This document shows, piece after piece, positions 1-36,347 of a stretch of DNA of 36,347 nt. Position 1 is the first letter of the stretch, and each line of letters starts with the position of its first letter. This stretch comes from a virus. The stretch spans positions 1 through 36,347 of the IMG/VR virus record IMGVR_UViG_3300047510_001781; one strand, given 5' to 3'. The translations under genes were made by a program, and so were the position numbers. The notes beneath the pieces were generated by a model. It ran no database searches. It saw nothing but the letters and a program-made list of their open reading frames with translations, and had not been told where the DNA came from.

Positions 1-148
1 TTGGTTGTTCCATACAATACACAATACCTGCGTCCTTTCCTACACTCATACCATTATGCCCACCGATATTGAAACCAAGAAAGAATATCACAGTAGCAAT
101 CGTTGGAATACCAAATATAAAAGGAATGATAATGCCTGGTTCAATCAT
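1..148 (-). CDS. Small membrane protein, partial (runs off left edge)
   Basis: The reading frame starts at ATG 146-148 and stays open to base 1, giving at least 49 residues; the C-terminus lies outside the window. Residues 4-28 (start PGIIIPFIFG) form one hydrophobic segment, so a single-pass inner-membrane protein is likely. The segment after it is polar and glycine-rich. A strong ribosome site (GGAGG) sits just before the start, and the ATG overlaps the TGA of the upstream gene as ATGA (145-148), which supports both the start and coexpression. No family is recognised. As the distal gene of an early operon it may act on the host envelope, but that is inference. Confidence 0.6.
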   Translation of the reverse strand, partial: MIEPGIIIPFIFGIPTIATVIFFLGFNIGGHNGMSVGKDAGIVYCMEQP

Positions 149-369
149 AGTGCCTCCAATTCATCACAAATAGCATCAATCTCTTTGAGACATTCATCCC
201 ACCCAGCGTTAAACATCACATCAAGTTCATCAGTAAAATCAACCTTATTAGTTCCTGATAGTTGCTTACGAAGATGTTGAAGAACCTCTTGAAGCATCCA
301 AGCAGTATTGTGTGCTTCACTTTTACAAATAACTTTTAGGAGTTCTTCTGCTTTTTGTTGGTTAGTCAT
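145..369 (-). CDS. Hypothetical 74-aa protein
   Basis: A soluble, mostly helical-looking acidic protein with no membrane segment and no recognised domain. Start support is strong: GGAGG lies about 8 bases before the ATG, and the gene overlaps the 3' end of its upstream neighbour by 8 bases. Its TGA overlaps the ATG of the downstream membrane-protein gene. The chain of overlaps suggests one polycistronic mRNA with translational coupling. Function unknown. Confidence 0.65.
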   Translation of the reverse strand: MTNQQKAEELLKVICKSEAHNTAWMLQEVLQHLRKQLSGTNKVDFTDELDVMFNAGWDECLKEIDAICDELEAL

Positions 370-658
370 ACTTCGCCTCCGTTTCTTTCATACGCAGCAA
401 GAATCCATCATCACCAATGTCACCACTATACAGATAATCAATGTGTTTCATAATCTCTGCCATCTTACGCAGTTTGGGGATTTGCTCTTGTAAGACATCA
501 ATCACATCAGGGTCGTGGTTGGGATACCACATTTCACCATATGTGCGGTCTTCATTCCTCGCCTTACCATTATTCTCAATCTCTACTTCCAACTCATCAG
601 CAAACTGTGCTACCTTGTAGTAATCGTAACCACAATCTCCAAAGTGTCCGCCGCTCAT
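362..658 (-). CDS. Conserved phage protein of the MSGGHF type, 98 aa
   Basis: The N-terminus MSGGHFGDCGYDYYK resembles a recurrent family of small phage proteins that begin MSGGHF and contain a conserved Tyr/Asp-rich stretch. I know these only as uncharacterised phage proteins. The middle is acidic and the C-terminal half looks helical (PKLRKMAEIMKHIDYLYSG). A GGAGG ribosome site lies close before the ATG, and the start overlaps the upstream stop by 4 bases (655-658). Expression with its neighbours is expected. The function is unknown; the family resemblance is from memory of the N-terminal signature. Confidence 0.7.
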   Translation of the reverse strand: MSGGHFGDCGYDYYKVAQFADELEVEIENNGKARNEDRTYGEMWYPNHDPDVIDVLQEQIPKLRKMAEIMKHIDYLYSGDIGDDGFLLRMKETEAKYD

Positions 659-864
659 TTGTCCTCCAACTCATCAAGTTTTTCATTCACAAATCCAGTC
701 AAATCAAGTGTGCGAGGGTCTACACCTTCATCAAGACAATCAAGGTGAAACTCCATGACAGCACCAAGAATCAAACAAGCACGGCGTTTGTCATGCTCAG
801 TGATAGTTGTGTGTGGCATCGCAACATAGTTGACGATGTGCTCGTAGAGTTGGTCGTAAGTCAT
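655..864 (-). CDS. Hypothetical 69-aa protein
   Basis: A soluble small protein, probably helical, with an acidic C-terminal tail (VNEKLDELEDK). No domain recognised. GAGGAT precedes the ATG at suitable spacing, the start overlaps the upstream stop by 4 bases, and its own stop overlaps the start of the MSGGHF gene. It sits mid-way in the coupled small-gene operon, so early expression is likely. Function unknown. Confidence 0.65.
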   Translation of the reverse strand: MTYDQLYEHIVNYVAMPHTTITEHDKRRACLILGAVMEFHLDCLDEGVDPRTLDLTGFVNEKLDELEDK

Positions 865-1043
865 TGGTAATCCTCATCATCAAAGGTAAAGTATTCGTAG
901 ATTGCAGACATTACAGCATCGTCAATGCGCTCCATAATGGCACTTGGCAGAGGATTCTCTACATGTTTGTGTGCAAGATGCCAACCACGACGCACACCTT
1001 CTTCGATTGCCATTTCTAGTATAACACGAGTTTTAGGTTTCAT
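861..1043 (-). CDS. Hypothetical 60-aa protein
   Basis: A small soluble protein with a basic N-terminal third and an acidic, aromatic C-terminus (IYEYFTFDDEDYQ). No domain recognised. A good ribosome site (GGAGGA) lies in the 3' end of the preceding gene, and both ends use 4-base ATGA overlaps (861-864 and 1040-1043). This conserved architecture is the main evidence that it is a real gene. Function unknown. Confidence 0.6.
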   Translation of the reverse strand: MKPKTRVILEMAIEEGVRRGWHLAHKHVENPLPSAIMERIDDAVMSAIYEYFTFDDEDYQ

Positions 1044-1213
1044 TCTTCATCCTCCACAGGAAACAGATTAGCATACTCTTGATCAGTGAGAGTGAGATAC
1101 TCCACATTAGCATATCGGTGTTCTTCGGCATACACCAACTGATAGTGAACAAAGTCACTCAAACTGGTGCTGCCGTATTCTACCACACCATCAACAAAAC
1201 AAAGGTAGTTCAT
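1040..1213 (-). CDS. Hypothetical 57-aa acidic protein
   Basis: This gene falls under a 60-residue cut-off and is easily missed. It translates from ATG 1211-1213 to TGA 1040-1042, starting MNYLCFVDGVVEYGS and ending NLFPVEDEE. Support is strong: an excellent ribosome site (GGGAGGTGA) lies 5-6 bases before the ATG, and both ends overlap neighbours as ATGA (1210-1213 and 1040-1043). It fills what would otherwise be the only gap here. It is acidic and rich in Tyr, Val and Glu, with no membrane segment and no recognised family. Confidence 0.65.
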   Translation of the reverse strand: MNYLCFVDGVVEYGSTSLSDFVHYQLVYAEEHRYANVEYLTLTDQEYANLFPVEDEE

Positions 1214-1425
1214 TCAATCACCTCCCAGTGTGAATCAGATTTGTCACCAAAACGATTTGTGCCAGTGCGAGTGCTGACCCAGAAAAAGTATTTGCGATTC
1301 TCTGATGCTAAAAATAACTCACCACCAGTATCCTGCTCTACAATACAGACAGGATTGCCTTCCATTGTGTTAGTAAGACGATTCTTTGCCTTGCTACTCT
1401 TAGGTTTTACAGTGACTTTCCTCAT
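1210..1425 (-). CDS. Hypothetical 71-aa protein, basic N-terminus
   Basis: The first 20 residues are strongly basic (MRKVTVKPKSSKAKNRL). The rest looks like a small beta-rich fold with aromatic strands (ENRKYFFWVSTRTG). Nucleic-acid binding is conceivable from the charge but there is no motif to support it. The start overlaps the stop of the 46-aa membrane gene upstream (1422-1425), which probably explains the lack of a clear ribosome site. Function unknown. Confidence 0.6.
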   Translation of the reverse strand: MRKVTVKPKSSKAKNRLTNTMEGNPVCIVEQDTGGELFLASENRKYFFWVSTRTGTNRFGDKSDSHWEVIE

Positions 1426-1562
1426 GATCGCAGATGCTTGATGAGTTCGGGGAAGTTTGCTTTACCATGTAATAATACACCAGCAACCACACCCATGTCA
1501 AGCAGGAAGAGTATTAGTAAAAATAATACGATGTATAACTTATCCTTATTGCTTTTTTCCAT
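1422..1562 (-). CDS. Tiny membrane protein, 46 aa
   Basis: Translates from ATG 1560-1562 to TGA 1422-1424. Residues 9-33 form one continuous hydrophobic segment (LYIVLFLLILFLLDMGVVAG), preceded by charged residues (MEKSNKDK) and followed by a basic tail (HLRS). This is the pattern of a single-pass membrane peptide with an unknown partner. It overlaps the next gene by ATGA at 1422-1425 and overlaps the 36-aa gene upstream by 17 bases. No strong ribosome site is visible, so coupling may be needed. Small phage membrane peptides can be lysis regulators or host-takeover factors; nothing here discriminates. Confidence 0.5.
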   Translation of the reverse strand: MEKSNKDKLYIVLFLLILFLLDMGVVAGVLLHGKANFPELIKHLRS

Positions 1563-1656
1563 GGTTTTCGATGTTATCTAAATGATTGAACCAAGGTGAG
1601 AACAACGCAATACATGCCCAAGCAACAGCAGCAGATATGATGAGAAAGTATATCAT
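1546..1656 (-). CDS. Tiny membrane protein, 36 aa
   Basis: Translates from ATG 1654-1656 to TAA 1546-1548. It begins MIYFLIISAAVAWACIALFS, a 20-residue hydrophobic stretch that could be an uncleaved membrane anchor, followed by a short polar tail ending HGKKQ. AGGTA precedes the start, and the ATG overlaps the TGA of the upstream gene (1653-1656). Two membrane peptides side by side, with a third at 1-148, make the operon unusual. Very short genes carry a risk of being spurious; the ATGA overlap is the main support. Confidence 0.45.
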   Translation of the reverse strand: MIYFLIISAAVAWACIALFSPWFNHLDNIENHGKKQ

Positions 1657-2174
1657 GGATACCTGCCAACAATCTCAATAGTATATTTTATTTGCCCACC
1701 AAATCCAGTAAATGCTGGATCAACTTCTGCTGAGATAGCAGATAACACTGCTTTTCCTTTTGCCAAATCATCCATCACCTTACACAGATGCTTATCCATT
1801 TGTGTGTTTTGTGGCAACATGAATGTGTTTGGCGTTGATGTGCTTGTGATTGTTGCTGGTTTAAAATAGCTACCATCCATACTCATAGCACCATTGTTTA
1901 TAGTGGCAGCAGGAATTACAAATGCACCACTATCCATAATTTCTGACCCACCATTGATAGTTAATGATGGTTTAGTATCATATGGATTCAAGCTGATGGT
2001 ATCTGTGCCGCCACCCATTGTGATGATGTCATCTGCCATACCGCCATATAGACCAGACGATGTGTATCTTTCCTTCATCTCCTTGATAGATAGAGGCGGC
2101 TTTTTTTCTTCTACAACCTCCTCTTTCTTCTCGCCGTAGATTTCTTCGTATTTTTCAATCAGTGGGTTTGTCAT
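1653..2174 (-). CDS. Hypothetical 173-aa protein with low-complexity middle
   Basis: Residues 1-40 are highly charged, with a Lys/Glu run (EKKEEVVEEKK), then a Gly/Thr/Ser/Asn-rich middle (about 48-120) with recurring short strands such as TINGG and TINNG. The C-terminal 50 residues (from QMDKHLCKVM) look like a compact alpha/beta segment. The middle resembles a fibrous or beta-solenoid-like stretch but is too short to name. GGAGAA precedes the ATG; the start overlaps the upstream stop by 4 bases. No family recognised. A minor virion or assembly role is possible given the composition, but its location in the early operon argues against it. Confidence 0.65.
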   Translation of the reverse strand: MTNPLIEKYEEIYGEKKEEVVEEKKPPLSIKEMKERYTSSGLYGGMADDIITMGGGTDTISLNPYDTKPSLTINGGSEIMDSGAFVIPAATINNGAMSMDGSYFKPATITSTSTPNTFMLPQNTQMDKHLCKVMDDLAKGKAVLSAISAEVDPAFTGFGGQIKYTIEIVGRYP

Positions 2175-2449
2175 TGATATGATTCTCCATAACGATGGTA
2201 TTTGTTATAGTTGCGTGGTGCAGATGTCAGAAAATCACAGCGAATCTCAAACCACTTCCAGCGGAATGAGAATCCTGTGAGTGAGCGACTACCGAAGCTA
2301 ATCAGCAGCATTGGAAATATTTCAGTAGCAGGATAATCATCCCACTGAATAACAACATCCATCAATGCGAAATGTGGATACCATCCAAGCAGTTGGAAAT
2401 ACCATTCGTGCCCGTAATCTTCGTAGTGGTAGTAGTTGAAGAGTTTCAT
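2171..2449 (-). CDS. Hypothetical aromatic-rich 92-aa protein
   Basis: Strikingly rich in Tyr, Trp and Phe (start MKLFNYYHYEDYGHEWYFQ), with a Trp-Lys-Trp cluster near residue 64. No signal peptide or clear membrane helix; a moderately hydrophobic stretch at about 44-52 is too short to span. Both ends use 4-base overlaps (2171-2174, 2446-2449), linking it to the oxygenase gene directly upstream. No family recognised. Confidence 0.65.
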   Translation of the reverse strand: MKLFNYYHYEDYGHEWYFQLLGWYPHFALMDVVIQWDDYPATEIFPMLLISFGSRSLTGFSFRWKWFEIRCDFLTSAPRNYNKYHRYGESYQ

Positions 2450-3054
2450 ACTATTTTTACAAATTGTGTCATGCAGAATCTACCATATCCTTTATTTCTA
2501 TGCTCATGTGGTATAGAAACAGTATCGACGGAATGATAGAGATTGGATGGAAATATCACCGTTGAATTATTTTTACACTCTACTGTAATATCGTAATCAC
2601 AAAAATGAAAATCACCGCCTGTAAATTTCTTAGGTTCCTTAAAAAACCATGTGCAAGCAGTCATATATGATACATCATTATGTTTTAAATAATAACCACA
2701 ATCTTCATAATATGATATTAATGTTCCATCTGTATTAAGATGAGCATCTTTGAAAAACCATGATGATTGTTGATTAATTATCTCTGGTCGAAATAGTTTT
2801 TGATTTACATTTAAAATATTAGACATATGCCTATAATCTTGCGTATAGACATTATCTAACCAAACTCCTCTATTTTCCTTACGAATATTACCATCTTCAT
2901 CTGTAGCAGATCCAGTTTCTTCGGGAGGCAAAAGTCTTTCTGGAATAGAAAGATAACATTCTAATTCCAACCAAATTAGATTTAACTCTTCTTCGGTATA
3001 GAAATCTTCTATGTAAATGTAATGAATTGGATCTGTTACTACAGTGAGTTTCAT
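2446..3054 (-). CDS. 2OG-Fe(II) oxygenase
   Basis: The 202-aa protein has the signature of the 2-oxoglutarate/Fe(II)-dependent dioxygenase superfamily. His125 and Asp127 (HND) form the HxD iron ligands, His174 in the strand ending FPSNLYHSV is the distal ligand, and Arg192 (GYGRFCMTQF) is positioned to bind the 2OG carboxylate. A GGDFHF strand precedes the distal His, as in prolyl-hydroxylase-like members. Such enzymes couple 2OG decarboxylation to hydroxylation of a protein, nucleic acid or small molecule; the substrate cannot be read from sequence. T4-like cyanophages commonly carry several. It overlaps both neighbours by 4 bases within the coupled operon. Confidence 0.85.
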   Translation of the reverse strand: MKLTVVTDPIHYIYIEDFYTEEELNLIWLELECYLSIPERLLPPEETGSATDEDGNIRKENRGVWLDNVYTQDYRHMSNILNVNQKLFRPEIINQQSSWFFKDAHLNTDGTLISYYEDCGYYLKHNDVSYMTACTWFFKEPKKFTGGDFHFCDYDITVECKNNSTVIFPSNLYHSVDTVSIPHEHRNKGYGRFCMTQFVKIV

Positions 3055-3251
3055 TCCGCTAACCTCAGTTTACGCTCAGGTGAAGGAATGTGAATAAGAA
3101 ATGGGTCATCGTATGGATAGATGTATTCATCATACCATCCATAGCACAATGCTTCCCAAAACTCAGACGTGTTGTAACTATCCCAAGCATACATGAAGTT
3201 GTGGAATCCGTCAAGGAAGTCTTCCCACTGTGTTTGTTTAACAAGTCTCAT
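3051..3251 (-). CDS. Hypothetical acidic, aromatic protein, about 66 aa
   Basis: The frame is open from a GTG at 3279-3281, but I chose the ATG at 3249-3251 because it cuts the overlap with the upstream gene from 44 to 14 bases and begins MRLVKQTQWEDFLDGF. Neither start has a clear ribosome site, so the longer form (76 aa) remains possible. The protein is rich in Trp, Tyr and Asp (FWEALCYGWYDEYIYPYDD) and has no recognised domain. Its stop overlaps the oxygenase start as ATGA. Confidence 0.55.
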   Translation of the reverse strand: MRLVKQTQWEDFLDGFHNFMYAWDSYNTSEFWEALCYGWYDEYIYPYDDPFLIHIPSPERKLRLAE

Positions 3252-3420
3252 TGGAATAATATACTCTAAGGTTGTCACCACCGATATTCATGTGGTAGAT
3301 TTTACCGTCGTTAGTGTAGATGCCAATCCACACTGAGCGACCTTCCTCCATTGTTTCGTAGTGAAACATTCTAACATCTTCCAGCACAATCTCGTCTGGA
3401 TTCTTCACAAATCTGCTCAT
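3238..3420 (-). CDS. Hypothetical 60-aa protein
   Basis: A small beta-rich-looking protein (MSRFVKNPDEIVLEDVRMF, then alternating strands up to NLRVYYSNETC). No domain recognised. The start overlaps the upstream stop by ATGA (3417-3420); the 3' end overlaps the next gene by 14 bases or more depending on its start. Function unknown. Confidence 0.6.
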   Translation of the reverse strand: MSRFVKNPDEIVLEDVRMFHYETMEEGRSVWIGIYTNDGKIYHMNIGGDNLRVYYSNETC

Positions 3421-3773
3421 GAGTAGTTAAAGTAAAAGTGTGTTTCCCAGTCTAATGCTGGTTGGTCTCTACGCTCAATCATCTTCACAATGTATGGTGG
3501 AATCAGATTAGCATACTGAGTCATAAACTCTTCTTGTGTGGGCATTGTGAGACCATGAATATAGTGCTCAGCGCCCACACCAATAAACTTAACAAACCTT
3601 TCCATGTCATAATCTTTACCATCCATGGGAAGGTCATAGTTGCGACATATTTTTAACCAGAAAGACATACCCTCTCCAGTGGCAAAGTATTCAATAGCAA
3701 AGAAACGATAGAATGGTCGCTCGTTCTCTTCTTCGCGTTTCGCTGCTTCTTCAAGCATTTCTTCGTGTGTCAT
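3417..3773 (-). CDS. Hypothetical 118-aa protein
   Basis: Begins with a strongly charged helix (MTHEEMLEEAAKREEENERP), then an aromatic segment (FYRFFAIEYF) and a Met/Tyr/Phe-rich remainder. No membrane segment or known domain seen. The start lies within the 3' end of the upstream gene (23-base overlap). An internal Met at residue 6 would shorten the overlap only slightly. Function unknown. Confidence 0.6.
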   Translation of the reverse strand: MTHEEMLEEAAKREEENERPFYRFFAIEYFATGEGMSFWLKICRNYDLPMDGKDYDMERFVKFIGVGAEHYIHGLTMPTQEEFMTQYANLIPPYIVKMIERRDQPALDWETHFYFNYS

Positions 3774-4050
3774 GTGTCACCTCAAAACATACTGAGTTAA
3801 ATTTACCTTTGACTCCTCTGAGCTCTATCTTAGTGTGCTGTGAATGCACATAGACATGCTCAACATGGTATTTGTCACCTACGATTAGCATTCCGTTGGG
3901 GTCATCATTGTTACCCCATTGCACTTGCTCTTTAGTGCATCCTAGAAACTTTACAGTATTTCCTGCTCTGATTCTATCCATCTTTGCCCACCCTAAATTA
4001 GGCCATGTGTCTCTATATATCTCATTTAATTTTTCGTTATCGTAGTTCAT
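3751..4050 (-). CDS. Hypothetical 99-aa protein, SH3-like beta-barrel candidate
   Basis: The region from about residue 27 (IRAGNTVKFLGCTKEQVQWG) to the C-terminus reads as a series of short beta strands with turn glycines, including GDKYHVEHVYVHSQHTKIEL. That pattern is typical of small SH3- or KOW-like barrels in phage proteins. This is a fold impression only, with no catalytic or binding motif. The start overlaps the oxygenase stop as ATGA (4047-4050). Role unknown. Confidence 0.6.
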   Translation of the reverse strand: MNYDNEKLNEIYRDTWPNLGWAKMDRIRAGNTVKFLGCTKEQVQWGNNDDPNGMLIVGDKYHVEHVYVHSQHTKIELRGVKGKFNSVCFEVTHDTRRNA

Positions 4051-4538
4051 TTTAAATAATTAAAATTGATTACTACTCTACGCTGCTGATCTGTGCAATT
4101 TGTTCCAGAATGTCGTAGATTTCCATCAAATAAAAGCATACGATTTGCTACGCTTTCCACTTTATCACCCGATTCAAACAATGTGTAACCATTATTAGAA
4201 TTTACATAAAAAATACCTACTTTGTGATCAAACGTATGATCTATATGGTATCCATTGACAACTAAATTTTCTGTTCTGGTAGTTAAATTTGCTTTTATTC
4301 TTATTAAACCATGTGGTTGAATAATATCCAAAAATGGTTTCATAAGACCATAGTATTTACTAGTGGGTTGAAACCATCTGTAGAGGCGATGAACGAATTG
4401 AAATGGTTCATCCTCATTTACATAAGTTTCTGGAACAGCAGATGCATTAAAATACCATGGCAATTCAGTGTCAGTTAAAAAATGATATTCTACTTGTTTG
4501 AATTGATCAATCGGTAAAAAGTTGTCAATAATTTGCAT
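4047..4538 (-). CDS. 2OG-Fe(II) oxygenase, small
   Basis: The 163-aa protein carries the complete iron-binding set of the 2OG-Fe(II) dioxygenase superfamily: His98 and Asp100 in GYHIDHTFD, a glycine-turn strand (NSNNGYTLFESG), the distal His143 in DGNLRHSG, and Arg153/Arg154 before the last strand (VVINFNYLK) for 2OG binding. It is shorter than typical prolyl hydroxylases, close to a bare double-stranded beta-helix domain. The substrate is unknown. The upstream 41-aa gene ends in TAATG, sharing one base with this ATG, so it is the second gene behind the strong promoter at 4684-4712. Confidence 0.85.
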   Translation of the reverse strand: MQIIDNFLPIDQFKQVEYHFLTDTELPWYFNASAVPETYVNEDEPFQFVHRLYRWFQPTSKYYGLMKPFLDIIQPHGLIRIKANLTTRTENLVVNGYHIDHTFDHKVGIFYVNSNNGYTLFESGDKVESVANRMLLFDGNLRHSGTNCTDQQRRVVINFNYLK

Positions 4539-4663
4539 TATTTAATCAATTGTAATTGCCGTTTTAATGCTTGCTTCCGTGCCTTCGCCTGACGCATCGC
4601 CTGAGGTTTCAGGGTGCGCTTAGCATCTTTCTTAGAATGGTGCTGCCAGTTGGGCGTGGTCAT
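4538..4663 (-). CDS. Very basic 41-aa peptide, first gene of the early operon
   Basis: Translates from ATG 4661-4663 to TAA 4538-4540. Lys, Arg and Gln dominate (ending ARKQALKRQLQLIK), with a His pair near residue 8 (NWQHHSKK). It is likely a helical, nucleic-acid-binding or protein-binding peptide, but no family is recognised. The stop shares a base with the next start (TAATG), and the gene begins about 14 bases after the predicted transcription start of a perfect sigma70 promoter. Its place as first gene behind that promoter implies high early expression. An alternative ATG at 4680-4682 reads only 16 codons. Confidence 0.55.
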   Translation of the reverse strand: MTTPNWQHHSKKDAKRTLKPQAMRQAKARKQALKRQLQLIK

Positions 4664-4683
4664 CGGTCTGCCGCGTTTCCATG

Positions 4684-4712
4684 ATTATATAGGAGTCAAG
4701 CAGCGTTGTCAA
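4684..4712 (-). promoter_or_regulatory. Perfect-consensus sigma70 promoter (early)
   Basis: On the minus strand, -35 TTGACA (4707-4712) and -10 TATAAT (4684-4689) are separated by exactly 17 bases, matching all 12 consensus positions. It lies across the stop codon of the methyltransferase gene (4696-4698), with transcription expected to start near 4677 toward the 41-aa gene. Host RNA polymerase should read it directly after infection. Confidence 0.85.
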
Positions 4713-5637
4713 GGAATTTATTGAGAGACGCACCCGAGACAGATGCGATACGTTGCTCTGCTAGTTTAGCATATTCTGGATTCAGTTCGAATCCAATATA
4801 CTTACGCTGGTTTGCCTTTGCCACTTCACCCGTAGTTCCAGATCCCATGAAAGGATCGACCACAACACCGTCTACAGGGCAGCAAGAGAGCACAGGTTTG
4901 GCAATCAGATCGGGAGGATAGACCGCGAAATGAGCGCCCTTGTAGGTTGTGCTAGCGACCTCCCAGACGCTGAATTCTGGTCGCATGGGGCACTTGCCAG
5001 CAGCAATCAATGCTTCATAATCAAAGTCTTTAGTGATACCCATCTCTTCACGCATACGGGCATAATGCTTATCCTGACTGACAGAAGAGATTGCAAATCC
5101 TTCCTTTTCAGATGCATTAGCATCTTTGCGCTTGTCTACATTGTTCTTAGAGAACATGCGACGAATGCTAATCTCTGCTTGCGGCACAAGAATAGGATCA
5201 CGATCAAAATAGTATTTCTTCACATCCTTCACAAACCAAAAAAACTTCTCATGATTAGACCAGAAACGATCTTTGGATGAGATTGGTTGTGGATTTGGTT
5301 TGTTCCAGATAATTTCATTACGAAGTTGCCACCCCCGATCGCACATGGCAATCTCGAAGCGACTAGGAACTTGAAGCAAACGCTTCTTGTCGTAAGTATC
5401 AGCGATATTGACCCAACATGATCCAGTCGGTTTCAATACACGATAAATCTCATCAAATACCTTACACAGATTCTCTACATACTCACTCACAGTATTTTCC
5501 ACACCAATCTGACCTACGTTTTGATAGTCACGCAGGTTATAGTAAGGTGGTGAAGTCACACAAAGATCTACCGAAGAATCAGGAAGACTCTTCAGATTCG
5601 TGATGTTGTCACCAACGTGAATGATATTTGTTTGCAT
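4696..5637 (-). CDS. DNA methyltransferase, beta class (N4-cytosine or N6-adenine)
   Basis: The catalytic motif TSPPYY (residues 28-33 from the chosen start) comes first, and the S-adenosylmethionine site DPFMGSGTT (from residue 261) comes near the end. That order defines the beta class of amino-methyltransferases (N6_N4_Mtase family). The intervening 150-240 region, with lysine-rich and variable sequence, is the likely target-recognition part. SPPY favours N4-cytosine but does not exclude N6-adenine. I chose ATG 5635-5637 because it leaves a 1-base gap to the upstream gene; an ATG at 5719-5721 would add 28 residues and overlap by 83 bases. Probable role: protecting phage DNA from host restriction or marking it. 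Confidence 0.85.
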   Translation of the reverse strand: MQTNIIHVGDNITNLKSLPDSSVDLCVTSPPYYNLRDYQNVGQIGVENTVSEYVENLCKVFDEIYRVLKPTGSCWVNIADTYDKKRLLQVPSRFEIAMCDRGWQLRNEIIWNKPNPQPISSKDRFWSNHEKFFWFVKDVKKYYFDRDPILVPQAEISIRRMFSKNNVDKRKDANASEKEGFAISSVSQDKHYARMREEMGITKDFDYEALIAAGKCPMRPEFSVWEVASTTYKGAHFAVYPPDLIAKPVLSCCPVDGVVVDPFMGSGTTGEVAKANQRKYIGFELNPEYAKLAEQRIASVSGASLNKFLDNAA

Positions 5638-5638
5638 G

Positions 5639-6124
5639 TCAGGGTTTGAGAGCGTATTGTTCGTAGGGGAAAAGATCAAAGAATTGCTTGACGGTAATTT
5701 TACCTTCTTTGATTGTTCCATTATCAGTCAACTCAATCACTTTGTCAACTGGAATTTCATAGAACTTTGGAGGTTCAGTAAAACGAGCACGAAGATCACA
5801 GAAAACATAAGAGTCAACAGACCTCAGTTTCTTTTGATAATCGTCTTCGTCATAGAAGCGACCCTTACCAGTAGCAGTAGAGGGAGAGAAGAAAACAGAT
5901 TTAGTCTTACAGATGTTACGAACTTCAATCAGTTGATTGATGCGTTCTTTGGCAACAACATCATACGGAAGTTGCTTACCAATTACACGTTCTCCGCCCA
6001 AAAGGTTGGCAACTGCTGCTTCAGTAATGGGAGAAGTGCCGCTACCATTTACAGTTTCCAGAAAGTCATCAAGACTAATACCGTAACCGTCAGCAACTTT
6101 TTGAGCGTCAATGTTCCAGAGCAT
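5639..6124 (-). CDS. Unknown 161-aa protein next to the methyltransferase
   Basis: A soluble protein with no recognised family. Residues 1-75 look helical, followed by a basic turn-rich stretch (SPSTATGKGRFYDEDDYQ). The C-terminal 65 residues hold a strand-rich segment (VDSYVFCDLRARF) and a dipeptide pattern (IPVDKVIEL then GKITVKQFF) that reminds me of the C-terminal parts of some small type II restriction endonucleases. I cannot identify a full PD-(D/E)xK site, so this is only a lead. It ends one base before the methyltransferase start, so the two are cotranscribed and possibly functionally paired. Confidence 0.7.
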   Translation of the reverse strand: MLWNIDAQKVADGYGISLDDFLETVNGSGTSPITEAAVANLLGGERVIGKQLPYDVVAKERINQLIEVRNICKTKSVFFSPSTATGKGRFYDEDDYQKKLRSVDSYVFCDLRARFTEPPKFYEIPVDKVIELTDNGTIKEGKITVKQFFDLFPYEQYALKP

Positions 6125-6130
6125 GATTAA

Positions 6131-6364
6131 TCAGTTGAATGAGGGGCAAGTGAAATAGGAAACTTCATCGCCTTCTTCGGCAGTTCCCCATTCATGAAAC
6201 TCTTGACAAAGAGCAAAGATGTCGGCGTCACGACCACCTTCTTGATCTAGAAGTTCAAAACGATTTTCTACATATTCGAGAATACTTTCGACAACGTTTT
6301 CAACGTCATCCGACTCAATCATCGGAATCACGCCATCGTCACCGTAATCGATGATGCCTTTCAT
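6131..6364 (-). CDS. Acidic 77-aa protein, first gene behind early promoter
   Basis: Strongly acidic (runs such as ESDDVENVVESILEYVENR), probably helical, with two Cys (one in ALCQEFHEW, one in FTCPSFN). No known domain. It begins about 20 bases after the predicted start of the 6391-6419 promoter and is followed 6 bases later by the 161-aa gene. Small acidic early phage proteins often act as host-protein binders or DNA mimics; that is only a class expectation. Confidence 0.65.
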   Translation of the reverse strand: MKGIIDYGDDGVIPMIESDDVENVVESILEYVENRFELLDQEGGRDADIFALCQEFHEWGTAEEGDEVSYFTCPSFN

Positions 6365-6390
6365 GGGTCTCTTGGGTTCAGTGCTCCGCT

Positions 6391-6419
6391 ACTGTAGCAC
6401 GGGTGGCAACCCCTGTCAA
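6391..6419 (-). promoter_or_regulatory. Sigma70-type promoter (early)
   Basis: On the minus strand, -35 TTGACA (6414-6419) and -10 TACAGT (6391-6396) are 17 bases apart; the -35 is perfect and the -10 matches 4 of 6. The -35 overlaps the stop of the upstream gene at 6416. It should drive the acidic protein, the 161-aa protein and the methyltransferase. The region is G/C-rich compared with the rest of the window. Confidence 0.7.
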
Positions 6420-7048
6420 CCCCCCTCCCAATTATTGATATCCCGAACGTAACATTTTTTGGTAAGTTTGCCATTTTTCCACCCAAATTTCACCGAACAG
6501 TAATATTCTGATGCAACCTCTTTCACATAATGTTTCTGTTTTGTCGTTAACAATTCTGATGTCACACAATGTTCCAGTAACATATTTCTTTTTAATGCAG
6601 TATCCAATGCCATAAACTCAATTGACATATTTTTATTAACATAAAATTGAACATTAACGACCGATGACATACCCATTCTAACTAGAAAATCAACGTCATC
6701 AATTTTCTCCAAGTCTGCATAATAATTAGAAAGTTTTGGCAGATCTTTGAACGAAACTCTTATATCTTTCTTGACTAAGTTATGTTCAACATCAAAAGCA
6801 ACATGAAGAAGTTGTATCTTTTTTCTACGTTCTAAAAGATATGTTATTAATTCTGGTTCCCATCCTTCATATGGATTATTATTTTTACTTACTTCAGAAT
6901 ACATTCCATATTGATAACCCTCATAATTACCATCTTGATCATACGATCTAGCAATCAACCTATTTCCAAAAACAGGAAAGACTTTATGGTAAGTTGTTAA
7001 TTTTAAAGTATCAAGATCATGCTCTTGATAACCTATCATGTATTCCAT
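6416..7048 (-). CDS. Hypothetical 210-aa protein, end of fibre block
   Basis: A mixed alpha/beta protein with no recognised domain. The N-terminal 60 residues are Tyr/Gly-rich (ARSYDQDGNYEGYQYGMYSE); a basic helix follows (YLLERRKKIQLLHVAFDVEH), and the C-terminus is Lys/Trp/Gly-rich (FGWKNGKLTKKCYVRDINNW). It overlaps the upstream gene by 13 bases and belongs with the four unknown genes after the tail-chaperone-like gene, so late expression is likely. A role in virion assembly is inferred from position only. Confidence 0.7.
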   Translation of the reverse strand: MEYMIGYQEHDLDTLKLTTYHKVFPVFGNRLIARSYDQDGNYEGYQYGMYSEVSKNNNPYEGWEPELITYLLERRKKIQLLHVAFDVEHNLVKKDIRVSFKDLPKLSNYYADLEKIDDVDFLVRMGMSSVVNVQFYVNKNMSIEFMALDTALKRNMLLEHCVTSELLTTKQKHYVKEVASEYYCSVKFGWKNGKLTKKCYVRDINNWEGG

Positions 7049-7728
7049 AAAAACTCAAAAGGGCACTTCATTCTTTTTTTAATCAACTGCCAGGATTCGC
7101 CTGGGTGCTTTTTCTTATAAGTCAAATCATAATGATACATCTTTAGTTGTTCTTCTGATGGTGTGCTTTGTTTTAATACAATCTGAGCAGGTGTTTCTGT
7201 TCTAAATCGTATATTATAGAGAGGCATACCCCTATGTATCTTTATATTTTTATCTTTCTTTAATTTCAACGCGACAACTAGAGGTCTATACCATGAAGAT
7301 ATTGGAAATGTTCCTGGTATCAGTTCACAATTATCTATACCAGATGCTGAACTAAATTGTTCTACCCACACTCCTGGTTCATCCACCCAAAGAAATAGCA
7401 TACTAAAGTATTGTATAATCGGATCTGATCCTTTCAACCAATTTTCTCCAGGTGATAATCTATTCATTGCAAAATCATCACTTATAGAGTCGCTAGTCAT
7501 TGCATTATATTTACTAGCAAATTTAAATTCTATATCTTCTTGTGCATAGTAAACATAGGTAGATGATGCCCATTCGTTCCAAGCAGGGCATTCTCTAAAA
7601 TAATAATTAGACTCTTCATGCTCAGAGTATTTTTTAACTGGAATGAAGTTATCCGAGTTGATATTTTTTAATGAGGCAAAACCATCCATACCCATAGATG
7701 GGCAATAACGAACTTCAATTGTTTTCAT
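7036..7728 (-). CDS. Hypothetical 230-aa protein, cyanophage-type
   Basis: No named domain, but it resembles uncharacterised proteins that I associate with phage and bacterial genomes, with a central block (FSMLFLWVDEPGVWVEQFSS) and a following segment from IPGTFPISSWYRP to MPLYNIRF that look like a compact beta-rich fold. The C-terminal 45 residues are basic (LTYKKKHPGESWQLIKKR). It is separated from the upstream stop by 3 bases and overlaps the next gene by 13. Function unknown; location points to virion assembly. Confidence 0.7.
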   Translation of the reverse strand: MKTIEVRYCPSMGMDGFASLKNINSDNFIPVKKYSEHEESNYYFRECPAWNEWASSTYVYYAQEDIEFKFASKYNAMTSDSISDDFAMNRLSPGENWLKGSDPIIQYFSMLFLWVDEPGVWVEQFSSASGIDNCELIPGTFPISSWYRPLVVALKLKKDKNIKIHRGMPLYNIRFRTETPAQIVLKQSTPSEEQLKMYHYDLTYKKKHPGESWQLIKKRMKCPFEFLWNT

Positions 7729-7731
7729 GAT

Positions 7732-8592
7732 CTAAACTCGGTTAAAATTTTCTACTACAGTAGACTTTAGGATAATATCTTTTATTTGATCTTCAGAATC
7801 AAATTTTAAAACCATATTTAATTTATTCTTAGGAGCAACAGATTTACAATATTCTACATCAGATTCTGATATTACTCCAAAAGAATGAATAAATTTCAAA
7901 AATAGTTCTGACTGTTGCTCAATCTGATATGGAGAATGATATAATTTATACTCTTTTTCTCCATAATTATCAAATGCTATTGCAGAGTTACTGTATAGAC
8001 TAATCGTTTCTAAACTAACGTCATCATTATATGGATTGATGCCAACTAATTGTTCAACTGCAGAAAGTCTAGACCACTCTTTCTTCATATTTTCATAATG
8101 TATATTATTCTTTATGATGTCTAAATCAAAAGTGGCATTTCTTACAATAAACTCCATAATTTTACCATCATTATTATAACGTATTCCTTGCAATCCCGCA
8201 ACAATAAGATTATGTGGATCTGGTGTTGCAGTAAGTCGTATCAATTCATAATGAAAATCATAATATTCTGGAACTCCCAAAGCATCACATAATTTTTTCC
8301 ATTGAGTGCAATCAAGATAATCAAAAGATATAGGATTACTGACAGTATATCCCAAAACTCCAGAATCATCAAATGTAGTGTAAATTGTTTGCACAGTATG
8401 TCTGGGTCTTAAACCCAACATTTCATAATCAGTATCTCTTTTTAAAATTTCTCGTATATTTTCTGGAATTATTGGCACAAAAGATGGATCTTTCAGACAA
8501 GAATAGTCGTAAGGAATTGAACCAGTAGAAGAAATTTTCTTTCTATCTACTAAACTATAATTGTCTGTAATTTCTAAGTAATTTTCAGTCAT
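7732..8592 (-). CDS. Hypothetical 286-aa protein
   Basis: A soluble protein rich in Asp, Tyr, Asn and Ile, with no signal peptide, membrane segment or catalytic motif that I recognise. The central part (HYELIRLTATPDPHNLIVAG then YNNDGKIMEFIVRNATFDLD) reads as alternating strands; the last third is helical. It overlaps the upstream gene by 8 bases. Its place between the tail-chaperone-like gene and other unknown late genes suggests an assembly or minor structural role. Confidence 0.7.
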   Translation of the reverse strand: MTENYLEITDNYSLVDRKKISSTGSIPYDYSCLKDPSFVPIIPENIREILKRDTDYEMLGLRPRHTVQTIYTTFDDSGVLGYTVSNPISFDYLDCTQWKKLCDALGVPEYYDFHYELIRLTATPDPHNLIVAGLQGIRYNNDGKIMEFIVRNATFDLDIIKNNIHYENMKKEWSRLSAVEQLVGINPYNDDVSLETISLYSNSAIAFDNYGEKEYKLYHSPYQIEQQSELFLKFIHSFGVISESDVEYCKSVAPKNKLNMVLKFDSEDQIKDIILKSTVVENFNRV

Positions 8593-8926
8593 TTGAAACG
8601 ATTACCTGACCTTCGGAATTATACACTGCATAATATATAAATTGCTCAGGTGGGCATGTCGATTGACTTTCTGGAAAATGATCTTCACAATACTGAATTG
8701 CTTCCTCAACTGTTTCAAATTTAACAAAAATAAATTCATTATTGAAGATGAGATTATACATCTCCAAATCTAAAATCTGTTTGTATAAATTAAAAACTTC
8801 ATTTGCTTTATCAGCATCATTTAATGATTGAGGACCAGTCACTCGAATAAAAACTAATGGAGTTTTTGCAAGTGAGATATAAGATTCAATAAATTCAGAA
8901 AATTCCATTGCATCGTAGTTCATCAT
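8585..8926 (-). CDS. Hypothetical 113-aa protein
   Basis: A small acidic alpha/beta protein with a strand-helix pattern (LVFIRVTG, then FIFVKFETVEEAIQYCEDHF) that could form a ferredoxin-like fold. Two adjacent Met codons (8921-8926) start it; a strong ribosome site (GGAGAAG) lies just before. It overlaps the upstream gene by 4 bases. No family recognised. The tight linkage to the tail-chaperone-like gene suggests a shared assembly role. Confidence 0.7.
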   Translation of the reverse strand: MMNYDAMEFSEFIESYISLAKTPLVFIRVTGPQSLNDADKANEVFNLYKQILDLEMYNLIFNNEFIFVKFETVEEAIQYCEDHFPESQSTCPPEQFIYYAVYNSEGQVIVSND

Positions 8927-9876
8927 TCTTCTCCTTCAATAGGTTCCGCAAAATCTTCAGGAAAATAAATTGGTTTAATGTATCTCTTGTTAGGATCAAT
9001 AATTGGTTTTTCAATAAATGTGTATGTAGATAAATCCAATCCAGGGAATGCTTCTTCAATTTGCAATCTTTTAGCAATGTCTAAGATTTGCTTGCTAATT
9101 AATTTAGGTCTCTGTTGATTATCTTCAATCAATCCAACAATATTACGAATATTCTGATACATGAAGTCTTTAGACACTCTATTTTGCTCATTAGACCATT
9201 GTTCCTCATCATTTTCATCCATGAATGGAACTCTCATGTCTGGATACTTTTCGAAGTATTGTCTAGGATCGATTGGATACTTGAGATTCATAATATATTT
9301 AAAAAACTCAAGATTGTTTTCAAACTCACTAGGTTTTTTGATCATTTCTCTTAGATATGTTCTCCACTGAATCCACATATCTCTTTCACCTTCAAATGCT
9401 TGCGGAGCATCAGGAAGAACTCTCCAATCACTAACTGTCAATAGATTATTTCTTTCGGCAATTCTTTCATAATAAGTTCTATCATGAATATACTTTTCTT
9501 CCTTAAAAGCATTAATTTTTGTCTCTATTTCTCTAGTAGAAATATCTTGTTGAAGGAAAGAGAAGGTAGTAAAAAATTCTGCTAGTTCTTTTGCTTGAGC
9601 ACTAGTTGGTTCTTTCCAAACATATTCTTTCCAAAATTGTGATTTTGTAGCAAAATCATACACTAACTTTCTCTTCTGACAGAAATAAGTATCATCATTA
9701 TAGTAGAAGAAATATTGTATCTCGTCGTTATCCGAGTGCCAAAAAGGATCAATCTTTTCGACCATTTTTTCCCACACAAATCCTTCAATAGGTCTTCTTC
9801 TATCAGACATATTGAAACTTATAAACTGTGTGGGGAAACTAACCTGAATAATCGGCGTTCTGATAGGAGCATCCAT
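8923..9876 (-). CDS. Phage tail-assembly-chaperone-like protein
   Basis: The segment from about residue 144 (RNNLLTVSDWRVLPDAP) to residue 180 (MWIQWRTYLREMI) matches the recurring pattern of phage tail assembly chaperones (Phage_tail_APC type): a leucine pair, S/TDW, PDAP, then W-x-x-Y/W-R-x-x-L-R. Those proteins usually follow tail-fibre genes and help fibre folding or attachment, consistent with its position after three collar genes. At 317 aa it is longer than typical members, with an N-terminal domain of about 140 residues unique to this protein. The 2OG oxygenase gene lies just upstream with a 7-base gap. Confidence 0.7.
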   Translation of the reverse strand: MDAPIRTPIIQVSFPTQFISFNMSDRRRPIEGFVWEKMVEKIDPFWHSDNDEIQYFFYYNDDTYFCQKRKLVYDFATKSQFWKEYVWKEPTSAQAKELAEFFTTFSFLQQDISTREIETKINAFKEEKYIHDRTYYERIAERNNLLTVSDWRVLPDAPQAFEGERDMWIQWRTYLREMIKKPSEFENNLEFFKYIMNLKYPIDPRQYFEKYPDMRVPFMDENDEEQWSNEQNRVSKDFMYQNIRNIVGLIEDNQQRPKLISKQILDIAKRLQIEEAFPGLDLSTYTFIEKPIIDPNKRYIKPIYFPEDFAEPIEGEE

Positions 9877-9883
9877 GTTTCTA

Positions 9884-10567
9884 TTATGGCAATTTAATAT
9901 ACCAACCTGTTAATATGTATTTATCTTGTGTTAATACAGTATTGCCTTTGTGAACGTGTGTCATTCCAGCTGGCCAGATAACTACAGTTCCTGCTGTTGG
10001 TCTAATTCTTCTTCTTTGATATAAAAACTCGGTCTCACCTTCTCCCTCTGGAAGATCATTCAAATAAATGATCCAAGTTAATTCTCGTTGACCACACTGC
10101 CAGTTACTAGATTCATAATGGAAGTGATGATATCCACCCCCAGGTCTAGTTTTTTGCATTTTGATATCAGTAGATATCATTTTAACAGGAATCAACTGAG
10201 GATATTGACTTACATAATGCTGCAAGCAAGCTTGCAAATATTGATTACATTCATATGATAATTTATCACTTGTATAATTCAACAACAAAGATGTATCATC
10301 TCTGCCCAGTTGAGCATTTTCAAACTGTGTGCTACCAGTCATGTATGCATTTTCAGGAATTTGTTCAGGAATATCATCAATGCCATTAATAGGTTCATCG
10401 ATGATACTATCTCTCTGATATGCAAGTTCAAAAACATCAATGAATTTTTTACATACAGTTTTTGGCATTAAACCTGGCCACACTCCGACAAAATCATTAA
10501 ATTCTGCTGTTGTAATGTTTTCATCTCGCATCAATTCGAGGGGTCGAATTGGTATAATCTTTGCCAT
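9884..10567 (-). CDS. Prolyl-4-hydroxylase-like 2OG-Fe(II) oxygenase
   Basis: A 227-aa protein with a P4Hc-type C-terminal domain. The iron ligands are His150 and Glu152 (HYE, following GGGYHHF), a variant of the usual HxD; the distal ligand is His204 or His206 in the MTHVHKGN strand, and Lys216 (QDKYILTGWY) is the 2OG-binding lysine. This HYE plus HVHKGN plus DKYI-x-TGW pattern is familiar from cyanophage and marine bacterial prolyl-hydroxylase-like proteins. Sitting within the fibre block between a collar protein and a chaperone-like protein, it may hydroxylate virion proteins; that is inference. GAGGTAA precedes the ATG. Confidence 0.85.
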   Translation of the reverse strand: MAKIIPIRPLELMRDENITTAEFNDFVGVWPGLMPKTVCKKFIDVFELAYQRDSIIDEPINGIDDIPEQIPENAYMTGSTQFENAQLGRDDTSLLLNYTSDKLSYECNQYLQACLQHYVSQYPQLIPVKMISTDIKMQKTRPGGGYHHFHYESSNWQCGQRELTWIIYLNDLPEGEGETEFLYQRRRIRPTAGTVVIWPAGMTHVHKGNTVLTQDKYILTGWYIKLP

Positions 10568-10575
10568 AAATTACC

Positions 10576-13224
10576 TCAATATACTTTAATCAAATACTTA
10601 ACACGGACATATTTATTCATGATTGGAATCTTCTTCTGTGGAGAAAGATTTACTGTTGGAACTATTTGTTTGGTCGAGTTCAATGTAAATGTAGCAGTAT
10701 TTGAAGTAATTTGCAACTGTGATTGATTGAACTGAACAGTGAGAGTATTTCCGTATGTTGTTGGGAATGTTCCAGCAACTGTTCCTGAACCAGTGTTGTT
10801 TCCCCACCCATATTGTGTTTTTGGATCATTAAACGCAGTTTCAGAAATATAATGAGAATGAGTTAAAGCACCCCCAAATGCACCAGGATCAAAAGGATCT
10901 GTGGTAGCATTAGTCGAAGAGGTATCAATCATAGCTAAATGATCGCCAGCAGCATTATCTAATACAGGAGTATTTGATTTTGGAGATCTCCACCACCAAC
11001 CATAGGTTACTGTATCTGATGTATATGGAGCACCATACAATTCGTCAGCAGGTGATGGTCTATCGGCAATCCATCTTCCATCAACACCAGATCCAGATCC
11101 AGAATCGCCAGCGCCACCATAAGAAGGAACCCCCCACCCAATAAATGAAATATCTTCATCTGTTTCTTGACCAGTAAGCATGAAATGAGTATGCTGACCA
11201 ATTTTTGTGAACACATCATCAAGCGGCCCAACAGTTGCACTGATATATCCATTATTACCAATCACAAAATCTACATCTGTAGTAACACCACTGTATCCAG
11301 TAGTTCTAATAGCACCCAAAACATAGAAAGGTCCATCAATATCAGTTGGTGATCCATCATATACTTGCTCAGGTGGTCTAGCTCCTTGAGTGTCAACAGT
11401 ATCAATAATCCAGTTTCCTCCCGAACTTCCCACTTGATTGGCATCACCTGTTGATGCCGAAGATGGATCTGCTCCTTTGTATGTAGTGACGGAAGGCGAT
11501 GATGCATTATTTCCATCAATAGGACCTACGCCAACTAATTTTCTATTTCTATAGTTAGGTAATTTGAAAGTGCCAGAATATGAATTTGTAGATGAACTAT
11601 AAGCTCCACTACCACCATAAGTATTACCAATAACATTCCATAATTCATAATATGTACTAACTGTCAATTCTCTACCATCACATTCCATCCATCCAGGATA
11701 CCTAGATTCCATAGTTCCGTCAAGATCTCCCGATGCTCCTTCAAAAGAATCATCCTGGAATCTACTAATTGGCAGAACAGTTCCAATTGCCAATCCATCT
11801 TCTTTCTTTTCTTGACGAGCATCATTAGCTTGATTAATGACCATTAATCTACTATACCACTGACCTGTCATCAATTCTGTGGTTGGTGCCGTCGCCCAAG
11901 TTCCAACACTCCACGTTATACCAGTCAAATCACCAATAGAAACTGTTGTGCTAACAGAACCACCTAAAGTAGCACTACTGGTTAGTTGTAAACTAATTGT
12001 GTCTCCTTCTACAACATTAACAGGAGATGCAGAATATGTTCCGCCGTTTTTAGAAATTAACGCGCCATTAGTTGTAGTAACTTGAACTCCAGTTTGAATG
12101 CCAGTTATAGAAACAGCATTGCTATTAGTTGCTGTTGAAGGTGGTCTGTTTGTTCTATTTTTAAAAGTTACTGTATCTGGAGTTGTATCTGGGGTAGCAG
12201 AATTAAATATTTTCCATGGTTGTGGAGTGTAATCACCTACTTTAATTTGTGCCCATGTTTGATCTCCATAATTTGATCCAGCATACATCCAAATACGAAC
12301 AGTATCATTCAACTGAACTGTTGCTGGGAATGTTCCTATAGAACCATTATTAATTTGCACTCTTGGTAAAGGAGAAAGAGGTGTAGTTTCAACCCCAGAA
12401 GAATTAATTAATTTAGAAGATTCTAAAGTTACATTCAAAGTAACTCCAGAAGCAACACCAGTAACAGTATACAAATCTCCATTACTATTAACCGCAGAAG
12501 AATATTGCTGACCTGGCGTGGCACCTGTTATATTTTGAAAATTAAAAGTATCGATAGAAGAATCTGGAGGATTGCCAGTTGATACACTCCAGTTTACTGG
12601 CAAACCAGTTCCAATTGTTAAAGTAGTTGTAATAGAGGTGTTATTAGCAGTAGATGTTAACTGCCTTAATTGAATATAATCTCCATTAGAAACAGTAATA
12701 GATGAGCTAGTAAAACTAGCGCCACTCAACACACCATTTCCATCTACAGTTGCCGTGGAAGATTTTGCAATTTTTGCAGTATTTCCACCAGTTCCAGATC
12801 CACCATTACCCAGAACACTAGCAGTTGCGGTTGCAGATAATCCAGCAACTTGATATACTTCAGTAGTATATACATTAGTATTTAATGGTTGATCAGTTAA
12901 ATTTTCAAATGATGGTGGTGGGTTAGGAGCATTATTAGGAGCATTTTGAGTTGTGATATACCAAGTAGAACTAGCGCCACCTATGGATAAAGTTACATAT
13001 ACTTGTGTTGCGTATTCACTAGAAGAAGTTGCTCTAAGATCAATTACCGTTCCATTTTGGGCATTCCACCCAGTTAGAGTAGTAGTATATCCACTAGTAG
13101 AACTAATACCAGCAGTATTTGGAGTTGGTTGAGTTACCTTAATTGCGATATTAGATGCTGTTCCTATAACTGATATAGGAACATATAATCCACTACTAAG
13201 ACCGCTTACGGTTACATAAGCCAT
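10576..13224 (-). CDS. Tail-fibre/collar protein with HxH tip, 882 aa
   Basis: Residues 1-430 hold about four repeats of a roughly 100-residue beta domain, with recurring FxNxT (FENLT, FQNIT, FKNRT) strands and a later strand of the LSIGG type. Residues about 470-560 form a phage tail-collar domain (PGWMECDGRELTVSTYYELW to FKLPNYRNRKLVGVG). The C-terminal part has two HxH motifs (QHTHFM and THSHYI) and ends YVRVKYLIKVY, like the other two collar proteins here. HxH motifs bind iron in the T4 gp37 tip. Likely role: trimeric fibre or adhesin for host attachment. A T4-type late promoter and AGAGGA ribosome site precede it. Confidence 0.85.
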   Translation of the reverse strand: MAYVTVSGLSSGLYVPISVIGTASNIAIKVTQPTPNTAGISSTSGYTTTLTGWNAQNGTVIDLRATSSSEYATQVYVTLSIGGASSTWYITTQNAPNNAPNPPPSFENLTDQPLNTNVYTTEVYQVAGLSATATASVLGNGGSGTGGNTAKIAKSSTATVDGNGVLSGASFTSSSITVSNGDYIQLRQLTSTANNTSITTTLTIGTGLPVNWSVSTGNPPDSSIDTFNFQNITGATPGQQYSSAVNSNGDLYTVTGVASGVTLNVTLESSKLINSSGVETTPLSPLPRVQINNGSIGTFPATVQLNDTVRIWMYAGSNYGDQTWAQIKVGDYTPQPWKIFNSATPDTTPDTVTFKNRTNRPPSTATNSNAVSITGIQTGVQVTTTNGALISKNGGTYSASPVNVVEGDTISLQLTSSATLGGSVSTTVSIGDLTGITWSVGTWATAPTTELMTGQWYSRLMVINQANDARQEKKEDGLAIGTVLPISRFQDDSFEGASGDLDGTMESRYPGWMECDGRELTVSTYYELWNVIGNTYGGSGAYSSSTNSYSGTFKLPNYRNRKLVGVGPIDGNNASSPSVTTYKGADPSSASTGDANQVGSSGGNWIIDTVDTQGARPPEQVYDGSPTDIDGPFYVLGAIRTTGYSGVTTDVDFVIGNNGYISATVGPLDDVFTKIGQHTHFMLTGQETDEDISFIGWGVPSYGGAGDSGSGSGVDGRWIADRPSPADELYGAPYTSDTVTYGWWWRSPKSNTPVLDNAAGDHLAMIDTSSTNATTDPFDPGAFGGALTHSHYISETAFNDPKTQYGWGNNTGSGTVAGTFPTTYGNTLTVQFNQSQLQITSNTATFTLNSTKQIVPTVNLSPQKKIPIMNKYVRVKYLIKVY

Positions 13225-13247
13225 GTTATTTTATTCCTCTTCTAAGT

Positions 13248-13255
13248 TATTTATA
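13248..13255 (-). promoter_or_regulatory. T4-type late promoter TATAAATA
   Basis: The 8-base element reads TATAAATA on the minus strand and overlaps the stop codon of the upstream Ig-like gene. Predicted start near 13242 leaves an 18-base leader with AGAGGA before ATG 13224. It should be read by RNA polymerase carrying the phage late sigma factor (gp55 type) with sliding-clamp activation. Confidence 0.75.
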
Positions 13256-15086
13256 GGGGTGTGGAAGTATTGCTACTTGCATAATAAATTGTGTTTATTG
13301 TAGCACCAGTTTTATTTGAAAAAACCCAAGAATTTGGAGTTGAATCAATATTTACAGTTACAGGATAACTTGCACTATCGGTTCCACCATATCCAGAAAC
13401 ACTCATAGTAAAAGTAACCGAAGAACTATCTACAAAATCTTGAATATTTCCTGTAATAGTTTTTGTTTTAGTTCCAGAACTAATTGGTGTTGCAGTTCCA
13501 ACCCCTTGATCAATACTACCACTTAACGCATATGATGTTGTCCAAGATATAGTTACTGTTCCACCAAAATCAACTATATTAGGTTCTACCTGAAATAAAG
13601 TAATATTGGGTAGTTGTGGATTTACATAAACTCTTAGAGTTTCAGTTACACAAGCATCTACTGGATTACATGCTGTTAACGTATAATCACGATATCCATC
13701 ACCATATGTAGGTGCTCCAGGATAAGAACCAGCACCAGAAGTAGGAACTGTAGCAGTTAATTGAACTGATCCATCTTGTGCTAAATTGCTGCCAACCCCC
13801 TGATTAATAGAAACACTGCCTGTGGCATTACTCGTAGACCACGTTAAAGTAAATTGAGTATCTTGATCTGGTATTGTTGGATTATTTGAAAACGAATCGA
13901 TTGTAGGCAATGGATATGCTTGCACATAAGCAACTGCTGTTACAGTATATCCTGCAGAATTTACAACAGTAAATGTAAATGTATTCAATCCTGCAGTTGT
14001 AATAACTTTAGTAGTAGTTCCACTTGCAGCAACACTACCCACACCATTATCAATGCTTCTACTAGCTAAACCGCCGCCACCTCCCCAAGTAGAAGTCCAA
14101 GAAAGAGTTACACTATCACCAACACTAACTTCTGCTTGATTTGGTGATGATACTCCATTGATAGAAAGTGTTGCAGTTGGAACTCCAACTACTGTCACAT
14201 CAACACTAGCTGTAGTTGTTGATAATCTATTTGTTACTGATAAAGTATATGTTTTTGTTCCTGTAGTAGATAACAATCCTGTTAATAAAGGAACCCTAGT
14301 TCCAGATCCAGATCCAATATTATTATTTGCTGGATCATCAAGTTGACTGTCTGGAAAAGTAGAAAATTCTGTTAATGATGGTTGAGATTCTGCATCAGAA
14401 ACCGTCCAACTAAGGGTTGGAGAATCTATACCAACTGTAAGATACTGTTTATTTGTAGTTAATTGAGCTCCTGGAGTTGGAATCTGTAAGTTTAATGTGA
14501 ATGATGCTAAAGCATACACATCACCAGCATTCTGTAAATTTGCACTGCCAACTCCACCAGTGCTACTGAATTCAGGACTAGAAGAGATATTTGAAGAAAA
14601 AGTTAAATATCCATTAGTTTGTCTTTTATTAGAAGGAACAGTAACTGTAACATCTCTCCAAGATTCCCAATAGGTATCTTTTGCTCCATCTCCTCCTCCA
14701 TATGCACTTGACCCAGAACTACCCCAGGAATATGCTAATACATTAAATCCACCATCAGAAACAGCTAGATAAAAATCTTCACCAGAATTATTAGGTCTTT
14801 CATGACCATTCGAATCATTACCAGCTCTAACTTTACATGTTATACTTTCACAATATTTTAAATTACAAAGACCATAAGCAGATCTATTCGAAACTCTTGG
14901 GCTACTCCATGTTCCCATCATTAAATATGAATTACCTGTTGGTGTAACCATACCACCAACTTCGCCATTATCATCTCCTTGAGTAGTTCCTGGAGCACCT
15001 TCACCCGATCCATTTATTTTTGTGCCAGTAAGTTCAGAAAAAGTAAAATTTACTCCAGGATAGTAAGTAATGCTTAAATTTGCCAT
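13251..15086 (-). CDS. Ig-like repeat virion protein, paralog A, 611 aa
   Basis: The N-terminal 200 residues form a Gly/Ser-rich domain with three Cys (GLCNLKYCESITCKV). The rest is a series of Ig/PKD-like beta-sandwich repeats, each starting like PTIDSFS and containing a (V/S)xLxWxTS strand followed by SI(N/D)xGVG. The C-terminal 200 residues are nearly the same as in the next two genes and end in a half domain (FSNKTGATINTIYYASS). Such repeat stalks are typical of fibre or adhesin proteins exposed on the virion. No signal peptide. Its ATG lies 14 bases after the upstream stop with a weak ribosome site. Confidence 0.75.
   Translation of the reverse strand: MANLSITYYPGVNFTFSELTGTKINGSGEGAPGTTQGDDNGEVGGMVTPTGNSYLMMGTWSSPRVSNRSAYGLCNLKYCESITCKVRAGNDSNGHERPNNSGEDFYLAVSDGGFNVLAYSWGSSGSSAYGGGDGAKDTYWESWRDVTVTVPSNKRQTNGYLTFSSNISSSPEFSSTGGVGSANLQNAGDVYALASFTLNLQIPTPGAQLTTNKQYLTVGIDSPTLSWTVSDAESQPSLTEFSTFPDSQLDDPANNNIGSGSGTRVPLLTGLLSTTGTKTYTLSVTNRLSTTTASVDVTVVGVPTATLSINGVSSPNQAEVSVGDSVTLSWTSTWGGGGGLASRSIDNGVGSVAASGTTTKVITTAGLNTFTFTVVNSAGYTVTAVAYVQAYPLPTIDSFSNNPTIPDQDTQFTLTWSTSNATGSVSINQGVGSNLAQDGSVQLTATVPTSGAGSYPGAPTYGDGYRDYTLTACNPVDACVTETLRVYVNPQLPNITLFQVEPNIVDFGGTVTISWTTSYALSGSIDQGVGTATPISSGTKTKTITGNIQDFVDSSSVTFTMSVSGYGGTDSASYPVTVNIDSTPNSWVFSNKTGATINTIYYASSNTSTPL
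13692..13898. repeat. Direct repeat copy 1 in Ig-like paralog A
   Basis: Bases 13692-13754 and 13834-13898 are identical to 15542-15604 and 15684-15748 (63 and 65 bases), at a constant offset of 1,850. They code for the PTYGDGYRDYTL region and the DQDTQFTLTWSTS region of the Ig-like repeat. The near-identity over about 200 bases suggests recent duplication or gene conversion. Confidence 0.85.
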
Positions 15087-15100
15087 AACAGATACTTATT

Positions 15101-16870
15101 TTACAATGGAGTTGTTGTATTACTACTTGCGTAATATGTAGTGTTTATAATTGCACCAGTTTTATTAGTAAAAACCCAGGGATTTGGAGTTGTATCTATT
15201 AAAATTGTTACTGGAGTAGTTTGTGTTTCTGTTCCACCATATCCCTCCACAGATAAAGTATAACTTATACTACTATTTTCAACAAAATCTTGTATATTTC
15301 CTGTTGGGGTAAAAGTCTTGGTTCCACTTGCTATAGGAGTTACCGAACCAACACTATTATTAATACTACCAGTAAGAGCATAAGTAGTAGTATAAGAAAA
15401 AGTAACTGATTCTCCTAAATTAATTGTTTGTGGTTCTACCTGAAATAAAGTAATATTTGGTGGTTGTGGATTTACATAAACTCTCAAAGTACTTGTAACA
15501 CAACTATCAGCTGGATTACATGCTGTTAGAGTGTAATCTCTATATCCATCACCATATGTAGGTGCTCCAGGATAAGAACCAGCACCAGAAGTAGGAACTG
15601 TAGCTGTTATCTGTGCCGATCCATCTTGTGCTAAATTGCTGCCAACTCCTTGATTGATGGAAACGCTACCAGTAGCATTACTTGTAGACCACGTTAAAGT
15701 AAATTGAGTATCTTGATCTGGTATTGTTGGATTATTTGAAAACGAATCAATTGTAGGAGCTGGATATGCAGTTACTTCAACAGTAGCAGTAACTGATTTA
15801 GTAGCGCAATTGTTAGCAGTTAAAGTATATACAGTTGTGCCATTGGGGGGAGTAACTGTGACGGAACCAGAAGCTGCCACTGAACCTACACCTTGATTAA
15901 TAGATCTAGATCCATTAGTAGTTCCAGTAGTAGTCCAAGAAAGAGTGACAGTATCTCCTGTGGTTATAACACTATCACTTACCGTGAAAGAAGTAATAAC
16001 TGGATTTTGACAAACAGTAACAGTTTGAGATGAAGTTACTGGACCACCGCCAGGACCACTAGCAGATAATGTATATGTTGTTGTAGATGTAGGCGATACA
16101 TTAGTATTACCATCTACAGCAACTGTGCCAACCCCATTGTTTATCGAAACATTGTCAGCATAAGATGTAGTCCAAGCAAGATTAACACTATCACCTACGT
16201 TAATATTACTAGTTGGCGATTTAGTAAAACTATCAATTGTTGGTGCAGCAAAACTATATTCTATACGAACAGCACCATCTCCACCATCGCCAGCAGGTCC
16301 ACCTTGGTTACCTCTCCCACCTCCACCATAATTTCCCCCATTTGTATTTCCACCATTATTTGCATTTGTGCCACTTAATGTTGTTCCATTTCCACCACCA
16401 GAACCTCTTCCAGAATTATTATTTTGGTTCCCAGCACCACCACCCAATCCACCGTTATCATCATCAGTTCCATTTTGCCCATTATTTCCAACAGAACTGA
16501 TAATTGGAGTTCCACTAGCACCATTACCGCCAGCAGTTCCACCACCAGAATCATCTGTTCCTCTTTCACCACCAGCGCCAGTAACAAAAAATCCAGTTCC
16601 AGTTACTTCAGATTTTGATCCATTCTCCCCACCATCTCCTGATGGAGCTTTTCCACCAGAACCAACTCTAACAGATAGAGATGAACTGGATGTAATATTT
16701 ACAGTTGCACGACAAAATCCACCACCGCCGCCGCCGCCGCCGAGACCGTCTCCATCGGTATCATTAAATCCAGATCCACCTCCACCAATACAAGTAATTG
16801 TTACTTGTGTTACTGCAAAGGGTATTGCCCACGTAGATGTTCCAGGTGATGTAAAATTAACTGTTGGCAT
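15101..16870 (-). CDS. Glycine-rich Ig-like virion protein, paralog B, 589 aa
   Basis: Residues 1-200 form a glycine-rich head (starting MPTVNFTSPGTSTWAIPF, then long Gly/Asn/Asp stretches), like the glycine-rich receptor-binding domains of phage adhesins and gp38-type proteins. Residues 205-590 hold four Ig/PKD-like repeats with the motif SI(N/D)xGVG. The C-terminal part matches paralog A, ending YYASSNTTTPL. Likely a surface fibre or adhesin; the head would face the receptor. The ATG follows the upstream stop by 9 bases. The Gly-rich head is GC-richer than its surroundings in the complementary GGX codons. Confidence 0.75.
   Translation of the reverse strand: MPTVNFTSPGTSTWAIPFAVTQVTITCIGGGGSGFNDTDGDGLGGGGGGGGFCRATVNITSSSSLSVRVGSGGKAPSGDGGENGSKSEVTGTGFFVTGAGGERGTDDSGGGTAGGNGASGTPIISSVGNNGQNGTDDDNGGLGGGAGNQNNNSGRGSGGGNGTTLSGTNANNGGNTNGGNYGGGGRGNQGGPAGDGGDGAVRIEYSFAAPTIDSFTKSPTSNINVGDSVNLAWTTSYADNVSINNGVGTVAVDGNTNVSPTSTTTYTLSASGPGGGPVTSSQTVTVCQNPVITSFTVSDSVITTGDTVTLSWTTTGTTNGSRSINQGVGSVAASGSVTVTPPNGTTVYTLTANNCATKSVTATVEVTAYPAPTIDSFSNNPTIPDQDTQFTLTWSTSNATGSVSINQGVGSNLAQDGSAQITATVPTSGAGSYPGAPTYGDGYRDYTLTACNPADSCVTSTLRVYVNPQPPNITLFQVEPQTINLGESVTFSYTTTYALTGSINNSVGSVTPIASGTKTFTPTGNIQDFVENSSISYTLSVEGYGGTETQTTPVTILIDTTPNPWVFTNKTGAIINTTYYASSNTTTPL
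15542..15748. repeat. Direct repeat copy 2 in Ig-like paralog B
   Basis: The partner of 13692-13898, with two perfectly matching blocks of 63 and 65 bases at offset 1,850. A third, more diverged copy of the same coding region lies in paralog C around 17320-17520. Confidence 0.85.
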
Positions 16871-16879
16871 ATCTCAAAT

Positions 16880-18826
16880 TTATAACGGCGAAGTTCCGAG
16901 ACTACTTGCGTAGTAAGTAGTATCTATGGTTGCTCCTGTTTTATTGCTAAATGTCCACGTATCAGGAGTTGTATCGACATTAACAGTAATTGAATATGTT
17001 GCTGTATCTGTTCCACCAAATCCAGCGACACTCATGGTAAATGTAACGGAAGAATTATCTACAAAATCTTGAATATTTCCAGTAATTGTTTTCGTAGCAG
17101 ATCCAGAACTAGCGGGAGAAAGCGTTCCAACACCTTGATCTATAGATGCTGATGTTGTATAATCATTGCTCCACGTTATAGTTACAGTTTCCCCATAATC
17201 AATTGTGGATGGAGTTATAGAAAAATCTGGAATTGGTGGTTGAGGATTTACATATACTCTTTCAGTATCTGTGACACTAGTTCCTGCAAGATTTGTAGCA
17301 GTTAGAGTATAATCTCTATATCCGTCTCCGTATGTAGGTGCTCCAGGATATGCTCCAGCACCAGAAGTAGGAGCAGTAGCAGTTAATTGCGATTCTCCAT
17401 CTGCAGGTAAATTAGATCCAACACCTTGATTAATTGAGATGGTATTTGCATTACTCGTAGTCCATATTAATTTAAATTGCGTATCTTGATCTGCTGGGTT
17501 TGGATCTGCAGAAAAAGAATCAATAGTTGGTGGAGGAACCGCTTCAACATTAACTGTAGAAGTAATAGTTCCTGCAGTGCCTCCTGCTTGGTTAACAGCA
17601 GTTAAAACAAAACTATAAGTTCCAGCTGTAGTTGGAGTATATGTTGTTGAACTATCAACATTGCTGGAATTTGATATTAATGAACTTCCATTAACAGTTA
17701 AAGAAATACTTGTAGCATTTGTTGTTGTCCACGATAATGATATTGAATTATTTGTAGTTACATATGATGAAGGTGATGCTGTAAAAGTATCAATTACAGG
17801 TGGTTGATATAAAGTTACTGATCTACTAAGAGTAGCACCATCAATACCATTATATTGGGCAACTATAGTATAGGTAGTTGTTCCAGCGCCAACTCCTGTA
17901 TAAATTGCTGTGTATGCTTGACCATCTGTTCCGTTTCCTTGATTAACACCGTTGATTAAAACATTACCTGCTGTATTAGTAACCCATGTTAATTCCACAC
18001 TTTCACCAACTGTTCCTGTAACGTTCCCTTGTGTAGAAGTTCCAGTTCCAACAGCAATACCATAAAAATTAATTTCAGGATAAGTAATAATTACTCTACC
18101 CCCAGTTCCATCAGAATTACTTCCACCTATACTATAACCATATGATTCGCTATCAGTATCAGATAAAGTAGGTGCTGATGGGTGATATGTAGAATTGTAA
18201 GCAGAAGTTCCTGCCTGACCGCCAGCTGCACTAAAAGAATTATCTTGCCCAGCGCCGCCGCCAGCACCACCTGGCGATCCACCGCCGCCAGCGCCACCAC
18301 CAGATCCATCGCCAGATTTGTTGGTGCCATTACCACCACCACTAGCACTTATGGTTGTGCTTAAAGTTTTACTAGATCCATCCGTGCCAGTTCCACCAGT
18401 TCCAGAGTTTAAGCTACCGCCGCCTCCGCCGCCGCCACCACCAGCAATACAAATATAAGTGCTGCCCCAAAGAATAGCAGACGCGCCGCCACCTCCTCCT
18501 CCTGCTCCTGAAGATCCACTACCACCTGCATTTCCTCCAGTTCCACCAGGAAGAGATCCAGTTCCGCCAGGTCCACCGCCAGTTCCAGTAGATCCATTAT
18601 TACCACCCTGACCGCCCCCACCAACATAACAAGTTAATGTTTGCCCCGTAGAAGTTAATACAGCAGTTCCTGATAATTTTGCTCCATCACCAGAAGCGCC
18701 ACCAGGGCCGCCTGCATCATTACCACCCGATCCACCTGCTCCACCAAAAATTGTATAGGAAAATCCCTTTGTGCCAGTTGGAAGAGCTAATGTTGCTCCG
18801 TTTGATCCAGTATCGAATGTTGGCAT
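16880..18826 (-). CDS. Glycine-rich Ig-like virion protein, paralog C, 648 aa
   Basis: Residues 1-240 form a second glycine-rich head (start MPTFDTGSNGATLALPTGTK, long GGGG/GGSG tracts), different in detail from paralog B. Then come Ig/PKD-like repeats (TFTASPSSY to SLSWTTTNATSISLTV, and SADPNPADQDTQFKLIWTTS) and the shared C-terminus ending YYASSLGTSPL. The C-terminal 200 residues are more diverged than in A and B. Likely a fibre adhesin. The ATG lies 2 bases after the collar gene's stop; expression depends on the long late transcript. Confidence 0.75.
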   Translation of the reverse strand: MPTFDTGSNGATLALPTGTKGFSYTIFGGAGGSGGNDAGGPGGASGDGAKLSGTAVLTSTGQTLTCYVGGGGQGGNNGSTGTGGGPGGTGSLPGGTGGNAGGSGSSGAGGGGGGASAILWGSTYICIAGGGGGGGGGSLNSGTGGTGTDGSSKTLSTTISASGGGNGTNKSGDGSGGGAGGGGSPGGAGGGAGQDNSFSAAGGQAGTSAYNSTYHPSAPTLSDTDSESYGYSIGGSNSDGTGGRVIITYPEINFYGIAVGTGTSTQGNVTGTVGESVELTWVTNTAGNVLINGVNQGNGTDGQAYTAIYTGVGAGTTTYTIVAQYNGIDGATLSRSVTLYQPPVIDTFTASPSSYVTTNNSISLSWTTTNATSISLTVNGSSLISNSSNVDSSTTYTPTTAGTYSFVLTAVNQAGGTAGTITSTVNVEAVPPPTIDSFSADPNPADQDTQFKLIWTTSNANTISINQGVGSNLPADGESQLTATAPTSGAGAYPGAPTYGDGYRDYTLTATNLAGTSVTDTERVYVNPQPPIPDFSITPSTIDYGETVTITWSNDYTTSASIDQGVGTLSPASSGSATKTITGNIQDFVDNSSVTFTMSVAGFGGTDTATYSITVNVDTTPDTWTFSNKTGATIDTTYYASSLGTSPL

Positions 18827-18828
18827 TT

Positions 18829-19719
18829 TTAGAACTTAATAATGTATTCTACTAACATGAATGGTTGAACTGCTTCATCTAATTTATCCACTCCCTTTGT
18901 TTTTACAGAAACATTAGTGACAATATTTTCGGGACTAACATTAAAAGCACTATAACCATACTTAAAATTCTGAGAATATGTTGTAGGTCTGGTTATTCTA
19001 TGAGTATGACCAGCGCCTGCTGCGGGTGCATTATTTTCAGCAACTTCCTCTAAAATATTTTGACCAGATGAATTAGCGCCATCGCCACCAGATTCATCCG
19101 TAGCACTATTCTTAGTGTTTCCAGATTGAGCAGAAGTATGAGGCCCAGTATAATTTAAGACCGTTTGATTCCCTCCATGACCATGACCTTGAAAATTTTC
19201 CTCATTTAATTCAAATGTTTCCGTTGCTTTAGCAATAATATATTTACTATTCCCCAAAAGTGCTAACCCAGAAGATCCATTAGCATCCACAGCAGGAACA
19301 GCAAAGTTGCCACTATAATTAAAAGAAATTTCATTACCAACGTTAGATGTTATTTCTACGCCAATACCAACTTTATATTTACCATCATCAGTAAAATCAA
19401 ATTGATAAGTTCCTGTTCCACTCCCACCAACTATCACTTTAGATCCCAAATCTGGCAACATAAATCTTGTAGAATCTACTTGATCTCTCTTAGATTCTTT
19501 CAAAAATTTACAATCTGCACCAGTTCCCAAAACTGCTGCTAAAGCAGGATAATCAGATGCTTTTAAAATTGCTCCATTGCATTTTAAATATCCAGCAGGT
19601 ATAACTGTTTTAAATTTAGAATCCAAAGGACTATTGTATCCATACAACGAAGTAGTTAACATTTGTATGGTTCCTACCATACCACCATGTTTTGCTTTTT
19701 CTCTGGTATAATTTGCCAT
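18829..19719 (-). CDS. Tail-collar fibre protein, 296 aa
   Basis: The N-terminal 100 residues form a phage tail-collar domain (IPAGYLKCNGAILKASDYP, then RFMLPDLGSKVIVGG), the fold seen in T4 gp12-like short fibres. The middle and C-terminal parts contain two HxH motifs (QGHGHGGN and AGHTHRIT), likely metal-binding in a trimeric tip, and the protein ends MLVEYIIKF as the other collar proteins do. Likely a short fibre or fibre tip contacting the host. It follows the next collar gene by 1 base. Confidence 0.85.
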   Translation of the reverse strand: MANYTREKAKHGGMVGTIQMLTTSLYGYNSPLDSKFKTVIPAGYLKCNGAILKASDYPALAAVLGTGADCKFLKESKRDQVDSTRFMLPDLGSKVIVGGSGTGTYQFDFTDDGKYKVGIGVEITSNVGNEISFNYSGNFAVPAVDANGSSGLALLGNSKYIIAKATETFELNEENFQGHGHGGNQTVLNYTGPHTSAQSGNTKNSATDESGGDGANSSGQNILEEVAENNAPAAGAGHTHRITRPTTYSQNFKYGYSAFNVSPENIVTNVSVKTKGVDKLDEAVQPFMLVEYIIKF

Positions 19720-19720
19720 C

Positions 19721-20980
19721 TTAGAATGCCCTGATTAAATACAAACAAATTACATTAGGTTGTGCCAGAACTGCTGTCAAATTCAAAGCAGCTATACCAG
19801 CAGCATTATCAGGAGTTATATTTGATGTAACTGAATTTGCTAAAGTTTTATTTGGCAATTTTAAATTTGCTGGATCGTAAACACAATCAAAAGAATCATG
19901 AGTGTGTGGTGTTATATATTGATCTGCTCCACCCGTAGCATTTGTATCATTAAAATTAAAATCTATAGAACTTTTATTATATAGAACTTTATTACCTGAA
20001 GTATTAGAATCAGATACTCCACTATTTGTTCCACCTGGATCATAATTTCTTTGTGGAATTGTTACATTAGACCCACCAAAACCATAAGGAATTGATTCCG
20101 ATCTATTCAATACTCCATCATAATTAACTGTATTAGAAAAAGTTTTTCCTGAACTATTCCCCAACCAGTTTGCAATTGGGTGGGCGCTGGCACTAGCAAC
20201 GTTGTTGGCAACAACATTACTATTGTTATCGGAACTTTCGACGTTTGCTAAAATTTTACCGAATGATGTTCCTCCAAAACCATTACTAAATCCATTAGGA
20301 CCAGGATTTGCAGTAAAATTATATTCTGGACCAAAAGCATAAAAATAATCTCGTACTTCAAAAGTAATATTTGACCAAGGAATAACTCCTTTTCCTGGTC
20401 TTTCATTAGAAACTCCAGAAATAGTTTCAATTTTCCCAGAATGATTATGCCCTAGGATATGGCGTCTACCTAATTTTCTGGGAGAAATGTGAATCAATCT
20501 TTCCGATTCGCCAGCGATAATACTATATCCAGTAAATTGACCTGAGAAATCATTTTCTGCTGTGTAATTTAATACAATATCGGTATAAGCATCACTAACA
20601 ATAGGAGGTAGAGAACCAGTATTTTCGTTTTCCCCAATATAATTAGTAACCACGTTTAAAGCTTCTGCATTATCTGTAGATGTATTATCTACTGTTTGAC
20701 CAGCAACAAAATAATCTGTATCAATATTTGCTAAATGTTTATCATTTAAATTTGGCAAAAATATTGTTCCTGTATAATCAGGAAAAGTTCCCCCAAATCC
20801 ACTTGATATTCCATATTGAGTTCCAATAACTTGAGCAAGCAAAGGATATTCTTTAGCAACTATAGTTTGCCCAGAACAAACCAACCAACCTCTAGGAATA
20901 GCACCGAAATCTCCTGTCCACGGCATGATTGTGCCAATGGCAGCAGATTTCATTGTGCGTTCTGCTTGATAAAATGCCAT
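19721..20980 (-). CDS. Tail-collar fibre protein, 419 aa
   Basis: A tail-collar domain covers residues 12-85 (IGTIMPWTGDFGAIPRGWLV, then FLPNLNDKHL), with the usual cysteine (VCSGQ). The remainder is Asn/Gly/Ser-rich beta structure with HxH motifs (LGHNHSGK and PHTHDSFD), ending VICLYLIRAF. It resembles T4-like short-tail-fibre or fibre-tip proteins. A good ribosome site (GGAGAT) lies at the end of the giant gene, with 1 base between the genes. Probably expressed from the late promoter at 33094. Confidence 0.85.
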   Translation of the reverse strand: MAFYQAERTMKSAAIGTIMPWTGDFGAIPRGWLVCSGQTIVAKEYPLLAQVIGTQYGISSGFGGTFPDYTGTIFLPNLNDKHLANIDTDYFVAGQTVDNTSTDNAEALNVVTNYIGENENTGSLPPIVSDAYTDIVLNYTAENDFSGQFTGYSIIAGESERLIHISPRKLGRRHILGHNHSGKIETISGVSNERPGKGVIPWSNITFEVRDYFYAFGPEYNFTANPGPNGFSNGFGGTSFGKILANVESSDNNSNVVANNVASASAHPIANWLGNSSGKTFSNTVNYDGVLNRSESIPYGFGGSNVTIPQRNYDPGGTNSGVSDSNTSGNKVLYNKSSIDFNFNDTNATGGADQYITPHTHDSFDCVYDPANLKLPNKTLANSVTSNITPDNAAGIAALNLTAVLAQPNVICLYLIRAF

Positions 20981-20981
20981 A

Positions 20982-23900
20982 TTAGATCTCCACTAACCAC
21001 CAACCTTGAGCGGAATTAGGAATACTTGACGAACTGCCATCATTTAGAGTGCTGCCTGCATAAATTAATCCAAACCCAGCATTAGGTGTTTGAATAACTA
21101 ATTCACCACCATCGTATCCACTTAAAGATGAAGTGAATGTTCCACCAAGAATAGTAGAACCAGTGTTGGATACATCTCCCTGAACTGCTATTCCAGTGGG
21201 TGCTCTCATTACCAATGATACATTATAGGTTAGATTTCCGCCAATATCAACAAATCTTATCATATCTCCAGTAACAGGGTTTGTCGGCAATTTAATAAGG
21301 GTGATTGCAGAAGGAGCAACAAAGTAGTTGACATTCGCAACAGCAGTTGTGACGGTTGCATTAACATATACCCACCTTCTAGCACCCGTGGTTCCATAGT
21401 AAGAGGTAATTCCACCAAGATCAATAGTTCCAGTATTATTGACTTTAAATCTAGTAACACTGTCTTGTTGAACTGTTAGATTACCTCCTTGAGTTCCACT
21501 ACCATTTACCAATAGATTGCCAGCATAAGTATTAGTTCCACTACCATTAGCAGATAGTGTTCCAGCAACTACAATATCACCCGATGAATTATTTAGAGAT
21601 AGTTTAGATGTCGTTCCATCTTCAGCAAAGATGTTGAAGTTTCCGCCATTAATAATGGTATTACCGTTTGCAGTGTCAACTTGGAACTTGATAGCAGGAG
21701 ATGCCGCACCATTAGTAATCTTGAAGAATTGAGTATTAACTGTAGTGCTACCATTTAATGTTAAAGTATTTTCTACTGTTAATGTTCCTGCAATATTAGT
21801 GTTACCGCTAGAAGCAGCAACTGTAAACTTGCCTGCCAGCGTATTTCCAAACGAGGCATCTGCCCCCAAACCAAATGCAATAGATCCAACTGCAGTGAGA
21901 CTGCCAGTTGTTGACTCAACTTCAAACTTAGTAACTGCAGGATCGCCACCATCAGTAAGTCTCAAGACTTGAATATTATTATCAAGTAGTGCAGCAACCT
22001 TGACGATTTCTAAATCAGATAGTCTCAAGTAATCATTAGTTGTAATAGCACCACCAAATTCTGCAGTAGTAACTTCATCTTCAGTTGTATTAATACCACC
22101 ATCATTAATAATCCAAGAAGCATTATCAAACTTAACAAACTTACTCAATAGAACACCATCTGGGTGATCTGTTCTCAAAACAGTTCCATCTTGAGCACGA
22201 AGAACTTTAATTCTTAAACCATTAGGATCTGCAGTGTTTGAAATATTAGTAATTTCAGTTACTTTGAGAAGTTCACTCTTAGCTTGATTGTCTGGTTGTT
22301 TTACAGTTCCTGTTGCTGCTGCTTGAGATACATTTGTTCCTGTTTGCGAGAAAGTAAATGTATTGTCGCCCGTAACAGTAATTGTTACGTTAGAACTTAA
22401 AGCAATATCAAAGTTGTTATCAGAGCAATCAATTTCTACTTTTAATCCAGTAGTAAAACCATGTGCTTTAGTTGTAGTAATCGTAGTAACGTTAGAATTT
22501 CTAGCAACAAAAGCAATCTGAGCAGTATGTCTTGCTCTATCAACTAAAATGTAATCACCTACCGAGAAATCATTTGCAGTAGCAATCTGATCTAATCCAA
22601 GGAAATATTCACTTGTAGTAGATCCAGAAACTTGAAACTGAGTTCCACCCCAGTATGTTGAACTTCCCGCGTCAATATTTTTGTTGATAATAGTATATTT
22701 ATAGAAGTCAATATTTCTATTCTGAATAGAACCTTCAGAATGAGAAACAGCAGTAGTTCCCCAAGCACCACGAACAACTTCAACAGTGCCAGAATTTAAA
22801 CCACCATTTAAAATGATATTGCCATCAACTTGTTGACTTGCTTTTACAAGCAACGAGTTATTAATAGTAGTTGTTCCACCATCAGAAGCAATACTTAGTT
22901 CACCAGCATTACGGCAGAGTTGAACAATAGAAGCACCACCAGTATCGAATAATCTCAACTCATTTGCTTGAGTAAAGATTCTTACAAACTGAGAACTTGT
23001 TATGGAAGGACCAGCACCAATTTCAATACTATCGCTATCAAAAATAGAGTTTCTATTTCCTACTCTAAAGAATCCAGTAGTGTTATTCCAAGCACCACCA
23101 ATAGTAACTTGCGAATTGTGTAATACTCCACCAGATAGTGTTCCTTGAGATACAGTGCCGATATCAATAACAGAAGTCTTGGAATTTCTATGAATATAAA
23201 GATTTGATGTAGTAGCAGCATCGCCAACTGTTAAAGTTTGCGTTGCTGCATAGTTACCAATATCAATTGTTTGTGTGCCTGTTGTAGCACTATTGTTACC
23301 AATATCTAGACTTAATACATCGCCAAAAGCATTAACTGTAGTAGCAGTCGTATTATAAAGATTTAAAGTAGTGTTAGTGGTATCTAGATTAGTTCCAGAA
23401 ATAGTAGTATTGCCCTTAACTTCTAAGTTGCCAGTAAGTCTACCATCTCCACGAACAACAAACTCTCTATCTAATAGAGCTTCATTAGATACATAACCAG
23501 TTACAGTAGTAGCATTGAAATTAGATGTAGTATCAGTTGTCGTAAAGTCAAATGTATCTTCAGTGCAATTTGTAATTGTAACTGAGTTTGAAGAGAATTG
23601 AGTATAACCAGATGTAGATACACTGATCTTTACATTTTCTCCATCAAAGAAACCATGGGGAACTCTTGTCAGAACAGTAACTGTAGATCCAGTCTTAGTT
23701 AGTTGCTCTAGTAATACAGGAAGTGTAGTATTTACACCTAGTCTTCCATAGAGAGAACCCGTTACACTTTCATTTACTGTATAAGAATTAGTTTGATTAC
23801 CTCTAGTGAGAGTAATATTTCCAGTAGCATATGCAGTGTTACCTACAGTCAACCCACTCAATTCATAACCAGTTTGGTTAGTAATGGTGATAGTATTGGT

Positions 23901-26900
23901 TCCTGAAACTGCGGTAACTCTATAAACACCACTCTTAGTAGAGTTAGGACCATCTTTAAATTCTACGTTAGCAAACCATGTAGTGTCTACAGAAGATAAT
24001 CCATGTGATTCTACAGTAGTGATAGTGCATGATGTAGTAGAAGTATTATTATATGATTGAATTGTTAAAGATGTAGTAGCAACTCTAAGTGCAGAAGAAA
24101 TGCCAGGTGTTTCACTATTACCACCAACAATAAATGCATCACGAACTGCTAGTTCAGTCTTAGCATTCGTTGTTTCCGTTAGGAACTTAGGAACACTTCT
24201 ACCAGAAATGTAAGTATTGCCAACAACATCTAAGTTAGCTCTTGGTTCAGTTTCTTCAGATACCCATGCAGTCTGATATGCAGAATGAGCAGCTCTAGCA
24301 ACTGTGTTAATACCTAACTTAAAGTCTCCATATGTAGAAGTTTCTGTTCTGATTACTTCAGCACCAATTACACCAAATTCTTTAAATGCTGTTCTAGATG
24401 AAGCAACTTCTATTGATGGTTGTGCTACTGAATTTACTGGATAACCGTTAGCATTATTTTGATTGATATCAAATACTGGTAAATTAGTATTAATTCTAAC
24501 AACAACTGAATCCGCTGCTCCGTCAAAAGGATCTACTTCATCAGAAACAACAGACCAGACTCCATTCAAATTAACTAGAGATCCAGTAGCTCCTTGAATT
24601 CTAATCTGAGAACTTGCAGTAATTCCTAAGGAATTATTTGAAACTCCAGTGTTATAATTTAAGCGAATCTTTGTTCCTGTTTCGCTACCCTGAATACCTA
24701 ATAGTTGTGGATCTGGATTCTCTGAAGTAGAATTTGTAGTTATTGAAACATAATCATTTGCAAAGATCCAACCCAAAGATCCAGTAAATAAAGTCTGCAA
24801 TCCTTTGAATTGCATATCACCAGACTTCAGAGGAGATTTAGATCCAAAGTTAGTATTCTGAGTTTGTGTAGGACCGTTAGTAGTAGTTCCAAACGTATTT
24901 GCAAAATCAGGTGCTCTATTAGATAGAGCAACTCGCATAGTGTAATCTTGAGATCCTCTGGTATTGAAATCAAAAATAGCAGAAGTAACAGTATTTTGGT
25001 GAATTAAAATATCACCCGTCTTTTGACCAGAAATATTAAATTCTAGATATGCATCATAACCAACTGCAGTTCCACTTCCAGTTACAACCTTAAGTGATGG
25101 ATAGTTTTCAGTAGTTCCAAATGCAGTAGCATTATTAATAATCAATGGAGAATTGAATGTGCTCTCCCCAGATCCATCAACTCCATTAACTGTGATAATA
25201 TCATTAAATGTTACAGGAGAATCAAAAGTAGTAACAAGTGTTCCAATATTGTCGGCATCATCAGCAGACTCGACTAATTGTGCTGATTCCAGGAACGTCT
25301 CTTCGCCTGTAATAGCGTTGATCTTACGGTTACCGATATAGAGGTCACCGTTGGAGTTCAGACCCGTGTAGAAGACAATACCAGCGTTTTCGCGCTTTGC
25401 TTGTGCATAGAAATCTTGAGTATCTGTAAGAACAACTTCTTGGCGAGCAGGGAAACCAGTCGAGTAGTTACCAGGACCAAAACCAAGATATTCAAACGTG
25501 TGGTTACCAGAACGAGCAATAGATGGTCTACGAAGTTCAAGATAAACTTTTTGTTCGAGTGGATAATCAGAGTCACCTCCAATAGGAATCTTTCTGGATT
25601 CGGATCCAGCAGAAGCAGATCCATTTTGTGCCTGAACAGCATTTTCGCCAGAATAAGTATAAGAACCAGTTCCAGGGTCAGCAATAAAGTCTAGAATTGT
25701 TTCTTTAGTCAATGATCCTTTAGCATCATTGACAGTAACTAAACCATGAACATAGTTATCTGCTGCAGAGATTGTTGCAGGTGGATCAAGTAACGTTTCT
25801 GATTCTGGATCAATTCCCTTATACCACTCTGGGTCATTTTTATAGAACTCAGGATAAATTTTAGAAATTGGTTGAGAGAACTTAAAGTTCTTGAAGTTAG
25901 TTCCGACACCAGAACCAGTAGGATATGGAGAAATATCACCACGAACACAAGTTAGATAGTAAACACCATCTTGTTGACCAGGAATTCTTCTACGAATTTC
26001 GTCGATATCAAAGATATAGAAAGTGCTTTCCATATCAGAAACATCTTCAACAGAAGCAACGGTATAAGAAACACCATTATCATCATTTACAGTATCACCA
26101 GGAGTTACAGTATAAGTGTTTGCTCCCTCAATGACATATAAATTATTTTTAATATCATTTCTACCTCCATTTGGGTTTTCCAATAGAGTTGCTGTAACAT
26201 CACCTTGGGTAAATACAGTTTCCGTGAAAGGACTATAGTTAATTTCAGAGTTGCCACTGAAATCTTTAAGAATCATGTAATAATTATTTTCATAAGCAAA
26301 GTAAGAGTGAACATATGCAGTTCCTTTGCTATTTCCATCCCAAGTAACTTTATTGGTATTATTGGAATTTGCTATGCTGTTAACAAATATACCATCTCCT
26401 CCTTCTGGAGCATCAATCTTAACAGTAGTGAATAACTTAGTCTTATAATCATTATTATCTACACCAATATCAAATACAGTTAATTCGAGATATTCTTTGC
26501 CTTGAATTTCTTTTTTCTTGGCAGATTGAATAGTAAAAGCAACCTTAGATGTTGTTTCAATTCTCTTTGCATAAGTAGAGTTATATGGATCATAGGTTGA
26601 AACAAAATTAGGATCTAACGTTACTAGTTCTGTCTTTGTTAAACCTAATCTTTCTCCGCTAGTAGGAGCATTAAATGTAGCAACTGTATTTCCAGCTGCT
26701 GTTGGCTTTAGAACAATTTTTTGTGGAAGAAGTCTTCTCTTTTCATCTGTTCTAATCTTAAATACAAAACCATTGAGAGGATCACGAACCGTTTTAAGAT
26801 TCTTAGGAATTACATAACGGAATCTGTAAATACGATCTTCGGGTGTTCTATTATCTTCGATTCTTTCATACCAAGAATCAGTAGTTCTTAGTCTGGTTTC

Positions 26901-29900
26901 ATAATCAGATTGCTTAATTCTAGGAAGAATCTGGTTTCCTGACTCTAACGTTTCGATATACCACAATCCTTCATCGCCTACTGCGGCATCATATTTCAAT
27001 GGTGAACGACGCTTATCGGCATAAGTATAGAATTGAGCAGTGCTTCCAGGAGCAAATGTTACTGGGTTGATATTATCAATAGCATCTGTAAATGTCAGGT
27101 GAATTGTGAAAGTTTTTGTTCCTGAGTATCTTGCATAGTAGTAAGTCTGTGGATCTACAACAGTTCCACCGAAGTTAGAAGCAAGAGTTGGTAGCGAAGA
27201 ACCTGTAATATCTGCTCCAGTTCTGAAAAACACTCTCTGTGGAGTGATATTATCAGAAGGAACATCAAATACATGAGGTCTATCTGTTTCAAGAATTGTG
27301 CTGGAACCAGACAATAAGTTTGTCTGATAGCGATGGAGATCATAATTAGTATCTAGAAGATACTGATAAACATCAATCTCAACATCTTTATCAATGCTAT
27401 CTGTTTCTGGCGAATAGATATAAATTCCAGCACAAGAGTTCTCTTCGCTAGTGGCAAGAAGCAGAGTTTGCTGGTTATCACCATTGAATCCAATACTGTT
27501 GGAGTAATCAAATGGATCTGTCTTTCTTCCTGGAGCAATTACATAATATGTTGTATTTGTATCAAATCCTTTTGGAAGACGAATCAAACGCTTATCTGGA
27601 TTTGTTCCTTTCTTTGCTCTAGGAACAAGTCTGACAGGAGTTCCAGTCTCCATATCGTGTGGGTTAGTAGTATTGTTTCCTTGAGAATCTTTTTCTACTA
27701 AGTTGAATAGGGTTGCTCTTTGTGCTAGAGAAGCAGTGCTTAATACCGAAGGAACACGAGGAACAGTTCCGATACCAGAATTTAAAATAGTATCAATAAT
27801 ATTGAAGTAAATAATAATACCATCTACAACACTAGCACATTCTCCACCTGGGGATGAGATTGATCCATCACCTAAAGCAGTGTAATTGTAGTCTTGAATT
27901 ACTGCTTCATCAGTTGTTGGTTCTAAATCAGTAGACCAAACTCCTGTTTCTAGTTTAACATACAAATTAACGCTAGGTAATGTAGAAGTAGCATTTACTG
28001 TTGTTCCTAAATCAAATCTAGATCCATAAACACCAAGTTGAATTTGATTAGCAGCAAGACCATTTTGACCATCACCAATTTTCTTGATGTATGCGTTGTC
28101 TGGAATGGTTGATGTTTGACTAACTACCGTGTTTTGATCGGCAGGGATGGTGTTAACAGATTCAACCTTCATGCCAATTGCCAATCCAATCGTGCTGGGA
28201 ACCGTAACAATTGAAGATCCAGATACAGTAGAAGCACCAGTAATATAAGTATCATGATTTCTCATTGCAGAAATCGCTAGATTTCTAACATACTTCCATG
28301 CTTCTAGGGTTTCTGTCTTCTCGTTTTCGATGTAATCTAATGTGAAACCATCTTGGTTGCCATCTGTAGTATCATTAGCAAGAGGAATTGCAGTATAGTA
28401 TGCTTCAGCAGCATTAATTACATTTTCATTTCCACCTAGTCTTAGATCAGAAACTACCGCTTCAACAATATATCCAATATCTCTCTTACACTTACTTGCT
28501 TCACTAACTTGTGACCACTGACCAGGATTTACAACAGGAAGATCTGATAGATTTCCATTAGATAGAGCAGTAATAAGAATATGTGATAATGTATCAATAG
28601 TATATCTTACATTTGCACAATCATAGGAACCATTAGTAACTACTGGCAGATTGTTTAAATTACCAGCAACTAGTGTTGTTGTAACAATACCAAACAAGTT
28701 AGTAATACTATCTTGAACATCTATACAAGTAGAAGCATTTCCAGACTCGTTGTAAGTAACGTCTGAACCACCAACACTATAACTTGGAGGACCAAAAGAT
28801 AAATTAAAATTCTTAGAGTAAAGTTGATTTGTTACTGCTTTCTTCGCTGCATCTCTAGCAGCATTAAAAGCAGTTACAGATTCAGTAACTTCATCAACTA
28901 AACCATTTGTTAGTAATGTTGTAGCGTTGGCATAATATTCTCTAGTAGCATCTACAGTAAATTCATTGCCACCCCAGAATAAATCTTGAGCAATAGAATC
29001 AACAATAAATCCAATATCTCTACGGCATTTTGCTTCACCGTCAAGAGGAGTTCCTCTCGTTTCAGTAATATCAGTTACATCGGTTGAATCTCCTGAAGAA
29101 ACTGCAGTTGTTACTATATTGGTTAATGTAGTAATAGATGCCTGAACATCATCACAAGATGCTGGATCTGTGTTGCTTCCTGTTAAAGGATCTGCTGTTA
29201 AAGTTAAATCTTTTGAGTATAACTGGTTTGCAACAGCTAACTTCATCATATCTCTTGCTTTATTAAAAGCAACGATAGATTCTGCCTCCTCTCCCACTAA
29301 ACCATTTGAAAGAGGATCTAGGTTTTCATCAAAATATTGTAACGCAAATTTTCTAGAATAAACATTACCAAGAATAGAAAGATCTAAAGATACTGCATCA
29401 ATAAAGAACCCAATATCTCTCTTACACTTAACTTCTCCTTCAGGAACAGTTCCTGTGTTCTCTGCAGGTAAACTAGACAAATTGCCAGCAGAAACAGAAG
29501 AAGTAACAATTGTGGTTAAAGTTGTAATTGCTAACTGAACGTTTGCACAAGATGCTGGATCTGTGTTGCTTCCTGTTAAAGGATCTGCAGTTACAGTAAG
29601 ATCTTTGACAGTTAACTGATTAGCAACAGCCAATTTCATCAAGTCTCTTGCCTTGTTGAAAGCAGTATTTGATTGTGTTTCCTCACCCTGCAATCCGTTT
29701 GTAATCCAAGCATTTCCTGCCTGATTAAAGTATTGTTGAATAAATTTTCTGCTATATTGATTGCTATTTTCTAGTGAAATATCGAGAGAAATAGCATCAA
29801 TAAAATATCCAATGTCTCTCTGACATTTTGCTGGATCAGGATTAACAAATCCAGGATGACTTATAGCAATTTGTGCGTAAGCTCCATTGATAATTTCCTG

Positions 29901-32900
29901 TCTATTAAGTTGAATTAGACGATATGCATCTTTATACCTAGATGATGACAAAGTTTGAGCATCTCCAGGATAATAAAAATCAGGATGCTGAATTGCAATT
30001 TCTGCTGCAGCTCTATCAATAATTTCTTGCTTGTTTAATTGAATGAGTCTGTAAGAATCCTTATAACGAGAGAATGCATTTGTTTGGGCATCTCCAGGAT
30101 AATAAAAATCAGGATGTGAAAGTGCAATAGCAGCTTCCGCTCTATCAATAATTTCTTGACGATTGGCAGTAATTAATCCTGAAGCATCTTTGTATCTACC
30201 AGCTGGATTATCATTATTATTGGGATCAATTTGAATAGTTGAAACATAAAATTCTCCAGTAGCTTGAGTAACTCCTGGATTATCTGGGAGATTAACTGTA
30301 AATGAATTGGCAGTTAATCCTGTTGCAAGAACAGTAAAATCACCATTATATGCAGATTGAGTAGCACCAGAAATACTGATAATATCACCTGCTACTAGAT
30401 TATGGGGATCCACTGTAGTAACAGTTGCAACTAAACCACTGCTCGTGATTGCATCATTTTGAGTATTTAAAATACTAGTTGAACCTAGTAAGTTTGAGAT
30501 TGCTTTCTTTGCCCAATCTTTTGCTCTTCTGAAAGCATAAACTGATTGAGGAATTTCACCAACCAAACCATCATCAATCAAATCCCCAACGCCATCAAAA
30601 TACGCTCTAGTTACTTCTACAATAGCAGCATTTCCACCATTATAGAGATCATCAGCAAGACCGTCAACAAAATAACCTAGGTCTCTCTTACACTTTTCTC
30701 CATCAGCAGCAGTTCCAGTCAAATTAGCATTCCAGTTAGGATATGCTTCGATCATCATGCTATATGCATACTGAATAATTTCATCGCGGTTTGATCTAAT
30801 TAAATTAGATGCATCACGATATCTACCAGTTTCAGATGTAATATTTGGGTTTACATACGAAATATTTTGAAGATCTGGAAATTTTTCTAGAATATATCCA
30901 AATGCTTCTGCTTGAATAAACTCTTTGTTTGATTCAATTAAATTAGCAGCATCTTGCTTTAGATTGTAATCAACTGTAAAGTCATCACCAGTTGGTTTGA
31001 GTGAAGTTAAAGAAGAAACCCATTTTTTAAATCCAGAATACTTTAGTTTTGCTTCTTTAGCGCCAGTGCTGTCTAGTTTAACATAGATTTTTTCATCTCT
31101 CTTCGCACCAAGACGATACCCACTAATAGTAGCAGCTGGTCTATCATCTGGGAAGATAGCGTCATCAGATCCAAGATACAATTTAGTTAAGTTTTCAGAA
31201 ACTTTACTCTTTTGAACATCAAAAACATAATATTGATTTTTGATAGTTTTAAGAGTAGATAAAGCTTTAGGAGGAACAATATCTGTAATGTAACCGCCCT
31301 TGTCTTGGTTGAAGGCAAACCCTTTGTAACCAACCGAGTGCATCGATGTGTTACCAAAGTTTGAGTTCGAGTTAGTGATAGACATATCACCACCAGACTC
31401 AAGCAGGAAGTGATCAGCAAAACCTACAGCGAAGATCGAAACGTTCTGAATGAAGGAGTCATCCGAAGCACGAACGTGGAAGTTTCTCCAATCATCTTTC
31501 CAGTATGCATCACCCTTAATGTGATAAGGAGTGGTAGCAAATGCATCAGTTAGAGGAGCTTGGTTCCATGTGTTACTAAACTCATCATAGCGAATGAATG
31601 CACGGTCATCTCTCTGTAGCGAAACACCCGTATACTGAGCGATAACCATCGACTTGAAACCAGTCGCTTTGCGACCATCTGCCCAGATACCACAAATACC
31701 CCAAGTTGAACGAATCGAAACGTTGAAGACGTATGGCGATGCTGATTCTACCGAGTCAACTTCTGCTTGAACCGTTGCATTAGGATCAAGGGCAATTGCA
31801 GAAGAAGCAGTATAAGTTGTTCCGCTAACTAGACCGAGACCAGTAGCGGTGGTTTGAATGCGATAAGTAAATTCTTTTGGATCAATAGGATTGATAGAAT
31901 ATACTTTAAATACTCCATTTAATGATACATTTAATCCATTATTTGCAATCGCTACATACTGACCAGGGAAAAATCCATGGTTGATTTTAGTTCTTACACT
32001 TACTTCAACGATTCCTGGTGGAGTAGAATCAACTACTTTAATTTCGTCAAGTCTGATAGCATCTTGCAGAGGACCTACAATTCTATTTTCCTGAACTCTG
32101 AAATCGAATTCTCTACTTCTAATAACAAGTAAATTCCACTTATTTTCATCGCTAGATGGAATTACATTAGTAGAAATTTGCGAAGCAACATATGCTTTAC
32201 CATTATATAATACTCGATCTCCAACAGAGTATGCAGTTGTTGAATCCCATGATTCGGAAACAGGAACGTTCGAACCTTCTACATATACGTCATCAATTGC
32301 TGGTTGATAATCACTGAATACTCTAGCAATTTTTCTGTAGAGTAATCCTAAATCTTCCTTATCAGCAAACACAAAGTTTGTGATTTTGTGGTGAGAAAAT
32401 TCAGGAATTGCTAGATTAGTATTATCATTTGGTTGAGTATAAACTTTACCAATTCCAAGAGGAGAACCAACATCAAATAGAGGTGAAGTATTCTCCAAAT
32501 CACCATCAAAAATCGTAAACTGCCAGAAGTAGCAACCACCTGTTACGTTGAACAGAGCTGTGCGAGGAATATCCTTATCTGCAGGATCTGGAACATAGAG
32601 TGGTCTGACATGAGTTCTTCTTAAGTCGCTACCAACTAGCGAAGTTCCTCTAGGAATAGTCGCGCCACCCTCACGACCATTAAATTTGTAAAGAATATTA
32701 TCTGGATCAGATAGATCAAAACTTACATTTTCATTTGCTTCCCACTCACCAGTTGACTGATTATACTGAAAAATAGGAAGATCCGCGACATTTTCAATGC
32801 CAGGGCGGTTATCAATATAGTGCTCACCAGGAGCAAGCATAATAGAAAACTGGTCAAAACGATCATTATCTACATCAGGTAGATATGAAAATCTAGCAGC

Positions 32901-33053
32901 TTCTAAGAATGCTCTCTGAATACTTTTAAAGGGTCTGAGTAGACTATTTCCTCTGTTGTCTAACGAATCACTAGCGTTAAAATCATCAGGAGATACATAT
33001 AGATATTTACCAGATTTACTGGAAATTAGATTATCTAGTCTTGTTAATGGCAT
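20982..33053 (-). CDS. Giant virion structural/fibre protein, 4,023 aa
   Basis: One uninterrupted frame fills a third of the window. The N-terminus (GNSLLRPFKSIQRAFLEAARF) and the next few hundred residues look like a beta-helix, as in phage fibre proteins that begin with an attachment and pectate-lyase-like region. Residues 700-1600 contain tandem repeats keyed by KCxRDIG at 787, 1076, 1209, 1342 and 1521, and by RYKDAxxLIxxN units. Later parts are Thr/Asn/Ser/Gly-rich beta repeats (e.g. the NNSATTGTQTIDIGN region). No enzymatic motif or signal peptide seen. T4-like cyanophages carry comparable giant structural proteins; its exact virion position is unknown. It follows a late promoter and is the first gene of the fibre block. 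Confidence 0.85.
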   Translation of the reverse strand: MPLTRLDNLISSKSGKYLYVSPDDFNASDSLDNRGNSLLRPFKSIQRAFLEAARFSYLPDVDNDRFDQFSIMLAPGEHYIDNRPGIENVADLPIFQYNQSTGEWEANENVSFDLSDPDNILYKFNGREGGATIPRGTSLVGSDLRRTHVRPLYVPDPADKDIPRTALFNVTGGCYFWQFTIFDGDLENTSPLFDVGSPLGIGKVYTQPNDNTNLAIPEFSHHKITNFVFADKEDLGLLYRKIARVFSDYQPAIDDVYVEGSNVPVSESWDSTTAYSVGDRVLYNGKAYVASQISTNVIPSSDENKWNLLVIRSREFDFRVQENRIVGPLQDAIRLDEIKVVDSTPPGIVEVSVRTKINHGFFPGQYVAIANNGLNVSLNGVFKVYSINPIDPKEFTYRIQTTATGLGLVSGTTYTASSAIALDPNATVQAEVDSVESASPYVFNVSIRSTWGICGIWADGRKATGFKSMVIAQYTGVSLQRDDRAFIRYDEFSNTWNQAPLTDAFATTPYHIKGDAYWKDDWRNFHVRASDDSFIQNVSIFAVGFADHFLLESGGDMSITNSNSNFGNTSMHSVGYKGFAFNQDKGGYITDIVPPKALSTLKTIKNQYYVFDVQKSKVSENLTKLYLGSDDAIFPDDRPAATISGYRLGAKRDEKIYVKLDSTGAKEAKLKYSGFKKWVSSLTSLKPTGDDFTVDYNLKQDAANLIESNKEFIQAEAFGYILEKFPDLQNISYVNPNITSETGRYRDASNLIRSNRDEIIQYAYSMMIEAYPNWNANLTGTAADGEKCKRDLGYFVDGLADDLYNGGNAAIVEVTRAYFDGVGDLIDDGLVGEIPQSVYAFRRAKDWAKKAISNLLGSTSILNTQNDAITSSGLVATVTTVDPHNLVAGDIISISGATQSAYNGDFTVLATGLTANSFTVNLPDNPGVTQATGEFYVSTIQIDPNNNDNPAGRYKDASGLITANRQEIIDRAEAAIALSHPDFYYPGDAQTNAFSRYKDSYRLIQLNKQEIIDRAAAEIAIQHPDFYYPGDAQTLSSSRYKDAYRLIQLNRQEIINGAYAQIAISHPGFVNPDPAKCQRDIGYFIDAISLDISLENSNQYSRKFIQQYFNQAGNAWITNGLQGEETQSNTAFNKARDLMKLAVANQLTVKDLTVTADPLTGSNTDPASCANVQLAITTLTTIVTSSVSAGNLSSLPAENTGTVPEGEVKCKRDIGFFIDAVSLDLSILGNVYSRKFALQYFDENLDPLSNGLVGEEAESIVAFNKARDMMKLAVANQLYSKDLTLTADPLTGSNTDPASCDDVQASITTLTNIVTTAVSSGDSTDVTDITETRGTPLDGEAKCRRDIGFIVDSIAQDLFWGGNEFTVDATREYYANATTLLTNGLVDEVTESVTAFNAARDAAKKAVTNQLYSKNFNLSFGPPSYSVGGSDVTYNESGNASTCIDVQDSITNLFGIVTTTLVAGNLNNLPVVTNGSYDCANVRYTIDTLSHILITALSNGNLSDLPVVNPGQWSQVSEASKCKRDIGYIVEAVVSDLRLGGNENVINAAEAYYTAIPLANDTTDGNQDGFTLDYIENEKTETLEAWKYVRNLAISAMRNHDTYITGASTVSGSSIVTVPSTIGLAIGMKVESVNTIPADQNTVVSQTSTIPDNAYIKKIGDGQNGLAANQIQLGVYGSRFDLGTTVNATSTLPSVNLYVKLETGVWSTDLEPTTDEAVIQDYNYTALGDGSISSPGGECASVVDGIIIYFNIIDTILNSGIGTVPRVPSVLSTASLAQRATLFNLVEKDSQGNNTTNPHDMETGTPVRLVPRAKKGTNPDKRLIRLPKGFDTNTTYYVIAPGRKTDPFDYSNSIGFNGDNQQTLLLATSEENSCAGIYIYSPETDSIDKDVEIDVYQYLLDTNYDLHRYQTNLLSGSSTILETDRPHVFDVPSDNITPQRVFFRTGADITGSSLPTLASNFGGTVVDPQTYYYARYSGTKTFTIHLTFTDAIDNINPVTFAPGSTAQFYTYADKRRSPLKYDAAVGDEGLWYIETLESGNQILPRIKQSDYETRLRTTDSWYERIEDNRTPEDRIYRFRYVIPKNLKTVRDPLNGFVFKIRTDEKRRLLPQKIVLKPTAAGNTVATFNAPTSGERLGLTKTELVTLDPNFVSTYDPYNSTYAKRIETTSKVAFTIQSAKKKEIQGKEYLELTVFDIGVDNNDYKTKLFTTVKIDAPEGGDGIFVNSIANSNNTNKVTWDGNSKGTAYVHSYFAYENNYYMILKDFSGNSEINYSPFTETVFTQGDVTATLLENPNGGRNDIKNNLYVIEGANTYTVTPGDTVNDDNGVSYTVASVEDVSDMESTFYIFDIDEIRRRIPGQQDGVYYLTCVRGDISPYPTGSGVGTNFKNFKFSQPISKIYPEFYKNDPEWYKGIDPESETLLDPPATISAADNYVHGLVTVNDAKGSLTKETILDFIADPGTGSYTYSGENAVQAQNGSASAGSESRKIPIGGDSDYPLEQKVYLELRRPSIARSGNHTFEYLGFGPGNYSTGFPARQEVVLTDTQDFYAQAKRENAGIVFYTGLNSNGDLYIGNRKINAITGEETFLESAQLVESADDADNIGTLVTTFDSPVTFNDIITVNGVDGSGESTFNSPLIINNATAFGTTENYPSLKVVTGSGTAVGYDAYLEFNISGQKTGDILIHQNTVTSAIFDFNTRGSQDYTMRVALSNRAPDFANTFGTTTNGPTQTQNTNFGSKSPLKSGDMQFKGLQTLFTGSLGWIFANDYVSITTNSTSENPDPQLLGIQGSETGTKIRLNYNTGVSNNSLGITASSQIRIQGATGSLVNLNGVWSVVSDEVDPFDGAADSVVVRINTNLPVFDINQNNANGYPVNSVAQPSIEVASSRTAFKEFGVIGAEVIRTETSTYGDFKLGINTVARAAHSAYQTAWVSEETEPRANLDVVGNTYISGRSVPKFLTETTNAKTELAVRDAFIVGGNSETPGISSALRVATTSLTIQSYNNTSTTSCTITTVESHGLSSVDTTWFANVEFKDGPNSTKSGVYRVTAVSGTNTITITNQTGYELSGLTVGNTAYATGNITLTRGNQTNSYTVNESVTGSLYGRLGVNTTLPVLLEQLTKTGSTVTVLTRVPHGFFDGENVKISVSTSGYTQFSSNSVTITNCTEDTFDFTTTDTTSNFNATTVTGYVSNEALLDREFVVRGDGRLTGNLEVKGNTTISGTNLDTTNTTLNLYNTTATTVNAFGDVLSLDIGNNSATTGTQTIDIGNYAATQTLTVGDAATTSNLYIHRNSKTSVIDIGTVSQGTLSGGVLHNSQVTIGGAWNNTTGFFRVGNRNSIFDSDSIEIGAGPSITSSQFVRIFTQANELRLFDTGGASIVQLCRNAGELSIASDGGTTTINNSLLVKASQQVDGNIILNGGLNSGTVEVVRGAWGTTAVSHSEGSIQNRNIDFYKYTIINKNIDAGSSTYWGGTQFQVSGSTTSEYFLGLDQIATANDFSVGDYILVDRARHTAQIAFVARNSNVTTITTTKAHGFTTGLKVEIDCSDNNFDIALSSNVTITVTGDNTFTFSQTGTNVSQAAATGTVKQPDNQAKSELLKVTEITNISNTADPNGLRIKVLRAQDGTVLRTDHPDGVLLSKFVKFDNASWIINDGGINTTEDEVTTAEFGGAITTNDYLRLSDLEIVKVAALLDNNIQVLRLTDGGDPAVTKFEVESTTGSLTAVGSIAFGLGADASFGNTLAGKFTVAASSGNTNIAGTLTVENTLTLNGSTTVNTQFFKITNGAASPAIKFQVDTANGNTIINGGNFNIFAEDGTTSKLSLNNSSGDIVVAGTLSANGSGTNTYAGNLLVNGSGTQGGNLTVQQDSVTRFKVNNTGTIDLGGITSYYGTTGARRWVYVNATVTTAVANVNYFVAPSAITLIKLPTNPVTGDMIRFVDIGGNLTYNVSLVMRAPTGIAVQGDVSNTGSTILGGTFTSSLSGYDGGELVIQTPNAGFGLIYAGSTLNDGSSSSIPNSAQGWWLVEI
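28493..30695. repeat. Five KCxRDIG repeats inside the giant gene
   Basis: The encoded motif KC(K/Q/R)RD(I/L)G recurs at residues 787, 1076, 1209, 1342 and 1521. Each is followed by a (V/I)D or VE segment, a tyrosine-containing helix and an AFNxARD-type segment. The units at 1076 and 1209 also share a 43-base identical block (29153-29195 and 29546-29588) encoding DPLTGSNTDPASC. Confidence 0.8.
29829..30197. repeat. Three 43-residue tandem repeats inside the giant gene
   Basis: Units start at residues 953, 996 and 1039 (RYKDASGLI, RYKDSYRLI, RYKDAYRLI), with a shared helix ending NRQEII or NKQEII and the tail HPDFYYPGDAQT in the first two. The DNA period is 129 bases. Related single units occur earlier (RYRDASNLIRSNRDEIIQ and DAANLIESNKEFIQAE), so this is a wider repeat family that expanded here. 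Confidence 0.85.
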
Positions 33054-33093
33054 CTTCTCAGTTACCCTAATTAATGGTGGATTTCTTCTGAGT

Positions 33094-33101
33094 TATTTAT
33101 A
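33094..33101 (-). promoter_or_regulatory. T4-type late promoter TATAAATA
   Basis: TATAAATA on the minus strand, directly after the terminator of the tRNA unit and about 40 bases before the giant gene's ATG (33053). The predicted start is near 33088. It should launch the long late transcript through the fibre block. Confidence 0.85.
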
Positions 33102-33102
33102 C

Positions 33103-33129
33103 AAAAAAACCTCAGGATTACCTGAGGTT
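33103..33129 (-). terminator. Rho-independent terminator of the tRNA unit
   Basis: A perfect 9-base stem (33108-33116 with 33121-33129) around a 4-base loop is followed on the minus strand by seven T residues. It should end transcription of the tRNA unit and insulate it from the late promoter that begins a few bases on. Confidence 0.9.
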
Positions 33130-33151
33130 AAGTGACTTCCTTCACACGGAG

Positions 33152-33223
33152 AGCCCCCGATCTGATTCGAACAGACGACCAGCGGTTTACAAAACCGCTG
33201 CTCTACCACTGAGCTACAAGGGC
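33152..33223 (-). tRNA. tRNA-Thr(UGU)
   Basis: A full cloverleaf of 72 bases: 7-bp acceptor stem with G-T pairs, anticodon stem GCGGT/ACCGC, loop TTTGTAA with anticodon TGT, and a TTCGAAT T-loop. CCA is not encoded. It reads ACA codons, which suit an AT-rich, Thr-rich virion proteome. The 5' end is 1 base from the upstream gene's stop; the terminator follows. Confidence 0.92.
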
Positions 33224-33224
33224 A

Positions 33225-33491
33225 TTAATCATCCTTTGGAAGTAATTCTGGATTTTCAATTTGAAGATCAAACATCAAAGGATGCATTTCTTCCATTATT
33301 AAGTAATTTGATGTTCTCCACATATCTTCATCATCATAATCTCTATGAGATAATGCTTCAGTTTGAACTGAGGGATGATCTTGAATTAGTTGTGGTAATT
33401 CATCAAAAGTATATGGAAGATTTTGTATAAAATACATACGAACAACTTGCCCCATATAAAAGCAATATGCTTGTGATAATGTGTATTTCAT
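33225..33491 (-). CDS. Hypothetical 88-aa protein between tRNA genes
   Basis: A Tyr/Met/Leu/Asp-rich, probably helical soluble protein (MKYTLSQAYCFYMGQVVRMYF...), with no recognised domain. It sits between tRNA-Leu and tRNA-Thr, 1 base from the latter, in a unit that appears early. The 3' arm of the 33496-33522 hairpin overlaps the only ribosome-site-like bases (GGAAA) before its ATG, so processing or structure may control it. Function unknown. Confidence 0.65.
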   Translation of the reverse strand: MKYTLSQAYCFYMGQVVRMYFIQNLPYTFDELPQLIQDHPSVQTEALSHRDYDDEDMWRTSNYLIMEEMHPLMFDLQIENPELLPKDD

Positions 33492-33495
33492 AACA

Positions 33496-33522
33496 TTTCC
33501 ACTACATTATATTTAGTGGAAA
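33496..33522 (-). other. Perfect inverted repeat after tRNA-Leu
   Basis: A 9-base perfect stem (33496-33504 with 33514-33522) around a 9-base loop that contains TATAAT on the minus strand. It begins at the base next to the tRNA-Leu discriminator and ends 5 bases before the 33491 ATG. There is no T tract, so it is not a standard terminator. It may guide tRNA 3' processing or shield the ribosome site. Confidence 0.6.
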
Positions 33523-33606
33523 TAGGGAGAGGGGGACTTGAACCCCCACGGGCAAATGCCCAACAGATTTTAAGTCTGGTGTGTCTACCGATTCCACCAC
33601 CTCCCC
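33523..33606 (-). tRNA. tRNA-Leu(UAA)
   Basis: An 84-base tRNA with the long variable arm of class II (GGGCATTTGCCC), anticodon loop CTTAAAA with anticodon TAA, T-loop TTCAAGT and A at the discriminator. The acceptor has G-T pairs at both ends (1-72 and 7-66), and the anticodon stem has a C-T mismatch at 27-43. CCA is not encoded. A sigma70 promoter lies immediately upstream. Confidence 0.9.
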
Positions 33607-33619
33607 AGGTGATGAGACA

Positions 33620-33648
33620 ATCATAGCAGGTCTTGCTCAGATTGTCAA
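33620..33648 (-). promoter_or_regulatory. Sigma70 promoter before tRNA-Leu
   Basis: On the minus strand, -35 TTGACA (33643-33648) and -10 TATGAT (33620-33625) are 17 bases apart, matching 11 of 12 consensus positions. The -35 abuts the 3' end of tRNA-Lys (33649), and transcription should start near 33613, about 7 bases before tRNA-Leu. It gives a second, internal input for the tRNA-Leu, 88-aa gene and tRNA-Thr. Confidence 0.8.
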
Positions 33649-33721
33649 TGGGTCTGGTCGGGCTCGAACCGACGACTTACAGGTTAAAAGCCCGCTACTC
33701 TACCAACTGAGTTACAGACCC
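33649..33721 (-). tRNA. tRNA-Lys(UUU)
   Basis: A 73-base tRNA with acceptor GGGTCTG/CAGACCC, anticodon loop CTTTTAA with anticodon TTT, T-loop TTCGAGC and discriminator A. CCA is not encoded. It lies 4 bases after tRNA-Met. Confidence 0.93.
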
Positions 33722-33725
33722 ACAG

Positions 33726-33798
33726 TGCTCCTTGAGGGGATCGAACCCACCTTAGCCGAATTATGAGTTCGGTGCATTCGCCAGATTGCTAAAGGAGC
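33726..33798 (-). tRNA. tRNA-Met(CAU), elongator or Ile2-type
   Basis: A 73-base tRNA with acceptor GCTCCTT/AAGGAGC, anticodon stem CCGAA/TTCGG, loop CTCATAA with anticodon CAT and discriminator A. The T-stem has one T-T mismatch. A CAU anticodon can be elongator Met, initiator or an Ile tRNA if modified; the fully paired acceptor end argues against initiator. It abuts the stop of the 62-aa gene. Confidence 0.9.
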
Positions 33799-33987
33799 TC
33801 AGCGATAAATGAAGTTGTCTGTTTTTAACAGTTTACCACATTTTTCCTTTAGTTCAACCAACTCGTTGATCGTAGCACATCGAAAGGTAAGCATGGTTCC
33901 ATTTTCACCTCTGATGATTACCTTCTTATTATAGAGGTCTATGGTGATCCTGTCAAGAGCTTGCTCAGAAGGATTTTTAAGATTCAT
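33799..33987 (-). CDS. Hypothetical 62-aa protein, first gene of the tRNA unit
   Basis: A small, basic beta/alpha protein (ITIDLYNKKVIIRGENGTM, then a helix INELVELKEKCGKLLK). No domain recognised. Its stop is directly followed by tRNA-Met, so transcript processing probably releases both. A consensus promoter lies 24-60 bases before its ATG, and the leader is about 24 bases. Function unknown. Confidence 0.65.
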   Translation of the reverse strand: MNLKNPSEQALDRITIDLYNKKVIIRGENGTMLTFRCATINELVELKEKCGKLLKTDNFIYR

Positions 33988-34017
33988 AAGACCCAGACCT
34001 CAAAGCGCCACATTGCT

Positions 34018-34046
34018 AGTATAGCGGTATTTAGAGGTTCTGTCAA
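34018..34046 (-). promoter_or_regulatory. Sigma70 promoter of the tRNA unit
   Basis: On the minus strand, -35 TTGACA (34041-34046) and -10 TATACT (34018-34023) are 17 bases apart, matching 11 of 12 consensus positions. Transcription should start near 34011, just before the 62-aa gene. Confidence 0.85.
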
Positions 34047-34126
34047 GCTCGACTTTTTTGACCAAAAATTTGCCGAGATTTTTTTTGCGACCTTTTGGTA
34101 ATTGAAGGTCAATTTTGAAATCGCTA

Positions 34127-35734
34127 TTAGTTTAGATAAATTCCTGCTTTGTTATCAATCTTAATAGATTCAGGACCAACTTTAATCGTAGAAGTAGGAC
34201 CATAGACAATAGAAAGTTCTTTGGCATTGATACCAATTTTGTTCGCTGATGTCTGAACCAAACTAACTTCTTCTGGTCCGATGTTAAGAGATGGAGTTGT
34301 AGAAAATTCAAATGGTGGCGATCCTGCTAGACTTGCTACAATTCTAGTAGGACCAAATAGACCGAGTGATGATTTACTATCACCAACAAACGTTCCTGGT
34401 TTTGAAGTAGCAAAAACTTTTGCACTATCTTTTGCTAACGTAGTTAATACTGATGCCATTCCTCCAGACTCATTGGCAATCACTACGTTTCCTGCTTTAG
34501 TAAGGAAGTCAATATCTCCTTTCTCAAATCTAACTGTCATACCACCAACTGTTCCTTCTACTGATAAAACAGGTGGTTCAATTGCTGCAACGTCTGACTT
34601 GGATGGTGTGCCTACACCTGTTGAAGGTGGTTTGGGTGTAGTCGAAGTAATAATATATCCAGATTTTTGACCTGCTAGTAGAGAGGTTCCAGGAATTTGA
34701 ACAGAAGCAGTAGGTAAATTAACTTCGGTCTTTTTTCTACCACCAATCTTCTCATACATGTCACCACTGAGGTTGATCTCAAAATCAGTTGCTCGTATGC
34801 CATAAGCTGCGTTAGCATTTCCGACAATAGTGCTTGACTCACCATTGACAGAATCATATTTGTTGTCTACCGTTTTTTGGGTGGTAGATACTGTTTGAGA
34901 AAATTTTGCTGCCTTCAGAACAACATCACCACCATATTCAGAATTCTTATCATCAGTATCTGTAGCAGGAGCACCTGCTAAAAGATCAATACCTGCCTTT
35001 GCATCTAAACGAATACGATCACCAGCATCTAGAGTAATGTTTCCACTACTACTAATAGATAGATCTTCAGTAGAATGTATAGCAGCTGAACCAGATATGT
35101 AGATAGAAAATGCTTGCCCTTTTGCTTTATCATCTACGGGTTTTTCTCCCGCATTTATACTATTCTTATTCTCAACTTCAATAAACAGACACTCGCCTAC
35201 CTTAACTATAGTTGCGCCAGCAGATCTAACTTTGAACATTCCACCGTAGTGATTTTCTTTTGGTGATTTTGCTGCGCTAAAATGAAATGAACCGTCAGCA
35301 GTCTTTGCCCAATGAGATTCATCTCCCCATGTTCTTTGCCAAGTGCTCTGACCTTCGTTTCCTTTACCTTCAACAGTTGTATAATCACCTGTATTGTTAG
35401 ATGAAGCCTGAGTTTGATCTGCTTCAACGTCATCTACTGGGGTTGGTTTGTTAATTAAGTAATTATACCCCTCTGAACCAGACCCTTGACCTGCTAGCTC
35501 TGGTGGTATCCATGCTCCAATGTCATTGAGCACTTGCATGATGTCATCACCAAAATTGTTGATGGCATCTTCAATTCCTTCTAATGGATTTTCAAAATCA
35601 AAATCTAATGATCCAGAAATACCCGAATCAAATGTGGTCGTTTCAGTGCCACAAGAAGAACTTGGTTCTGGATTTACAAACGACGCAGTTCCATCAATGA
35701 GTGACTGTCTTAATTCTAACCAACTTGTAGCCAT
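34127..35734 (-). CDS. Baseplate spike/hub protein, gp5-like, 535 aa
   Basis: The centre (residues about 205-250) has the alternating short strands of a gp5/VgrG-type needle (DLSISSSGNITLDAGDRIRL), and similar strands recur to the C-terminus (GPTSTIKVGPESIKIDNK). The N-terminal 100 residues are Asp/Gly/Ser-rich. No lysozyme domain is visible, so any muramidase of the T4 gp5 kind must be elsewhere. Likely role: trimeric baseplate spike piercing the outer membrane. A good ribosome site (AGGAGAT) lies before the ATG, 10 bases after the upstream stop. Confidence 0.75.
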   Translation of the reverse strand: MATSWLELRQSLIDGTASFVNPEPSSSCGTETTTFDSGISGSLDFDFENPLEGIEDAINNFGDDIMQVLNDIGAWIPPELAGQGSGSEGYNYLINKPTPVDDVEADQTQASSNNTGDYTTVEGKGNEGQSTWQRTWGDESHWAKTADGSFHFSAAKSPKENHYGGMFKVRSAGATIVKVGECLFIEVENKNSINAGEKPVDDKAKGQAFSIYISGSAAIHSTEDLSISSSGNITLDAGDRIRLDAKAGIDLLAGAPATDTDDKNSEYGGDVVLKAAKFSQTVSTTQKTVDNKYDSVNGESSTIVGNANAAYGIRATDFEINLSGDMYEKIGGRKKTEVNLPTASVQIPGTSLLAGQKSGYIITSTTPKPPSTGVGTPSKSDVAAIEPPVLSVEGTVGGMTVRFEKGDIDFLTKAGNVVIANESGGMASVLTTLAKDSAKVFATSKPGTFVGDSKSSLGLFGPTRIVASLAGSPPFEFSTTPSLNIGPEEVSLVQTSANKIGINAKELSIVYGPTSTIKVGPESIKIDNKAGIYLN

Positions 35735-35744
35735 CTCTTATCTC

Positions 35745-36347
35745 CTATGGGCAATCAATTACAGAATCAGTTCCAGAAGGAGCAATATTAGATACATACT
35801 CCTGGTATCCAGGCTTGTCAAGACAGGTAAATGTTGGTATAATAATGGCACCAGCACCATCACCAACAATCTGAACTCTAGGAACCTTTGCAAACGTTTT
35901 CGTTTTATCAATAATATCTAGACCAATTACACTACCATTCTTTACTATTGCTCTAGCAACATTAGCGTCACCATCTATGTAGACTTTAGGTTCGTATGTA
36001 TAACCATATCCAGGTTTAATTAAATTGTATCCATCAATGACACAATTACCTCTTCTTCTGTTCGGAACGTATCCTCTCCCAGGTCTCAATACTTTAATCT
36101 TTTTGAGACTTCCAGTAATATCTAATTCAGCAATTGCTACTGCTCCAACCCCTTCCCCATATACTTTAATCAGTGGTGGTAAAATGTAAGGATCTCCTGG
36201 TTCTAAAATAGGAATATCAATTACCTTTCCGTCATCATCTACTTCAGGATCACCTAGCACAGGTGGTTTAAAAGTAGGAGTAGGGGTTGGTGTTGTTGGT
36301 GTTGGATTTAAATTAACAATAGTAAATAATTTAGATCTATTTGCTAT
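35745..36347 (-). CDS. Virion structural protein, partial (open at right edge)
   Basis: The frame stays open to the end of the window; the GTG at 36258-36260 is internal, because codons upstream continue with a Pro/Thr run (PTPTTPTPTPTFKPP). At least 200 residues are visible. The protein contains degenerate Gly-rich repeats of the type PGxGY followed by P(K/R)V and a GDG(A/V)GA turn (LRPGRGYVPNRRRGN, IKPGYGYTYEPKVY, VPRVQIVGDGAGAI). Such repeats are common in cyanophage virion proteins. Likely a baseplate or tail structural protein; the specific identity cannot be read here. Confidence 0.7.
   Translation of the reverse strand: MANRSKLFTIVNLNPTPTTPTPTPTFKPPVLGDPEVDDDGKVIDIPILEPGDPYILPPLIKVYGEGVGAVAIAELDITGSLKKIKVLRPGRGYVPNRRRGNCVIDGYNLIKPGYGYTYEPKVYIDGDANVARAIVKNGSVIGLDIIDKTKTFAKVPRVQIVGDGAGAIIIPTFTCLDKPGYQEYVSNIAPSGTDSVIDCP

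Follow-up and report, generated by a model that had tools for sequence, protein, structure and literature searches.

Complementary parts of a single Ig-like domain are encoded at the C-terminal ends of three tandem proteins (A, B, and C) and at the N-terminus of the 882-aa gp12-like collar protein whose gene follows them in a stretch of viral DNA of 36,347 nucleotides (IMG/VR record IMGVR_UViG_3300047510_001781), the whole of which is referred to here as the window. The two parts are homologous to one domain and complement each other, relatives exist in which they are fused, and the upstream tails are under purifying selection. In our judgment it is likely that the N-terminal Ig-like domain, or socket, of the 882-aa protein is completed by the tail, or plug, of A, B, or C; interchangeable bodies would then be attached non-covalently to a trunk common to all of them.

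An Ig-like domain divided between neighboring genes

The window is a tail-fiber cluster of a marine T4-like cyanophage and is contained in a 65-kb IMG/VR contig (IMGVR_UViG_3300044701_002512), where the copy of the 882-aa protein is 100% identical. Its genes lie on the minus strand in the order 4,023-aa tail protein, two collar proteins (419 and 296 aa), C, B, A, and the 882-aa collar protein; position and comparison with relatives place a 2OG-Fe(II) oxygenase next. This is the gene order of S-PM2, Syn1, S-H9-2, S-RIM32, and S-CAM4, in which two collar proteins, tandem bodies, a gp12-like protein, and a 2OG-Fe(II) oxygenase follow one another. The 882-aa protein (10576..13224, minus strand) matches the short tail fiber profile phrog_4924 (E 1e-168) and carries a C-terminal Phage Tail Collar domain at aa 510-561 (11542..11697, minus; PF07484, E 4.6e-9). 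By profile, collar domain, and gene order, it is thus a Kyanoviridae gp12-like short tail fiber or collar protein (phrog_4924; T4-like GC 740 in S-PM2 and Syn1), although the break in the window falls elsewhere in the domain than it does in S-PM2 and Syn1. The upstream bodies were delimited from their open reading frames and translations as A (611 aa, 13251..15086), B (589 aa, 15101..16870), and C (648 aa, 16880..18826), all on the minus strand; the N-termini of B (PF21722, E 4e-13) and C are glycine-rich. A and B (13251-16870, minus) also carry a nearly identical Ig-like module (IDSFSNNPTIPDQDTQFTLTWSTSNATGSVSINQGVGSNLAQDGS...) behind different N-termini, a sequence pattern that suggests module exchange.

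The preliminary description of this sequence had proposed that A, B, and C stop after the first part of a beta domain and that the 882-aa protein starts with the second, and both points hold when examined with a 96-position domain profile built from 141 complete internal repeat copies in related phages. Before their stop codons, the translations end in ...STPNSWVFSNKTGATINTIYYASSNTSTPL (A), ...TTPNPWVFTNKTGAIINTTYYASSNTTTPL (B), and ...TTPDTWTFSNKTGATIDTTYYASSLGTSPL (C), and tails of this type correspond to domain positions 1-20 (profile-profile comparison, probability 90.8, E 1.2e-6). The last 31 aa of each protein, which hold the first strand(s) of the split domain, map to 13254..13346 in A, 15104..15196 in B, and 16883..16975 in C (minus strand; translations and alignment of this tail type). 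The 882-aa protein begins with MAYVTVSGLSSGLYVPISV, and collar N-termini of its type correspond to positions 22-96 (probability 96.7); in the protein itself, the socket (aa 1-92, 12949..13224, minus) matches profile positions 23-95 at aa 4-92 (E 7e-7), so that its match starts at position 22-23. Both parts are therefore homologous to one Ig-like domain, with ends that meet within about two profile positions. The motifs FENLT, FQNIT, and FKNRT, taken earlier to mark later complete copies, belong to three domains that the profile detects behind the incomplete one, at aa 104-216 (12577..12915; E 5e-19; AlphaFold2 ~91 pLDDT), aa 225-341 (12202..12552; E 4e-17), and aa 349-443 (11896..12180; E 4e-24), all on the minus strand. 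No known family for this domain was found in Pfam or NCBIfam, and no convincing sequence relative in the PDB.

We find it very hard to believe that frameshifting or read-through joins A to the 882-aa protein in a single chain. The genes are adjacent, and some relatives have same-frame junctions 0-3 bases apart, but in the window two stops (A's own and an in-frame TAA nine bases before the ATG at 13224), a 26-base gap, and a difference in frame separate the two genes; the preliminary description had cited the in-frame TAA and the frame difference in setting a simple frameshift aside. Moreover, B and C carry the same tail yet do not adjoin the 882-aa gene, and the collar gene has a late-promoter-like motif of its own. 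Fusion of A with the 882-aa gene by either route was accordingly discarded on the stops and the frame difference, and the junction does not have the overlapping frames and slip site that would join the two open reading frames.

Structure prediction is in keeping with a domain made of two parts. When residues 1-222 of the 882-aa protein were modeled with AlphaFold2 without the plug, the incomplete domain reached ~68 pLDDT (mean of reported blocks) versus ~91 for the intact second domain, a contrast that fits the split-domain model and is not decisive, as the low score may be due in part to the small number of related sequences (three) for the insert of the incomplete domain. Confident folding of each half alone had been named beforehand as evidence against pairing, and the window's incomplete domain is not confidently predicted by itself; missing only the first strand(s), it nevertheless comes out as Ig-like in the prediction and might be able to fold on its own. 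A natural type II junction (L010, described below) in which the last body and collar genes share a frame was also folded as a single chain, with its two stop codons read as Ser and 53 sequences in the alignment. Mean pLDDT was 88.9 over that model, about 90 in each part, and 73 at the junction. The two parts fold as one Ig-like domain with strands ordered much as in the intact domain that follows, and a PDB comparison matched the model to tandem Ig-type domains. This result favors a joined fold, with two-chain assembly outside the reach of a single-chain model.

Four states of the joint among cyanophages

To place the window among its relatives, 142 loci were assembled from GenBank phages and IMG/VR, 141 of them with a collar gene, and the 119 loci with a complete collar N-terminus, several of which are near-identical copies, were classified. 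They fall into four states: fused (15), split after position ~20 (3), split after ~51 (88), and split after ~84 (13). Type I, with the break after profile position ~20, comprises the window and two relatives. Type II (88 loci) accounts for most Kyanoviridae, including S-PM2 and Syn1; its upstream tails cover positions 1-51, matching the domain weakly by sequence (probability 20, E 1e-3), and its collar proteins start at positions 49-55. In type III (13 loci, Sf-CH1b among them), the upstream proteins carry positions 1-84 in addition to three complete domains, which leaves the last strand, MSYTTTWSVST, as the start of the collar protein. In the fused state, body, four consecutive domains, and collar form one gene, there are no separate upstream bodies, and the sequence is continuous across the place where the window is cut (in L035, ...FATILNATRSTAYTTTNSVTVSGINVSV...). 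Every split type is thus complementary, with the break after position ~20, ~51, or ~84 of 96 depending on the lineage, and the broken domain also occupies a different place in the array: type I breaks the first of four domains and type III the last, and the domain cut in type II is an additional one at the N-terminus. Whether the break always falls inside a domain was considered as a statistic and dropped, as linkers are short and a random cut would usually do likewise.

A tree of 62 collar C-terminal regions has one group per state, with types I, III, and fused in one strongly supported clade (100/100) and type II opposite, and requires at least three changes of state. The preliminary description had offered strand donation between proteins and an ancient gene split as alternative readings and had pointed to fused homologs in relatives as a check. 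Such homologs exist, with the same domain uninterrupted and without separate upstream proteins, and the gene has been split or fused more than once. The two readings are compatible, as is supported by this history: splitting or fusion recurred, and the parts were kept under selection as a matching pair, strand donation being the probable reason for the match.

A different arrangement can be imagined, in which the tails of A, B, and C pair mutually, the collar N-terminus completes itself within its own oligomer, and the two ends never meet. Oligomeric fibers are common in phages in general, and the tails are indeed common to the paralogs of one phage. However, tail-to-tail pairing leaves unexplained why the collar start and the tail end have shifted jointly in three lineages, why in the fused genes both ends form one continuous domain, and why some split operons have a single upstream body gene, and we regard it as improbable.

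The number of bodies per operon ranges from 1 to 5, and the idea of one body per trunk subunit with a fixed three-to-three stoichiometry was rejected as not general. Two further observations concern individual loci. Sf-CH1b (L006:3562-11675; PV340850.1) is of type III, while the tails of two other members of its sponge-associated set, Sf-CH11 and Sf-CH1a, are of type II. Within type II, one group (L013:9736-9751 and L010:8155-8168) has no frame change between the final body gene and the collar gene, whose ATG follows the stop after 0 or 3 bases; stop read-through at junctions of this kind would yield a fused chain.

Retention of the tails and a late-promoter-like motif

Complementarity alone proves nothing here because any fission gives complementary ends initially; the argument rests on their retention. 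None of the 211 upstream genes checked lacks a matching tail (type I, 8/8; type II, 182/182; type III, 21/21); these counts express presence and not independent detection, because those same genes were the source of the tail profiles for types I and II. In GenBank, the type II tail occurs in 147 copies in 49 records, or about three per genome. Among paralogs of one phage, the shared fraction of residues is 0.72 (type I) and 0.67 (type II) in the tail, 0.50 and 0.41 in the preceding 100 residues, and 0.21 and 0.16 in the first 200 aa; in type III, conservation of the tail among paralogs is no higher than that of the preceding region. At one locus (L009:4645-6259), two short upstream proteins have a common tail (0.63) behind 100 residues of which only 0.01 are shared, and the second of these has a complete domain and then the plug at normal tandem spacing. 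In 517 of 594 comparisons, a tail was closer to the other tails of its own phage than to the tail of its body's ortholog elsewhere.

The tails are under strong purifying selection, with a dN/dS of about 0.06-0.14 and strongly diverged synonymous sites. Since protein change is low while synonymous divergence is strong, neither decay nor recent DNA homogenization explains them, and DNA-level homogenization was ruled out on this ground. These data also bear on the possibility that the parts are relics of gene fission and duplication, with each protein folding adequately alone and its end having no joint function. The fused relatives do show that the gene was split or joined at some point, any fission would at first leave complementary ends, and the window's socket, short of its first strand(s) alone, is still predicted to be Ig-like. 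Relics would nevertheless not be expected to remain under strong purifying selection while their synonymous sites diverged, to persist in every upstream gene checked, or, in types I and II, to be the best conserved part of otherwise different proteins, and we consider this explanation unlikely. We give very little credence to the proposal that the shared 3' ends persist because their DNA homology lets recombination swap body modules, and not because the proteins pair. Diverse bodies with similar 3' ends and the Ig module common to A and B would suit it, but tail DNA identity is low for swapping (62-78% in the window), synonymous divergence is very high, and selection acts on the protein sequence.

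Coevolution of tail and socket was also considered as specific proof of pairing and was abandoned as such. Tail divergence correlates with socket divergence (r 0.77; partial r 0.70 after controlling for the collar C-terminus, with a permutation p of about 0.0002), but an internal collar domain tracks the tail equally well (r 0.80).

Separate genes for body and trunk may also be separately expressed. A motif search located the late-promoter-like sequence TATAAATA at 13248..13255 (minus strand), where it overlaps A's stop codon shortly before the collar gene, and again at 33094-33101 (minus), 41 bases ahead of the 4,023-aa gene, at a possible start of the tail-fiber cluster. The late motif described for cyanophages is NATAAATA (PMC2984593). 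In the window, the frequency of the eight-base motif by itself is not above chance. Across loci, the 60 bases before the collar gene contain ATAAATA in 3/3 type I and 21/36 type II loci, and in the same interval this sequence was found upstream of 0/82 body genes, 0/8 fused genes, and 0/7 type III collar genes, with a background frequency of 0.75% of windows. From this placement, the trunk could be transcribed on its own in type I and many type II phages, and the candidate late promoter may allow its separate expression.

A proposed joint between fiber bodies and a common trunk

In the mechanism that we propose, an Ig-like beta-sandwich would receive its first strand(s) from the C-terminal segment of A, B, or C and the remainder from the N-terminus of the 882-aa collar protein. 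After separate translation, the parts would assemble into one domain without a covalent bond, linking body to trunk. Several bodies would presumably compete for the same socket, so that alternative receptor-binding bodies could be displayed on one trunk; the stoichiometry and the direction of the fiber are likewise matters on which we can only infer. That the bodies are glycine-rich and otherwise diverse would suggest that they may contact the receptor. The idea of a trimeric trunk like that of T4 gp12, whose three sockets could be filled by A, B, and C at once, is no more than an analogy. The broader claim is that a naturally split Ig-like domain is a universal plug and socket of phage tail fibers whose break has moved between lineages, that one trunk with its own late promoter displays alternative receptor-binding bodies, and that body genes are exchangeable if the plug is kept; we see this claim as evenly balanced between being right and being wrong.

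Combination of an Ig-like domain with a segment of another protein has known parallels. In chaperone-usher pili, donor-strand complementation completes an Ig-like domain that lacks a strand with a segment of another protein, and the joint inferred here is the same in this respect: the acceptor lacks strand(s) present in its homologs, as the 882-aa protein starts at domain position 22-23, and the missing strand(s) are found on other proteins, the tails of A, B, and C (positions 1-20). In the pili, however, the donated strand comes from an N-terminal extension and assembly depends on an usher and on a chaperone in the periplasm, whereas in the phages the donated part is C-terminal, amounts to anything between one strand and most of the domain, and occurs fused to the other part in some relatives. 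Assembly of phage virions is cytoplasmic, and no chaperone or usher is annotated in the five syntenic phage regions (S-PM2, Syn1, S-H9-2, S-RIM32, and S-CAM4). In the SpyTag/SpyCatcher system, an Ig-like domain is cut into a short tag and a remainder that reassemble; that pair is engineered and forms an isopeptide bond, whereas the phage joint is natural and proposed to be non-covalent. The long tail fiber of T4 (gp34, gp35, gp36, and gp37) consists of several gene products joined end to end, and it resembles the proposed phage fiber in being built from several gene products. We know of no T4 fiber joint described as one repeat domain split across two proteins with fused relatives.

In the annotations and papers examined, there was no description of the incomplete N-terminal domain of the gp12-like fiber and its matching upstream tails. 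The open-access literature searched yielded no precedent for donor strands, split domains, fused relatives, or a moving break in phage fibers, which does not prove that none exists. The building of host-recognition fibers in marine T4-like phages is largely unknown, and several T4 fiber genes have no recognizable counterpart in these phages (PMC2984593). If the proposed joint is real, it would tell which fiber proteins attach to which and account for tandem gene sets with a common C-terminus. It would also represent a natural split beta-sandwich whose cut site has moved in evolution while both parts remained compatible.

Two minor features of the cluster can be added. Open frames opposite the glycine-rich part of B (16237-16913, plus strand) are probably a side effect of composition. 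The 4,023-aa protein (20982-33053, minus strand) contains several diverged copies of a repeat around CKRDIGYFIDAISLDL...NQLYSKDLTLTADPLTGSNTDPASC.

Follow-up and report, generated by a model that had tools for sequence, protein, structure and literature searches.

A split Ig-like domain suggests plug-in, interchangeable heads on the short tail fibre of T4-like cyanophages

The window analysed here, a stretch of 36,347 nucleotides, is a fragment of a T4-like cyanophage (a phage of marine cyanobacteria). Three tandem genes, A, B and C, all on the minus strand (13251-18826), occupy a slot, i.e., a conserved position between the tail collar protein and the "short tail fibre". Sequence profiles and structure models indicate that the C-terminal residues of the slot proteins and the first residues of the fibre together make up one Ig-like repeat domain, each contributing the part that the other lacks. 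We assign a probability of roughly 0.7 to the reading that the slot is a cassette array of interchangeable heads, which would dock non-covalently on one shaft and complete its first domain. In other words, the data suggest one shaft that accepts many exchangeable tips. Our computations show paralogy of the slot genes, the complementary split, its co-occurrence with head genes, natural head-fibre fusions, concerted evolution of the tails and replacement of the heads between strains; that the parts physically dock, that the heads bind receptors and how many arms a fibre bears are inferences. The complementary split was absent from the original prediction for this DNA, and the shared tail does more than offer a handle for recombination: its end corresponds to the part that the fibre's first domain lacks.

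Results

The gene order is that of the Kyanoviridae slot: phrog_4714 collar, slot genes, phrog_4924 short tail fibre and 2OG-Fe(II) oxygenase (Table 1). Viral-contig searches with the slot proteins returned nothing beyond one near-identical contig, the sole contig of this kind, which carries the same three slot genes in the same order. Neither megablast for near-identity to named phages nor tblastn of B and C against named phages gave a match, and relatives were therefore gathered via the bordering genes. Both collar and fibre were present in 98 of 179 loci or records (47 were left out as lacking a collar and 34 as lacking a fibre in reach), and 65 loci remained after dereplication. In the annotation of S-PM2 and Syn1, the slot proteins correspond to T4-GC 737/738/739 and the borders to the gp12-like T4-GC 736/740; these records name T4-GC 737/738/739 virion structural proteins only, and the split-domain link is absent from the annotation.

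Table 1. Features of the slot and of the adjacent fibre in the window
Feature	Position	Strand	Evidence or remarks
Short tail fibre, 882 aa; phrog_4924, Collar domain; shaft bearing the acceptor	10576..13224	-	
Two complete domain copies in the fibre, residues 100-216 and 225-341	12195..12927	-	
Candidate acceptor, fibre residues 3-92, profile 22-102	12949..13218	-	iE 3e-10; predicted strands
Slot gene A, 611 aa: N-terminal head, Ig-like repeats, conserved C-terminal tail	13251..15086	-	ORF
Candidate donor A, last 32 aa: first strand(s), profile 1 to ~22	13254..13349	-	iE 0.41 alone; +8.4 bits when joined, match becomes 1-102
63-bp block, identical to 15542-15604	13692..13754	-	
65-bp block, identical to 15684-15748	13834..13898	-	
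Slot gene B, 589 aa: Gly_rich_2 head (PF21722), Ig-like repeats, conserved tail	15101..16870	-	ORF, Pfam
Candidate donor B, last 32 aa	15104..15199	-	iE 0.017, positions 1-25; +12.0 bits when joined
Slot gene C, 648 aa: glycine-rich head, Ig-like repeats, conserved tail	16880..18826	-	ORF
Candidate donor C, last 32 aa	16883..16978	-	iE 0.052, positions 1-21; +11.8 bits when joined
Tail collar protein, phrog_4714; upstream border of the slot	18829..19719	-	

The three tandem genes confirm the earlier claim of about 200 common C-terminal residues behind differing N-terminal heads. The last 200 residues are 62-78% identical (78% for A and B), whereas the heads did not match one another by BLAST at E 1e-5. 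The predicted division into head types stood in part: the heads do differ, that of B being Gly_rich_2 (Pfam, E 4e-13) and that of C glycine-rich, but cysteines occur in the B and C heads as well and are not special to A. A Pfam scan of A and C gave no match. The head of A has a counterpart in a relative, L027 (like L093 and L114, outside the 179-locus table), whose second slot protein, s2, has a head 67-68% identical to it; in this pair, heads are 68% and tails 61% identical. At the DNA level, the two exact A/B blocks of 63 and 65 bp at offset 1850 are present as had been described, together with further exact blocks of 26, 22, 18 and 29 bp at the same offset; exact blocks in A-C and B-C are at most 25 bp. 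The likeness of A and B is patchy (blastn 89% over 338 nt, 13582-13919 vs 15432-15769), with nucleotide identity falling from 0.87-0.91 to 0.63-0.72 toward the C-terminus in 40-codon windows. A simple recent duplication was rejected as the origin of A and B, as high identity is limited to the patch and falls on its C-terminal side.

The domain profile was made solely from complete internal repeats. The fibre of the window has three complete copies, the two listed in Table 1 and one at residues 349-442 (iE 7e-22, 4e-20 and 1e-21), and its N-terminus matches the profile from position 22 only. Singly, the window donors match the profile weakly (iE 0.017-0.41); joined to the acceptor, their scores rise by 8.4-12.0 bits and the match then covers positions 1-102 in full. 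By hhalign, the group of donors that includes donor A aligned with domain positions 1-19 (P 0.001). The cut point differs between lineages (profile position ~22 for the window, ~57 for the majority, ~92 for others), and yet the pieces together make one domain. Correspondingly, fibre N-termini match from position 22 (window), from 56-61 (most) or by the last strand only (Sf-CH1b type), and slot C-termini match to ~21-25 (window, weak), to ~38-53 (most, weak) or to 90-91 (Sf-CH1b type, iE 4e-9 to 2e-20). In all three classes, the donor match stops where the acceptor starts.

Joining each of 133 position-57 donors (non-dereplicated) to its own acceptor gave a mean gain of 6.6 bits, and 109 of them extended the match to position 25 or lower; shuffled donors gained 0.9 bits on average, and 27 of 665 reached that far. 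After dereplication, 76 of 79 donors gained more than 2 bits, vs 91 of 395 shuffles. Control stretches from the same proteins did not lengthen the match. The gain was 0.3 bits for the second donor of L117, and the majority donor profile aligned to the domain by hhalign with P 0.006 and Prob 6. An alignment in which donors and acceptors were entered together as separate rows was dropped, as donors fell on acceptor columns.

When donor and acceptor were modelled by AlphaFold2 as one artificial chain, with the stop codon read as Gln, both pieces were placed in one sandwich, with pLDDT of ~74-86 outside the junction and mean pLDDT of 71 to 53 across the five models. By AlphaFold2, the window acceptor is without the opening strands that the complete repeats of the fibre have. 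Alignments of the modelled chain to Ig/PapD-like PDB entries cross the gene border, with a best Z of 8.1, a value in the range the tool calls common. Pilin and chaperone entries, 3f85, 3f83, 5y9h and 5dfk among them, occur in the PDB alignments; the resemblance is low, at Z 6-8 and an rmsd of 8-14 over several domains.

Among the 65 dereplicated loci, in which sister lineages are not independent, 57 have a split-domain fibre and all 57 carry at least one slot gene. The split lies near 57 in 49 and near 92 in six (L115 classed by hand), and the other two are the window, near 22, and L141, which has a broken fibre ORF and was placed near 57 by hand. None of the eight unsplit fibres is accompanied by a slot gene: two are without the domain, and in six (L028, L062, L146, L156, L163 and L167) a head is fused in frame to the fibre, whose first domain is whole. 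The fused head of L062 shares 41% identity (E 7e-38) with a slot head that stands alone in L064.

Head swapping by recombination, as had been proposed, is supported in relatives: in two named species, entire heads are replaced between one strain and another, and the shared tails bound the replaced stretch. S-RIM44 strains are alike through the last base of s1, unlike until 261 nt before the s2 stop, and 97.8% identical from there on; ACG-2014j strains follow the same pattern, with likeness resuming 206 nt before the s2 stop. In both, the breaks thus lie at the end of the preceding gene and inside the shared tail. The number of slot genes, which the original prediction had asked to be compared, varies from 0 to 6 per relative; this variation and the recombinants together turn its refutation test in favour of recombination. 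For 37 of 83 slot proteins from 29 lineages, the best tail match was within the same phage (2.1 by chance), whereas this held for the head of none of the 83. Tails evolve in concert inside a phage and heads do not. Within-phage tail identity also exceeded the tail identity of the matching pair in 270 of 320 head pairs; as these pairs are not independent, we rely on the 83-protein, 29-lineage comparison. Variation was expected to proceed without a reverse transcriptase, and none occurs among the Pfam matches of 18 window proteins, so that the hallmark of a diversity-generating retroelement, a reverse transcriptase near the variable gene, did not appear in that set.

Discussion

Each slot gene would encode a variable N-terminal head, probably with a receptor-binding role, followed by Ig-like spacer repeats and a constant C-terminal end. 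This end would supply one part of an Ig-like domain and the N-terminus of the neighbouring short tail fibre the remainder, the two together forming one β-sandwich. If so, any head with the right end could dock without a covalent join. Every head gene carries the same donor at its end, so that a head lies between two homologous stretches of DNA: the donor of the gene before it and its own donor. Whole heads can therefore be exchanged, gained or lost by homologous recombination, while gene conversion would keep the donors matched to the shaft.

The shared tail might instead be a relic of gene fission, in which a stop codon split an ancestral head-fibre gene within the domain and the pieces no longer interact. 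Fused head-fibre genes do exist, and gene conversion by itself could hold the tails alike. However, a broken piece is retained at the end of nearly every paralog (1-6 per phage) in dozens of lineages, the three different cut points are always complementary, and fibres without slot genes (S-H9-1, ACG-2014h) retain no broken piece; we consider a relic unlikely. Much the same holds for the idea that the tail anchors the slot proteins elsewhere, on the baseplate or a chaperone, and resembles the domain only because Ig-like repeats are common in phage tails. The weak profile matches of single majority donors would suit this idea, but in every class the match ends where the acceptor starts, control stretches do not reproduce the effect, and slot genes and split fibres co-occur without exception in the 65 dereplicated loci, making it quite improbable. 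Least probable by far is that readthrough of a stop codon, or a ribosomal frameshift, links the last head covalently to the fibre. L030-L034 and some others have the last slot stop near the fibre start and in the same frame; yet gap lengths modulo 3 are even (34/34/25 over 93 non-dereplicated junctions), on which ground such joining was rejected, and earlier slot genes share the same donor end without adjoining the fibre.

The proposed docking array resembles chaperone-usher pilins, in which an incomplete Ig-like domain is completed in trans by a neighbouring subunit. Sequence profile and predicted strands point to the same donor-strand arrangement, an incomplete Ig-like domain with its missing strand on another subunit, and in the position-92 class, where the fibre N-terminus would give the last strand to the slot protein, the geometry would be that of pilins. 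Unlike in pilins, the split point shifts between lineages and several different partners use one acceptor. No periplasmic chaperone or outer-membrane usher is among the Pfam matches of the 18 window proteins, and the cyanophage slot is therefore not a member of the chaperone-usher class and would only work alike. T-even phages exchange gp38-type adhesins via recombination at conserved motifs, and there too variable specificity pieces lie between conserved stretches; the cyanophages, however, exchange whole N-terminal heads with spacers, carry several at once, and have a constant stretch that doubles as a putative docking end. As in the branched tails of G7C and CBA120-like phages, several proteins, here with putative receptor binding, share a conserved attachment part on one tail. 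In those phages the N-terminus attaches and the C-terminus binds, whereas in the cyanophages it is the N-terminus that varies and the C-terminus that stays constant, and completion of the split domain would provide the attachment. Variable heads, a constant, putative attachment part and exchange between relatives are found here, as in a modular array of receptor-binding proteins. In the open-licence literature, we found no paper on cyanophage tail fibre and donor strand, on tail fiber, strand complementation and immunoglobulin-like, or on tail fiber and split domain.

The T4 gp12 short tail fibre is a trimer. Tentatively, and at less than even odds, we envisage a detachable multi-head fibre: if the cyanophage fibre behaves like gp12, the trimer would present three identical open domains, into which different head proteins of one phage might plug, heads might be mixed on one virion and perhaps on one fibre, the split might be an evolvable joint that can be cut at no fewer than three positions and still function, and a lineage might go from one covalently attached head to several plug-in heads or back. 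If correct, docking would explain how abundant marine phages can keep several host-recognition heads at once and exchange them without breaking tail assembly, with a universal plug on every head and a socket on the shaft. It would also provide a sequence signature for finding cyanophage head proteins, mostly annotated just as virion structural proteins, and exchange of the attachment parts would become directly testable in isolates, for example S-PM2 and Syn1. A domain cut variously by lineage and yet always complementary is an unusual natural record of split-protein evolution. An evolution study of S-TIM4 found that hypervariable regions were not preferentially mutated during host adaptation (PMC6224464), which we count against the docking-array explanation.

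Two loci also count against it. In L074 an oxygenase gene sits between the last slot gene and the fibre, and this locus, whose ORF upstream of the fibre is the oxygenase, was left out of an alignment. Sf-FR1 carries small additional ORFs outside the simple pattern.

Split of a repeat domain between neighbouring genes

The window, catalogued as a virus record, is a piece of a T4-like cyanophage, with tail genes matching cyanophage families. The slot between its tail collar protein and its short tail fibre holds three paralogs, A, B and C, each with a variable N-terminal head, Ig-like spacer repeats and a shared C-terminal tail. Nearly all the relatives viewed likewise have a 2OG-Fe(II) oxygenase immediately downstream of their fibre gene, frequently as one of two or more, and the window has such genes at 9884-10567 and 2446-3054; these enzymes might modify the fibre or glycine-rich head residues.

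Genes of the slot and its two borders in the window
Feature	Position	Strand	Remark
Slot gene A	13251-15086	minus	
Slot gene B	15101-16870	minus	
Slot gene C	16880-18826	minus	
Tail collar protein	18829-19719		one border of the slot
Short tail fibre	10576-13224		other border of the slot; followed by a 2OG-Fe(II) oxygenase

The fibre holds complete copies of a domain of about 100 residues, and only such complete copies went into the domain profile. The N-terminus of the window fibre begins at profile position 22 (iE 3e-10), and the ends of A, B and C match positions 1-21 to 1-25, each weakly when taken individually. In the majority class of relatives, the fibre begins at 56-61 and the slot-protein ends match weakly to about 38-53. 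In a third class (Sf-CH1b, L035, L093, L107, L108, L112 and L115), slot proteins end at 90-91 with strong matches (iE 4e-9 to 2e-20 where tabulated), and the fibres begin with the last strand only. Profile-profile comparison of the slot-protein ends (donors) with the fibre N-terminal pieces (acceptors) agrees with these split positions, giving donors 1-19 and acceptor 23-103 for the window type, donors 1-92 and acceptor 94-103 for the third type, and a weak donor (1-34, P 0.006) and a clear acceptor (56-103) for the majority type.

Joining a donor to its own acceptor raised the score and extended the match to the domain start far more often than did the controls (shuffled donors, an upstream stretch and a head stretch from the same protein); the comparison was also made on dereplicated donors. 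For the window, the joined match covered 1-102; the second donor of locus L117 gained almost nothing. Just upstream of the Sf-FR1 fibre, the sixth slot gene (L016:7402-7578) is a 58-residue ORF, essentially a headless donor piece, with a weak profile match (positions 10-57, iE 0.17).

Slot genes accompany split fibres

Slot proteins, mostly annotated as virion structural proteins in named cyanophages, number zero in S-H9-1 and ACG-2014h, two each in S-CAM4 and ACG-2014e, three each in S-PM2, Syn1, S-RIM44, S-RIM32 and S-CAM1, and six in S-CAM3. With 158 IMG/VR loci added (a near-identical contig among them), the material came to 179 loci or records, of which only 98 included both borders, collar and fibre; 65 of these remained after dereplication. 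Slot genes of at least 250 residues were counted, and L115 and L141 were assigned to a class by hand beforehand. All 57 split fibres had at least one slot gene and all eight unsplit fibres had none, a strong coupling, although the count includes related lineages and not independent samples.

Six of the eight unsplit fibres (L028, L062, L146, L156, L163 and L167) are natural fusions, in which a single ORF encodes a head, then a first domain that is complete, and then the rest of the fibre. Free-standing slot heads include family members of the fused L062 head (the first slot gene of L064, 41% identity, E 7e-38), and the fused head of L028 matches B weakly (E 9e-6). The ACG-2014h fibre, which lacks slot genes, contains an internal stretch resembling the head of A (27% over 135 aa, E 3e-9). 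At one locus, an oxygenase-like ORF (L074:1384-2004) separates the last slot gene from the fibre; other loci differ.

Predicted structure and proposed docking

AlphaFold2 was run on residues 1-346 of the window fibre with 17 sequences (mean pLDDT 85.9). In the model, a pair of short strands opens each of the two complete repeats (109-112 and 117-119; 232-235 and 240-242), whereas the truncated first copy lacks any equivalent of them. An artificial, covalent chain was also modelled across the gene border of L033, with the stop read as Gln. Its predicted donor strands (105-109, 114-117 and 123-130) and acceptor strands (148-154, 162-169 and 172-179) have block pLDDT values of 74-86, dropping to 62 where the two parts join. 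Alignments with Ig- and PapD-like domains in the PDB cross residue 131; the best has Z 8.1, with an rmsd of 2.2 and 80 residues. A middling Z of this sort indicates a common sandwich and nothing beyond it. Because the chain was built covalently, the model shows donor and acceptor fitting a single fold; a meeting in the virion does not follow from it.

The most likely explanation, to which we give a probability of roughly 70%, is that the heads dock onto the fibre by domain completion. Paralogy, the complementary split, coupling, fusions, concerted tails and head replacement are its computed steps; beyond these, donor and acceptor would bind each other, the heads would be oriented towards the host, and one virion might carry several heads. 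Counted against docking are the weak single-donor scores, the near-zero gain of the second L117 donor, and the artificial nature of the L033 chain. In the S-TIM4 evolution experiment (PMC6224464), hypervariable regions were not preferred, a finding that neither tests this slot nor supports it.

Recombinational exchange of heads is of a known kind, as are adhesin sets made of several proteins; the new element is a split-domain plug with a lineage-dependent cut position. Full-text searches of open-licence literature, with most subscription journals outside their reach, found no paper on fibre attachment through a donor strand, strand complementation or a split domain, which leaves absence unproven.

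Recombination and head exchange

The fibres of the window and of L027 are 70% identical; the A head is 68% identical to that of the second L027 slot gene, and the corresponding tails are 61% identical, compared with tail identities of 62-78% within the window and 76-80% within L027. The A-type head is third in one array and second in the other. A set of 29 lineages, with fibres less than 85% identical, supplied 83 slot proteins; for 37 of these the tail was matched best within the same phage (2.1 by chance), and for none of them was the head.

Between the S-RIM44 strains KX349295 and NC_047734, homology ends at the first slot gene's final base, returns 261 nt short of the second gene's end and continues at 97.8%; between the ACG-2014j strains US103 and US23, it ends just past the first slot gene and returns 206 nt before the second's end. 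These break points define the exchanged unit as a head together with its spacer; its limits are the end of the gene before it and the tail of its own gene. Heads also move between lineages: one from S-RIM44 and one from ACG-2014j share 83% identity, although the fibres are 42% and the tails 52% identical.

The exact 63- and 65-bp blocks originally noted as shared by A and B at an offset of 1850 are confirmed; they lie inside a 338-nt patch of 89% identity. On the C-terminal side of the patch, nucleotide identity falls to 0.63-0.72 (40-codon windows), so a single whole-gene duplication with even divergence does not explain it, and a later exchange is likely.

Another IMG/VR contig, with the same three slot genes, differs from the window at 5 bases in 21,767. 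Three of the five fall in B (16727, 16743 and 16744), spanning 18 bases of its glycine-rich head.

Other features of the window

In a 4023-residue protein of the tail operon (20982-33053), residues 729-795 match Pfam Phycobilisome (E 2e-9), and the protein also matches a carbohydrate-binding module close to the cut-off. Upstream of this operon are four tRNA genes (Thr, Leu, Lys and Met; 33151-33798), and a 535-residue ORF at 34127-35734 has no PHROG or Pfam match.
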